Assembly: GCA_019454045.1 (NCBI GenBank)
Contig: SKCR01007779.1
Location: forward strand, 124,001-188,000
Source: Zanthoxylum bungeanum
Taxonomy: Eukaryota > Streptophyta > Magnoliopsida > Sapindales > Rutaceae
Length of the DNA: 64,000 nt
Direction: 5' to 3'
Under the pieces are notes generated by a model. It saw only the letters and a program-made list of their open reading frames with translations, was not told the DNA's origin and did no database searches. The position numbers and the translations under genes were made by a program. Within the stretch, counting starts at the first letter, position 1; each line of letters opens with the position of its first letter. Below are positions 1 to 64,000 of this stretch, one piece after another.

Positions 1-653
1 AATGGGCTTTAGTCCCATTCACCTCGATGATTTCACTACAAACTTTCTGTTTAGCCCTTGGTTAATGGATCCGCAATGTTATCCTTTAACTTTACATAAT
101 CAATCGAAATAACTTCAGTATAGATTAATTGTCTAACGGTATTGTGTCTACGACGAATATGTGTAGACTTACCATTATACATATTGTTATGTGCCTTTCC
201 AATTGCAGATTGACTATCGCAATGAATGCAAATTGCTGGCACTGGCTTAGGCCAACTTGGAATATCCTCTAGAAAATTACGCAGCCATTCTGCTTCTTCA
301 GCACACTTATCTAATGCAATGAATTTTGATTCCATTGTAGATCTGGCTATCACAGTCTGTTTGGAAGATTTCTATGATATAGTTGCACCTGCTAGTGTAA
401 ACTCATAGCCACTGGTAGACTTTGAGTCTTTCATATAAGATATCTAGTTTGTATCACAGTATCATTCGATTACAGCTGGATATCTATGATAGTGCAACCC
501 ATAATTACGAGTAAATCGTATGTACCTGAGTATTCTTACTATTGCTTTCCAGTGAACAACCTCTGGATTACTCGTATATCTACTGAGCTTGTTTACTGTA
601 CATGTTATATCAGGCCTTGTACAACTCGATAAATACATCAGACTCCTGATCAC
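1..653 (-). pseudogene. copia RNase H region (broken)
   Basis: The segment 653-462 holds the end of the copia reverse transcriptase/connection region ([13 protein letters not shown]...VNKLSRY). The segment 353-51 holds the RNase H end, with STMESKFIALDKCAEEAEW, HCDSQSAI and NIADPLTKG, all hallmark stretches of plant copia RNase H. A stop follows DPLTKG, but the expected continuation can still be read to the window edge. At least one frame change separates the two parts. The protein would degrade RNA in RNA:DNA hybrids during reverse transcription; this copy cannot. Confidence 0.85.
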
Positions 654-683
654 TCTAGATTATTCTACTTGAGATATACCCCA

Positions 684-1490
684 TCACCTATTCTTTGATA
701 AATGTAGACTCACATCTAAAGGAGTTCTAGCCACATCAGAATCATCATTGTTGAATTTACCAAGAATTTTATCCACATAGTGCGACTGATCAAGAATAAG
801 TCCATCTGGACTTCTCGAGATTTTTATTCCTAGAATGACATCTTCTAGACCCATGTTTTTCATATCAAACTTAGATTTCAGCATATTCTTGGTGGATTTT
901 ACCATTTTAACATCACTCCCGACAATCAATATGTCATCACGTAGAGACATAAAATGACATAGCCAACTTCTGTCTCTCTGACATAAATACATTTATCACA
1001 TTCATTGATTTAGAAACCATTTGCCAACATGGTGTCGTCAAAATTTTTATGCCACTGTTTCAGAGCTTGTTTCAATCCATACAAGGATTTTACTAACTTG
1101 CACACTTTCTTTTCTTGTCCTGGAGCTATAAAGCCTTCAGGTTGTTCCATGTAGATTTCTTCATCTAAATCTCCATTTAGAAAGGCTGTTTTCACATCCA
1201 TCTGATGTACCTCAAGATTGCGCAAAGCTGTAATCGCTAGTATCATCCTTATGGAATTTATTCTCGTTATAGGAGAGTAAGTGTCAAAGTAATCAAGACT
1301 TTCACGTTGTCTGTAGCCTTTAATTACAAGTCTTGCTTTGTACTTGTCAATTGATACATCTGCCTTCATTTTCTTTTTGAAAATCCACTTGGACCCTAAA
1401 GGTTTACACCCTGGAGGAAGATCCACTAACTCCCAGGTGTGATTTTGTAAGATGGATTCAATTTCACTATTGATGGCATCTTTCCACAAA
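684..1490 (-). pseudogene. copia reverse transcriptase (catalytic motif lost)
   Basis: The N-terminal half reads from about 1490 (WKDAINSEIESI) through KARLVIKGYRQ, VHQMDVKTAFLNGDL and SLYGLKQALKQW. The C-terminal half, 992-684, continues with DDILIVGSD and the GIKISRS stretch. The two halves are in different frames. The catalytic YVDD box has become LRDD, so the first two residues are replaced. The family makes cDNA from the element RNA inside virus-like particles; loss of the box and the frame break make this copy inactive. Confidence 0.9.
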
Positions 1491-1499
1491 GCACCATTA

Positions 1500-2530
1500 G
1501 CTGACCTTACAGTTTCGTTATAGCTTTGATGATCATTTTCTAGCAAAAATGTCAGAAAATCTGGACCAAATAATTTTTCCGTTCTAGCTCTTTTTCTACG
1601 TCTTGGTTCAAGTTCAACATTTTGTTGATCCTCTGGAACATTTATGTGTTCTTGGTCCTGACTATCTTCAATGATAACCTCATGTGCCTGTTTGTGCACA
1701 TTTGAATTCGAATTAGTTTTACAAGGAAAAATATATTCGAAAAAGGATGCATTCCTCGACTTCATTATCGTATTTTTGTGAATATCTGGTATATTAGACT
1801 CATGCATAAGAAATCGATAAACATTACTGTTATGTGCATATCCTATGAAAATACAATCAATAGTTTTTGGTCCTATATTCACCTTCTTAGGTGGAGGAAT
1901 GATTACTTTGGCAAGACACCCCCACACTCGTAGAAATTTATAGGAATATACTATTCCTTTCCACATTTCATAAGGAGTTTTCCATGATTCTTTCCGTGGT
2001 ACCTTATTTAAAAGGTAATTAGCTGATAAAACAGCTTCTCCCCACATATTCTGAGGTAATCCAGAGCTCATTAACATAGCATTCATCATTTCTTTCAAGG
2101 TACGATTCTTCCGTTCTGCAATCCCATTGGATTGAGGTGAATAAGGAGCTGTGGTTTGATGTATGATTCCATTTTGCTCACAAAGTGATTCAAAAGGAAA
2201 AACATACTCACCACTACGATCACTTCTTAACTCTTTAATTCTCTTATTCAGTTGATTCTCAACTTCAGCTCCGTCCTTGCTTTTCATCCAATACACATAG
2301 CAAAAGATTGTGCAATCATCAATAAAGGTAATAAATTATTTATTACCGCCTCTTGTTTTTATTGAATTAAAATCACATACATCGCTATGAATTAGATCAA
2401 GTGGTTCAAAGTTTCTTTCAATACTATGAAATGATGATCTAGTTAGTTTTGCCTCAACACAAGTATCACACTTATGTTTGTTATCAATTTTAAAATTGGG
2501 AATATGATTCATGTTAGTTAATTTTCGCAA
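1500..2530 (-). pseudogene. copia integrase (broken)
   Basis: The segment 2530-2336 carries the end of the zinc-binding region (CDTCVEAK) and the first core aspartate (LIHSDVCDF). After a frame break, 2296 downwards carries the last core residues (TTAPYSPQSNGIAERKNRT, glutamate in AERKN) and the tail with WGEAVLSANYLLNKVP and VWGCLAKV. These match the D,D,E integrase of copia elements, which inserts cDNA into the genome. The break between the two segments falls inside the catalytic core. Confidence 0.87.
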
Positions 2531-2563
2531 TGAATTAAAATTAACATGTCCTAATCTACCATG

Positions 2564-2990
2564 TCATAGATCAGAGTACTCAACAATATAAGCAGAAGAA
2601 CTAGCTTTATTGAAATTCTTGGGTTTAACAACCATTACATTGAGCTTAAAGAGCCCATAAGTTACATACCATTTTCCCACATACATGTCATATTTAGTCA
2701 AAACTACTTTATCAGACTCGAACACCATCCAGAATCCGTGCTTGTTCAGAAGTGATCCAGACACAAGATTCTTCTGTATTTCTGGTACATACAGAACGTT
2801 GTTTAAAGTAAACTCTTTCCCAGAGGTCATCTTCAGAATCACCTTGTCTTGACCTTCAATCTCAGATGTTGCTGAATTTCCCATGTATATTTTTTCCCCA
2901 TTACCAGCAGGCTCAAATGAAGAGAACATACTCTTGTCTGAGCACACATGTCGAGTGGCACCAGTGTCAATCCATCACTCTCTTGGGTTA
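2564..2990 (-). pseudogene. copia aspartic protease
   Basis: The frame from about 2990 shows IDTGATRHVCSD, where DTGA is the retropepsin-like active site, followed by an intact stretch through LNNVLYVPEIQKNLVSGSLL, the usual copia protease ending. A TGA stop stands just before the active site where the family has tryptophan. The enzyme would cut the Gag-Pol polyprotein. It lies between the gag zinc knuckle and the integrase, as expected. Confidence 0.85.
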
Positions 2991-3029
2991 TAACGCACTA
3001 AATTCACCTCAGAAACACAGCAGAAAGGT

Positions 3030-4071
3030 TAATGTCTGAAACATCTTGAGTCATGTTTTCCATCACATTAGCCTCTTGATTCTTTTTCTTCTTCGGCAGT
3101 ATGCACTCAGAAGACTTGTGACCCATTTTGTCACAGTTGAAGCATCTTCCTTGAAATTTGGATTTCTTGGAAATTCCTCATTTATGGCCCATCTTTGACC
3201 CTTTGTTCTTGAGGTTCTTGTTCTTATGGCCATGTTCAACAACATTTGCTTTGGCCTCATGAGTTATTTCTCTCTTGTCAGATACTCTGTTATCTTCCTC
3301 AATTCTAAGCTTAAGAACCAAGTCTTCAATGTTCATTTCTTTTCGCTTATGCTTTAAATAATTCTTGAAATCTTTCCAACCAGGTGGTAGTTTTTCAATT
3401 ATCGAGGCTACTTGGAAGGTTTCACTTAATACCATCCTCTCAGCATGAATTTTTGCTAGAATAATCTAGAATTCTTGTACTTGACTCAACACAGTTTTGG
3501 AGTCAACCATCTTAAGATCTAGGAAACGGCCTATGACAAATTTCTTAGTACCGGCGTCCTCAGTTTTATATTTTCGATCTAAGGATTCCCAAAGCTCCTT
3601 AGCTATTTTCATTCTGGCATACACAATGTACAAGGAATCACTCAGCCCATTCAGCACATAATTCATACATAGGAATTCAGAATGTTTCCAAGCATCGATG
3701 GCACTAATCACTTGATTATCATTCTCACCATCTTTGGTTACATGAGCATATTCCTTTAGGAACCTTGCAAGGTTCAACGTGGTCAAGTGAAAAAATATTT
3801 TATGTTGCCACATTTTTAAATTATGACCACTGAATTTTTCAGGTTTTTCCGCAGCATGATTGACATGGCTCACATGTCCAACAGGTTGTCTAGCCATAGA
3901 GGCAGCAACACTTTGGCCAGCCACATAGGCTGCCACATTAAGCCCAGAGACTGGAACATTTTGGCCAGCCGAAGAGGCTGCCACATTAAGCCCAGAGGCT
4001 GGAACATTTTGGCCAGCCGAAGAGGCTGCCATGTTCGGATCAACTGTGTTTGGATTGTTTTCCATATCCAC
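3030..4071 (-). pseudogene. copia Gag with zinc knuckle
   Basis: The gag frame starts with ATG at 4071 and stays open to 3466 (about 200 residues), then shifts. A second open part covers 3435-3178. A further shift leads to a CCHC zinc knuckle at about 3100-3150 (C-FN-C-DKMG-H-KSSE-C), which binds element RNA. The N-terminus holds three tandem units of AASSAGQNVPxSGLNV before the capsid-type domain (KFSGHNLKMWQHKIFFHLT). The start was chosen because it is the first ATG in frame with the capsid region, just after the leader. Confidence 0.88.
3915..4034 (-). repeat. 48-bp tandem repeat inside copia gag
   Basis: Units start at 3915, 3963 and 4011, each beginning GGCCAGCC on the plus strand, with a period of 48 bp (16 codons). 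The repeat is in frame and gives the repeated AGQNVPxSGLNVAA segment at the Gag N-terminus. Confidence 0.85.
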
Positions 4072-4879
4072 AGATCGAATTTGTTTTAAGACTATTACAA
4101 ATATTTGGTTACTGTGTACTTACAAAGGACTCTGAACAAACAGTAAAACACAATATGATTGCTACAATAAATAGAGGAAACAACACAACAAGAATAATGA
4201 AAGTAACACAGTCTCAGGACAATTGCAGACGGCGGTGCAACAACGAATCAGCAACAAGAAACCATAGAGAATTTCGAGGCTTGTTGATGCGGCAACAATC
4301 TCCTTAAAACAAATTCGTCTCCTACCGAATGGTGCAGTAGAGCGCGAGCGTTTGTTTCCCAGGATGCAACGGAAAATAAACGAGAATGAGCACCACCAAA
4401 ATCGTCTTCAACGAACCACGAAGTGTTTAAACTCTCTCAACATGGAAAAACTGTTATGTATTTTTTCTATCTTATGATCAAAAACGAAAAAACACTGCCC
4501 ACTTTAAAAGAAAATAAACATGCCAATTAAATTGAGTTAGTGGGAGGCTTTTCATATGATGTAACCACCCAGTTAATTAATAGAATTAATTTAACTGTTA
4601 TGGAACTTCGAAAGAACTTGGAAAAAATAAAGAGGCTTGCAAAAAGTGGCTGGGCCGGGCCTGCACAATTTGGTACAACATTCGTGTACCCAGGACGCGC
4701 GGGTGCACACGAGTCAGACCTGTTCGGATTTTGATTTGCACCCCCTGCGCGCGCACGTAGAGAGAGCCTCTATCATTCTAATACTTACCCATCTACATAT
4801 GGGCAATCATATATAAACACAATTTTCCTTTATTAGCTTTCTCATGTGGGACAAACTTATTTCTCTTTATTTTCCAACA
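4072..4879 (-). repeat. copia 5' LTR plus leader
   Basis: On the minus strand the LTR starts TGTTGGAAAATAAAGAG at 4879 and includes a GTCCCACAT stretch frequent in plant copia LTRs. I cannot place the LTR end because its partner is outside the window and no clear primer site is visible before gag. Confidence 0.6.
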
Positions 4880-5290
4880 CCAATTGGTGAATTTTGAGCA
4901 ACAATTTCTCATTCACCCAAGCACCATTTTAAGCATATGAATATACCATTCCGAACTACTCATAGAGAAGTATCTGAATCACTCAAAAACAACCACTAAC
5001 ATGAAGTGGATTATACTTAAAATTGTAACTCAAAATACTTATTAGTGAGCATTTTCCAACAAAAAGTATGTTTTTGACTTTTTCGGTGACTTTGTTTATT
5101 TAAAAAAAAAAACGTTATGCTTTGGAATTTTGATTGAAATCCTACGGGTAGGCCAAATCTGAAACTCGCCGCTTTGGGATTTGGCCGGCTGGGCGAGGGG
5201 ATTTTGAACAGCAAGACATAGTGATATTTAATAGCACAATTTATTTCACGGCCTTTACTTTTTAATTATCTTAATAAATAACAAAAATAT
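4880..5290. other. AT-rich spacer, nothing recognised
   Basis: The sequence right of the copia LTR has no coding signal that I can support. The open frame at 5017-5214 has low-complexity content and no family resemblance. Confidence 0.5.
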
Positions 5291-5408
5291 TATATATACA
5301 TAAACTCTTGATTATAATTTTTACATCCCTCTTATTGTGACTACAGTGATTACTGTAACTACAATGAGAGGAATATAAAAATTGTAAGTATGAGTTTATG
5401 TATGTATA
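5291..5408. repeat. 118-bp foldback (MITE-like) element
   Basis: The two halves are inverted copies of each other. The left arm begins TATATATACATAAACTC at 5291. The right arm, read on the minus strand from 5408, begins TATACATACATAAACTC. The arms continue to match through AATTTTTA and CCTCT to a tiny loop near 5347-5350. By eye roughly four of five positions pair over about 57 bp. The size and structure suggest a foldback MITE, but I cannot assign a family or a clear target duplication. Confidence 0.65.
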
Positions 5409-7626
5409 TCATTACTCATTAAATAAGTATAGGGATACAAAATTCTTTCACAAATTGATATGTCATAGTAACTGTCACGAGAGTGTGATTCGGTTGTCAA
5501 ATCCTTGGTTCGAATTCAGATAATACATTTTTTTTTATAAAAATCTAGGACAATGAGAAATTTTACCTGCTTCACTTAAATCTGGGTCAGATATTTTATT
5601 CAGCCATTGATACATTAATTTATACATGACAAAAAAATTTCAAAAATTTATAGTCCTATCAATCTATAGCCATTCTTATTATTAAAAAAAGTGGAAGAAT
5701 GCATATAACTCAGGAGGTGGTATATCATGTGCCGGGTGTATATGTCATCTCTCTCACAGCAAGTGGGCCCCATAACTGGCACATAATATAATTTTCGGTA
5801 ACTAGAGCCACAGTCTCCTTTCATGACTTTTGCTGCTGATGACACGAAAGGGCATTAGATTAAGGCGTGACAGTGGACTTTCTGACCAAACATTCTCCAT
5901 ATACCAACCAACTTTAATTAGGGATTTAAAAAAATCCTTGAGCGACGGAGTTTACTAGGTCAGTGTTTTAGAATTATGTATAGATATAATTTTCGATATT
6001 TATTGATTTAATTTATTGGATGTGAATATTGATATTTTCATATTATTAAAGATAAAAAAAAATATATTTGTAAAAGAAAATTGATCATCACCCCCTCCCT
6101 GCCACGCCTGCAACACCCCCTCCCATTATCCTCTTACTAATTTACCAAATTACCCTTATTAATATTTGCAATGACTTTTTTTTTTATTTGAAAGTTACAA
6201 ATATTATACATATTACAAAATTTATATACTTATATATATTAATTTAAAAATAATTATATACTAATTATAACACCATTTGTCATTTTAATATTTTTTATTT
6301 TATAATTTTTTGATTATTTGATTTTTGTTAATAAATATTACAATTTTCGTATCTATTCATTTATTTTTTTGATTCATTTTTAATTTAATTAATACTACTT
6401 ATATATTAAAATAATATAATTTAACCAAATAAAATTAAATTATAAAACAAATTTTTTGATAGTTTATTTGTTTAACAAATCTAATATATTTAATAAAAAA
6501 ATTAAAAAATTACTTTATTAAAAGTAGTGTTGATTTTGATTCTGATTTTATATATACTTTATTAAAAGTTATTTGTCTTATTTAATTTCGTAAATCAGTA
6601 TCCATATCTACTTTTATTTTATTTTTTTAAAATATTAAAAGTTGTGTTGATTTTGATTTTATATTTTTTTTATTAAAAGTTATTTGTCTTATTTAATTTC
6701 GTAAATCACCAAGTGCGTCAGGAGGAGACTTTGAAGGCAACATAGATTAGAATTTATGTTTTAATATTTTTAAGTGTAAATTTTTATGTTGTTATTTGTA
6801 ACATTTTTTAAATATATATTTTTCAAATATACATGAGAACGTTTTTATAATACATAGTTGTGTGAAATAAATTAAAAAAGAATCACATAAATTAAATGAA
6901 TAACGAACCCAAAATAAATAATAATAAATATAAAATTTGTAATATTTTAAACAAATAAAAAAAATTATATAAAGTAAAAAAATATTTAAATTTTAAAAAA
7001 AATAAAAAATAAAAAATAAAAAATTTAATTAATAAAATAAAATAAGTACATATGTTATTTTTATATTATATATATATCAATACGTAAAAAATGAGATATA
7101 TTTTGTTTATTTGGGAAAAGAAATTTTTAAGAAAAATAAGGGATAAAATAGGAATTAGAAGGGAGACAAAATTTTAAAAATTGTCAGGAGGGGGCGAGGA
7201 TAAGCCCTCTTTGTAAAAAGAGTCTGTGAATCTGTGATGTTTGATATGTTAATATTTGATATAAATATAAATTTTTTTATATCTTTTTTCAGAGCGTGCG
7301 GAATTCATACGTTGCGACTCTTAACTTCAATAATTTAACTTCCATAATTTTGATCAATAATAACAATGATAATAATAATAATAAATGGTTTTGAATCCGT
7401 CAAAGAGTGTGAAGTGAGAGAAAATATATGAATGTGTGAAGTGAGAGAAAATATATGAATAATTATCAGCCTCATAAATCGCCGCCCCCATGTCATGTGT
7501 TACGATTTGCAGTATAAGTGGAGCCAATGTAGTTTTGACTTCTCTCCCACCCCCACCGACCATCTTCGACCATCTCTTTCACATAAATTTTTTAATATTT
7601 TTAAGTTTTAACACACACAAAAAATA
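5409..7626. other. AT-rich spacer with low-copy tandem repeats
   Basis: No gene is supported here. The stretch holds runs of A and T, two copies of a roughly 115-bp repeat (6512-6709), a 27-bp duplication (about 7410-7460, GTGTGAAGTGAGAGAAAATA) and a short ATA microsatellite near 7367-7384. Confidence 0.55.
6512..6709. repeat. two-copy tandem repeat, about 115 bp
   Basis: Both copies share TTATTAAAAGTTATTTGTC and a common ending in TTAATTTCGTAAATCA (near 6580-6596 and 6694-6709). The interior differs by small indels, so the duplication is not recent. Confidence 0.7.
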
Positions 7627-8016
7627 TCTATATTATAAGGCATAATTGTGGGAGGAAATAGAAGACGACCAATGGTTAGAATTAAGAGAGATAATGTATC
7701 TAAATGCTATTTTTATGTGACTTAATTGGCGGCTCAAATCATTTCATTATAATCTAATGTCTGATAAATAATCATTTCATTATAAAATCTCTATAAAAAT
7801 GGAAAATGAAAACTACCAAATAAATTAAAGAATAAAATCATTTATTAATGGAAAATGAAAACTACCAAATAAATTAAAGAATAAAATCATTTAATTAAAA
7901 AATAAAATCATTTCATTATAGAATATCTCTGAAAATTAACAAACAAATTAAATAACAGAATCTTAATCTCTCTGTAAATTCTGTAACAACGTGCCGTAGG
8001 CACGGGCAATATCTAG
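7627..8016 (+). mobile_element. non-autonomous Helitron, 390 bp
   Basis: The 5' end is TCTATATTATAAGG, preceded by A. The 3' end is CTAG at 8013-8016, followed by T, as expected for insertion between A and T without target duplication. A hairpin GTGCC-GTA-GGCAC lies at 7991-8003, 9 bases before CTAG, the usual Helitron terminator arrangement. The interior is AT-rich, codes for nothing and contains a 49-bp tandem duplication (7798-7846 and 7847-7895). Confidence 0.82.
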
Positions 8017-9710
8017 TTTTTAATACTGCACAAAATATTTATAGAATGATTAAAGTAATTTTTGATAAATATGATTTATTAGGTAAAATCTTAACAATTG
8101 ATTTTGACAATAGATCTGTAAATACTGTATTAATTAGAGATTTAAAATAAATATGCCAATCAAATTTGGGATGTCAATTTTTTCATTTCGTTGCACATGT
8201 CATGTCCTTAATTTATGTATTTAAGATGGTCTGACTTATTTAGAAAATCACATTGATCTTATTAAGATTGCACTTAATTGTATTTGGTCATATTATCAAG
8301 TTATGAGAGAATGAGTCAAGTTTTGTAAATTAAATGGTGTTAAATTGGTAAAATTTTCACGAGATGTTCCAATTCATTGCAGTTCAACTTATTTTCTTTT
8401 AAGTCAAGTTTTTCAATACAAAGATGTATTATGTAGTTTTTTTCCCACATGTTCAACATATAACACTTTTGCCTAATTAATGAGAAATTTGTGAAAAAAA
8501 ATAGAACTTTTAAAAGTTTTAAATGATGCTATAAATATTTTTAGCGGAGTTTATTATCATACAATAAATTTATTTCTTGTTGAGTGTTTGAATATTGTTG
8601 GTACTCTATATGAGCATGCCGAAAGTTCTGATATTAATGATATTGTTTTAATTGAACATATAAATTTTATGAAGAGAAAATGATTAAATTATTTTAAAGA
8701 CATTCTATTGTTTTATCTTATTACTAATTTTTGATCCTAAATTTAAATTAGAAGATTTGAATAGTGACTTGCTAACTTATAGGAATAGCCGATGAAATTA
8801 ATATTACAAATATAATAGATAAAATAAAAAATAATTTAATAGATTTATTTAATGATTATGTTAGTAGATATAATTTGCAATCATTAGGACAATCCAGTAG
8901 CGAACCCGTAATACATTCAAGACTTAGCGTAGGTGATCGTTGATTACTACAATCAAATAAAATACATAGGGATAACATGACTAATAACTCGGAATTATAT
9001 AATTATTTATCTACCATTTTCGAGTTTCCTCTTGAAAGTTTAGTGCGTAAAAATTTTCAAGTACTTGACTGGTGGAACCAACATCAAAATATCTATCATG
9101 TTTTATCAATTATTGTTAAAGAGGTGCTGGCAGCACCTGTTTCCACTGTTGCGGTTGAACAAACCTTTAGCTTAGAAGACAATATTTTGGAAGCGAGATG
9201 ATCTTCATTACATCCAAGCATTTTAGAAGTAACAAAATGTGTGGATGATTAGACCCAAACTGATTTGAGGCAACAAGAAGATGCCCCAATGACTATAAAG
9301 ACTTGTTCGACAATGCATCTGCAAGTGTAAGTGGAACGGAAGCTGAAGGATTAACAAGCACAAATAATGATGATAATTGATGAGTAAATAATTGTAATGA
9401 GAAACTATCTTTAAAATATAATAGAATTACGTCAGCTTTAATTTCTCTTACCCCCTAAAGGATATGTAGACAACTTAAGTTTTTAAAATTTAAGTTCAAG
9501 CTCTTTTATTTTATTTTTAATTTAATGTAATCTAAATTCAAATTAATAATTTTAAATATATTTTTTAATCTCATTTTTATTTTTTAAAAAAATATTATTA
9601 AAATTTAAAATTAAAAAAAAAAACGGAACCGAACCGGAAACCGTCCGGTTTGGTTCGATTCGTTCGAAACCGAACCGAAAACCGTTCGGTTCAGTTCCGA
9701 TTCGAAACTG
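8017..9710 (+). mobile_element. hAT transposon relic
   Basis: Degenerate transposase text can be followed on the plus strand from about 8030, with many stops, and it becomes clear in the C-terminal dimerisation domain at 8977-9252. The right part, 9620-9710, is a cluster of GGTTCGGTTT-type subterminal repeats in both orientations, like those of the hAT element at 50456-51208. Neither terminal inverted repeat is visible. The Helitron abuts the left side. Confidence 0.75.
8977..9252 (+). pseudogene. hAT transposase C-terminal dimerisation domain
   Basis: The frame reads LDWWNQHQNIYHVLSIIVKE, then PVSTVAVEQTFS, the hallmark of the hAT C-terminal dimerisation domain. A TGA at 9199 interrupts the following RSSLHPSILE-type segment, which otherwise continues to a stop near 9252. 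The upstream catalytic domain (8160-8900) is recognisable only as scattered fragments. The protein would have cut and inserted hAT elements; this one is dead. Confidence 0.88.
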
Positions 9711-10997
9711 AGGCATTTATAAATGTGTGTATTTTTAAATAAGGCATAAAACTATATTTCGAAGGATAGTATTTGGCTCAATGGTTGCTAACACATCTCT
9801 GTTTTGTTATGAAATGATAAATATCTATTACATCCATATATTTTGTCTCAATTCTCCATCACATTTCTTTAAATTGAAAAGTACCTCAAAATATCCTCTC
9901 CCTTTTTAAGTTTGTATTTAATTTGATAATTTTACTCTTGAAAATTTTAAATAATTAAAATAAATGATAAAAACTTTATTTTTTAAAAAATTGGAAATTA
10001 TTTAAATTAACGAGGATTTAAAATTACCAAATTAAGTAAAAACTTTTTTTTAATAAAAATGAAAATTATTTAAATTAAGAAGGATAAACTATAAATTTAA
10101 TTATTTAATTATTATTATTTAAATTAACATTGTAATTATTAATCATCTAAAATGTATTTCATATGAGAGAAAATATTTAAATATTAAGTTAGAGTATTAC
10201 CATCATTTTTTTAACTTTTCTAATTTAATTAGGAAATAGTTCACATATTTTCATTTATTTGAATTTAATGGTCATTATATATAAAAACATAAAAATAATT
10301 TAAAGAAATAAAAAGCTAACAATTACATATACAATAAAAAGTTAAAATTTTCAAAATGAGAATAATTGTTAATATATTTTCAATTCTTATAAATTAAAAT
10401 TGATTTTTATGTTAAAATTTTATATAATTCATGTTTTTTGTTTAAATATTTGTAATGTTAATTTTCTAAATTAAATAGGGTAAAAATATTAAATTCTGTT
10501 AATAATTAAGTTAGATTGATGTGTTGAGATATTTTACAAACCATATGAATGTAATAAGTTTTGGGATAATAATTTTTTCAGTCCTAAAAATTATGTTATT
10601 TTTACATTTAAGTCCTTAAAGAAATTTTTTGTATTATTAAGTCTTATAAATGAATAAGATTTTTTTTCTTTTAAGTCATAATCCGTTAACTCTAACGGAC
10701 CTGCTGACGTAGCATGACGGAACGACACGCCAGCACAAACATTAAATCAGTTAGCTGCCGCGTCGAAATAAGATTTTAACTTACAAAGTCTTAAAAGTAG
10801 TGTTATATTTACCAGTCAGTCCTAAAAGAAAATTTGTTTATAACTAAATCTTATAAGTGATTAATTTTTTTCTTTTAAGTCTTAATTCTTTAATTGTAAC
10901 AGACCTAATGACATGGCATAATGACACGATATTTCAGCACAAGTATTAAATCAGTCAACACATACTTTAGAATACTTGTATGTTTGCCAACAAAATG
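9711..10997. other. AT-rich spacer left of element A
   Basis: No gene is supported. The right part, 10573-10955, is a diverged two-copy tandem repeat listed separately. The last five bases, with 11001-11002, form the left target duplication of element A. Confidence 0.55.
10573..10955. repeat. diverged two-copy tandem repeat, about 200 bp
   Basis: Copy one (10573-10755) and copy two (10778-10955) share the order CAGTCCTAAAA, TTTTCTTTTAAGTC, a GTAACAGACCT-like segment, a GACGGA/GACACGA segment and AGTATTAAATCAGT. Many substitutions separate them. The origin is unknown. Confidence 0.6.
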
Positions 10998-11002
10998 GCT
11001 CA
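10998..11002. other. target-site duplication of element A, left
   Basis: GCTCA lies directly before the LTR start TGATGAGCGG and recurs at 46565-46569 directly after the last LTR. Confidence 0.8.
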
Positions 11003-12017
11003 TGATGAGCGGAAAATATATCACTATTTACCGCCCATTTAACCTAATATTTTGTATAGTTTCTTGAGTTTTATGAATGTTTGTTGTGTTTTTGTGTGTT
11101 TTGCAGATAAATAAAATTTTTGGACTCAATGGATCAATCAGGATTAAATGTGGAACAAATAAGGGCAAAAAATGGATTTGACATTTGGATTTTGGATGTT
11201 GAAAACTTGGAATGACGTTCAAACGAAGTACAATTTCAGAAATTTCAACTTTGCATAATTTTTGTATTTGGCCATAACTTTTTACTCCGATATCGGATTG
11301 AGGTGATTCAACTTCCATGTTAAAGAAGACACAAAGATCTACAACTTTGACGTTCATAATAATTTCGAATTCGGAAGTTTTCATGATCGCAATTGATAAA
11401 ACATCCGTAAGTGTGTTATGTGCAATTATTAAAGTCATTTTCAAAAAAAAAATAATAATAAATGAAAATTGTCAAACTTCTACCAAACATGCTTGCATGT
11501 TTGGTGAGGATTTGGTGCCATATTTCGTGCCTTGTTTGATGCCATGTTTGGTGGAGAAATCAGTGGAGAAATTGGTGAAGGCAAAATTTTGCCTATAAAT
11601 ACCAAGTCATTTCATTTGTAAAATTCATACATTCTTCTGGGGATTTCCTAAAGAATACTAAGAATATAGTATCTTATGTGTTTATTTACAGCTTTTTGTA
11701 TTTAATTTTTATTTTACGCAATAGTTCTTTCTTTATTTTACTTTTCAGTCTTTATTTTACTCTTCAGTATGATGAAGTAACTCCCCTCTGCTGGGGTGAA
11801 GGGTAAAACTTTATTACTAATATTTAGATTAATCTCCCTTAATTATAATATATAAACTTTTTTAAAACCTGACTTAATGGGAAACCGCCTTTATGGTCGG
11901 TTAGACTTAATTATATTGATTTTAACATGACTAAATTGGATACCGCCTTTATGGTCAGTTGAAATTAATTATAAACCCGACTTAATCGGGATACCGCCTA
12001 TATGGTCGGTTTGTAAT
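11003..12017 (+). repeat. element A LTR 1, left part
   Basis: It begins TGATGAGCGGAAAATATATC, identical to the start of the last LTR at 44687. A TATA box (TATAAAT) lies at 11594-11600. Tandem units with ACCGCCTTTATGGTCGGTT lie at 11870-12010. It stops at the GTAAT target duplication (12013-12017), where element B is inserted. The LTR resumes at 21698. Confidence 0.85.
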
Positions 12018-13478
12018 TGATAAGTGTTGTTTATACCCACTTATTATGGTATTCTCAGCTTATTATTTTGTTATAATTCGAGATATTTAAATGTATTTTA
12101 TAATTTATTTTATATTTTATTTGTAGGAGCATTAATACATAGATCATGGAATAATTGCACGTGTTTTGGGAACTTCCGGGAACACAGGACGAGTACAGGA
12201 GCTTAGGTGCCATGGCCCCACAAACCCCATACAAATTCCAGGGGAATAGGCGCCACGACGCCCATTATTATCAATGGCGCCAAGGCGCCATCATGCCCAT
12301 TATTATCAATGGCGCCAAGGCGCCATCATGACCATTATTAAGGGCCCCTTGGCGCCTCAACATTTTGAGTAAACTGGCGCCGTGGCGCCAGTTAAATTAA
12401 ATAAACAGGCGCCACGACGCCTTCCCAAAACACAAACCCATACATTTTCCCGGAAGTTCAGCGCCCCGACGCCCACTTACTGCAATGATCCGGAAGAAAA
12501 CTTACATGTTCCAGGATTCAATTTTTAGGGTTTTCAATAATCCTAATGCTACCCAAAGACTCCCAGCCTCAACTATAAATATAACATTACATCCAACACT
12601 CAAAGGGAGGCTAATACACTGCGCAAAACACAGAATTAAATATTTTTAGAGATCCAATGATAGGATTGAAAAGCGACAAGAGGAGACAAAGGCTGTAATA
12701 TCCGGAGAGGAAGAGATTCAATTCGGGTTTTATCTTCTTATTTCTTTCTTAAAACTCTAATGATTTCCATTAAATTCATGGCTTGATTATTTATTGTTTT
12801 ATCTTTTGTCATGAATTTACTCCTTAATTTTGGAGAACGATTGTAATCTATGCTCAACCTTGTATTTTATTTATCAATTTTGTTATGAAGTTTTATTGAT
12901 TTATTTATATTCTTTTGAGTTTAATGCTTCTTGATTGCTGGCCACAATTTGAGATGATGAATGTTTAGAATCTATCACTCAAGAGAGGGGATTTCGAATA
13001 GATCTAGAGAATATAGCCTAGGATTTTATAGAGTTCGAGAGAATCTGTATTCCTTTGAAGTAGTTAACATAGAATCACAAATCGTAATGAGTTATTAACT
13101 ATTGGATTTTTATAGAGATATCGAAGTCTATAGTTGATAATATTTTCACTCGGCACTCGAGAGAGGGAGTGAATATTTTAGGATCTTGACTTATAAATAA
13201 TATACTGAACAAAGATTAATTGGCATAACAAATACATAGGCGACAGCTAGGTGAAATCAGGATCCAGAATCTCTATAGTATTAGTTCCTCATATTTTATT
13301 ATTTGTATATTTATCTATTATAAATCTTTATTATTTATCGTCTAAATAAAGTTAGGATTATCAATTGTAGTACTTAGTGCGAGTTAACGCAATCCCTGTG
13401 GGTTCGACACTCTTTCACTGATTTATACTAAAACTTGACACCGTACACTTGTGGTACGATATAAAAATATCACAAACA
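12018..13478 (+). repeat. element B LTR 1
   Basis: It runs from TGATAAGTG to ATCACAAACA, 1461 bp. A TATA box (TATAAAT) lies at 12574-12580. Nine GGCGCC palindromes are packed between about 12250 and 12420. Compared with LTRs 2 and 3 it has an extra GGCGCCAAGGCGCC unit. Confidence 0.9.
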
Positions 13479-13484
13479 AGTTTT

Positions 13485-13502
13485 TGGCGCCGTTGCCGGG
13501 GA
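13485..13502 (+). promoter_or_regulatory. primer binding site, tRNA-Asp type (B, unit 1)
   Basis: TGGCGCCGTTGCCGGGGA is complementary to the 3' end of plant tRNA-Asp and lies 6 bases after the LTR. This is the usual primer of Athila-type elements. Confidence 0.9.
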
Positions 13503-13686
13503 TTGTTTGTTTAATTCACATTGATACTACTACCAAGTAATCTTAGCTTTAATTTAGATTTTTATTTTTATTTTTATTCTTCTTTATTTTTATCTTAAGT
13601 TTTATTTTTATTTCTTATTTTTATTTTATTTCATTTTATTTTTATTTTATATTTTTTTCGTACGAGGTGAGTTTGGAAAAGAAGCA

Positions 13687-14789
13687 ATGGCAGATTCTAT
13701 TGGTGCACTAATAGCTCAAGTGTCGTCCTTTACGACTCATCTAGAAGTATTGATAAATCAAATGAGTCAGCCGTCTATTGAAGCCGTTTCTACTAATGGA
13801 ATGCTTTTACCCAACAGAGGAGCAGAATTTGAACAAGTACAATATGTGAACAATCGGAACTTCAACAACTATAGAGGCAGTCTTATGCCTAATTATTATC
13901 ATCTGAATTTCTCATATGCTGATATGGAGAACATTTTGCAACCTCCTCATGGCTTCAATTATCCAAAAGCTGAGCAGAAACCTCCTTAGAAGACCTCATG
14001 AGCACGTTTGTAGCTACAGCTTCAGAGAGGTTTGAGAAGAATGAGTCAATGCTGGATAATATCGAAACACGAATGGGCAATATAGAGGCAAATATGAAAT
14101 CTTTAGAAGCACAAATTGGGTTGCTTGCTTCTTCCATTGCCAATCAACAGACATGGGATTTTCCGAGTGATACTGAAGTCAACCCCAATGAGCAATGTCA
14201 AATTAGAACCTGTAGGAGTGGAAAAGAGTTTAAAGACACCTCTCAGGACTTAGGCAGTAAAGAAAATGAAATGGTATTTCAGGAGGAAACAGTAATAGAA
14301 GAAGAGAACAAAGGTGAATTGATAATGAGAGGTCAATATGAAGAAATCACCTTCAGTGTTTTCAGAGCCATGCCGAGTTCTCAAGGTGATGCAGACTATC
14401 ACAAGATAGATACAGTAGAAAAGGGAGTTGAAACCAGACAGGGTGAATCAGTATTTCAACAGCCTATGAGCATAATGCAGCCATGCATAAAGGAAAATTC
14501 TTTGCAGCTAAACTCGAAACCACTCCCAAAGGGCTATAAAAAGAGGAAAAGAAAGGCCAGTTCTCACTTAGAGATAATTCCTGGAAGATTAAAAAGAAAG
14601 CCGAGCCAATTTTGCCGAATGTGCAGTCCTGAATTTCCAATTGAGAGAAAATCTACATATCATGGGGGACCATCTATGGATAAATCACCACAGCCTGCCA
14701 AGCTATATTTTCCATGTCATAAGAACCGGTTGATACCAAAGAAGAAAACAGATGAGATTACCCGGTTCACTACTTTTAAGCCACCATAA
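13687..14789 (+). pseudogene. element B gag-tail-like ORF, unit 1 (one frameshift)
   Basis: The frame opens with ATG at 13687, right after a T-rich leader. Its first part resembles the C-terminal Gag region of Athila elements (NRNFNNYRG, LQPPHGFNYP, then DNIETRMGNIEANMKSLEAQ, a coiled-coil-like stretch). The second part (EEITFSVFRAM, then a KRKRK-rich segment and FCRMCSPEF) I do not recognise as a domain. A one-base deletion near 13984, relative to unit 2, ends the first frame at KPP; the rest is open from 13998 to 14789. The Gag core domain is missing, so it could not form a capsid. Confidence 0.8.
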
Positions 14790-14880
14790 CCATTTGGGTG
14801 GTTGCGTCTGGCTGAAGACGTTAAACTTAGCGCTAGCGGGGAGGCAACCCTTGCATTTCTTTTATTATTATTTTCTTTAC

Positions 14881-14912
<32 letters not shown>

Positions 14913-16134
14913 TGTGCTATTTATTTATTTGCATGTTATTTATGCAGGTAGCACGAGACACACAATGCCCGTGCAACCAATTCTAACCAGCAAGAGTCTG
15001 ATCAACTCCATGCACTGTAGTGTTGTTCCTCACTTTTGCTCTTGATATTTATCTTACATTGAGGACAATGCAAATTTTAAGTTTGGGGGTGTGTGCATGT
15101 TGTTTACTTTCTATTTAGTTGTTTAAAATTTTTTTGAAAAAAAAAATTTGTTTTAGTCTTTGATAGTAAAGCATAAATCTTGTGATAATATTGTTTGTTT
15201 ATGAGTGAAATTTTAGAAACGATAAGTGCCTAATTTACTTTTATCTGATGCCTTGAATAATTGATCTATGTTAGACTCGTAAGCACTTAAAAATAGGTTC
15301 TTAGCAGTAAAACTTAAGTAGTTGACAATATGACTAGTTGACGAATTGCATGTCGATGAATGACCGTTTGCTTAGATATCTATCTTGATTGCTAGTGTTA
15401 TGAAGTATGGTATAGCTAAAAGAAAAATGTCTCTAAAGAAAGAAAATAAACCACCTATAACCGATAAGCGTGAAGCTACCCATGGGCGAGTATTAGGACC
15501 ACCATGAGGAGAAATGCTACCTTAAAGGGTAGGTGAGTTGAAAAAAAAAATGAGTGCAAAAATGAGAAAAGAAAAAGAGACAGGAAAAGAAAAGAAAAAT
15601 CATACCATACTGAGCACGAATAAAGCAATTATAGAGCATAATTGAGATATCTAGGTTGGTTTGACCCATCGACTCTAATTTTTAAACGAAATCATTAAGT
15701 TGGGTTACTTAGGAATCGAGCTGTGACCGAACCTGTAAACACACACACACCGTGAGTCTAGCCTAGATGATTTACTCAAGAATTTAGATTTGAGTTGCAA
15801 TTGTGTACTTTGAAGGTTCTCTAATTTCATTTATAACCTTTCTTTGAGGATATATTTATGAGAACTATTGGGACTATCTTTTGTTATTTTTTTTTATATT
15901 TTTGCATGATTGTGTGTGAATGACGTTTGTGGGTGTCGTCACTGTAGCCCTCATGAGACTATAACTCGTCCACTAGGGCCGCCTAGGGGTTTAAAGGCTT
16001 GTTGCATATGCTAAATGCAATCGTGATCCCTACGAAAGTGGCTTAGTTAATTTAGTAGTTTTATTTGTTTATTTGAATTTAATTTTATTTTATCTTTTGC
16101 TCGGGACTAGCAAAACCTTAAGTTTGGGGGTGTT
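14790..16134 (+). other. element B 3' untranslated region, unit 1
   Basis: No coding signal is seen. It holds the GCGCTAGC box (14811-14850), a possible splice acceptor (TTATTTATGCAG near 14937-14948), the palindrome CATTGAGGACAATG (15057-15070), an internal polypurine tract AAGTTTGGGGGTGTG (15079-15093), the 120-bp block shared with A and C (15925-16048) and the terminal polypurine tract AAGTTTGGGGGTG just before the LTR. Confidence 0.8.
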
Positions 16135-17587
16135 TGATAAGTGTGGTTTATACCCACTTATTATGGTATTCTCAGTTTATTATTTGTTATAATTCGAGAT
16201 ATTTAAATGTATTTTATAATTATTTTATATTTTTTGTAGGAGCATTAATACATAGATCATGGAATAATTGCACGTGTTTTGGGAACTTCCGGGAACACAG
16301 GACGAGTACAGGAGCTTAGGTGCCATGGCCCCACAAACCCCATACAAATTCCAGGGGAATAGGCGCCACGACGCCCATTATTATCAATGGCGCCATCATG
16401 CCCATTATTATCAATGGAGTCAAGGCGCCATCATGACCATTATTAAGGGCGCCATGACGCCTCAACATTTTGAGTAAACTGGCGCCGTGGCGCCAGTTAA
16501 ATTAAATAAACAGGCGCCACAAAGCCTTCCCAAAACCAAACCCATACATTTTCCCGGAAGTTCAGCGTCCCGGCGCCCACTTACTGCAATGATCCGGAAG
16601 AAAACTTACACGTTCCAGGATTCAATTTTTAGGGTTTTCAATAATCCTAATGCTCCCCAAAGACTCCCAGCCTCAACTATAAATATAACATTACATTCAA
16701 CACTCAAAGGGAGGCTAATACACTGCGCAAAACACAGAATTAAATATTTTTAGAGATCCAATGAGAGGATTGAAGAGCGACAAGAGGAGACAAAGGCTGT
16801 AATATCCGGAGAGGAAGAGATTCAATTCGGGTTTTTATCTTCTTATTTCTTTCTTAAAACTCTAATGATTTCCATTAAATTCATGGCTTGATTATTTATT
16901 GTTTTATCTTTTGTCATGAATTTACTCCTTAATTTTGGAGAACGATTGTAATCTATGCTCAACCTTGTATTTTATTTATAATATTTTGTTATGAAGTTTT
17001 ATTGATTTATTTATATTCTTTTGAGTTTAATGCTTCTTGATTGATGGCCACAATTTGAGATGATGAATGTTTAGAATCTATCACTCAAGAGAGGGGATTT
17101 CGAATAGATCTAGAGAATATAGCCTAGGATTTTATAGAGTTCGAGAGAATCTGTATTCCTTTGAAGTCGTTAACATAGAATCACAAATCGTAATGAGTTA
17201 TTAACTATTGGATTTTTATAGAGATATCGAAGTCTATAGTTGATAATATTTTCACTCGGCACTCGAGAGAGGGAGTGAATATTTTAGGATCTTGACTTAT
17301 AAATAATATAACTGAACAAAGATTAATTGGCATAACAAATACATAGGCGACAGCTAGGTGAAATCAGGATCCAGAATCTCTATAGTATTAGTTCCTCATA
17401 TTTTATTATTTGTATATTTATCTATTATAAATCTTTATTATTTATCGTCTAAATAAAGTTAGGATTATCAATTGTAGTACTTAGTGCGAGTTAACGCAAT
17501 CCCTGTGGGTTCGACACTCTTTCACACTGATTTATACTAAAACTTGACACCGTACACTTGTGGTACGATATAAAAATATCACAAACA
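16135..17587 (+). repeat. element B LTR 2 (shared middle LTR)
   Basis: It runs from TGATAAGTGTGG to ATCACAAACA, 1453 bp, with a TATA box at 16678-16684. It serves as 3' LTR of unit 1 and 5' LTR of unit 2. It differs from LTR 1 by small indels and the missing GGCGCC unit. Confidence 0.92.
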
Positions 17588-17593
17588 AGTTTT

Positions 17594-17611
17594 TGGCGCC
17601 GTTGCCGGGGA
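17594..17611 (+). promoter_or_regulatory. primer binding site, tRNA-Asp type (B, unit 2)
   Basis: The sequence and spacing are the same as in unit 1: TGGCGCCGTTGCCGGGGA, 6 bases after the LTR. Confidence 0.9.
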
Positions 17612-17795
17612 TTGTTTGTTTAATTCACATTGATACTACTACCAAGTAATCTTAGCTTTAATTTAGATTTTTATTTTTATTTTTATTCTTCTTTATTTTT
17701 ATCTTAAGTTTTTTTTTATTTCTTATTTTATTTTATATTTCATTTTATTTTTATTTTATATTTTTTTCGTACGAGGTGAGTTTGGAAAAGAAGCA

Positions 17796-18897
17796 ATGGC
17801 AGATTCTATTGGTGCACTAATAGCTCAAGTGTCGTCCTTTACGACTCATCTAGAAGTATTGATAAATCAAATGAGTCAGCCGTCTATTGAAGCCGTTTCT
17901 ACTAATGGAATGCTTTTACCCAACAGAGGAGCAGAATTTGAACAAGTACAATATGTGAACAATCGGAACTTCAACAACTATAGAGGCAGTCTTATGCCTA
18001 ATTATTATCATCTGAATTTCTCATATGCTGATATGGAGAACATTTTGCAACCTCCTCATGGCTTCAATTATCCAAAAGCTGAGCAGAAACCTTCCTTAGA
18101 AGACCTCATGAGCACGTTTGTAGCTACAGCTTCAGAGAGGTTTGAGAAGAATGAGTCAATGCTGGATAATATCGAAACACGAATGGGCAATATAGAGGCA
18201 AAATGAAATCTTTAGAAGCACAAATTGGGTTGCTTGCTTCTTCCATTGCCAATCAACAGACATGGGATTTTCCGAGTGATACTGAAGTCAACCCCAATGA
18301 GCAATGTCAAATTAGAACCTGTAGGAGTGGAAAAGAGTTAAAGACACCTCTCAGGACTTAGGCAGTAAAGAAAATGAAATGGTATTTCAGGAGGAAACAG
18401 TAATAGAAGAAGAGAACAAAGGTGAATTGATAATGAGAGGTCAATATGAAGAAATCACCTTCAGTGTTTTCAGAGCCATGCCGAGTTCTCAAGGTGATGC
18501 AGACTGTCACAAGATAGATACAGTAGAAAAGGGAGTTGAAACCAGACAGGGTGAATCAGTATTTCAACAGCCTATGAGCATAATGCAGCCATGCATAAAG
18601 GAAAATTCTTTGCAGCTAAACTCGAAACCACTCCCAAAGGGCTATAAAAAGAGGAAAAGAAAGGCCAGTTCTCACTTAGAGATAATTCCTGGAAGATTAA
18701 AAAGAAAGCCGAGCCAATTTTGCCGAATGTGCAGTCCTGAATTTCCAATTGAGAGAAAATCTACATATCATGGGGGACCATCTATGGATAAATCACCACA
18801 GCCTGCCAAGCTATATTTTCCATGTCATAAGAACCGGTTGATACCAAAGAAGAAAACAGATGAGATTACCCGGTTCACTACTTTTAAGCCACCATAA
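17796..18897 (+). pseudogene. element B gag-tail-like ORF, unit 2 (two frameshifts)
   Basis: This is the second copy of the ORF at 13687. Here the KPSLEDLMSTF junction broken in unit 1 is intact, so the first frame runs to about 18203. Unit 2 has its own one-base losses near 18202 (GAGGCAAAATG against GAGGCAAATATG) and near 18338 (GAGTTAAAG against GAGTTTAAAG). The frame is open again from 18379 to 18897. The two units carry different breaks, so the parent frame was probably open over about 367 codons. Confidence 0.8.
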
Positions 18898-20240
18898 CCA
18901 TTTGGGTGGTTGCGTCTGGCTGAAGACGTTAAACTTAGCGCTAGCGGGGAGGCAACCCTTGCATTTCTTTTATTATTATTTTCTTTACTTTTTATTTTAT
19001 TTTATTTTATTTTATTGTGTGCTATTTATTTATTTGCATGTTATTTATGCAGGTAGCACGAGACACCAATCCCGTGCAACCAAATTCTAACCAGCAAGAG
19101 TCTGATCAACTCCATGCACTGTAGTGTTGTTCCTCACTTTTGCTCTTGATATTTATCTTACATTGAGGACAATGCAAATTTTAAGTTTGGGGGTGTGCAT
19201 GTTGTTTACTTTCTATTTAGTTGTTTAAAATTTTTTTGAAAAAAAAATTTGTTTTAGTCTTTGATAGTAAAGCATAAATCTTGTGATAATATTTTTGTTT
19301 ATGAGTGAAATTTTAGAAACGATAAGTGCCTAATTTACTTTTATCTGATGCCTTGAATAATTGATCTATGTTAGACTCGTAAGCACTTAAAAATAGGTTC
19401 TTAGCAGTAAAACTTAAGTAGTTGACAATATGACTAGTTGACGAAATTGCATGTCGATGAATGACCGTTTGCTTAGATATCTATCTTGATTTGCTAGTGT
19501 TATGAAGTATGGTATAGCTAAAAGAAAAATGTCTCTAAAGAAAGAAAATAAACCACCTATAACCGATAAGCGTGAAGCTACCCATGGGCGAGTATTAGGA
19601 CCACCATGAGGAGAAATGCTACCTTAAAGGGTAGGTGAGTTGAAAAAAAAAATGAGTGCAAAAATGAGAAAAGAAAAAGAGACAGGAAAAGAAAAGAAAA
19701 ATCATACCATACTGAGCACGAAATAAAGCAATTATAGAGCATAATTGAGATATCTAGGTTGGTTTGACCCATCGACTCTAATTTTTAAACGAAATCATTA
19801 AGTTGGGTTACTTAGGAATCGAGCTGTGACCGAACCTGTAAACACACACACACCGTGAGTCTAGCCTAGATGATTTACTCAAGAATTTAGATTTGAGTTG
19901 CAATTGTGTACTTTGAAGGTTCTCTAATTTCATTTATAACCTTTCTTTGAGGATATATTTATGAGAAACTATTGGGACTATCTTTTGTTATTTTTTTTTA
20001 TATTTTTGCATGATTGTGTGTGAATGACGTTTGTGGGTGTCGTCACTGTAAGCCCTCATGAGACTATAACTCGTCCACTAGGGCCGCCTAGGGGTTTAAA
20101 GGCTTGTTGCATATGCTAAATGCAATCGTGATCCCTACGAAAGTGGCTTAGTTAATTTAGTAGTTTTTATTTGTTTATTTGAATTTAATTTTATTTTATC
20201 TTTTGCTCGGGACTAGCAAAACCTTAAGTTTGGGGGTGTT
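18898..20240 (+). other. element B 3' untranslated region, unit 2
   Basis: It has the same layout as unit 1: GCGCTAGC box at 18919-18958, palindrome at 19161-19174, internal polypurine tract at 19183-19197, shared 120-bp block at 20031-20155 and terminal polypurine tract ending at 20240. No gene is seen. Confidence 0.8.
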
Positions 20241-21692
20241 TGATAAGTGTGGTTTATACCCACTTATTATGGTATTCTCAGTTTATTATTTTGTTATAAT
20301 TCGAGATATTTAAATGTATTTTATAATTTATTTTATATTTTATTTGTAGGAGCATTAATACATAGATCATGGAATAATTGCACGTGTTTTGGGAACTTCC
20401 GGGAACACAGGACGAGTACAGGAGCTTAGGTGCCATGGCCCCACAAACCCCATACAAATTCCAGGGGAATAGGCGCCACGACGCCCATTATTATCAATGG
20501 CGCCATCATGCCCATTATTATCAATGGCGTCAAGGCGCCATCATGACCATTATTAAGGGCGCCATGACGCCTCAACATTTTGAGTAAACTGGCGCCGTGG
20601 CGCCAGTTAAATTAAATAAACAGGCGCCACGAAGCCTTCCCAAAACACAAACCCATACATTTTCCCGGAAGTTCAGCGTCCCGGCGCCCACTTACTGCAA
20701 TGATCCGGAAGAAAACTTACACGTTCCAGGATTCAATTTTTAGGGTTTTCAATAATCCTAATGCTCCCCAAAGACTCCCAGCCTCAACTATAAATATAAC
20801 ATTACATTCAACACTCAAAGGGAGGCTAATACACTGCGCAAAACCAGAATTAAATATTTTTAGAGATCCAATGAGAGGATTGAAGAGCGACAAGAGAGAC
20901 AAGGCTGTAATATCCGGAGAGGAAGAGATTCAATTCGGGTTTTTATCTTCTTATTTCTTTCTTAAAACTCTAATGATTTCCATTAAATTCATGGCTTGAT
21001 TATTTATTGTTTTATCTTTTGTCATGAATTTACTCCTTAATTTTGGAGAACTATTGTAATCTATGCTCAACCTTGTATTTTATTTATCAATTTTGTTATG
21101 AAGTTTTATTGATTTATTTATATTCTTTTGAGTTTAATTGCTTCTTGATTGATGGCCACAATTTGAGATGATGAATGTTTAGAATCTATCACTCAAGAGA
21201 GGGGATTTCGAATAGATCTAGAGAATATAGCCTAGGATTTTATAGAGTTCGAGAGAATCTGATTCCTTTGAAGTCGTTAACATAGAATCACAAATCGTAA
21301 TGAGTTATTAACTATTGGATTTTTATAGAGATATCGAAGTCTATAGTTGATAATATTTTCACTCGGCACTCGAGAGAGGGAGTGAATATTTTAGGATCTT
21401 GACTTATAAATAATATAACTGAACAAAGATTAATTGGCATAACAAATACATAGGCGACAGCTAGGTGAAATCAGGATCCAGAATCTCTATAGTATTAGTT
21501 CCTCCTATTTTATTATTTGTATATTTATCTATTATAAATCTTTATTATTTATCGTCTAAATAAAGTTAGGATTATCAATTGTAGTACTTAGTGCGAGTTA
21601 ACGCAATCCCTGTGGGTTCGACACTCTTTCACTGATTTATACTAAAACTTGACACCGTACACTTGCGGTACGATATAAAAATATCACAAACA
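20241..21692 (+). repeat. element B LTR 3
   Basis: 1452 bp, TGATAAGTGTGG to ATCACAAACA, with a TATA box at 20789-20795. It is followed directly by the GTAAT duplication and the rest of the A LTR. Confidence 0.92.
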
Positions 21693-21697
21693 GTAAT

Positions 21698-21992
21698 GTC
21701 ATGTAAAGTGCACAAACACGAGATAACCACTTCATCTTTAAAAGATATTGGAAGGATTCACAACCCTAGATTGTTTTATAATATTGAATTTTCCTTTAAT
21801 TTACATTCATACTTTTTATTTACTTGTTTTAGTTTAAAATCATCATTCAATCAACAATCAATCTATTAGATACTCGTAAACATTTGGCTTCATAATTTAA
21901 TAGCCTAGGTATTAAGTCCTCGTGGGATCAATACATGTTATATTACTTGAACGATACGTGCGCTTGCGTAATGTGTGTGATTTCACCGATCA
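21698..21992 (+). repeat. element A LTR 1, right part (about 590-bp deletion)
   Basis: It resumes the A LTR after B. GTCATGTAAAGT is joined straight to GCACAAACACGAG; in the last LTR these two anchors lie near 45676 and 46281, so about 590 bp are missing here. It ends CACCGATCA like the other A LTRs. The next bases (about 21993-22016) are a mutated primer site, ACGGCGTTGCTGGTGAC instead of GGCGCCGTTGCTGGGGAC. Confidence 0.83.
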
Positions 21993-22123
21993 AGTTTTTT
22001 ACGGCGTTGCTGGTGACTTTTTTATCATTCACTATTAATTTTGGGGTTAGATACATTACTTATGTATAAATTATTTTTACTTATTATTTTTGTTTTCTTG
22101 TGTTTCAAGTTCTCATACACTAC

Positions 22124-23700
22124 ATGAGATGAACCAGAAGCTTTGAAATCCATCTGCGTTATCCCAGAGATTGAAAGAACCATCAGACAATTGAGAAGGG
22201 AAAGACGAGAAGGTCAAAAAGCACTGATTAACATGTAACCTGAACCTTTGGAGGTTGCACCGCCAAATCCCATACAAGACAGAACTATTCTGATAGTTGA
22301 TGGTTTCATTTCATGTATTGTACTTCCTCCCCTACCAGCAAATGCATGTGACATCAAAACATGCATTCAGATGATACATCAATCAGTTCGGTTTGGGGGG
22401 AATGCAACAGAAGATCTTAATATCTACATCAGTAACTTCCTGGAAGTTTGCGGCATATTCAATTACAATTGAGCGGCATAAGAAGCAATTAGACTGCGTG
22501 TTTTCCTATATTCCTTGAAAGACAAAGCTAATGCTTGACTACATTTACTACCAGCAGGTTCCATTACAACTTGGAACACTCTAGCCACCAAATTTCTTGC
22601 AAAGTAATTTCCACCAGCCAGAACTGTAAAGCTGAGGAATGACATTACATCCTTTGTACAACATGACCCAGAATCTCTTTGTGAAGCTTGGGAAAGATAC
22701 AAGGAGTTGCTCAGAAAATATCCTCACCATGAAATAGCAAAGTGGATACAAGTCCAAACCTTCTATAATGGACTTTCTGGATTGATGAGAACTACAATCG
22801 ATGCTGCTGCTGAAAGAGGTTTAATGGCAAAAGGAGAAGATCAGGCATGTGACTTAATTGAAGAAATGGCCAACAACAATTCTTTGTGGCCAACAGAAAG
22901 GAGCATGATCCCACGAATAACAGGAATTTATAAAGTTGGAGCCAACACATCAATGAATGCCAAGCTCGATCAGATATGCAAACTCATGGAAACTCTTAGC
23001 ATGAAGGTTAATGTTGTATCCACAAGTTTACCATGTGGAGGAGCACCAGAGACAGAGTCAAATAACTTTCATGATGAGACGGTGAACTATGTCACCAACT
23101 TTGACAGATAGATGAACAATCCATATTCCAATACCTACAATCCAGGGTGGATAGATCATCCCAATTTCACATGGAGCAATAATGCAGGGCAAAGAAATAA
23201 TCCACCATCAGGATTCCAACAACAGAACAAAGGCCAGAAGTATGAGAATAAGCCAGGAATAGAAGAAGTGTTGGTCCACTTGAAAAAGCTAGAAGAAAAA
23301 ATGATGCTCAAGCAGCAAAATATGATGCTATATTTCAAGCCCAATCAGCATTGAATCAAAGCCTAACTGCTTCTATAAAGACACTGGAAAATCAAATAGG
23401 ACAACTGGCCAATGCTCAGAGTTATAGACCGTAAGGTACCCTTCCTAGCAACACATAACCAAATCCAAGGAACATGTGGAATGAGCAATGTCATGTCATC
23501 ACTTTGAAAAGCGGTACTGAAATCAACAAAGATGTTGGAGTCAAGGTAACTGTTGAGGAAGTTCCAAAAGAAAGCAGCAAAGTAGAGCCACAAATGGAGG
23601 AAGAGAAGCAAAAGAAAATGATCGAGAAAGAATCACTCCACCTCCACCTTCTCCACAGCGTCTCCAGAAAAATAAACTAGACAAATAATTTGCTCGATTC
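22124..23700 (+). pseudogene. element A Gag, internal region 1 (heavily broken)
   Basis: The start is ATG at 22124, matching the intact start of the second copy at 29308, but the third codon is already TGA. Fragments in several frames show the Athila-type Gag core: PLPANACDIKTCIQMIHQSVRFGGNATED, KWIQVQTFYNGLSGLMRTT, DQACDLIEEMANNNSLWP and YSNTYNPGW. Gag would form the virus-like particle. At least five stops or shifts separate the parts. Confidence 0.85.
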
Positions 23701-24224
23701 CTGGAGATCTTCAAAAAACTGCATATCAACATTCCATTTGCAGAATCGTTGGAACAAATTCCCAGCTATGTCAAATTCATGAAAGAAATTCTTTCACGAA
23801 AATGAAGATCGGAAGATTACGAGACAATAGCATTGACAGAAGAATGCAGCGCTATCATTCAGAGGAAGCTTCCCCCAAAGTTGAAAGATCCTGGCAGTTT
23901 CATTATCCCTTGCACCATTGGAGAACATAACTTCGGTAAGGCTTTGTGTGATTTAGGTGCTAGTGTTAACTTAATGCCTTTTTCATTTACAGGAAACTGC
24001 AGATTGAAGAAGAATTGCCAAACTTAGTCTCCTTACAACTTGCTGATAGAACGCTCACATTTCCGAGAGGTGTAATTGAAGATGTGCTGGTCAAAGTTGA
24101 CAAATTCATTTTCCCAGCAGATTATATTCTTGACATGGAGGAAGATGAAGACGTGTCCATCATCATCAGGAGACCATTCTTGGCTACAGGTCGAACCATT
24201 ATTAATGTACAAAAGGAGAACTAA
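23701..24224 (+). pseudogene. element A aspartic protease, internal region 1
   Basis: The segment reads EIFKKLHINIPFAE, then TEECSAIIQRKLPPKLKDPG, ALCDLGASVNLMP (active-site loop in the DLGA form usual for Athila elements) and LQLADRTLTFPRGVIEDVLVKV. A frame break near 24000 separates the active site from the second half. The late motif [10 protein letters not shown] is changed to IIRRPFLATG. Confidence 0.85.
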
Positions 24225-24230
24225 CCATGA

Positions 24231-24800
24231 GGGTACATGACTAAGAAGTGACATTCAATGTTTTCAAATTCATGGAATTCCCGAATGATGAAAAAGAATG
24301 AGGAATGTTTCAGATTTGATGTGATAAATGGTACCATTCAGAACTTCGATGCAATGCAAAGTCCCACTGACAAACATAAAACATGTCATCTACCTGTGGA
24401 GCTTGAAAATAAAGCGTGCTGCGTACTGAAGAAGTTAAATCTTGATTTACAAGAAATGAAGAGAAACGATTCCACCAACTCAATGAATTGAAGGAATTTC
24501 ACATGCATCCTTTTAAGAATGCCAAACTGTACAAAGAAAAAGAAAATGCAAAGAGAGACATGATGAGAAGTTAATACGGATACAATTGGAACCGGTGCGG
24601 CGGGTATTTTTCAACAAATCAAGTTGAAACTCTTCCCTGGGAAGCTAAAATCAAGGTGGTCAGGTCCATTCTTAATCACCCAAGTTTTACTAGATAGAAT
24701 CATGAGTTACATGATCCTAACTCTAATAAAACATTCAAATTTAAAAGCAAGCGTGTCAAACACTACTAGGGAGAATCATTTAAGCGACAAAAAGAAAATG
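24231..24800 (+). pseudogene. pol linker fused to integrase C-terminal tail, internal region 1
   Basis: After the protease the frame gives EVTFNVFKFMEFPND, the linker that normally precedes reverse transcriptase in Athila elements. It then passes at once to [19 protein letters not shown] and KLKSRWSGPFLITQV, which belong to the end of integrase. Reverse transcriptase, RNase H and the integrase core are absent. The same junction is seen at 41195-41734 and, on the minus strand, at 34320-34910, so the deletion predates this copy. Frameshifts occur within the tail. Confidence 0.8.
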
Positions 24801-24843
24801 TCACACTTTCAAATCCAGCCTAACATTCGGGCAGTCATATCTA

Positions 24844-24883
24844 GCTGATGACGTTAAACTTAGCGCTAGCAGGGAGGCAACCC
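24844..24883 (+). other. conserved GCGCTAGC box (A, internal region 1)
   Basis: GCTGATGACGTTAAACTTAG is followed by CGCTAGCAGGGAGGCAACCC. The same box occurs at 14811, 18919, 41809 and, inverted, at 34285-34324. Similar sequence is typical downstream of pol in Athila elements. Its role is unknown. Confidence 0.75.
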
Positions 24884-24960
24884 ATGCAATTTATGTATAT
24901 ATTCATATTTGGTGTGTTATATTTTTGTGTGTTTAATTTTATAGGTAAAGTCACATTTCA

Positions 24961-25515
24961 TGATGAAAGAAGTTCTCACAAATCTTCATAAGTAATTTCC
25001 TTCTTTCCCTCAAAACTCTCTGATGAAAGTCTACAAAGCTCGCATGGAACGAATGAGACTACTGATGATCAAAAGTATTCCTAATGACATTCGTTAGATT
25101 ATTGAAGCACGAGTCTGATTGACAGGTGAGTCATCTGACTTTTTTTTTTCATATCTGTCTGGTTTAGGAAGAAGCACCTATGCTAAGAAAAGAAGAGCTA
25201 GGAGATTAGGTGTTTGCTATAAATATGTACGCATGACATGTAATACTCGTTGTCGTTATTTAGGAATGGTGTCTGATAACCGCGAAGATAAAATTAAATT
25301 CATTAGGGATGACATATCATTGACTCTTAACTAATATTTGTGATTTGTTTTGTTATTTTCTTTTATTTTCTCCTATAAGATCCAGACTTTTTGACTTTCA
25401 CGATTTATTTTACTGTTTAGCTAATAATTGTCATTTGGCAGGTACTGTGCTATTATTACTCACCCCTTTTCAGGTTCTATAAATTCAGCTTTTTATTGCA
25501 CTCTTGAAGACATCC
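24961..25515 (+). pseudogene. unknown accessory ORF, internal region 1 (deleted and broken)
   Basis: This is a damaged copy of the ORF that is open at 41927-42721. Fragments include LMKVYKARMERMRL, YLSGLGRSTYAKKRRARRLG and DNREDKIKFIRDDIS. It lacks the part after IRD that the other copies have (ETHPSGYV to RKLDGKL) and joins ISLTLN to the T-rich segment before the FDFHDLF tail. No family is recognised. Confidence 0.7.
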
Positions 25516-25548
25516 GGATTTTAGAAAGAAATACATAAAAAAATAAAA

Positions 25549-26192
25549 ATGGAAGCAACTTCAAGAAGATGAACATCTGTGTCTTTTGCGGTACTAGTGT
25601 GGTTCTAAACCAGAATTTGTTGAGGCATCACATGAATTGGGTCGAGTCACAGTTGAAAGGAATATGCACTTATTATATGGCGGTGGCAATCTTGGATTAA
25701 TGGGGATCATTTCAAGGGCCGTACAGGAAGGAGGTAGTCAAGTTCTGGGAATATCCCAAAACCTTTAGTGGAGGCGAATCTTATAGGATCATCAAACGGA
25801 TATGAATTCATTGTGCTAGGTATGTCTGAATGACTTGTGGAAATGATTAACAGTTTTGATGCTTTTATTGCTTTACTAGGTGGCTTGGGCACAATGGAGG
25901 AAATTTTTACAATGCTATCTTGGGCGATTTTGAACATACACCAGAAACCAATTGGATTGTTTAACATTGATGAATTTTATGATTTTCTTTGTGTGTTTCT
26001 TGATGATGCTCGGAGAAATGAGTTCTTGTCAAAACTTATAAAAGATATCTTATTCACTGCAGAACTGCCAATGATTTAATTGACCAATTTTTAGCCTTTG
26101 AACCACAAATTGACCATATCATTTCCAAGATAAACTGGTCCTATAATGATCGTGGTAAGAAGCGTCGGATAAATCTGGATCTTAACCTTTAA
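25549..26192 (+). pseudogene. captured LOG-type cytokinin-activating enzyme gene, copy 1
   Basis: The captured gene starts at ATG 25549 and ends at TAA 26190-26192. NICVFCGTSV is followed by a shift, then recognisable family text continues in other frames through the YGGGNLGLMGIISRAVQEGG stretch. From 25837 one frame is open: FIALLGGLGTMEEIF, where the family motif PGGxGTxxE has lost its proline, then NIHQKPIGLFNIDEFYDFL. The end shows GKKRRINLDLNL. The family releases free cytokinin bases from nucleoside monophosphates in the cytosol. The copy is intronless and inactive, with several shifts and stops. Confidence 0.85.
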
Positions 26193-27420
26193 TTTTCTTT
26201 TTAGACGTAGAATAACAGCTAACCATGTACGATCCTCTAAACTTTCTTCTACTTTTTTAGACATTGGGGACAATGTCTTAATTAGGTTTGAGGGAAGGGA
26301 ATAGTTGGTAAGTATCTTATTTTTTATTTTTTTTCGTTGTGTTGTTTTTAGTAAAAAAATTTCAAAAAAAAATTCCAAAAAACTAAATCATTTAAAAAAA
26401 ATAAAAAATATTTTGTGTTTTTAATTTGACTAATCAGGTGAAATTGGTATGAGATAGCTGAGTAAGGAATTTCCACTCCTGAGACGTATCTCAACCTATT
26501 TCGTAACAAGTCGTGAATTCTCCATAATACTGACTAAATTGGATCTTCATATGCTCAGTTGACAAGTATTATCAACATGCATGGTAACATACAACCATGA
26601 GTTGTAATTGAAAAGTTTATAATATTCAGTGCTCTAGTTTAATTAGAGGAAGCATCCAAAAAAAGCGATGGAATAAAAAAATATAAAGAAAAATTAAACA
26701 TATGAGATCTGAGTAATTAAGTCCGTAGGGGTGTTTTAACACCTAGTGCCTTAAAGCCAACTGGCTTAGGAGTCATTGGCCCAAAGCTCGCTACATGGAT
26801 TGAAGATGTCGTAAATAAGTAAAAGAAAAAAAAAGATATTTGAAATCCGAGTTATTAAGTCTGTAAGGGTATCTTAACACCTAGTGCCCTAAAGCCAACT
26901 GTCCCAAAGCTGGCTACATGGATTGAAGATGTTGTAAAAAAAAAAAGAAAAAAAAAAAAAATCCATTGCTAAAAAATATGTGAATTCTAATATAACTTTA
27001 GGAAAAAAATATTACTCTCTTTTAAACTATACTTATGAATATTGTGGGCACAATGATTTGATTAATACCTTGTTGGTTGTGTATATGGAGAATGATAAAA
27101 ATAATTAGAGAATTTACTTATTTGGTAATTTAGAAAGAAAGAAAACAATTCTTAACTTGGATAAGAGTTTCACTTGTATAGTCACTAACTTGTTTGATCT
27201 TTTTATTTTTGTGTGCATTTGATGTTTGTGGGTATCGTCGTTGCAAGCCTTCACGAGACTACAACTCGTCCACTAGGGACACCTAGGGGTTTAAAGGCTT
27301 GTTGCATACGCTAAATACAACCATGATCCCTACGAAAGTGGCTTAGTTTAATTTAGTTTTAGTTATTTATTTTATTTTATTTTCTTGTTTTGCTCGAGGA
27401 CTAGCAAAATTTTAGGTTGT
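26193..27420 (+). other. element A 3' untranslated region, internal region 1
   Basis: It holds the palindrome ACATTGGGGACAATGT (26261-26276), an internal polypurine tract (26283-26299), two copies of an about 115-bp repeat containing CCTAGTGCC...AAAGCCAACTGGC (near 26705-26815 and 26840-26945) and the 120-bp block shared with element B (27222-27348). The terminal polypurine tract is interrupted at GTTAGGTT/GTTCC near 27419. No gene is seen. Confidence 0.75.
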
Positions 27421-29176
27421 TCCTAGTATTTTGTATAATTTCTCGAGTTTTATGAATGTTTTGATGTGTTTTTGTGTGTTTTGCAGATAAATACAGTTTT
27501 GGGACTCAATAGAATCAATCAGGACTAAATGTGGAATAAATAAGGGGAAAAATTGGACTTGACATTTGGATTTTGGAGGTTGGAAACTTGAAATGGCGTT
27601 CTAAGGAAGTACAATTTCAGAAATTTCAGTTTTGCGTAATTTTCGTATCTTGGCCATAACTTTCTACTTCGATATCGGATTGAGGTGATTCAAGTTCAAA
27701 ATTAAAGAAGACACAATTATATACAACTTTGACGTTAATAATAATTTCGAATTCGGAAGTTGTCATTACCGAAATTGATAAAAAAATCTGTAAGTGTGTT
27801 GTGTGCAATTATTAAAGTCATTTTAAAAAAAAAATAAAAATTGAAAATTGTCAAACGTCCACCAAACATGCATGTTTGGTGCCATATTTTGTGTCATGTT
27901 TGGTGGAGAAATTAGTGAAGAAATTGGTGGAGGCAAAATTTTGCCTATAAATACCAAGCCATTTCATTTGTAAAATTCATACATTCTTCTGAGGATTTCC
28001 TAAAGAATACTAAGAATATTTTATCTTATTTGTTTATTTACAGCTTGTTATATTTAATTTTTATTTTACGTAATAGTTCTTTCTTTATTTTACTTTTCAG
28101 TCTTTATTTTACTTTTCAGTATGAGGAGGTAACTCCCCTCTGCTGGGGTGAAGGGTAAAGCTTTTATTACTAATATTTAGATTAATCTCCCTTAATTATA
28201 ATATATAAGCTATTTTAAAACCTTGCTTAATGGGATACTACCTTTATGGTCGGTTGGACTTAATTAAATTGATTTTACCCTGACTAAATTGGATACCGCA
28301 TTTATAGTCGGTTGGTAATGCTATGCAAATTTTATATATTATAATAAGGTAGATATCTAAATTAGACATAATAAAAGTGGATCCTCTAACCCAAACATTT
28401 TCTTTATTGCTTTAATTACCTTTATAATTTCCAAGCTTTACTTTATGTCATTTTCTTTATTTATGTCTTTACTAGTCCTAGATATGTGTTGTGATGAATT
28501 ACAATACCACCGGTTTATAAGGGGTTATTTTATAACTTGGGTAATATAAAGGTTTATTTATTAGGTCTTAAGCTTAATGCTTTTTGTTAACTTACCATTA
28601 ATAAGATTGATCTTGTAAACTTAAAATAAACTTGACGAATGAATTTTAAGTTTCAGCCTTAGACTCAATAGCTCACGATCTCACCTCGGGGCATGGTGAC
28701 CTTTAGGTATATTTCCTTACATGATAGACATATACTTGTCTGGCGGGGGTAGCCACAATTGGAACTTAAATTAATGAATTCATGTATCTTGGTTAACATA
28801 TACATATGATTAATTGGGTTATTTGGGTGCTTGCATATGACCATCGACAGAAGCTTTACATAATTCGTGTTCCAGATTAATAAACTGATATATTGCACAA
28901 ACATGAGATAACCACTTCATCTTTAAAAGATATTGGAAGGATTCATAACCCTAGATAGTTTTATAATATTGAATTTTCCTTTAATTTACATTCGCACTTT
29001 TTATTTACTTGTTTTAGTTTACAATCACCATCCAATCAACAATCAATCTATTAGATACTCGTAAATATTTGGCTTCATAAATTAATAGCCTAGATATTAA
29101 GTCCTCATGGGATCGATACATTTATACTACTTGAACGATACGTGCCCTTGTGTAACGTGTGTGATTTCACCAATCA
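27421..29176 (+). repeat. element A middle LTR (5' end missing)
   Basis: It matches the last A LTR from AATATTTTGTATAG onwards but lacks the first about 50 bp (TGATGAGCGG...) and the end of the polypurine tract. The TATA box is at 27946-27952. It ends CACCAATCA at 29176, directly before a primer site. Confidence 0.85.
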
Positions 29177-29182
29177 AGTTTT

Positions 29183-29200
29183 TGGCGCCGTTGCTGGGGA
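29183..29200 (+). promoter_or_regulatory. primer binding site, tRNA-Asp type (A, internal region 2)
   Basis: TGGCGCCGTTGCTGGGGA has one mismatch to the tRNA-Asp complement and lies 6 bases after the middle LTR. Confidence 0.88.
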
Positions 29201-29307
29201 CTTATTTATCTTTCACTATTAATTTTGGGGTTAGATACATTACTTGTGTCTAATTTATTTTTACTTATTATTTTTGTTTTCTTCTGTTTCAGGTTCTCGG
29301 ACACTAC

Positions 29308-29504
29308 ATGAGACGAACCAGAAGCTTTGAAATCCGTCCGTTTGACCCAGAGATTGAAAGAACCATCAGACAGTTGAGAAGGGAAAGACTAGAAGGTCAA
29401 GAAGCACTGATTAACATGGAACCTGAACCTTTGGAGGTTGCACCACCAATTCCCATTCGAGACAGAACTATTCCGTTGGTTGATGGTTTTATTTCATGTA
29501 TTGT
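29308..29504 (+). pseudogene. element A Gag, internal region 2, N-terminal part
   Basis: The ATG at 29308 opens MRRTRSFEIRPFDPEIERTI, then LRRERLEGQEALINMEPEP and DGFISCIV. The frame is cut after the isoleucine/valine codons by insertion of element C at the target ATTGT (29500-29504). It continues at 39287. Confidence 0.88.
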
Positions 29505-31533
29505 TGACCGGCGTAAACACACACGTATAACGCAAGCGCACGTATCGTTCAAGTAGTATAAAAATATCGATCCCACGAGGACTTAATATCTAATCTATTA
29601 ATTTTATGAAGTCAAATGATTACTAGTATCTAACAGGTTGTTTGATTGATTTGAAATGGTGACGATTCTAAATTTAAAAACAAGTAAATAAAATTGTTCG
29701 AAAGTAGGTTTTAAGAAAATTCAATATTAAAAACTATCTAGGGTTGTGATTTCTTCCAATATCATTTTAAAGATGAAGTGATTATTTTATGTTTGTGTAA
29801 TAAATCGGTTTACTAACCTGGAACACTAAATTATGCAAAAGCCTCTGTCGATGGTCAGACGCAAATACCCAGTTTAACCCAATTGAACCATATGTCTATG
29901 TCAACCAAATTATCTGGATTCATTAAGTTTAAGTTCCAATTATGGCTACCCCCGCCCGACAGGTATATGTCTATCCTGTAAGGAAATCTATTAAAGGGTT
30001 ATCTATCCTCAAGGAAGATCGTGGGCTATTAAGTCTAAGGCTGAAACCTAAAATCCCTATGTCTAGTTCATTTTAGATTTACCACATCAATCTTATTGGT
30101 GATCAGACAACAAAAAGCATTAAGCTTAAGACTTAATAAGTAAACCTTTAAATTACCCAAACTATAATTTAACCCTTTATAAACTGGTGATATTGGATTT
30201 CATCACAACCCCAGATAATTGGCTTAGTTACGACACATATTTATGGGTAGTAAAAAAAACTTAAATAAAATAAAAGACATAAAGTAAAATACTGAAAATT
30301 AAATGCTGAAAAGTAAATGCTGAAAGTAAATGCTGAAATTAAATACTGAAAATTAAATGCTGAAAAGTAAATGCTGAAAGTAAATTGCTAAAAAGTAAAT
30401 TGCTGAAAAGTAAATAAAGTAAAATTACAATAAAAGAAAATGCTAAGGTAAAAGGATCCACTTTTATTACTTCTATTTTAGATATCTCCCTTAATATAAT
30501 ATATTAACTTTGCATGATAATTACCAACCAGCCATATAGGCGGTATCCAGATTAAGTCAAATTAATAATAATTACCAACCGACCAATATGGCGGTATCCT
30601 CGTTAAGTCAGGTTTTAACTAGTTTATATATTATAATTAAGGGAAATTAATCTAAATATTAGTAATAAAAGTTTTACCTTTTACCCCAGCAAAGGGGAGT
30701 TACCTCCTCATTACTGAAAAGTAAAAACTGAAAATTAAATAAAGAAAAGTACTGTGCGTAAAAGTAAATTGCGGAAAGTAAAAATGAAAAGTAAAGAAAA
30801 GAAAGTGCGAAAACGAAAATTAATTACTGAAAGCTGTAAATAAACAAACAAGATACAATCTTCTTAGTATTCTTAAGGAATTCCTTAGAAGAAAGTATGA
30901 ATTTTACAAATGAAATGACTTGGTATTTATAGGCAAAATTTTGCCTCCATCAAATCAATTATTAATTGCTCCACTAATTGTTCCAGCAAATCCATTATTA
31001 ATTGCTCCACTAATCTCTTATCATTTTTGGTGATGATTTGATGATTTTTATTATTTTTTTATTAATTTATTTTTTTGCTTTGAAAATGATTGAATGTGAC
31101 TTTAATAATTACACACTACACACTTCTGGATGGTTCATCAATTTCGGGCATGAAATCTTCCGAATTAGAAATTATTTTGTATTTCAAAGTTGTAGATCTT
31201 TGAGTCTTCTTTAATCTGGAACTTGAATCAGCTCAATCCGATATCGGAGTAAAAAGTTATGCCCAAAATACGACAGATGCGCAAAACTGGAATTTCCAAA
31301 ACTGCACTTCGTCAAAACGCCCTTTCAAGTTTCCAATCTTCAAAATTAAAATATCAAGTCCAATAATTGCCCTTATTTGACCCATATTTCATCCTAAATG
31401 ATTTCATTGAGACCCGATATTATTTTATTTGCAAAATAAACTAAAACACATCAAAACGTTCGTCAAACCCGAGAAACTAAACAAAATATTAAGTTAAAGG
31501 GGCGGTAAATATTGATATATTTTCCGCTCATCA
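29505..31533 (-). repeat. element C 3' LTR
   Basis: On the plus strand it runs from TGACCGGCG to CGCTCATCA, 2029 bp. On the minus strand it starts TGATGAGCGGAAAATATATC like the A LTRs. The TATA box (plus ATTTATA) is at 30925-30931. It contains a run of AAGTAAATGCTGAA-type short repeats (30280-30420) and two GGCGGTATCC minisatellite units (30520-30600). Confidence 0.9.
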
Positions 31534-32740
31534 CACCCCCAAACCTAACATTTTGCTAGTCCTCGAGCAAAACAACAAAATAAAAATAAAATTAAACTAA
31601 GCCACTTTCGTAGGGATCACGGTTGCATTTAGCATTTGCAACAAGCCTTTAAACCCCTAGGTGTCCCTAGTGGACGAGTTGTAGTCTCGTGAGGGCTTAC
31701 AGCAACGATACCCACAAACGTTTTACAAAAGTAAAAAGATAATAAAACTAATGTACACAAAAGCAAAAAGACAAGAGAAAATAGAATAAAGAAGTTAGTG
31801 ACTAATCAGGTGAAACTTCTACTCCTAGTCAATAGTTTTTTTGTTTCATTCTAAATTACAGAATAAGTAAATTCTCCGATTATTTTTACCATTCTTCATA
31901 TACACAGCCAACAAAATATTAAACAACTCATTTTTGCCCACAACAGTCATAAGTGCAGTTGATAAGAGAGTAATATTTTTGTCCTAAAGTTCTATCAGAT
32001 TTAACACCTTTTGGTAGCAATGGAATAATTTTTCTCATTTTTCTGATTTTTTCTTTGATTTTTTTTTCTATTTTTTATTTATATACAATATCTTCAATCT
32101 ATGTAGCGAGTGTTGGGTCGGTGGCTCCCAAAAACCAGTTGGCTTTAGGGCACTAGGTGTCAAAACACCCTTACAGACTTAATAACTCGGATCTCAGACG
32201 TTTTTTTTTTTTTTTTTTTTTACTCCATTGCTTTTTGAGATGCTTCCTCCAATTAAACTAGAGCACTGAATATTACAAACTTTTCAATTTTAGCTCATGT
32301 CCGTATGTTACCATGTATGTTGATAATATATGTCAACTGAGCATATGAAGATTCATTTTAGTCAATTTTATGGAGAATTTACAAATTAAATAATTCAAAA
32401 GGAAATAAACAAAAATTAATTTGTTTCGAATTAGGTTGAGATACGTCTCAGGAGTGGAAACTCCTTACTCAGCTATCTCTTACCAATTTCACTTTTTTAG
32501 TCAAAATAAAAATACAAAAACACAAAATATTTTTTGTAATTTTTGAAAAAATTTTCAATTTTTTTGTATTTTTCGAAAAATTTTGAACTAAAAATAGAAA
32601 CAACACACAACTAAAAAAATCAAGGTACTAATCAACTAATTCTCTCCCCCAAACCTAAATGAGACATTGTCCCCAATGTCTTAAACAGTAGTAGAATAGT
32701 TTAGAAGATAATACCTGGTTAGCTGAAATTCTACAGGAGA
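31534..32740 (-). other. element C 3' untranslated region with two polypurine tracts
   Basis: On the minus strand it holds the palindrome GACATTGGGGACAATGTC and an internal polypurine tract (within 32643-32682), one copy of the AAAGCCAACTGG repeat (32080-32200, where A has two), the 120-bp block shared with B (31597-31720) and the terminal polypurine tract GTTAGGTTTGGGGGTG next to the LTR (31534-31549). No gene is seen. Confidence 0.8.
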
Positions 32741-33391
32741 TTAAAGGTTAAGATCCAGATTAACACGACGCCTCTTACCACGATCATCCTCGGACCAATT
32801 TATCTTTGAAAGGACATGGTCAATTTGTGGTTCATAGGCTAAGAGTTGGTCTATTAGATCCGGAGCAGTTCTGGCAGTAAAGAAGAGTTCTTTTAAAGGT
32901 TTTGATATGAACCCATTTGTCTGGGCATCATCAAGAAACATACAAAGAAAATCATAAAATCCATCAATGTTAAACAGCCCAATTGGTTTCTGGTGTATGT
33001 TCAGGTTCGCCCAAGATAGTACTATAAAAATTTCCTCCAATGTGCCCAAGCCACCTGGCAAAGCAATAAAAGCATCAGCACGGTTAATCATTTCTACCAG
33101 TCGTTCAGACATACCTGGCACCATCAGTTCCTCTTCGTTTGATGATCCAATAGATTTGCCTCTGCCAAGGGTTTTGGGATGATTCCTAAAACATTACTAC
33201 CTCCTTCATGTACGGCTTTTGAAATGATCCCTATAAGTCCAAGATTGCCTCCGCCATATATTAAGTGCATATTCCTTGCAGCTAAGACTCGACCCAATTC
33301 CTGTGCTGCTTCTATGTATTGTGGTTTAGTACCACATACTACCGCAAAACACACAACATTTTTTTCAAACTCGTCTTGAAGTGGCTTCCAT
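32741..33391 (-). pseudogene. captured LOG-type cytokinin-activating enzyme gene, copy 2 (best preserved)
   Basis: The minus-strand gene runs from the expected ATG at 33391 to TAA at 32741. The family order is complete: CVFCGS, then YIEAAQELGRVLA, LIYGGGNLGLIGIISKAVHEG (GGG at about 33255-33244), VLGIIPKPLAEA, MSERLVEMI with the substrate-site arginine, FIALPGGLGTLEE (33058-33032, motif PGGxGTxxE intact), HQKPIGLFNIDGFYDFL and DRGKRRRVNLDLNL. Breaks: a TGA near 33366, a shift near 33330 and a one-base loss near 33148. No introns are present, while plant LOG genes have several (family knowledge). LOG removes ribose 5-phosphate from cytokinin nucleotides to give active cytokinin. Confidence 0.9.
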
Positions 33392-33419
33392 GTTTTTATG
33401 TATTTCTTTCTCAAATCAG

Positions 33420-34194
33420 GATGTCTTCAAAAGTGTATTGACGAGCTGAATTTATAGTACCTGAAAAGGGTGAGTAAAAATAGCACAAGTATCTTCCAAA
33501 GGACGATTAGTAACAAAATAGTAAAATAGATCGTGATATGGTCAAAAAGGTCTGGATCCTGTCGGAGAAAATAAAAGAAAACAACAAAACAAATCAAAAT
33601 ATTAGGAAAAGACAAAGAGATATAATATGTACAAGAATTAGAGCTTGATTAACGTCTATGCGTCAAGGACAAGTTTCCCATCCAATTTTCTTATAAATTG
33701 GCAAACAGGGTCTTTTTGAGTCAGATTCCCAAGACTTAACTGTTGTCTTTCTTTTTGAAATTGTGTATGTAATCTGCGAAAGGCTATGTGAACATATCCA
33801 CTGGGATGCGTCTCAAGAGTCGAAGATATATCATCTAAAGACTCCTTACTCAAGCCATCCCTAATGAATTTAATTTTGTCTTCGCGATTATTAGACACCA
33901 TTCCTAAAGAACGACAACGAGTATTGCAATTCCAACGTGCATATTTGTAACAAACACCCATTTGCTTAGCTCTTCGTTTCTTTGCATATGTGCTTCTTCC
34001 AAAACCAGGCAGATGTGAAATAAAAGAGTCTGAAGACTCACCTGCCAATCGGACTCGTGCTTCAATTACCCAACGAATGTCATTGGGAACACCATGGATC
34101 GTCAGTAACCTCATCCGTTCCAAGCGAGCTTTGTAAACTTTCATTAGAGATTTTTGAGGGAGAGAAGGAAATTACTTGTGAAGATTTGCGAGAG
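33420..34194 (-). pseudogene. unknown accessory ORF in element C
   Basis: This is the minus-strand counterpart of the ORF at 41927-42721. The expected ATG is at about 34193, but its eleventh codon is TAA. The frame is open from 34144 to 33656 (about 162 residues): MKVYKARLERMRLLTIHGVPNDIRWVIEARVRLAGESSDS, GRSTYAKKRRA, a cysteine group CYKYARWNCNTRC, IKFIRDGLSKESLDD and FIRKLDGKLV. A stop follows, then a T-rich stretch ending CTCCGACAG at about 33558, then a tail with FTHPFSGTINSAR. No known domain is recognised. Position between pol and 3' LTR matches that of Athila env-like ORFs. Confidence 0.75.
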
Positions 34195-34284
34195 CTTCTT
34201 CCATCTTGAAATGTCTTAACCTGCAAAAAAACTAAAACACAAAAATTAAATCACACCAAATCACAATATATACAAAAATTGCAT

Positions 34285-34324
34285 GGGTTGCCTCCCTGCT
34301 AGCGCTAAGTTTAAAGTCGTCAGC
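34285..34324 (-). other. conserved GCGCTAGC box (C)
   Basis: This is the inverted form of the box at 24844: plus strand GGGTTGCCTCCCTGCTAGCG followed by CTAAGTTTAAAGTCGTCAGC. It lies between the integrase tail and the unknown ORF, as in A. Confidence 0.75.
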
Positions 34325-34936
34325 CAAACTTGACTTCTCGAACGTTAAGCTGGATCTGAAAGTGTAACACTTTTTTTTGTCGCTCAAATGATTCTCCCCA
34401 GTAGTGCTTGGCACGCTTGTTTTTAACCTTGAAAGTTTTGTTAGCGTCAGGATCATGTATCTCAACGGCTTTATTTGGTAAAACTTTGGTGATCACAAAT
34501 GGACCTGACCACCGTGATTTTGGCTTCCATGGGAAGAATTTCACCCTGATTTGTTTAACAGTACCTTCTACCCTGGTTCCAGTTGTATGCGCACTAACTT
34601 CTCATCATGTCTTTTCTTGCCGTTTTCTTTGTACAATTTGGCATCTTCAAAGGGCTGATTGTGAAATTCCTCCAATTCGTTGAGCTGGTGGAACTTTTTC
34701 TCTTCTGTTGCTTGTAGAGCAAGAATTGGCTCTTTCAGTGCAAAAGATGCTTTATCTTTAGGCTCCACAGGCAATTGACATGTTTTAAGTTTGTCAGTAG
34801 ACTTTGTCTTTCATCAGAGTTCTGAATGGTACTGTGTATCACATCGAGTTTGAAACATTCCTCCTTTTTTCATCATCTGGGAAATTCATGGCCTTGAAAA
34901 CATTGAATGTTACTTCTTGGTCCTGTACCCTCATGG
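34320..34936 (-). pseudogene. pol linker fused to integrase C-terminal tail, element C
   Basis: Downstream of the protease the minus strand reads RVQDQEVTFNVFKAM, then LPVEPKDKASFALKEPILALQ, FHQLNELEEFHNQPFED and KSRWSGPFVITKVLP. This is the pre-RT linker joined to the integrase end, the same junction as in A. Two frame breaks lie between 34936 and 34544. Integrase tail sequences of this type may touch chromatin, but without the core the product cannot integrate DNA. Confidence 0.8.
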
Positions 34937-35755
34937 TTAGTTCTCCTTTTTGTACATCAATAATGGTTCACCTGTAGCCAAGAACGGTCTCCCGAGGATG
35001 ATTGGCACGTCTGCGTCTTCCTCCATATCAAGGACAATAAAATCTGCTGGGAAAATGAATTTGTCAACCTTGACCAGCACATCCTCAACTACGCCTCTTG
35101 GAAATACGAGCGTTCTATCAGCAAGTTGCAGTGAGACTGAAGTTGGCATTGTTTCTCCAATCTGTAATTTCCTGAAAATAGAAAAAGGCATCAAGTTAAC
35201 ACTAGCACCTAAATCACATAAAGCCTTACCAAAGTTATGTTCTCCTATGACGCAAGGAACAGTGAAACTGCCAGGATCTTTCAACTTCGGGGGAAGTTTC
35301 CTCTGAATGATAGCACTGCATTCTTCTGATAATGCTACTGTCTCGTAATCTCCCAATTTCCGCTTTCGTGAAAGAATATCTTTCATGAATTTGGCATAGG
35401 TGGGCATTTGTTCCAACGCTTCTGCAAATGGAATGTTGATATGCAGCTTTTTGAAGATTTCCAGGAACCGAGAAAACTGCTTGCCCAATTTGTTCTTCTG
35501 AAGACGTTGAGGAAAAGGTGGAGGTGGAGTGATCTGTTCTTTTTCCTTTGCTTCTTTTTCCTCCATCTGTTGCTTTGTTTCTTTTGGAACTTCCTCAGCA
35601 GTTGTTTTGGCTCCAACATCTTTGTTGATTTCAGTACCGCTTTTTAACATGATGGCATGACATTGTTCCTTCCCCATGTTTCTTGCATTTGGCTCAGTGT
35701 TGCTAGGAAGGGTACCTGGCGGTCTGTAACTCTGAGCATTTGCTAGTTGTCCCAT
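34937..35755 (-). CDS. Gag C-terminus plus aspartic protease, element C (open frame)
   Basis: One frame of 272 codons is uninterrupted. It runs from MGQLANAQSYRPPGTLPSNT and KEQCHAIMLKSGTEINKD (Gag-protease linker) through LEIFKKLHINIPFAEALEQM, LSEECSAIIQRKLPPKLKDPG, ALCDLGASVNLMPFS (active-site loop), LQLADRTLVFPRGVVEDVLVK and [13 protein letters not shown] (second protease hallmark). It would be translated as part of a longer polyprotein; the methionine is only the first in the open stretch. The protease would cut Gag. This is the only uninterrupted protease of the Athila-like family in the window. The stop at 34937 occurs where the linker follows. Confidence 0.8.
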   Translation of the reverse strand: MGQLANAQSYRPPGTLPSNTEPNARNMGKEQCHAIMLKSGTEINKDVGAKTTAEEVPKETKQQMEEKEAKEKEQITPPPPFPQRLQKNKLGKQFSRFLEIFKKLHINIPFAEALEQMPTYAKFMKDILSRKRKLGDYETVALSEECSAIIQRKLPPKLKDPGSFTVPCVIGEHNFGKALCDLGASVNLMPFSIFRKLQIGETMPTSVSLQLADRTLVFPRGVVEDVLVKVDKFIFPADFIVLDMEEDADVPIILGRPFLATGEPLLMYKKEN

Positions 35756-35796
35756 TTGATTCTCCAGTGCTTTAATAGAAGCAGATTGACTTTGAA

Positions 35797-37018
35797 TTAA
35801 TGCTGATTGGATTGAAACATAGCATCATATCTTGCTGCTTGAGAGTCGTGTTTTGCTTCTAACTTTTTCAAGTGGGTCAACACTTCTGTTATTCCTGGTT
35901 CATTTGCCTGCTCCTGGCTTTTGTTCTGTTGTTGGAATTCAGGTGGTGGATAGTTTTGCTGTTGGCCTGAATTGTTGCTCCATGAAAAATTGGGATGATT
36001 CCTCCACCTTGGGTTGTAGGTGTTGGAATATGGATTGTTCCCATGTCTGTTGAAATTGTTGACAAAATTCACTGTCTCTTCCTGCTGAACTGGTTCTGGT
36101 GCTCCTTTATATGATGAACTTGTGGATCCACCATTAACCTTCATGTTAAGAGTTTCCAGATTTTTGCAAATCATATCCAGCTTGACATTCAGTGATGTGT
36201 TGGCTTCAACTTCATAAATTCCTGTGATTCTTTGGATTATGCTCCTTTCTGTTGGCCATAAAGAATTATTGTTGGCCATTTCTTCAATTAAATCCCAAGC
36301 CTGATCTTCTCCTTTTGCCATTAGTGCTCCTCCAGCAGCAGCATCAATTGTGGTTCTCATTATTCCAGAAAGTCCATTATAGAATGTTTGGACTTGAAGC
36401 CATTTTGGAATCTCATGGTGAGGACATTTCCGGAGCAAATCTTTGTACCTTTCCCAAGCTTCGCAGAGGGATTCTGAATCTTGTTGTACAAAGGATGTGA
36501 TGTCATTCCTCAACTTTGCAGTTCTGGCGGTGGAAAGTATTTTGCAAGGAATTTGGTGGCTAGAGTGTTCCAAGTTGTGATGGAACCTGCTGGTAGTGAA
36601 TGTAGCCAAGCTTTAGCTCTGTCCTTCAAGGAGTATGGGAAAACTCGCAGTCTCATTGCTTCTTCTGATGCTCTGTTGTAGTTGAAAGTACCGCAAATTT
36701 CCAGGAAGTTACTGATGTGGGCATTAGGATCTTCAGTTGCATTCCCCCCGAACTGAACTGACTGCTGAATCATCTGAATGCATGTTTTGATGTCACACGC
36801 ATTTGCTGGTAAGGGAGGAAGTACAATACAGGAAATGAGTATGTCAACCACCGGAATGGTTCTGTCTCGAATGGGAATTGGTGGTGCAACCTCCAACGGT
36901 TCAGGTTCCATGTTGACTAAAGCTTCTTGGCCTTCTCGTCTTTCCCTTCTCAACTATCTAATGGTTCTTTCAATTCTGGGTCAAGCGATCGGAGTTCAAA
37001 GCTTCTGGTTCGTCTCAT
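35797..37018 (-). pseudogene. element C Gag (one main frameshift)
   Basis: The expected ATG is at 37018. The frame 36953-36510 has RREGQEALVNMEPEPLEVAP, DIKTCIQMIQQSVQFGGNAT and KDRAKAWLHSLPAGSITTWN. After a shift near 36560, the frame 36609-35797 has AKLRNDITSFVQQDSESLCE, WLQVQTFYNGLSGIMRTTID, DQAWDLIEEMANNNSLWPTE and NPYSNTYNPRWRNHPNFSW. This is the retrotransposon Gag core of Athila type. No zinc knuckle is seen. Gag forms the particle that packages element RNA. Confidence 0.88.
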
Positions 37019-37125
37019 ATAGTTTCTGAGAACCTGAAACACAAGAAAACAAAAACAATAAGTAAAAAGAAATTAGATACAAGTAACGTATCTAACCCCT
37101 AAATTAATAGTGAAAGATAAATAAG

Positions 37126-37143
37126 TCCCCGGCAACGGCGCCA
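37126..37143 (-). promoter_or_regulatory. primer binding site, tRNA-Asp type (C)
   Basis: On the minus strand TGGCGCCGTTGCCGGGGA is a perfect 18-base complement of the tRNA-Asp 3' end. It lies 6 bases inside the 5' LTR. Confidence 0.92.
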
Positions 37144-37149
37144 AAAACT

Positions 37150-39281
37150 TGACCAGCGTAAACACACACGTATAACACAAGCGCACGTATCGTTCAAGTA
37201 GTATAAAAATATCGATCCCACGAGGACTTAATATCAAATCTATTAATTTTATGAAGTCAAATGATTACTAGTATCTAACAGGTTGTTTGATTGATTTGAA
37301 ATGGTGACGATTCTAAATTTAAAAATAAGTAAATAAAATTGTTCGAAAGTAGGTTATAAGAAAATTCAATATTAAAAACTATCTAGGGTTGTGATTTCTT
37401 CCAATATCATTTTAAAGATGAAGTGGTTATTTTATATTTGTGTAATAAATCGGTTTACTAACCTGGAACACTAAATTATGCAAAAGCCTCTGTCGATGGT
37501 CAGACGCAAATACCCAGTTTAACCCAATTGAACCATATGTCTATGTCAACCAAATTATCTGGATTCATTAAGTTTAAGTTCCAATTATGGCTACCCCCGC
37601 CCGACAGGTATATGTCTATCCTGTAAGGAAATCTATTAAAGGGTTATCTATCCTCAAGGAAGATCGTGGGCTATTAAGTCTAAGGCAAAAACCTAAAATC
37701 CCTATGTCTAGTTCATTTTAGATTTACCACATCAATCTTATTGGTGATCAGACAACAAGAAGCATTAAGCTGAAGACTTAATAAGTAAACCTTTAAATTA
37801 CCCAAACTATAATTTAACCCTTGATAAACTGGTGATATTGGATTTCATCACAACCCCAGATAATTGGCTTAGTTACGACACATATTTACGGGTAGTAAAA
37901 AAAACTTAAATAAAATAAAAGACATAAAGTAAAATATTGAAAATTAAATGCTGAAAAGTAAATGCTGAAAGTAAATGCTGAAATTAAATACTGAAAATTA
38001 AATGCTGAAAAGTAAATGCTGAAAGTAAATTGCTAAAAAGTAATTGCTGAAAAGTAAATTGCTGAAAAGTAAATAAAGTAAAATTACAATAAAAGAAAAT
38101 GCTGAGGTAAAATGATCCACTTTTATTACTTCTATTTTAGATATCTCCCTTAATATAATATATTAACTTTGCATGATAATTACCAACCAGCCATATAGGC
38201 GGTATCCAGATTAAGTCAAATTAATAATTAATTACCAACCGACCAATCAGGCGGTATCCAGTTTAGTCAGGTTAAAACCAATTTAAATAATTACCAACCG
38301 ACCAACCGGTATGGCGGTACCTCATTAAGTCAGTTTTAACTAGTTTATATATTATAATTAAGGGAGATTAATCTAAATATTAGTAATAAAAGTTTTACCT
38401 TTTACCCCAGCAAAGGGGAGTTACCTCCTCATTACTGAAAAGTAAAAACTGAAAATTAAATAAAGAAAAGTACTGTGCGTAAAAGTAAATTGCGGAAAGT
38501 AAAAACTGAAAAGTAAAGAAAAGAAAGTGCGAAAACGAAAATTAATTACTGAAAGCTGTAAATAAACAAACAAGATACAATCTTCTTAGTATTCTTAAGG
38601 AATTCCTTAGAAGAAAATATGAATTTTACAAATGAAATGGCTTGGTATTTATAGGCAAAATTTTGCCTCCATCAAATCATCCACCAAATCAATTATTAAT
38701 TGCTCCACTAATTGCTCCACTAATTGTTCCACCAACCATCCATTATTAATTGCTCCACTAATCTCTTATCATGTTTGGTGATGATTTGATAAGTTTTATT
38801 ATTTTTTTATTAATTTATTTTTTTGCTTTGAAAATGATTGAAAGTGACTTTAATAATTACACACTACACACTTCTGGATGGTTCATCAATTTCGGGCATG
38901 AAATATTCAGAATTCGAAATTATTTTGTCTTTAAAAGTTGTAGATCTTTGAGTCTTCTTTAATCTGGAACTTGAATCAGCTCAATCCGATATCTGAGTAA
39001 AACGTTATGCCCAAAATACGACAGATGCGCAAAACTGGAATTTCCAAAACTGCACTTCGTCAAAACGCCCTTTCAAGTTTCCAATCTCCAAAATTAAAAT
39101 ATCAAGTCCAATAATTGCCCTTATTTGACCCATATTTCATCCTAAATGATTTCATTGAGACCCGATATTATTTTATCTGCAAAATAAACTAAAACACATC
39201 AAAACGTTCATCAAACCCGAGAAACTAAACAAAATATTAAGTTAAAGGGGCTGTAAATATTGATATATTTTCCGCTCTTCA
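37150..39281 (-). repeat. element C 5' LTR
   Basis: Plus strand TGACCAGCG to CGCTCTTCA, 2132 bp. It has the same features as the 3' LTR, with a TATA box at 38647-38653 and short AAGTAAATGCTGAA repeats (37925-38070). It has one more GGCGGTATCC minisatellite unit than the 3' LTR (38190-38330), which accounts for much of the length difference. It is followed by the ATTGT duplication. Confidence 0.9.
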
Positions 39282-39286
39282 ATTGT

Positions 39287-40625
39287 ACTTCCTCCCCTAC
39301 TAGCAAATACATGTGACATCAAAACATGCATTCAGATGATACAACAGTCAGTTCAGTTTGGGGGGAATGCAACTGAAGATCATAATGCCCACATTAGCAG
39401 CTTCCTGGAAGTTTGCGGCACATTCAATTACAACCGAGCGGTAGAAGAAGCAATGAGACTGCGTGTTTTCCTATATTACTTGAAAGACAGAGCTAAGGCT
39501 TGGCTACATTCACTACCAGCAGGTTCCATCACAACTTGGAACACTCTAGCCACCAAATTCCTTGTAAAGTACTTTCCACCAGCCAGAACTGCAAAGCTGA
39601 GGAATGACATTACATCCTTTGTACAACATGACTCAGAATCTCTCTGTGAAGCTTGGGAAAGATTTAAGGAGTTGCTCAGAAAATGTCCTCACCATGAAAT
39701 AACAAAGTGGCTACAAGTCCAAACCTTCTATAATGGATTTTCCGGATTGATGAGAACTACAATTGATGCTGATACGGAAGGAGCTTTAATGGCAAAAGAA
39801 AAAGATCAGACCTGGGACTTAATTGAAGAAATGACCAACAACAATTCTTTGTGGCCAACAGAAATGAGCATGATCCAATGAATAGCAGGAATTTATGAAG
39901 TTGGAGCCAACACAGTAATGAATGCCAAGCTCGATCAGATATGCAAACTTATGGAAACTTTTAGCATGAAGGTTAATGTTGTATCCACAAGTTTACCTTA
40001 TGGAGGAGCACCAGAGACAGAATCAAACAACCAACATGATGAGATAGTGAACTATGTCAGCAACTTTGACAGACATGGGAACAATCCATATTCCAATACC
40101 TACAATCCAGGGTGGAGGAATCATCCCAATTTCGCATGGAGCAACAATGCAGGGCAAATAAACAATCCACCACCAGGATTCCAACAACAGAACAAAAGGC
40201 CAGAAGTATGAGAATAAGCTAGGAATAGAAGAAGTGATGGTCTACTTGAAAAAGCTAGAAGAAAAAATGACGCTCAAGTAGCAAAATATGATGTTATATT
40301 TCAAGCCTAATCATCTTTGAATCAAAGCCTAACTGCTTATATAAACACACTGGAAAATCAAATAGGACAATTGGCTAATTGTCAGAGTTACAGACCGCAA
40401 GGTACCCTTCCTAGCAACACAGAACCAAATCTAAGGAATATGGGGAAAGAGCAATGTCATGCCATCACTCTGAAAAGCGGTACTGAAATCAACAAAGATG
40501 TTGGAGTCAAGGTAATTGTTGAGGAAGTTCCAATAGAAAGCAGCGAAGCAGAGCCACAGATAGATGAAAGAGAAGCAAAAGCAAATAATCGAGAAAGATT
40601 CACTCCACCTCCACTTTTTCCATAG
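39287..40625 (+). pseudogene. element A Gag, internal region 2, main part
   Basis: It continues the Gag cut at 29504: PPLLANTCDIKTCIQM-type text, then an open frame 39336-39881 with SVQFGGNATEDHNAHISSFL, KDRAKAWLHSLPAGSITTWN and TKWLQVQTFYNGFSGLMRTT. Stops follow near 39880 and 40210. A further open part (40317-40625) has ENQIGQLANCQSYRPQGTLP and KEQCHAITLKSGTEINKD. It is better preserved than internal region 1. Confidence 0.87.
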
Positions 40626-41194
40626 CGTCTCCAGAAAAATAAACTAGACAAACAGTTTGCTCGATTCCCATAGATCTTCAAAAAGCTGCATATCAACATT
40701 CCATTTGCAGAAGCGTTGGAACAAATGCCCAACTATGTCAAATTCATGAAATATATTCTTTCACGAAAGAAGATTGGGAGATTACGAGACAATAACATTG
40801 ACAGAAGAATGCAGCGCCATCATTCAGAGGAAGCTTCCCCTAAAGTTGAAAGATCCTGGCAGTTTCACTATCCCTTGCACCATTGGAGAACACAACTTCG
40901 GTAAGACTTTGTGTGATTTAGGTGCTAATGTTAACTTAATGCCTTTTTCCATTTACAGGAAACTGCAGATTGGAGAAGAATTTCCCACCTCAGTCTCTTT
41001 ACAACTTGCTGATAGAACGCTCACATTTCCGAGAGGTGTAATTGAAGATGTGCTGGTCAAAGTTGACAAATTCATTTTCCCAGCAGATTTATTATTCTTG
41101 ACATGGAGGAAGACGAAGACGTGCCCATCATCCTCGGGAGACCATTCTTGGCTACAGGTCGAACCATTATTGATGTACAAAAGGAGAACTAACC
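40626..41194 (+). pseudogene. element A aspartic protease, internal region 2
   Basis: The frame from 40774 reads YETITLTEECSAIIQRKLPL, TLCDLGANVNLMPFSIYRKL (active-site loop, with N for S), LQLADRTLTFPRGVIEDVLV and FIFPAD. A shift near 41090 moves the last hallmark ([10 protein letters not shown]) out of frame. A TAG at 40624-40626 separates it from Gag. Confidence 0.85.
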
Positions 41195-41734
41195 ATGAGG
41201 GTACAGGACCAAGAAGTGACATTCAATGTTTTCAAAGTCATGGAATTCCCGAATGACGAAAAGAATGAGGAATGTTTCAGACTTGATGTGATAAATGGCA
41301 CCATTCAGATGTCCGATGCAATGCAAAGTCCCACTGACAAACTTAAAGCATGCCATCTGCCTGTGGATCCTGAAGATAAAGCGTGCTACGCACTGAAGAA
41401 GTTAAATCTTGATTTACAAGCAACTGAAGAGAAACGATTCCACCAACTCAACGAATTAAAGGAATTTCACATACAACCTTTTGAGAATGCCAAACTGTAC
41501 AAAGAAATGGCCAAGAAGAGACATGATGAGAAATTAATGCAGATACAACTAGAACCGGGGCAGCGGGTATTGTTCAGTAAATCAAGGTTAAAACTCTTCC
41601 ATGGGAAGCTAAAATCAAGGTGGTCAGGTCCATTCTTAATCACCCAAGTTTTACCAGATAGAATTGTTACGTTACATGATCCTAACTCTAATAAAAGATT
41701 CAAAGTTAAAAGCAAGTGTGTCAAACACTACTGA
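41195..41734 (+). CDS. pol linker-integrase tail fusion ORF, internal region 2 (intact, 179 codons)
   Basis: This is one open frame from ATG 41195 to TGA 41734. Residues 1 to about 35 (MRVQDQEVTFNVFKVMEFPN) are the segment that precedes reverse transcriptase in Athila elements. From about residue 48 the text is the integrase end: LKACHLPVDPEDKACYALKK, FHQLNELKEFHIQPFENAKL, LEPGQRVLFSKSRLKLFHGK and LKSRWSGPFLITQVLP. Everything between is gone. The junction is the same as in element C and internal region 1, so this fusion was a heritable part of the family. It may once have been fused in frame to the protease. No function is known for such a fusion. Confidence 0.8.
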   Translation: MRVQDQEVTFNVFKVMEFPNDEKNEECFRLDVINGTIQMSDAMQSPTDKLKACHLPVDPEDKACYALKKLNLDLQATEEKRFHQLNELKEFHIQPFENAKLYKEMAKKRHDEKLMQIQLEPGQRVLFSKSRLKLFHGKLKSRWSGPFLITQVLPDRIVTLHDPNSNKRFKVKSKCVKHY

Positions 41735-41808
41735 GGAGAATCATTTGAGCGACAAAAAGAAAGTGTCACACTTTCAAATCCAGCCTAACATTCGGGCAGT
41801 CATGTCTA

Positions 41809-41847
41809 GCTGACGATGTTAAACTTAGCGCTAGCAGGGAGGAAACC
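41809..41847 (+). other. conserved GCGCTAGC box (A, internal region 2)
   Basis: GCTGACGATGTTAAACTTAG is followed by CGCTAGCAGGGAGGAAACC. It lies between the integrase tail and the unknown ORF, as in the other copies, with small changes. Confidence 0.7.
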
Positions 41848-41926
41848 ATGTAATTTGTGTATATATTCAGATTTGGTGTGTTTTATTTTTGTGTGTTTAA
41901 TTTTGTTGGTAAAGTCACATTTCAGG

Positions 41927-42721
41927 ATGGAAGATGTTCTCGCAAATCTTCATAAGCAATTTCCTTCTCTCCCTCAAAACTCTCTGATGAAAGTCTACAA
42001 AGCTCACATGGAACGAATGAGACTACCGATGATCAAAGGTATTCCTAATGACATTCGTTGGATTATTGAAGCACGAGTCCGATTGGCAAGTGAGTCCTCT
42101 GACTCTTTTGTTTCATATCTCCCTAGTTTAGGAAGAAGTACCTATGCTAAGAAAAGTAGAGTTAAGAGATTAGATGTTTGCTATAAATGTGTACGCTTGA
42201 CATATAATACTCGTTGTCATTATTTCGGAATGGTGTCTGATAACTGTGAAGATAAAATTAAATTCATTAGGGATAATATGAGTAAGGAGTCTTTGAATGA
42301 TATATCATTGACTCTTGAGACGCATCCCAGTGGATATGTGTATCACGCAATTCACATGTTACATGCACAGTTTTGGAAAGAAAGACAACATTTAAGTCTT
42401 GGGAATCTGACTTTAAAAGATCATGTTTGCCAACTTATAAGAAAATTGGATGGGAAGCTTGTCCCTGGCGCATATATGTCAATCAAGCTGTTAGTTCTTG
42501 TAAATATTATTATCTCTTTGTCCTTAATTAATAATTGTGATTTATTTTGTTATTTTATTTTATTTTCTCCGACAGGATCCAAACATTTTGACTTTCACAA
42601 TATATTTGACTGTTTAGCTAATAATTATCATTTGGAAGGTACTGGTGCTATTATTACTCACCCTTTTTCAGGTTCTATAAATTCATCTCGTTATTGCACT
42701 CTTGAAGACATCCAGATTTGA
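41927..42721 (+). CDS. unknown accessory ORF, internal region 2 (open, 264 codons)
   Basis: The ATG at 41927 (MEDVLANLHKQFPSL) is matched by a candidate start in element C. The frame stays open to TGA at 42719-42721. Visible parts: a basic, cysteine-bearing region (GRSTYAKKSRVKRLDVCYKC to NTRC, roughly residues 75-100), a charged region with DKIKFIRDNMSKESLNDISL, RKLDGKLVPGA near 175-185, a strongly hydrophobic run (KLLVLVNIIISLSLI to FCYFILF, about 190-215) and a tail with GAIITHPFSGSINSSRY. The hydrophobic run could be a membrane segment, or an unspliced intron (GTAAATAT to CTCCGACAG). I recognise no family. The position fits an env-like ORF. Confidence 0.65.
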   Translation: MEDVLANLHKQFPSLPQNSLMKVYKAHMERMRLPMIKGIPNDIRWIIEARVRLASESSDSFVSYLPSLGRSTYAKKSRVKRLDVCYKCVRLTYNTRCHYFGMVSDNCEDKIKFIRDNMSKESLNDISLTLETHPSGYVYHAIHMLHAQFWKERQHLSLGNLTLKDHVCQLIRKLDGKLVPGAYMSIKLLVLVNIIISLSLINNCDLFCYFILFSPTGSKHFDFHNIFDCLANNYHLEGTGAIITHPFSGSINSSRYCTLEDIQI

Positions 42722-42741
42722 GAAAGAAATACATAAAAAAA

Positions 42742-43396
42742 ATGAAAGCAACTTCAAGAAGACGAGTTGTTAACATCTGTGTCTTTTGCGGTACTAGTGT
42801 TGGTTGTAAACCAGAATTCGTTGAGGCATCACACGAATTGGGTCGAGTCATAGCCGAAAGGAATATGCACTTAGTATATGGCAGTGGGAATCTTAGATTA
42901 ATGGGGATCATTTCAAGGGCCGTATAGGAATGAGTAGTCAAGTTCTAGGAATCATCCCAAAACCTTTGGCAAATAGGAATCTTATAGGACCATCAAACGG
43001 AGATGAATGCATTGTGCCAAGTATGTCTGAACGACTTGTGGAAATGATGATTAACCGTGCCGATGCTTTATTATTTTACCATATGGCTTTGGCATAATAG
43101 AGGAAATTTTTACAGTGCTATCTTGGGCAAACTTGAACATACACCAGAAACCAATTGGACTGTTTAACATTGATGGATTTTATGATTTTCTTTTTGTGTT
43201 TCTTGATGATGCCCAGAGAAATGGGTTCGTGTCAAAACCTGTAAAAGATATCCTATTCACTGCCAGAACTGTCCATGATTTAATTGACCATTTTTTAGCA
43301 TTTGAACCACAAATTGACCATATCCTTTCCAAGATAAACTGGTCAGATAATGATCGTGGTAAGAAGCGTCGGATAAATCTGGATCTTAACCTTTAA
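42742..43396 (+). pseudogene. captured LOG-type cytokinin-activating enzyme gene, copy 3
   Basis: ATG 42742 opens MKATSRRRVVNICVFCGTSV, then FVEASHELGRVIAERNMHLV and YGSGNLRLMGIISRAV, where the family GGGNxG is changed to GSGN. A TAG at 42927-42929 ends the frame. Family text continues in other frames (VLGIIPKPLA, MSERLVEMM), but the PGGxGTxxE motif (about 43065-43105) is destroyed. The frame 43115-43396 is intact again: LSWANLNIHQKPIGLFNIDG, DILFTARTVHDLIDHFLAFE and DRGKKRRINLDLNL at the stop. It is inactive. Confidence 0.87.
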
Positions 43397-44686
43397 TTTT
43401 CTTTTTAAACGTAGAATACCAGCTAACCAGGTACGATCCTCTAAACTCTTCTTCTACTTTTTTAGACATTGGGGAGAATGTCTCAATTAGGTTTGGGGGA
43501 GGGGAATAGTTGATTAGTATCTTGTTTTTTTATTTTTTTTCGTTGTGTTATTTTTGCTTGGTTTTTAGTCAACAATTTTCAAAAAAAATATTCAAAAAAA
43601 TTAAAAAAATTAAAAAAAATAAAAAATATTTTGTGTTTTTAATTTGACTAAACAGGTGAAATTGGTGTGAGATAGCTGAGTAAGGAATTTCCACTCCTGA
43701 GACGTATCTCAACCTATTTCGTAACAAGTTAATTTTTGTTTATTTCCTTTTGAATTATTTAATTTGTGAATTCTCCATAATACTGACTAAATTGAATCTA
43801 AATATACTCAATAGACAAGTATTATCAACATGTATGGTAACATACAGCCATGAGTTGTAATTGAAAAGTTTGTAATATTCAGTGCTATAATTTAATTGGA
43901 GGAAGCATTTAAAAAAAATGATGGAATAAAAAGATAAAAAAATTAAACATCTGAGATCCGAGTAATTAAGTCTGTAGGGATGTTTTAACACCTAGTGCCC
44001 TAAAGCAAACTGGCTTGGGAGTCACTGGCCCAAAGCTCGCTATATGGATTGAAGATGTTGTAAATTAATAAAAGAAAAAAAAGTGATATCTGAAATCCCA
44101 GTTAGTAAGTCTGTAAGTGTATCTTAATACCTAGTGCCCCAAAGCCAACTGGCTTGGGAGTCATTATCACAAAGCTCGCTATATGGATTGAAGATATTGT
44201 AAAATAAATAAAAAAAAAAAAATCTATTGCTAAAAAAGATGTGAATTCTGATATAACTTTAGGACAAAAATATTACTCTCTTTTTAACTACACTTATGAA
44301 TATTGTGGGCACAATGATTTGATTAATACCTTGTTGGTTGTGTATATGTAGAATGGTAAAAATAATCAGAGAATTTACTTATTTGGTAATTTAGAAAGAA
44401 AGAAAATAATTCTTAACCTGGATAAGAGTTTCACTTGTTTAGTCATTAACTTGTTTGATCTTTTTATTTTTATATGCATTTGATGTTTGTGGGTATCGTG
44501 CTGCAAGCCCTAACGAGACTACAACTCATCCACTAGGGACACCTATGTGTTTAAAGGCTTGTTGCATACGTTAAATGCAACTGTGATCCCTACAAAAGTT
44601 ATTTAGTTTAATTTAGTTTCAGTTATTTATTTTATTTTATTTTGTTGTTTTGCTCGAGGACTACCAAAATGTTAGGTTTGAGGGTG
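43397..44686 (+). other. element A 3' untranslated region, internal region 2
   Basis: It holds the palindrome GACATTGGGGAGAATGTC (43465-43482), an internal polypurine tract with GGTTTGGGGGAGGGG (43490-43504), two copies of the AAAGC(C/A)AACTGGC repeat (near 43950-44060 and 44095-44205), the 120-bp block shared with B (44483-44608) and the terminal polypurine tract GTTAGGTTTGAGGGTG (44671-44686). No gene is seen. Confidence 0.8.
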
Positions 44687-46564
44687 TGATGAGCGGAAAA
44701 TATATCACTATTTATCGCCCATTTAACCTAATATTTTGTATAGTTTCTCGAGTTTTATGAATATTTTGATGTGTTTTGTGTGTTTTGCGGATAAATAAAG
44801 TTTTGGAACTCAATGGAATCAATCAAGACTAAATGTGGAACAAATAAGGGTAAAAACTGGACTTGACATTTGGATTTTGGAGGTTGGAAACGTGAAATGG
44901 CATTCTAACGAAGTACAATTTCGGAAATTTCAACTTTACGTAATTTTCGTATTTTGGCCATAACTTTCTACTCTGATATCGGATTGAGGTGATTCAAGTT
45001 CCAGATTAAAGAAACACAAAGATCTACAACTTTGGCGTTCATAATAATTTCGAATTCGGAAATTTTCATTACTGAAATTGATAAAACAACTGGAAGTGTG
45101 TTATGTGTAATTATTAAAGTCATTTTCAAAACAAAAAATAAAAAATAAAAATGAAAATTGTCAAACTTCCACCAAACATGCAAGCATGTTTGGTGGAGGA
45201 TTTGGTGCCATGTTTGGTGGAGAAATTAGTGGAGAAATTGGTGGAGAAATTAGTGAAGGTAAAATTTTGCTTATAAATACCAAGCCATTTCATTTGTAAA
45301 ATTCATACATTCTTCCGTGGATTTCCTAAAGAAAACTAAGAAGATTGTATCTTGTTTGTTTATTTACAGCTTTTTATATTTAATTTTTATTTTACGCAAT
45401 AGTTCTTTCTTTATTTTACTTTTCATTATGGGGAGGTAACTCCCCTCTGCTGGGGTGAATGGTAAAGCTTTTAATACTAATATTTAGATTAATCTCCCTT
45501 AATTATAATATATAAACTATTTTAAAACCTGACTTAATGAGATACCGCCTTTATGGTCGGTTGGACTTAATTAAATTGATTTTAACATGAATAAATTGGA
45601 TACCGCCTTTATGGTCGGTTAGAATTAATTATAAATCTGACTTAATCAGGATACCTCCTATATGGTCGGTTGGTAATGTCCTGCAAAGTTTATATATTAT
45701 AATAAGTGAGATATCTAAATTAGAAGTAATAAAAGTGGATCCTCTAACCCCCAACATTTTCTTTATTGCTTTAATTAACTTTTTAATTTCCAAACTTTAC
45801 TTTATGTCATTTTCTTTATTTATGTCTTTACTAGTCATAGATATGTGTTATAACTAAATATCATATCTGGGGTTGTGATGAATTCTAATATCACCGGTTT
45901 ATAAGGGGTTATTTTATAATTTGGGTAATATAAAGGTTTATTTATTAAGTCTTAAGCTTAATGCTTCTTTTTAATTAGTCATTAATAAGATTGATCTTGT
46001 AAACTTAAAATAAACTTGACGAAGGAATTTTAGGTTTCAGCCTTAGACTCAATAGCTCACGATCTCACCTTGGGGCATGGTGACCTTTAGGTATATTTCC
46101 TTACATGATAGACATATACCTGTCGGGCGGGGGTAGCCACAATTGGAACTTAAATTTAATGAATTCATGTATCTTGGTTAACATATACATATGATTAATT
46201 GGGTTATTTGGGTGCTTGCATATGACCATCGACAGAAGCTTTGCATAATTTCGTGTTCCAGATTAATAAACTGATATATTGCACAAACATGAGATAACCA
46301 CTTCATCTTTAAAATATATTGGAAGGATTCACAACCCTAGATAGTTTTATAATATTGAATTTTCCTTTAATTTACATTCGCACTATTTTATTTACTTGTT
46401 TTAGTTTAAAATCACCATCCAATCAACAATCAATCTATTAGATACTCGTAAACATTTGGCTTCATAAATTAATAGGTTAGGTATTAAGTCTTCGTGGGAT
46501 CGATACATTTTATACTACTTGAACGATACGTGCGCTTGCATAACATGTGTGATTTCACCGATCA
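44687..46564 (+). repeat. element A 3' LTR
   Basis: 1878 bp, from TGATGAGCGGAAAATATATC to CACCGATCA. The TATA box is at 45272-45278. Three minisatellite units with ACCGCCTTTATGGTCGGTT-like sequence lie at 45540-45675. It is followed by GCTCA, the right target duplication of element A. Confidence 0.88.
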
Positions 46565-46569
46565 GCTCA
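46565..46569. other. target-site duplication of element A, right
   Basis: GCTCA follows the end of the last A LTR (CACCGATCA) and equals 10998-11002. Confidence 0.8.
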
Positions 46570-46725
46570 TCTAGATCAGCTGAATAAAGATCCTTGCTCA
46601 TTTTCTCTATAAAAAATTCATCTATGTTTGTATTATCTGTCTTGATGTCACTTTCTTCATCCATTGTATTCCCAAATCCTGACCTAGAAGATGACGATCT
46701 TTGGGTTTGCCATGGCGCTTAAGGA
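46570..46725 (-). other. short open segment of unknown origin
   Basis: The minus strand is open for about 52 codons with ordinary, non-repetitive composition: RSSSSRSGFGNTMDEESDIK, then NIDEFFIEKMSKDLYSADLD. It ends against the target duplication of element A on one side and the LOG fragment of element D on the other. It could be a piece of a host exon or of a transposase. I do not recognise it. Confidence 0.4.
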
Positions 46726-46732
46726 GAATATC

Positions 46733-46988
46733 ATTGGACTACATAATGTAGATCATTTTTTTCGATTTTCTTTTAGTATTTCTTGAGGATGCTAAAAGAC
46801 TCGGGTTTATTTTGAAATTGGTAAAAGATATTGTTCTTACTGCAAGAAAAACTAATAAATTAATCAATCAACTGTTAGTCTATGAACCAAGAATCGACCC
46901 AGTTCTTTCCAAGTTGGATTGGTCAAATAACGATCATGGTAAAAAGCGTAGAGTGAATTTGAATCTTAATCTGTTACTTTTTTGTTAA
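46733..46988 (+). pseudogene. captured LOG-type gene, copy 4, C-terminal third
   Basis: It starts at IGLHNVDHF (counterpart of IGLFNIDGF). After one inserted base near 46763 it reads DFLLVFLEDAKRLGF, VKDIVLTARKTNKLINQLLV, YEPRIDPVLSKLDW and HGKKRRVNLNLNL, extended by four residues to TAA at 46986-46988. It differs from copies 1-3 at many bases but keeps the protein pattern, including the basic cluster and the L-x-L-x-L tail. The motif-bearing part of the enzyme is missing. Confidence 0.85.
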
Positions 46989-48304
46989 ACAGTAGTGTTG
47001 TTAATTCAATTGTATTTTCCACACTAACCAGATGATGTCTTCTAAACTCTACTTCTTCTTATTTAGACATTGAAGACAATATCTCAATTTGGTTAGGGGG
47101 AATGGTTGAATAAATAGTTTTTGTTTGTGTCTTTTTTTTTCTTAAAAAAATATTTTTGTTGTTTTTTTTGTAAAAAAAATAAAAAATTATGTTGTTTTTG
47201 CTTTGTTGTTGTTTTGTTTGTAAAAAAAAAAAAAAATTTGTGTTTATGTTCTTTTATGTTTTTATTCAAAAAAACAACACACAAACCAACAATAAATTTT
47301 TGACTAATCAAATGAAATTTTTGTTCAGATATGGCAGTGTAAGGAGTTTTCGCTCTTGAAACGCATCTTAATGTATTTCGTAACAAATTATTTTTTTTCT
47401 TTTTGAATCATTCAAATTTATGAATTCTTCATAATATTGAATAAGTTTGATTTCCATATGCTCATTTGACATGTATTATCAACATACACGGTAACATATG
47501 ATCGTGGGTTGTAAGTGAAAATTTTGTAATATTCAGTTCTCTAGTTTGTTGGAGGTAGCACTTAAAGGCAGTTGAATTTTTATTATTTAATTAAAAACTA
47601 ACCAAACTTTTTCTTAGTAACCAGACATCTTACCTCAGCAAGAAGTGATTATTCATGTAAAATAGTAAGACTTGAGTCAGCAAGCAGTGATTGTTCGTGT
47701 AAAACGGTAGAGCTTGAGTTGGTTTAAAAAAAATTGTAAATAAGTTAGATTTTATAGCCTCTCTAACTCGAGCAATTAAGTATGTATGAGTGTTTTAACA
47801 TTTAGTGCCCTAAGGCCAATTGGCATGAGAATCACTGACTCAAAAATCTTTACATGAGTTAAGGAGAAAAGCTCAAGGAAATCATATACTTTTTTCTTTA
47901 ACATCTAAGATCCGAGCAATTAAGTATGTATGTGTGTCTTAACACCAAGTGTCCTAAAGCCAACTGGTTCGGGAGTCACTAGCCCAAAGCTCGCTACAAG
48001 GATTGATGATGTATTATTAATTTTTTTTTTACATATAAATAAATTGTCACTGCTAAAAAGGTGTAAGTTTTGATATAACTTTAGAAGAAAAATATTACTT
48101 TTTTTTTAACAAGACCTATGTATATTATGGGCACAATAAATTGATTGATACTTTGTCTCATGTGTGTATGGAAGAAGGGTAAATAGTACATAATGATTTG
48201 CTTATTTGAAAGAAAGAAAGAAAATAATTACTAACTTGGATAAGATTTTTTCTTTTAAATTTTCGCTTATATTATTATGGACTAGTAATAAGTTATTGGG
48301 GGTG
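46989..48304 (+). other. element D 3' untranslated region
   Basis: No gene is supported. It resembles A and C in the order palindrome, purine tract, T/A-rich stretch (47120-47300), GTAACAAATTA, the repeat with CCCTAAGGCCAATTGGCATG (near 47810) and its second copy CCTAAAGCCAACTGG (near 47950). The 120-bp block shared by A, B and C is not recognisable. Confidence 0.7.
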
Positions 48305-48695
48305 TGATAAACATTAAAAAATGCATATTTAATAAAATATAAATTAATCATTTTATACTTGTAATTTTGTTAATCCCTATTAATTTATCACATGTGTGAA
48401 ATAATAATTAAATTTATATTTTATATATTTTATTATAATTTTTATTTATTGTGTAGGTAAAATACTGCTTCAGATGCTCAATATGAAAATGGATATGAAA
48501 TCTGAATTCCAAGACCTAGAAACCCAAAAGAGCGTGACAGCTAGATTCAAATTGGACTTGGAAAATGTTCACCGTGTTTAGATTGGCGACAAAATGAGCT
48601 TATGATGTATTTAACTACACATGTATTTTATAAAAAAGAAAATAAAAGCAAAAGCAAAACACAAAAAAATAAAAAATTATATATATAAATATATA
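48305..48695 (+). repeat. element D 3' LTR, left part
   Basis: It starts TGATAAACATTAAAAAATGC right after the polypurine tract and continues for 391 bp until interrupted by the copia LTR at 48696. The remainder is not found in the window. Confidence 0.7.
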
Positions 48696-50447
48696 TGTTT
48701 GGACAGTTGTGGAACCCCTAGGGTCGGATCGTTGCCCCGCACAGCGAAAGTGGGTCTAACCCAAGGATATCAGGGATAGGTGTATTTTAAAATATTTTAA
48801 TGAAAAATACATTCCGATACAAGTCTGTAGGAAAAAACGGAGACCAAATCGGAGTCCAGAAACTCCGGAACGGAGAGAATGAAGTTGTTGTGTTCATAAG
48901 TCCTCGAAGTCGCGACGCAGAGCCTTGGGAGTCGAGACGCTCCAAAGTGCGAGAGCTGAATGTAACAGTATCACGATGCGTAATGGTGAGAGTCGTGACG
49001 CTGGGAGGTCTGATGCTTAGTGTCGCGACGCTGGAAGGTCAGTGACGCGACGCTCCCCTGGGCAGTGAGCATTTTTCAATTTTAAACCAATCCTAAACAC
49101 TTCCAATTTTCTCCTATCATTTCAATACACCTTAAAACTAATTTTAACATCAAAACTAACCACAACACATGTTATACAACTAACATACATGTATTCTAAA
49201 AATATATATGCATTTGTTTGAATGAAAATACAAACCAACTTATTATCCCATTATGAAATGTCTTATGAACAATTCTTGTTCACCCAAAGGTAGTAAAGTG
49301 ATTCTAGTATATTAGCTATAGTTCTAAACTTTAATCTAGAGTTCCAAACTCTTATTAATTGTTCCACCTCCAACATGAACATCTTTGACGTAATTAACAA
49401 GCATATTGTGTTTATATTTCCAAAGCATCTTAACACAATCTATTAGTCTTATTTCAACTTCAAGTTATGTAATCATACATCCAATACATAATTTATCACT
49501 ATATGTCTCACTAAAGAAAAACTCACTAATGAAGAACATAACTTAAGAGAAGTTCAAACTTACCTAATAAGCTTGATGCAAGATCCAATCTACTTTTCCT
49601 TTGTTGAAATGGTTGAAGAACTTCCAAGGATTAGCAAGCTTGAATCCAAGATCCAATCTTGGTTCCAATGTAAGAAAATTTCACTCTAAAATCCAATCTT
49701 GATTCCTCATTGTTGAAATTTTGTAGAGATCTTCCAAAGCTTCTCTAAACACTTCTATTCTTTAGGCCAATTTCTCCAAAAATTGCTTGTATATTCTTAA
49801 GCTTGAATAAAACCATTGCTCAAGCTTGCTATTTATAGCAAAACTTAAGCAATTTTTAATTAATAAAAATTTTAATAAACTTTTATGTGGGTTTAATCTA
49901 ATTTGTCCAAATATGTATAATTAGGTGTGACTAATCTCCATTGTCTACCACTTTGATTTAATCCAATTAAATCAAGACAATGATTAGGAAATGGATTAGT
50001 TCAATGTTTGCCACTTTGATTTAATCCAATTAAATCAAGCCAAAAACACCAATAATTACATACTTGGAATTACCGTAATATCCTCAAATGGTAGAGATAA
50101 TTATGAAATTACGACAAAGACCTTGTGTAAATATTGAATTAATCCAATTAGGTCAAAGTAAATAATCAATGTTATCCAATAACACTTGATTATCTTAGTT
50201 GATAATTATAATATTGAATATTATCTTTTATCAAAATAATCGGCTACCCAAGTGCTCGAGTACACTATATATTGGGACTCTCTAAGTTCAGACACATTCG
50301 TCATATAAGCCTATCTAATATGTACGCAATTCGAACACCTCCAAATTCGTGAAGAACACGAAAGACCTTTATGAACTATACAAGTCGAGATCATCACATA
50401 TGTTTAACGATCCTTCCGTCGTAGGCTATCGAGTTATGCTTAGGAAA

Positions 50448-50455
50448 CATAAAAT
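50448..50455. other. target-site duplication of the hAT element, left
   Basis: CATAAAAT, repeated at 51209-51216. Eight bases is the length typical of hAT elements. Confidence 0.92.
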
Positions 50456-51208
50456 TAGGGGTGGGCGCGGTTCGGTTTGGTTCGGTTTTTGCTAAAAACC
50501 GAACCAAACCATATTTTACGGTTCGGATTTTTTACCTCTCAAACCAAACCATTAAATAACGGTTTGGTTCGGATTGAAAATTTTTTAAACCAGCGGTTTA
50601 TGGATTGGTTCGGTTCGGTTTACGGATTATTATATTTAAAATAAAATTTCATCCACTTAAGTGGAAAAAAACTAGTCTATCCAACAAATGGTATAAAGTT
50701 CTAAGGTGTAAGATGTGACTCCAAGGAACATATGCACTCAATAAAGGATTGAAAAATGAGGCACAATTAATTCTTGTATTTTTTAAAAATTACCTCGAAT
50801 AATAATGCTACCATCATTCTAATTAAGAGACAAATCCAACATCTTACTTTCAAGAATATTGATGCTACCATAAAACAAATAAATTGAAGAATAAAAGTAT
50901 TAACAAATAAATATATTAACAAAAATTTAAGAATAAAAGTATTAACATACTAATAAAAAGAAAACATAGAATAAAATTAAAAGAAAAATACAAAATTTTT
51001 TATAAAAATTTATATTTTTTTAATTATAACGGTTCGGTTCGGTTTAACAGGTGCGGTTCGGATTAGGTCCTGAACCGAACCGTAAACCATTTGGGGTGGG
51101 CCAATCCGAACCGCAAACCGAACCGTTACAAAAAAACCATAAATTCGGTCCGGTTTGGTTCGGTTTGCGATTTGGTTCGGTTCGATCGGTTTTTTTTGCC
51201 CACCCCTA
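50456..51208. mobile_element. non-autonomous hAT element, 753 bp
   Basis: Terminal inverted repeats TAGGGGTGGGC (50456-50466) and GCCCACCCCTA (51198-51208) are perfect over 11 bp and are flanked by the 8-bp duplication CATAAAAT. Both ends carry dense subterminal GGTTCGGTTT/AAACCGAACC repeats (50470-50630 and 51030-51190). The interior is AT-rich and noncoding. It sits inside the copia LTR and has intact ends, so it is younger than that LTR. Confidence 0.95.
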
Positions 51209-52029
51209 CATAAAATACATCGTCAAGTTCTGAGGCGCACATCTCATGTCGACATGACCATGATTCTTTACAACTGATGCGATCCACCCTAGATGATCAA
51301 CTTTGGCCAAAATTTTAAGAATCATAACTTACTTACATGGATACCTAAACCCCTTATGGTACACATACATGCCGACATATTCTATCTTGATTTGTACTTT
51401 ATTAATGAGTGCATCGGTCCACACCCAACGAACATCTAGAGGCAAGACTATGAAAAGTTTCTGACATACATAGCATCAAAGTGTAGAGGATCTCACACAA
51501 AATCAATGTTATCATATAGTCAAAGGATCACATATGATACTCGACTCGAGGAGATTCCTATTGACGGTGATGTGTACTTCCAACTATTAGGAATCACTTG
51601 TTAGTCATTCAATATTCGGTCCAACCAATACCCACACGTCTTTACGAGCTTCTGAAGCTCATTGTACATCGAGTTTAAACCATTGGAACTCCAATTCCGA
51701 TATACGACATGTGATAGTCTTCTAGGTTATAGGAATTCGACCGTATTCCAAAACCAACTACCAGAAATATTTACTTTAAGAATAGTTTACAATAGTAATA
51801 CTTATCCCAATGTCGGACCACCTAGTGTCTAATATTACTATAAGACTATTCTAAGGTCGATGTCATTCTTAACATATTTATACATCAATCTAATATGCAT
51901 AATAATAATACCATTAATAAGGTATGATAAGAAAATGTAGTTATTTTATTAATAAATAATAAAATGTACAATATATTATTTGGATTGGCACTCCAAGCAC
52001 CAACTCCAATGAACTCCCACTTGCTTAGT

Positions 52030-52617
52030 GCCAATCTAGATGGTATCGCAGTCCCATCTCCTCCACATGTTTATCGAATAACTTAGGAGGTAAGACATTG
52101 TAAGTGGGTCTGCTATGTTGTCTAGTCCTTGATCCTTCAAGACCATTATATCTTTTCGTTCAATAATCTCTCTAATTACGCGGTATTTCCTTTCCACGTG
52201 CTTAGACTTGGAATGCACCATCAGCTCCTTAGTCTGCCAAATGACTTCGCTATTATCACAGTACAATGGGATCGAATCCGCAATATTAGACACAACGCCA
52301 AGTTATGTGATAAAATTTCTAATCTATACAGCTTCTTTAGCAGCTTCTGAAGCCGCTATAAATTCTGCCTCAGTGATGGAATCGGCTATTGAGCCTTGCT
52401 TTGAACATCGCAAACTAATCGCACCACCATTAAGGGTAAATATGTATCATGATGTAGATTTTCTATCATCTGGATTTCCTTGGAAGTCGGAGTTTGTATA
52501 ACCCTTAACTTGTAGCTCATCTTCTCCATATATCAGAAACTTATCCATAGTACCCTTAAGATATTTCAGGATATGTTTCACGACTGTCCAATGATAATTA
52601 CTTGGATCATATTGATT
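52030..52617 (-). pseudogene. copia element 2 RNase H region
   Basis: The minus strand has ITEAEFIAASEAA-type text near 52330-52370, YCDNSEVIWQTKE (active-site aspartate region), HSKSKHVERKYRVIREIIER and NIADPLT, the usual C-terminal hallmarks. Several shifts separate them. Confidence 0.82.
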
Positions 52618-53530
52618 TCAGCTAGTCACACTGACGCCGAGACTGATGTCAGGTCTTGTACATAGCATAACATATATTATGCTTCCAATACAAGAAGCAT
52701 ATGGCATGTTAGAAATTCTAACTCTCTTTTCCTCAGTCTGGGGTGTCATTTTCTTCGAAAGATGTATGTCGTACCGGAAAGGTACATTTACTACCTTACA
52801 GTTAATAAAACTGTACCTTTCTAACATTTTATCAATGTACGTCGATTGCAACAACCCTATAAACTTCTTAACTCTATCCTGATAGGGCCTTATACCTAGT
52901 ATATAAGAAGCTTCACCCATATCTTTCATGGAAAAGTTCTTACAAAGGTAGGCTTTCACACTTTGCATCAATCTTATATCATTTCCAATGATAAGGATGT
53001 CATCTACATACAAGACTAGGAAAACTATCATGCTTCCACTCACTTTCTTATAAACACATGGTTCTTCCTCGTTCTTGATATATCTATATAATATAATTAT
53101 CTCATCAAAATGACGATTCCAGCTTCAGGCTGCCTGTTTAAGTTTATAAATAGACTTATGGAGCTTACAAACCAAGTTTGAAGTCTCACTAGATACGAAA
53201 CCCTCTGGTTTTTCCATATAGATATCCTTCTCAATGAATCCATTTAGGAAAGCGGTTTTCACATCCATCTGTCATATCTCATAGTCGTGATATACAACAA
53301 TGGCTAAAATAATCCTAGTGGATTTTAGCATAGCTACTGGTGAAAAAATTTCCTCATAGTCAATCCCAGGACGTTGAGTGTAACATTTCGCTACCAGTCG
53401 TCGCTTTCTTTTCTAAACCCATTTACAACTAATAGGTTTAATTCCTTCAGGAAGTTCAACTAAGTCTCAGACTTGATTCTCATGCATAGAATCCATATTG
53501 GATTTCATGGCTTCCTGCCATTTTCCTAAA
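52618..53530 (-). pseudogene. copia element 2 reverse transcriptase
   Basis: From 53530 the text WQEAMKSNMDSM, LPEGIKPISCKWV, DVKTAFLNGFIEKDIYMEKP and ETSNLVCKLHKSIY can be read through several stops. The frame 53043-52618 is open and contains VLYVDDILIIGND, so the catalytic YVDD is intact here, followed by FSMKDMGEASYILGI and CTRPDISLGV. Stops in the N-terminal half inactivate it. Confidence 0.87.
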
Positions 53531-54611
53531 TCGATATCCAATATTGCTTCTTTATACGTAGTTGGATTTTTTTCCTCTAAGAGGAGAACATCAAGACTCA
53601 CATCAGATGTTAAAAATAATCTCTCAGGAGGCCTTGATATTCTATTCGACTTACCTAGAACATGTGTTGTAGATCTTTTACCTAGTTGGATCTCTGGTTC
53701 CATCTTAGGTTCCTTAATGTTTGGATCAAACTCATCATTTCAATCTCTCTACAATTCCCAATTTCTCTCAAAAATTCCTTTTCAAGAAAAGTGGCAAAAC
53801 GAACATCAAATATATTTCGTTGCTCAGAATCATAGAACTGATATCCCAAGGAATTATCAGGATATCCAACGAACCTACATTTATACCCATTGGGTGCTAG
53901 TTTATCTCGATGCATAACTTTAACGTATGCAGGACAACCCCAAATCTTTAAATACTTAAGACTTAGATTTCTACTGAACCATATCTGATAGAGGGTCATA
54001 GAAATAGTATTTGATGGAACCCTATTAAGTATGTGGGCAACAGTAAGTAAAGCGTAACCCCAAAGGTAATAAGGAAGATCTGTATAGCTCATCATGGATC
54101 ACACCATATTCAATAAAGTACGATTTCTATGCTCAGACACACCATTGTCTTGAGGTGTTTCTGTTGGGCTATATTAGGCAAGAATTCCATTATCCCTTAA
54201 ATAATTTCTGAATTTTTCACTCATGTATTCACCGCCTTGATCGGATCAAAGATATTTGATGAATTTACAGGTTTATTTTTCTACTTTGTTTCGGAATATT
54301 TTGAACTTGTCAAATGTTTCCGACTTATGTCTCATTAAATAGACATATCCATATCTAGACTTATCATCTGTGAAAGTCACGAAGTATGTTGAACCATCAT
54401 GAGCGATATGATTTAATGGACCACACACATCATTGTGTATTGACTCCAATAAATCTCCAACATGGTGTCCAACACCATGAAATGAGGCATTTGTCATCTT
54501 CCATTGGATACATGACTCACAAATCGAATAAACTTCTAAGGTAAGATTTTCAATCAAACCATCCTTTACCAATTTGGATAGACGTCTAACACCTATGAGG
54601 CTCAATATCAT
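53531..54611 (-). pseudogene. copia element 2 integrase
   Basis: The segment 54611-54273 has RRLSKLVKDGLIENL, ICESCIQWKMT (zinc region), LESIHNDVCGPLNH (first core aspartate) and FVTFTDDKSRYGYVYLMRHK (second). After breaks, 54095-53682 has LWGYALLTVAHILNRVPS and LKIWGCPAYVK. The region 54095-54270, where the catalytic glutamate lies, contains stops. Confidence 0.85.
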
Positions 54612-54661
54612 ATGCCATAATTTGGTATTATTTAATTCAGATTTCCTACTTGTATTTTCCT

Positions 54662-55027
54662 CTACATTAAAACATCTCTATATGTTTCCAAATCATAGTG
54701 ACCGTTAGATAAAAAACATTCACATTTCAATAAATTATCTTTATTATATAAACATAAAGCTCCATCTTTAATGTTTATTTTATATCCCTCTTTATCTAAT
54801 ATTGGCAGTGATATTATTTGTCTGATAAGTGAAGGTATATAATAACAGTCATGTAAATCTAATTTACATCCATTGGAGAGATATAGAACAATCATTCCTA
54901 TGGCTTTAACATCCAATGTCTCGTCATTTCCAACACTAAGCTGGATCTCCCTTTTATTCAGCCTTCTTTTAACCCTTATGACCTGCATGGAGTTGCAAAT
55001 ATGAGTAGGACTGCCAGTGTCTGACAC
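54662..55027 (-). pseudogene. copia element 2 aspartic protease
   Basis: The frame shows SDTGSPTHICNS (DTGS active site), then RLNKREIQLSVGNDE, CKLDLHDCYYIPSLIRQIIS and a gag-pre-integrase-like end. It is open for 121 codons but separated by stops from gag and integrase. Confidence 0.82.
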
Positions 55028-55061
55028 CCATCCACTATTTGCATCTCAAGCTAATGAGATG

Positions 55062-55911
55062 TCAATAATAGGAAAAAATACAAAGTGTACCCGAGGGTCT
55101 TGCTTTTCCTTTCAGTTCTGGACAGTCTTTCTTCCAATGTCCAGACTTCTTGCATTGTAGACATTGATCATGAGCTACTTGTGGTTTTGCACCTTTGTGC
55201 TTCTTGGAGTTCTTCTTTGATATCTTCTTCTTCCCCATTTTGATTTTCTTTGACTTACCAGAAGTCTTTGAAGAGCCATCTCCACCATGGAGGTACAAAG
55301 TGGGGTTGCATTCCCTCATATCATGCTCCGTCGTGCGTAACATGTTATGAAGTTCTTCATAGCTGGCTTGTATTGAGTGCATATGGAAGTTTATACAAAG
55401 CCAACATAAGTTCCAAGAAAAGAAGATTGAATCAAATTATGGCCTAGCTGTTCATCAATCACAATGCCATGTCGTTCCAGATATCGGATCTGGTTGATCA
55501 TGTTCAACACATGAATGGTGGCAGCTCATCCATCCTTGAGTTCAGCACAAAATAATTCCTTAGACCTCCAATATATTTCAATCTCTTGATTTGCCTCGAA
55601 CAACTCCTTGAGTGTTCGCATAATGCTCCAAGCATCTGGTACCTCTATGTACTGTCTTAGAAAATCTGGAACCGTCGATCCTAAAATATAGGATTTCACC
55701 TTCAAGTTATCATCCTTCCATTTTTTAAAGTTTCTCGCTCTTCAGGAGTGGAGTCGGGATCGATTTCAACAGACAATTGATTGATAGTTACATATATCAA
55801 CTTTTCAAACTCCAAGACAAGGCGAATGTTCATTTCCCATTGGAAATAGTTCTCGGCTCATTTCAGTTTATTAGAATCCAAAAGTCTTATCAATGGATTT
55901 GCGGCAGCCAT
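55062..55911 (-). pseudogene. copia element 2 Gag
   Basis: The start is ATG at 55911 (MAAANPLIRLLDSNKLK), followed by a TGA, then ENYFQWEMNIRLVLEFEKLI. The C-terminal part, 55382-55062, has a lysine-rich stretch (SGKSKKIKMGKKKISKKNSK) and a CCHC zinc knuckle C-LQ-C-KKSG-H-WKKD-C. It is broken by stops and shifts in the middle. Confidence 0.85.
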
Positions 55912-56688
55912 CTACAAGACAACATTTTAAACAGTAGCATAATAGTTTTCATTTCAAAATAATAACACTAATTGATTATGGAATTTTAAATCTATTAGTG
56001 CTCTCCCACTATTTTATGTAATTCTGTAATCTCCCTTAACGGAAAAATAGAAATTTGACTATCAAAATTTCATAGCGGGAAGTGGATCTCATGATATTTA
56101 CTCCAGCCTCACACTATCGACGATCTTGGCCTTTATAAACTCATTAGGTAGACTTCTAAGGTCAATCATATTCATGTGACTCCTAGTTTGGTCCTGAACC
56201 GTTTCTTATCCTCACACTATCGACGGTCTTGGATTAAGACGTATTCCAGATGTATACTTATCAATGTGCACTAATGAGTTTCGTATGTATACCCTTACAA
56301 TAATGACGGTAATGGATAACTGTGTCAACTCATCACGCTACATCTAATATGTTACCGGAGCGACCTAAGTTCCGAGCACTTATACTCTTACAATAATGAT
56401 GATCTTGGATATAAGTAGTAAGAACTCATTCATCTCTGTATTGATAAGACGGACCTTCCAATAATGCTCCAACATTACTAATACTATTATTTAAAATAAA
56501 GTAATCATCGAATCATTGGAAATTTATGACAGTCAAGTCATTATCATAATTAGGTCAAAACTTTAACTTAAAACATGTAGTACATATCCAATATAACTTA
56601 TGCATAATTAAATTAAAATAAAGAGGCAAATACATGTCAAACATTGAACATGTGTTATGTGATTAAGCCTTGCTTATGATACAATTCT
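55912..56688 (-). other. copia element 2 leader with degenerate Met primer site
   Basis: Next to the LTR the minus strand reads TTGTATCATAAGCAAGG (56684-56668), a mutated form of the usual initiator-Met primer site TTGGTATCAGAGC. The leader also contains two copies of CCTCACACTATCGACG(A/G)TCTTGG (near 56107 and 56211), plus weaker repeats near 56300 and 56390. No gene is seen. Confidence 0.7.
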
Positions 56689-58224
56689 GTTAGGACAGTT
56701 ATGGAACCCCTAGGGTCGGATCGGTGCCCCGCGCAGCGGAAGTGGGTCAAAACCAAGGATATCAAGGATAGGTATATATTAAAATATTTTAATGAAAACT
56801 AAATTCGGATATGAGTCCGTAGGAAAAAACGGGGACCAAATCGGAGTCCGAAAACTTCGGAACGGAGAAAATGAAGTTTTAGTGTTCATCAGCACTCAGA
56901 GTCACGATGCGGAGACTTGAGAGTCGAGACACTCCAAAGTGCGAGAGCAACTGCGAGAGCTGAACATCCCGATATAGCGATGCGCAAGGGTGAGTGTCGC
57001 AACGCTGGGAGGTCTGATGCTCAGTGTCGCGAAGCTAGAAGGTCAGTGTCACGACGCTCCCCTGGGCGGTGAGCATTTTTCAACTTCAAACCAATCCTAA
57101 ACACTTCTAATTTTCTCATATCATTTCAATACACATGAAATCCAATTTTAACATAAAAACCAACCACAACACATATTATACAACTAACATACATATATTA
57201 TAAAAATATATATGCATTTGTTTGAATCAAAATACAAACCAATTTAGAATCCCACTATGAAATGTCTCATGAATAATTCTAGTTCACCCAAAGGTGGTCA
57301 AGTGATTCTAGAATGGTAGCCATAGTTCTAAGCTTTAATCTAGAGTTCCAAACTCTTATTACTTGTTTCATGTCTAATATGAACATCTTTAACCTAATTA
57401 ACAAGCATATTATGTTTAAACTTCCAAAGCATCCTAACACAATTTATTATCCTTATTTCAACTTCAAGTTGTGTAATCATGCATCCAATACATAATTCAT
57501 CATTATATGTCTTACTAATGAAAAACTCACTAATGAAGAACATATCTTAAGAGAAGTTCAAACTTACCTAGTAAGTTTGATGCAAAATCCAATATACTTC
57601 TCCTTTGTTGAAATGGTGGAAGAACTTCCAACGATTAGCAAGCTTGACTCCAAGATCCAATCTTGATTCAATGGAAGCAAGCTTCACTAGAAGATCCAAT
57701 CTTGATTCCTCATTGTTGAAAATTTGTAAAGATCTTCCAAAGCTTCTCTAAACACTTCTATTCTCCATGCTAATTTCTCCAAGAATTGCTTGTTTTAGCT
57801 TTCTTAAGCTTGATTAAAACCATTGCCCAAGCTTGCTATTTATAGCAAAACTTAGGCAATTTTTAATTAACTTTTATGCGGCCTTAATCTAATTTGTCCA
57901 AATATGTATAATAAGGCGTGACTAATCTCCATTGTCTACCACTTTGATTTAATCCAATTAAATCAAGACAATGATTAGGAAATTGATTAGTTCAATGTTT
58001 GCTACTTTGATTTAATATAATCAATTCAAGCCAAAAACACTTATAATTACATACTTGCAATTACCGTAATAACCTCAAATGGTAGAGATAATTATGAAAT
58101 TACGACAAAGCCCTTGTGTAAATATTGAATTAATCCAATTAGGTCAAAGTAAATAATCAATGTTATCCAATAACACTTGATTATCTTAGTTGATAATTAT
58201 AATATCCAATAACACTTGATTATC
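56689..58224 (-). repeat. copia element 2, 5' LTR, truncated
   Basis: It starts at TGTTAGGACAG on the plus strand and matches the 3' LTR (48696 onward) to about 58203. There a 21-bp duplicate of its own sequence (58204-58224) precedes LTR E. The distal about 1 kb of the LTR is missing. Confidence 0.85.
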
Positions 58225-60087
58225 CAGGGTTGTGATTTCTTCCAATATCATTTTAAAGATGAAGTGGTTACTTAATGTTTGTGTAATATATCGGTTTACT
58301 AACCTGGAATATGAAATTATGCAAAGCTTATTTCGATGGTCAGATGAGAATACCCAGTTTAACCCAATTGAAACATATGTCTATGTCAACCAAATTACCT
58401 TGATTCATTAAGTTTAAGTTCCAATAAAGGTTACCCCCGCCCGACATGTATATGTCTATCCTGTAAGGAAATCTATTAAAGAGTTATTTATCCTCAAGGA
58501 ATATCGTGAGCTAGTAAGTCTAAGGCTGAAACCTAAAATTCATTTGTCAAGTTTATTTTAGATTTACCAGATCAATCTTATTAGTGGCCAGTTAACAAGA
58601 CGCATTAAGCTTAAGACTTAATAAGTAAACCTTTAAATTACCCAAACTATAAAATAACCCCTTATAAACCGGTGATATCAGAATTCATCACAACCCTAGA
58701 TAACTAACTTAGTTACAACACATAACTAGGGCTAGTAAGAACTTAAAAGTAAAAGACATAAAATAAAATGCTGAAAAGTAAATACGGCAAAGTAAATACT
58801 GAAAAGTAAAACTACAAAAATAAAATGCTAGGGGTTAAAGGATCTACTTTGACTACTACTATTTTAGATATCTCCCTTAATATAATATATTAACTTGTGA
58901 TAACATTACCAACCAGCCATATAGGCGGTGACCTGATTAAGTCAAATTAAGTCCAATCAGCCACTAAGGCGGTAACAATATTTGTCCATAAACCAACCAT
59001 ATAGGCGGTAAATTACCAACCGACCAACCAGGCGGTATCCTTGCTTAGTCAAATTAAAACAAATTTAATATCAATTACCAACCGGCCAATATAGCGGTAT
59101 CCTCATTAAGTCAAATTTTAAATAGTGAATATATTATAATTAGGGAGATTAATCTAAATAGTAGTAATAAAAGTTTTACCTTTCACTATAGTAGTTGGAA
59201 GTTACCTCATCATAGCTGAATAGTAAAAACTGAAAAAGTAAAGAAATTAAATTACTATTACAGAACGTAATTAAAATTAATTACAAAACTAAAATTAAAA
59301 GAAGAATAGATACAAACTCCTTATTTATTCAGAGAATTACAGGGAGGAAGGTACATCTAAAACTGAAACCTCGAGCTGAATTTATAGGCCTCGGTAAGCT
59401 GTGCGCGTCGCAACGCGGAAGCTTCACGCGTCGCTACGCGACACGTGTCGCACTCTGGTTGGCTGCTTCAGATTCTTATCCGATGACATGGCGATGTGGA
59501 TAATTGACTCAATAATTGTGCTGACTTGGCAGTGACGTAGTGATGACGTGGCGATAGTGATTGTCGTCATCGTAGGATTGTGACATGTGGCACGCTGTGA
59601 ATGGCTGATGATGACGTGGCGATGACGTGGTGAGTTGACTCGGTCAGCTACTGATGTGGACGATGATGTGTCAAACACACGGGATGACATGTGGTGACAT
59701 TTGGCGATGGCGATTGTCGGCACCATATGATGTTGACATGTGGAACCGCGCATATTAGCAGATCGGCTGTGATGTTGACACGTGGCAGGCGCACGTTAGC
59801 AAGTCAAACTTTTCAGATTCTGACACGTGTACCCCGGTGCACGTTAGCAGCTCATGGCGCATGTTGTCGCGACGCCAATGGCTTGCGCGTCGCGACGTGC
59901 AAAATTACCAAATTGCCATTTTGTCTGTTTTTCACTGTTTTGGCCCTAAATCACCTCCAGAGAGTCCTGAAACTTTATTTATCTACAAAATATCACAAAA
60001 CATATCAAAATATTTACAAAACTCAAGAATATATACAAAATATTAGGTCAAATTAGTGAGAAGTAGTGATACATTTACCACTAATCA
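58225..60087 (-). repeat. Athila-like LTR E, truncated at its 3' end
   Basis: It matches the C LTR from AGGGTTGTGATTTCTTCCAA (29737 in C) on and ends CCACTAATCA, so on the minus strand it begins TGATTAGTGG. The TATA box (plus ATTTATA) lies near 59380-59386. Several GGCGGTA-type minisatellite units lie at 58915-59105. No polypurine tract or primer site adjoins it, so it is a solo LTR or a remnant. The region upstream of its TATA box is unlike that of A or C. Confidence 0.8.
59437..59832 (-). promoter_or_regulatory. bZIP-type ACGT-core cluster in LTR E promoter
   Basis: Sites: CACGTG in GACACGTGTC (59442-59447), TGACGTGG at 59544-59551, 59612-59619 and 59623-59630, TGACACGTGGC at 59776-59786 and TGACACGTGT at 59821-59830. 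All lie upstream of the TATA box on the minus strand. G-box and C-box sites of this type bind plant bZIP factors (established). Response to abscisic acid or stress is inference. Confidence 0.6.
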
Positions 60088-61207
60088 TAGACGAATTTAA
60101 TCCCAGATAAATTTCTTACCGTAATTAATCGCAGATTAATTTTATCTCTCATAATTAATCCCATATTAATTTTCTGTTCGAGTCAAATGTCATCGGTGAA
60201 TCTTTGGGAAGCGACCCAAGAGATCCCTGGATATGTTGGCAGTAAATACGGTTGTTGGACTATCCGACACGTGCGTACCCGGTACCACGTTCTTACCGAT
60301 TTACAAGACATGGTTGGCTTATAGCAAAGCAACGTGCCTACCAAATTCTCTAGAAATATATTCAACATGGAATATATATAATCTGTATCAGACGTATTAT
60401 ACAATGTATTGCGTATTACGATCCAGTATTGGATGTCACATGATAGGCTTGGGGCTGGAATTGTGTCTACCCCGTACGAAGCATATATCGGATCACTAGC
60501 AACTAGTCTCTGTAATCGGATAATCATGACCTAGTCATATTATCCTGATAGTTGCAGCATTTAAGAGTACTAGTTTTGTATCCCTGCGTGATCATCATCT
60601 TCATATGATTGAAGTGATTCTTCCATCGGACATCACACCCAATACACTACAATTCTCAGTATACCTAGAATAGGCGTACACAAAACCTGTTAAAGCTCCG
60701 GACGACCAAAATCAAAGTATACTGATGTAGCGATGTAAGTCTCAGGTTAAGACCACATACACCTACCCTGATTCGGATTCCCATAGACACATAGTCATAC
60801 TACCAATGGGACTCTGAGGGGTCTATCCAGAGAGAAGTTGTTCCCGTCCAACGGCTAACAGAACCTCATATCACACTTGCATAAGTATCCAATACTTAAA
60901 TATATGATAACTATGTCATTAAGCTTCCATAACGCGCACAAATGTAATACTAGTCTATTCCGCATTATCGATGTCCAGTCTTGATAATACTACGACGAGG
61001 GATAATTAATGATTAAACCTTTCGTGGATTAATATATTCTCATATCTTATTAATCTGGTACTAATCATATGGACTTTTATCATTATATATCTAAGTAATC
61101 CAATTACAAAGTGATAAAATAGCAATTTCCTTTGTCACATAGTTAATTTGTACAAAAACACCATGTCTTTTACAAATAGTGATGCTATAAGTCATAATTG
61201 TCCAACA
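60088..61207 (-). repeat. copia LTR fragment (third copia family)
   Basis: On the minus strand it begins TGTTGGACAATTATGACTTA at 61207, a typical copia LTR start. It is unlike the LTRs at 4879 or 48696. The other end is undefined, since it abuts LTR E at 60087. No internal copia sequence adjoins it, so it may be a solo LTR inserted into element F. Confidence 0.6.
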
Positions 61208-61387
61208 CTTTGGTTTGTAGGGTATCAGTAATTTTAGGAAACTGAAATAACCGACTTTGTGTCACGGAGTACCGTTATCCTCTGCTTTACCGGGGTGTGA
61301 GATAATTATAAAAATAAAAAAAAATGCTGCAAAACTAAGAAAATTGGAAATTATAGAAATTTTAAACAGAAAATAAAAGAAACTACA
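61208..61387 (-). other. element F downstream region
   Basis: This is 180 bp after the integrase stop of element F with no coding signal. The copia LTR is joined to it at 61207. Confidence 0.5.
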
Positions 61388-62600
61388 TCAATCAATGTAT
61401 ACTGGCTTTGACAGGAAAAAAGTTTCTTGAAATTTTGAGAACTCCAAAAAAGGTTTCAGACGCTGTCCATTTACTTTAAATATATTACCATCCCTAGGAT
61501 TCTCAATGTCAATTGCCCCATATGGATAAACGTGTTTCATAATAAATGGATCACTCCATTTGGATTTTAACTTTTCAGGAAATAAATGAAGATGATAATT
61601 ATAAAGCAAAACCTTTTGACTCACTTCAAATATTTTTCGTGAAATTCGACTATCATGAAAGACTTTAGTTTTAGCTTTAAGAATTTTCGTATTCTCATAT
61701 GAATCATTCCTTAACTCTTTAAGTTCATTTAGTTACAATTTACGTTCATGACCAGCATTTTCAAGGTTTGAATTAAATGCTTTAATAGCCCAAAATGCTT
61801 TATGCTCAAGTTCTACAGGCAAATGACAAGATTTTCCATAAACTAGACGATAGGGGGACATTCCCAAAGATGTTTTGAAAGCTGTTCGATATGCCCAGAG
61901 TGCATCAGTTGGTGAAGAGACCAATCTTTGCGATTTAGGTTAACCATTTTTTCTAAAATTTGTTTAATTTTCCTATTCGCTAATTCAAATTGTTTGTTTC
62001 TCTGGGGGTGATAAGAGTTGGAAACTTTGTGTGTGACTCCATACTTTTTCATTAAAGACTCAAAGGGTCTATTACAAAAGTGTTTACCTCCATCACTTAT
62101 GATGGCCCGGGGAATTCCAAATCGACTCAACATGTTTTCTTTTAAAAATTTGATCACAGTTGTGTGATCATTGTTCCGACAAGGAATTGCCTCGACCTAT
62201 TTTGAAACATAACTGCAACTAAAATATATAAAAATCCAAAAGATAGTGGAAATGGGCCCATGAAATCTATCCCCCAACAATCAAAGATTTCGATGATAAG
62301 GATGGGATTTAAAAGCGTCATGTTTCTTTTTTAAATAGATCCCAACTTTTGACAGTTTTCACATTTTTTGTAGAACGTGTGTGTATCTTTAAAAATGGTG
62401 GGCGAATAAAATCCACACTGCAAGATTTAGCAGTAGTTTTCTTAGATGAAAAATGACATCCACATGCTTCTGAATGACAGAACTGAATAACATCACTTAT
62501 CTCACTGTCCGGTATGCATCTTCTGAAAATCTGATCAGGGCAGTATTTAAACAGATATGGATCATCCCAGTAGAATCTTTTGACTTCGGTCAAAAATTTC
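61388..62600 (-). pseudogene. element F integrase
   Basis: The text includes a degraded zinc region (CHSEACGCHFSSKKTTAKSC), then FGIPRAIISDGGKHFCNRPF (core aspartate), THKVSNSYHPQRNKQFELAN (core glutamate), [40 protein letters not shown] and FPEKLKSKWSDPF. The last two stretches are what A, B-partner and C retain in their fused tails. At least four breaks are present. Confidence 0.88.
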
Positions 62601-63061
62601 CTCTTATCTTGTTGGTTCCAATCCGGGGGTATCTTTCATGTTGCAATAAAATTGACAATATTAGCATACCAAGGCATTATGTTTACCGAAAATAAGAATT
62701 CATCGGGAAAAGAATCATTGATGAGAGTGGTATCAATTAGTGACTCGTTTGTGAGTATCGATAAGTGATCTGCAACAACGTTCTCTGCCCCTTTCTTGTC
62801 TTTGATTGTGAGATTGAATTCTTGAAGTAACAAAATCTATCGTATTAATCTTGGCTTGACATCCTGTTTAGACATCAAATATCTAACAGCAGTATGATCA
62901 GAGTAAACAATAGTTGAAGAACCGATTAAATATGATCGAAATTTATCCAATGCAAATATTACAGTAATTAGTTCCTTTTCTGTGGTAGTGTAATTCATTT
63001 GTGCACTGTTCAAAGTTCTACTCGCATAATATATTACATGTGGCTTACTTTCCTTTCTCTG
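62601..63061 (-). pseudogene. element F RNase H
   Basis: The minus strand reads text of the type [44 protein letters not shown] and EFNLTIKDKKGAENVVADHL, the Ty3/gypsy RNase H order. One stop at 62839 and others break the frame. Confidence 0.82.
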
Positions 63062-63436
63062 TCATAGCACTTCACCAACTGCATAATCCCTAGCATCACA
63101 CATTAGCTCAAAAGCCAAGGACCAATCAGGGGATTGCATAATAGGAGCAGAAGTCAAAAGACTGATAATCATTTCAAATGATTTTTGACATTCTTTTGTC
63201 CATTCAAATGTTGCATCTTTCAATAGAAGGTTACATAAGGGTCTGTATATGGTACTAAAGTTTTTAATGAATCTCCTATAAAATCCTGCATGTCCTAAAA
63301 AAGAACGTATATCCCTGACTATTTTTGGTGATGGTAATTTAGAAATTACCTCTATTTTTGCTTTGTCAACCTCAATACCTTTACGCGACACAACGTGTCC
63401 CAAAACAATTCCTGAATTAGTCATGAAATGGCATTT
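63062..63436 (-). pseudogene. element F reverse transcriptase, C-terminal part only
   Basis: The frame 63424-63062 has GIVLGHVVSRKGIEVDKAKI, IRSFLGHAGFYRRFIKNFS and LCNLLLKDATFEW, the thumb/connection region of gypsy reverse transcriptase. The fingers, palm and YxDD box are absent because Gag sequence is joined directly upstream. Confidence 0.85.
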
Positions 63437-64000
63437 TTCCCAATACCTCTACCAGATGGCTGTGGTTGAACAGATGACTCATATGTACCAATTGTATCCC
63501 ATTGTTGTGTATTCTCTGCTATGTTCTCTAGGTAATCTAGTGCATATTCGGGATCTTTGTCCCTGAACTCACAATTACACATCATCTACATTACTTGTCT
63601 ACCTTGGGTGTTAAACCCTCGTAGAAATAGGCAACTAACCTCCATGTTTCAGACCTATGATGTGGACAAATGTTTAACATCTCTTTATACCTCTCCCAAC
63701 ATTGGTAAAGTGTTTCCCTCGACTCTTGTGTGAATGTTTTGATTCTTATTTTAAAGGAATTTGTCATGTGAGGGGGAAAAAACTTTTTAAGAAACTACTA
63801 TTGTAAATCATCACATGTTCTAATAGATCTTGACCTAAGGTTTTTTAGCCAAATTTTAGCTTTATTCTTTAAAGAAAAGGGAAAAAACTTTAACCGAATT
63901 ATGCTCATACTACAATTTTGATATGTGCAAGTGTTACATAACTCTTCAAACTCTCTTAGGTGTTGATAAGGGTTTTCTGATTCTAGACCATGGAATGTGG
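63437..64000 (-). pseudogene. element F Gag core
   Basis: From the window edge the minus strand reads HGLESENPYQHLREFEELCN, LKFFPFSLKNKAKIWLKNLR, TFTQESRETLYQCWERYKEM, LNICPHHRSETWRLVAYFYE and DYLENIAENTQQWDTIGTYE, the Athila Gag core. Stops lie near 63797 and 63590. It ends abruptly at PSGRG, where the reverse transcriptase fragment begins. Confidence 0.85.

Follow-up and report, generated by a model that had tools for sequence, protein, structure and literature searches.

We found that a family of Athila-like LTR retrotransposons carries an intron-less gene of the LONELY GUY (LOG) type, and that this element-borne gene is under purifying selection, with dN/dS well under 1. The family was traced from a single 64,000-nucleotide stretch of DNA (hereafter the window) to the whole source genome. 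We consider it probable that the LOG protein provides cytokinin in the cells in which the element is transcribed, and that this favours transmission of the element. Transcription would start in the LTR, a spliced message would be produced through an acceptor upstream of LOG, and the protein, as predicted from its motifs and fold, would release free cytokinin. The hormone could then act on how the host cell grows or on its meristem identity and favour dividing or meristem cells, from which new copies would reach the offspring. A C-terminal tail is predicted to add nuclear location and corepressor binding, and an NABP-like partner protein perhaps dampens silencing or alters host transcription, as the cysteine-rich proteins of carlaviruses do.

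LOG copies in the window

Four LOG copies were located in the window, using one full-length relative as the tblastn query, and none of them forms an open gene. Copy 2, in element C (32741-33391, minus strand; tblastn 33391-32744), is by its sequence a certain member of the LOG family. Its open 3' part (127 residues, 32741-33124) matched the Pfam family Lysine_decarbox (PF03641, E 3e-28), its 5' part matched the SLOG family (PF18306, E 1.7e-8), and the closest solved structure was Arabidopsis At2g37210 (PDB 2a33, E 1.2e-29). These E-values, together with an empty reversed-decoy search of the genome, exclude chance for LOG in the window. The Pfam and structure matches thus bear out the original prediction that 32741-33391 is a LOG gene, and the best matches fell within the LOG/lysine-decarboxylase-like family. 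The motifs GGGNLG, MSER and PGGLGTLEE that had been reported for copy 2 are all there, but they are spread over more than one frame; the copy 2 gene is therefore frameshifted, and dead.

Copy 1 in element A (25549-26192, plus strand; tblastn 25571-26189) and copy 3 in element D (42742-43396, plus strand; tblastn 42742-43393) are broken, each matching in several frames. Copy 4 (46733-46988, plus strand; tblastn 46758-46955) is a C-terminal fragment with 68% in self-comparison with D, and lies beyond the 3' LTR of element D, inside a fourth, more diverged element remnant. The earlier placement of all four copies at one site in elements A, C and D therefore stands for copies 1-3 but not for copy 4.

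Structure of the LOG-carrying elements

The window contains three Athila-like elements, A and D on the plus strand and C on the minus strand, which share the order gag, protease region, integrase C-terminal remnant, NABP-like ORF, LOG, purine tract and LTR. In element C, LOG is enclosed by paired LTRs, a primer binding site and a polypurine tract, which identifies the unit as an LTR retrotransposon. Comparison of LTRs within the window placed the 5' LTR of element C, truncated at its outer end, at 37150-39281 (minus strand), and the part of its 3' LTR that aligns with it at 29505-31533 (minus strand), from where the LTR continues towards the purine tract. The pair differs by a K2P distance of 0.0205 over 2,028 aligned columns (29505-31533 against 37150-39281); at a substitution rate of 1.3e-8 per site and year, this gives an insertion age of ~0.8 million years. 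At their outer ends, elements A and D have been cut short or rearranged. After the 3' LTR of A, a primer binding site and leader continue and end at 29504 (29177-29505), where the 3' LTR of C meets them tail to tail, and the 5' LTR of C joins the internal region of D at 39281/39282.

The primer binding site of element C (37126-37143, minus strand) resembles the Athila type (tRNA-Asp), and membership of the Athila lineage is putative. The gag gene lies at 36232-36773 in element C (minus strand; Retrotrans_gag matches in ORFs 35797-36609 and 36510-36953), at 39336-39881 in element D (plus strand; an ORF matching Retrotrans_gag at E 2.6e-24) and, in broken form, at 22371-22910 in element A (plus strand; gag match). 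An ORF of element C with the protease region (34937-35755, minus strand) matched Asp_protease_2 with 18.3 bits, below the cut-off of 24.3. It is followed by an integrase C-terminal remnant (34401-34780, minus strand), before which reverse transcriptase (RT), RNase H and most of the integrase are missing. The same junction occurs at the remnants of element D (41351-41734, plus strand) and element A (24384-24766, plus strand). Since A, C and D can be aligned through one protease-integrase join, these parts were lost before the elements spread, and the three elements are consequently non-autonomous. This pol-deleted form, like the NABP-like gene and the C-terminal tail, was missing from the original prediction.

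Pattern searches placed the polypurine tract at 32642-32653 in element C (minus strand) and at 43492-43503 in element D (plus strand). Between LOG and the purine tract of element C lies a hairpin, AGACATTG-GGGA-CAATGTCT, with perfect 8-bp arms (32662-32681, minus strand). It recurs at 26259-26278, again just before the purine tract, and its pattern was seen in 17 of the 20 loci sampled from the genome; it may serve in plus-strand priming or in processing of the RNA 3' end. A 3' splice acceptor is predicted upstream of LOG in element C (33554-33564, minus strand) and element D (42570-42580, plus strand). This motif is present ~150-170 bases before LOG in 19 of the 20 loci. It ends in AG at 15 of them but has AT instead at 4, and at locus L028 its U-rich tract is gone; these exceptions count against the main reading. 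By eye, another acceptor-like site with a U-rich stretch, TTTCTTGTGTTTCAG/GTT, was noted between the primer binding site and gag of element C (37098-37148, minus strand). The 375-base leader of element C contains no donor-like GTAAG, GTGAG or GTATG.

Other elements were also noted in the window. An array in the order LTR, internal region, LTR, internal region, LTR spans 12017-21692 (12017-17587 against 16134-21692 at 98.6%), has the same primer binding site at 13485 and 17594 and gave no LOG match; it looks as if it arose by unequal LTR-LTR recombination. A distant Gypsy element occupies 61454-64000 (minus strand; integrase C-terminal match 38%, gag match 39%) and includes, by eye, an RNase H-like ORF at 63062-63424. 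The translated ORFs at 1010-4071 and 52618-55027 (minus strand) resemble, by eye, remnants of two Copia-type elements.

Abundance and forms of the element in the genome

The source genome (3.96 Gb, 51,709 contigs) was searched with the 127-residue open 3' part of copy 2. This gave 59,121 first-look LOG candidates, which are places not singly confirmed and may count one locus more than once. All of the best 150 that were scored matched (150/150), and 148 of these 150 best places had no internal stop, as judged by eye. The reversed query, used as a decoy, returned 11 candidates and 0 matches, so nearly all of the 59,121 candidates should be LOG-like. The gag query of the element gave 64,157 candidates, which may include other Athila-like families. 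For 6 of 150 listed gag places, the same strand carries a listed LOG place 3.1-3.7 kb further downstream, compared to 0.03 expected, with places copied by eye from the two listings. The genome-wide LOG matches, their shared architecture and the gag-LOG spacing uphold the earlier proposal that LOG was amplified with the element, and LOG adjoins these LTRs well beyond this one locus.

To describe the element forms, we followed the order of the plus-strand LOG rows and took 20 loci of 10 kb for which enough sequence lay upstream, omitting one eligible row (C39978). Ten of them are pol-deleted (L009, L010, L012, L013, L014, L016, L017, L021, L022 and L024), and four keep the pol span, ~2.8 kb from the protease region to the integrase end (L011, L015, L018 and L026). 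Of the latter, L026 shows Gag, RT, RNase H and then integrase (RVT_1, RNase H and rve domains), which is the Ty3/Gypsy order. One locus is partial (L020, with the integrase end and NABP and without a gag match), and three are LOG-only (L019, L025 and L027), consisting of LTR, primer binding site, an acidic ORF region and LOG, with no gag, protease, integrase or NABP match. The remaining two (L023 and L028) are unclassified, with nothing element-like beyond ~160-240 bases upstream of LOG. The acidic region of the LOG-only elements is rich in glutamine and glutamate (L019, 6577-7605; L025, 6568-7776; L027, 6631-7800), and the two ORFs searched, from L019 and L027, had no Pfam match.

The primer binding site pattern was found in 12 of the 20 loci. 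Where both patterns were found, the distance from primer binding site to purine tract is ~7.0 kb in pol-containing, ~4.5 kb in pol-deleted and ~2.65 kb in LOG-only elements. In 15 of the 20, LOG is preceded by NABP, and two NABP copies away from the target LOG (at L010 and L014) also adjoin a LOG. A further 20 loci, obtained with Arabidopsis LOG3 as the query, comprise 8 with NABP, 8 with a LOG-only body and 4 with neither. LOG thus occurs in pol-containing, pol-deleted and LOG-only forms, its presence in all 20 + 20 loci being by construction, since loci were picked by LOG. The gag-LOG spacing and the two NABP copies at L010 and L014 are evidence of the association that is not tied solely to this choice.

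A virus-type partner gene upstream of LOG

The NABP-like ORF of element C (33656-34204, minus strand; tblastn 34204-33659) has one stop near its start and matched Carla_C4 with 24.3 bits (cut-off 20.9) and Viral_NABP with 23.5 bits (cut-off 23). That of element D (41927-42475, plus strand; also found by tblastn) matched Viral_NABP with 26.1 bits and Carla_C4 with 19.8, below the cut-off of 20.9; element A retains a tblastn-detected remnant with residues 1-119 only (24963-25319, plus strand). We found 414 relatives at E <= 0.01, and the 120 listed include named proteins of Populus, Xanthoceras, Acer, Orobanche and Rhamnella. When diverse members were compared with the two families at E <= 0.01, 37 of 38 matched Carla_C4 and 35 of 38 matched Viral_NABP. 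In the Rhamnella protein P0240, integrase C-terminal sequence is joined directly, by eye, to an NABP-like protein, which indicates that the NABP-like gene belongs to an element. A PDB search with an NABP-like relative reached a best E of 0.2, and the structure model (mean pLDDT 59.9) was too poor for a fold search. From its sequence, nucleic-acid binding is predicted for the protein. In the parts of PMC12172455 covered, the viral relatives are described as silencing suppressors, one of them a transcription factor causing hyperplasia. Among the papers listed from the open-licence literature, none links the NABP-like protein with retrotransposons.

The LOG fold and its C-terminal tail

The last 17 codons of LOG copy 2 (32744-32794, minus strand) encode a basic patch followed by LDLNL, for which a function is predicted. 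LxLxL occurs within the last 12 residues of 89 of 120 listed element-type proteins, compared to 0 of 120 host LOG1/3/8-type proteins, and a basic cluster occurs within the last 25 residues of 108 of 120 and 1 of 120, respectively. The 31 of 120 without strict LxLxL comprise truncated proteins, close variants such as LDIDLNR, and a group with RRRLD at the end. We read the tail, as a prediction from sequence, as a nuclear signal joined to an EAR-type corepressor-binding motif. The model of the relative P0003 (mean pLDDT 84.6) is confident except at its ends, with the tail disordered, and its best match was Arabidopsis LOG 2a33 (TM 0.95 on target); element-type LOG is accordingly predicted to have the LOG fold.

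Two other readings involve the tail. We put forward as a tentative idea that the element carries a two-gene host-reprogramming kit, in which a virus-type NABP is combined with a nuclear, corepressor-recruiting LOG whose cytokinin steers host growth to the advantage of the spread of the element; the benefit from LOG would be large enough for it to be retained even in forms lacking gag and pol. A rather unlikely alternative is that the LOG fold is now a regulator: the basic LxLxL tail would take it to the nucleus, where a TOPLESS-type corepressor would be recruited or soaked up, and the hormone role would be secondary or lost. Such a role would agree with retention of the tail in the open genome copies (LxLxL in 20 of 22, four basic residues in a row in 21 of 22), with its slightly higher conservation (0.976 for the last 17 residues, compared to 0.954 for the body) and with its absence from 120/120 host LOG1/3/8-type proteins. 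However, the motif PGGxGTxxE, for which a mere scaffold would have no use, persists in all 22 open copies and in 62 of the 65 full-length element-type proteins.

Purifying selection on LOG

Twenty-two distinct full-length open LOG frames were obtained from 22 of 49 loci, some of which overlap. Across their 231 pairs, median dS was 0.167, dN 0.037 and dN/dS 0.22 (5-95% range 0.10-0.43), with no pair at or above 1, and choosing open frames may lower this ratio somewhat. A first set of 11 open frames (55 pairs) gave 0.28. Besides PGGxGTxxE, the open copies retain MSER (20/22) and GGGNLGLMG (17/22). Among the broken window copies, dN/dS was higher: LOG gave 0.41-0.70 (upper end of the A-D interval 1.26), NABP 0.36-1.28 (A-D at 1.28), gag 0.12-0.64 and protease 0.26-0.73, the estimates for the A-D pairs being wide.

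These ratios bear on the idea that the element acquired LOG once by chance and has since copied it as a passenger, without function for the element. Every copy in the window is broken even though the insertion of element C is recent, which counts against a functional LOG, and functionless captured gene pieces are common in plant elements. We nevertheless regard a passenger as improbable, given the low dN/dS and the conservation of both length and motifs: relatives of full length, often 217 residues, occur in contigs and in Populus, Paulownia and Reevesia, and LOG is kept in forms without gag and pol. The reading in which a selected LOG supplies cytokinin to the benefit of the element remains the one that we favour.

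Relation to host LOG genes

Host-like LOG exons were seen by eye at at least 14 listed places, with 77-94% identity over residues 23/24-71 of a 75-residue piece. One that was read is flanked by ...TTTTCAG/GTG and GAG/GTA, whereas the element LOG copies run unbroken through the same stretch. The lack of introns noted earlier is thereby confirmed, and it fits the proposed capture of a spliced host mRNA. Two places of 69% identity also span residues 1-75, so that some non-element LOGs may lack these introns.

The closest protein relatives are contig-derived (up to 85% identity), followed by Populus, Paulownia and Reevesia proteins, and 65 of the 120 listed have at least 205 residues. Populus predicted proteins named LOGL10 look like the element type by sequence, and the location of Populus relatives in elements is supported by PMC9289625. 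Three scans of viral contigs gave pattern matches, none of which was a relative by tblastn. When 26 element-type and 19 host LOG1/3/8-type proteins were placed in one tree, a 100/100 branch split the two sets; because element-type LOGs of several plants thus stand apart from host LOG1/3/8, the capture would be old. LOG is a normal plant family with host-like exons in this genome, but that ordinary host LOG genes merely happen to adjoin LTRs is hardly credible and was rejected on the same position in successive elements, the gag-LOG spacing, this tree split and the low identity to Arabidopsis LOG3 (47-50% in the best 150 places, compared to up to 94% for host-like exons).

Comparison with known systems

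If the enzyme works, a transposable element would make an active plant hormone inside its host, whereas gall-forming microbes do so from outside. Owing to the conserved tail, the virus-like partner and the LOG-only derivatives, the hormone idea can be tested by standard assays. There is also a warning for annotation, as nearly all of the 59,121 first-look LOG candidates would not be host cytokinin genes.

LTR elements carrying LOG are already known, so the idea itself is not new, and the original statement that no such element had been described does not hold: PMC9289625 (2022) reports a YgdH domain, tied to LONELY GUY, in LTR-retrotransposon consensuses of Citrus and Populus, and places this result 'in line with' Steinbauerova 2011. 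The first third of PMC7264820 makes no mention of LOG, and the terms lonely guy and lysine decarboxylase are absent from PMC11728184, YgdH and LONELY from PMC11963269, and LOG and cytokinin from PMC13317346. Neither the tail nor the LOG-NABP pair was found in the titles and abstract openings of the matching papers listed.

The Citrus and Populus elements share with those described here an LTR (Gypsy-type) structure with a LOG-type extra domain. That account gives the domain and the species, while the tail, the NABP-like partner, the LOG-only forms, selection and copy numbers come from the present analysis. Athila elements with extra ORFs (PMC7264820, PMC11728184) likewise carry sense ORFs between pol and the 3' LTR; those are env-like or of unknown function, whereas here they encode LOG and a nucleic-acid-binding protein of viral type. 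Through Carla_C4 and Viral_NABP, the ORF upstream of LOG resembles the carlavirus cysteine-rich or nucleic-acid-binding proteins (PMC12172455), but here it resides in a retrotransposon, its single members score weakly over at most 85 residues, and it is known from sequence alone. Uptake of cellular enzyme genes is shared with the DNA-methyltransferase retrotransposons (PMC5890265), which occur in dinoflagellates and charophytes and whose enzyme acts on DNA. Finally, Phalaenopsis Gypsy elements with an AlkB m6A demethylase (PMC9289625) also maintain an extra enzyme ORF over many copies; their product is an RNA demethylase active in vitro, whereas the enzyme here is a hormone enzyme predicted from sequence.
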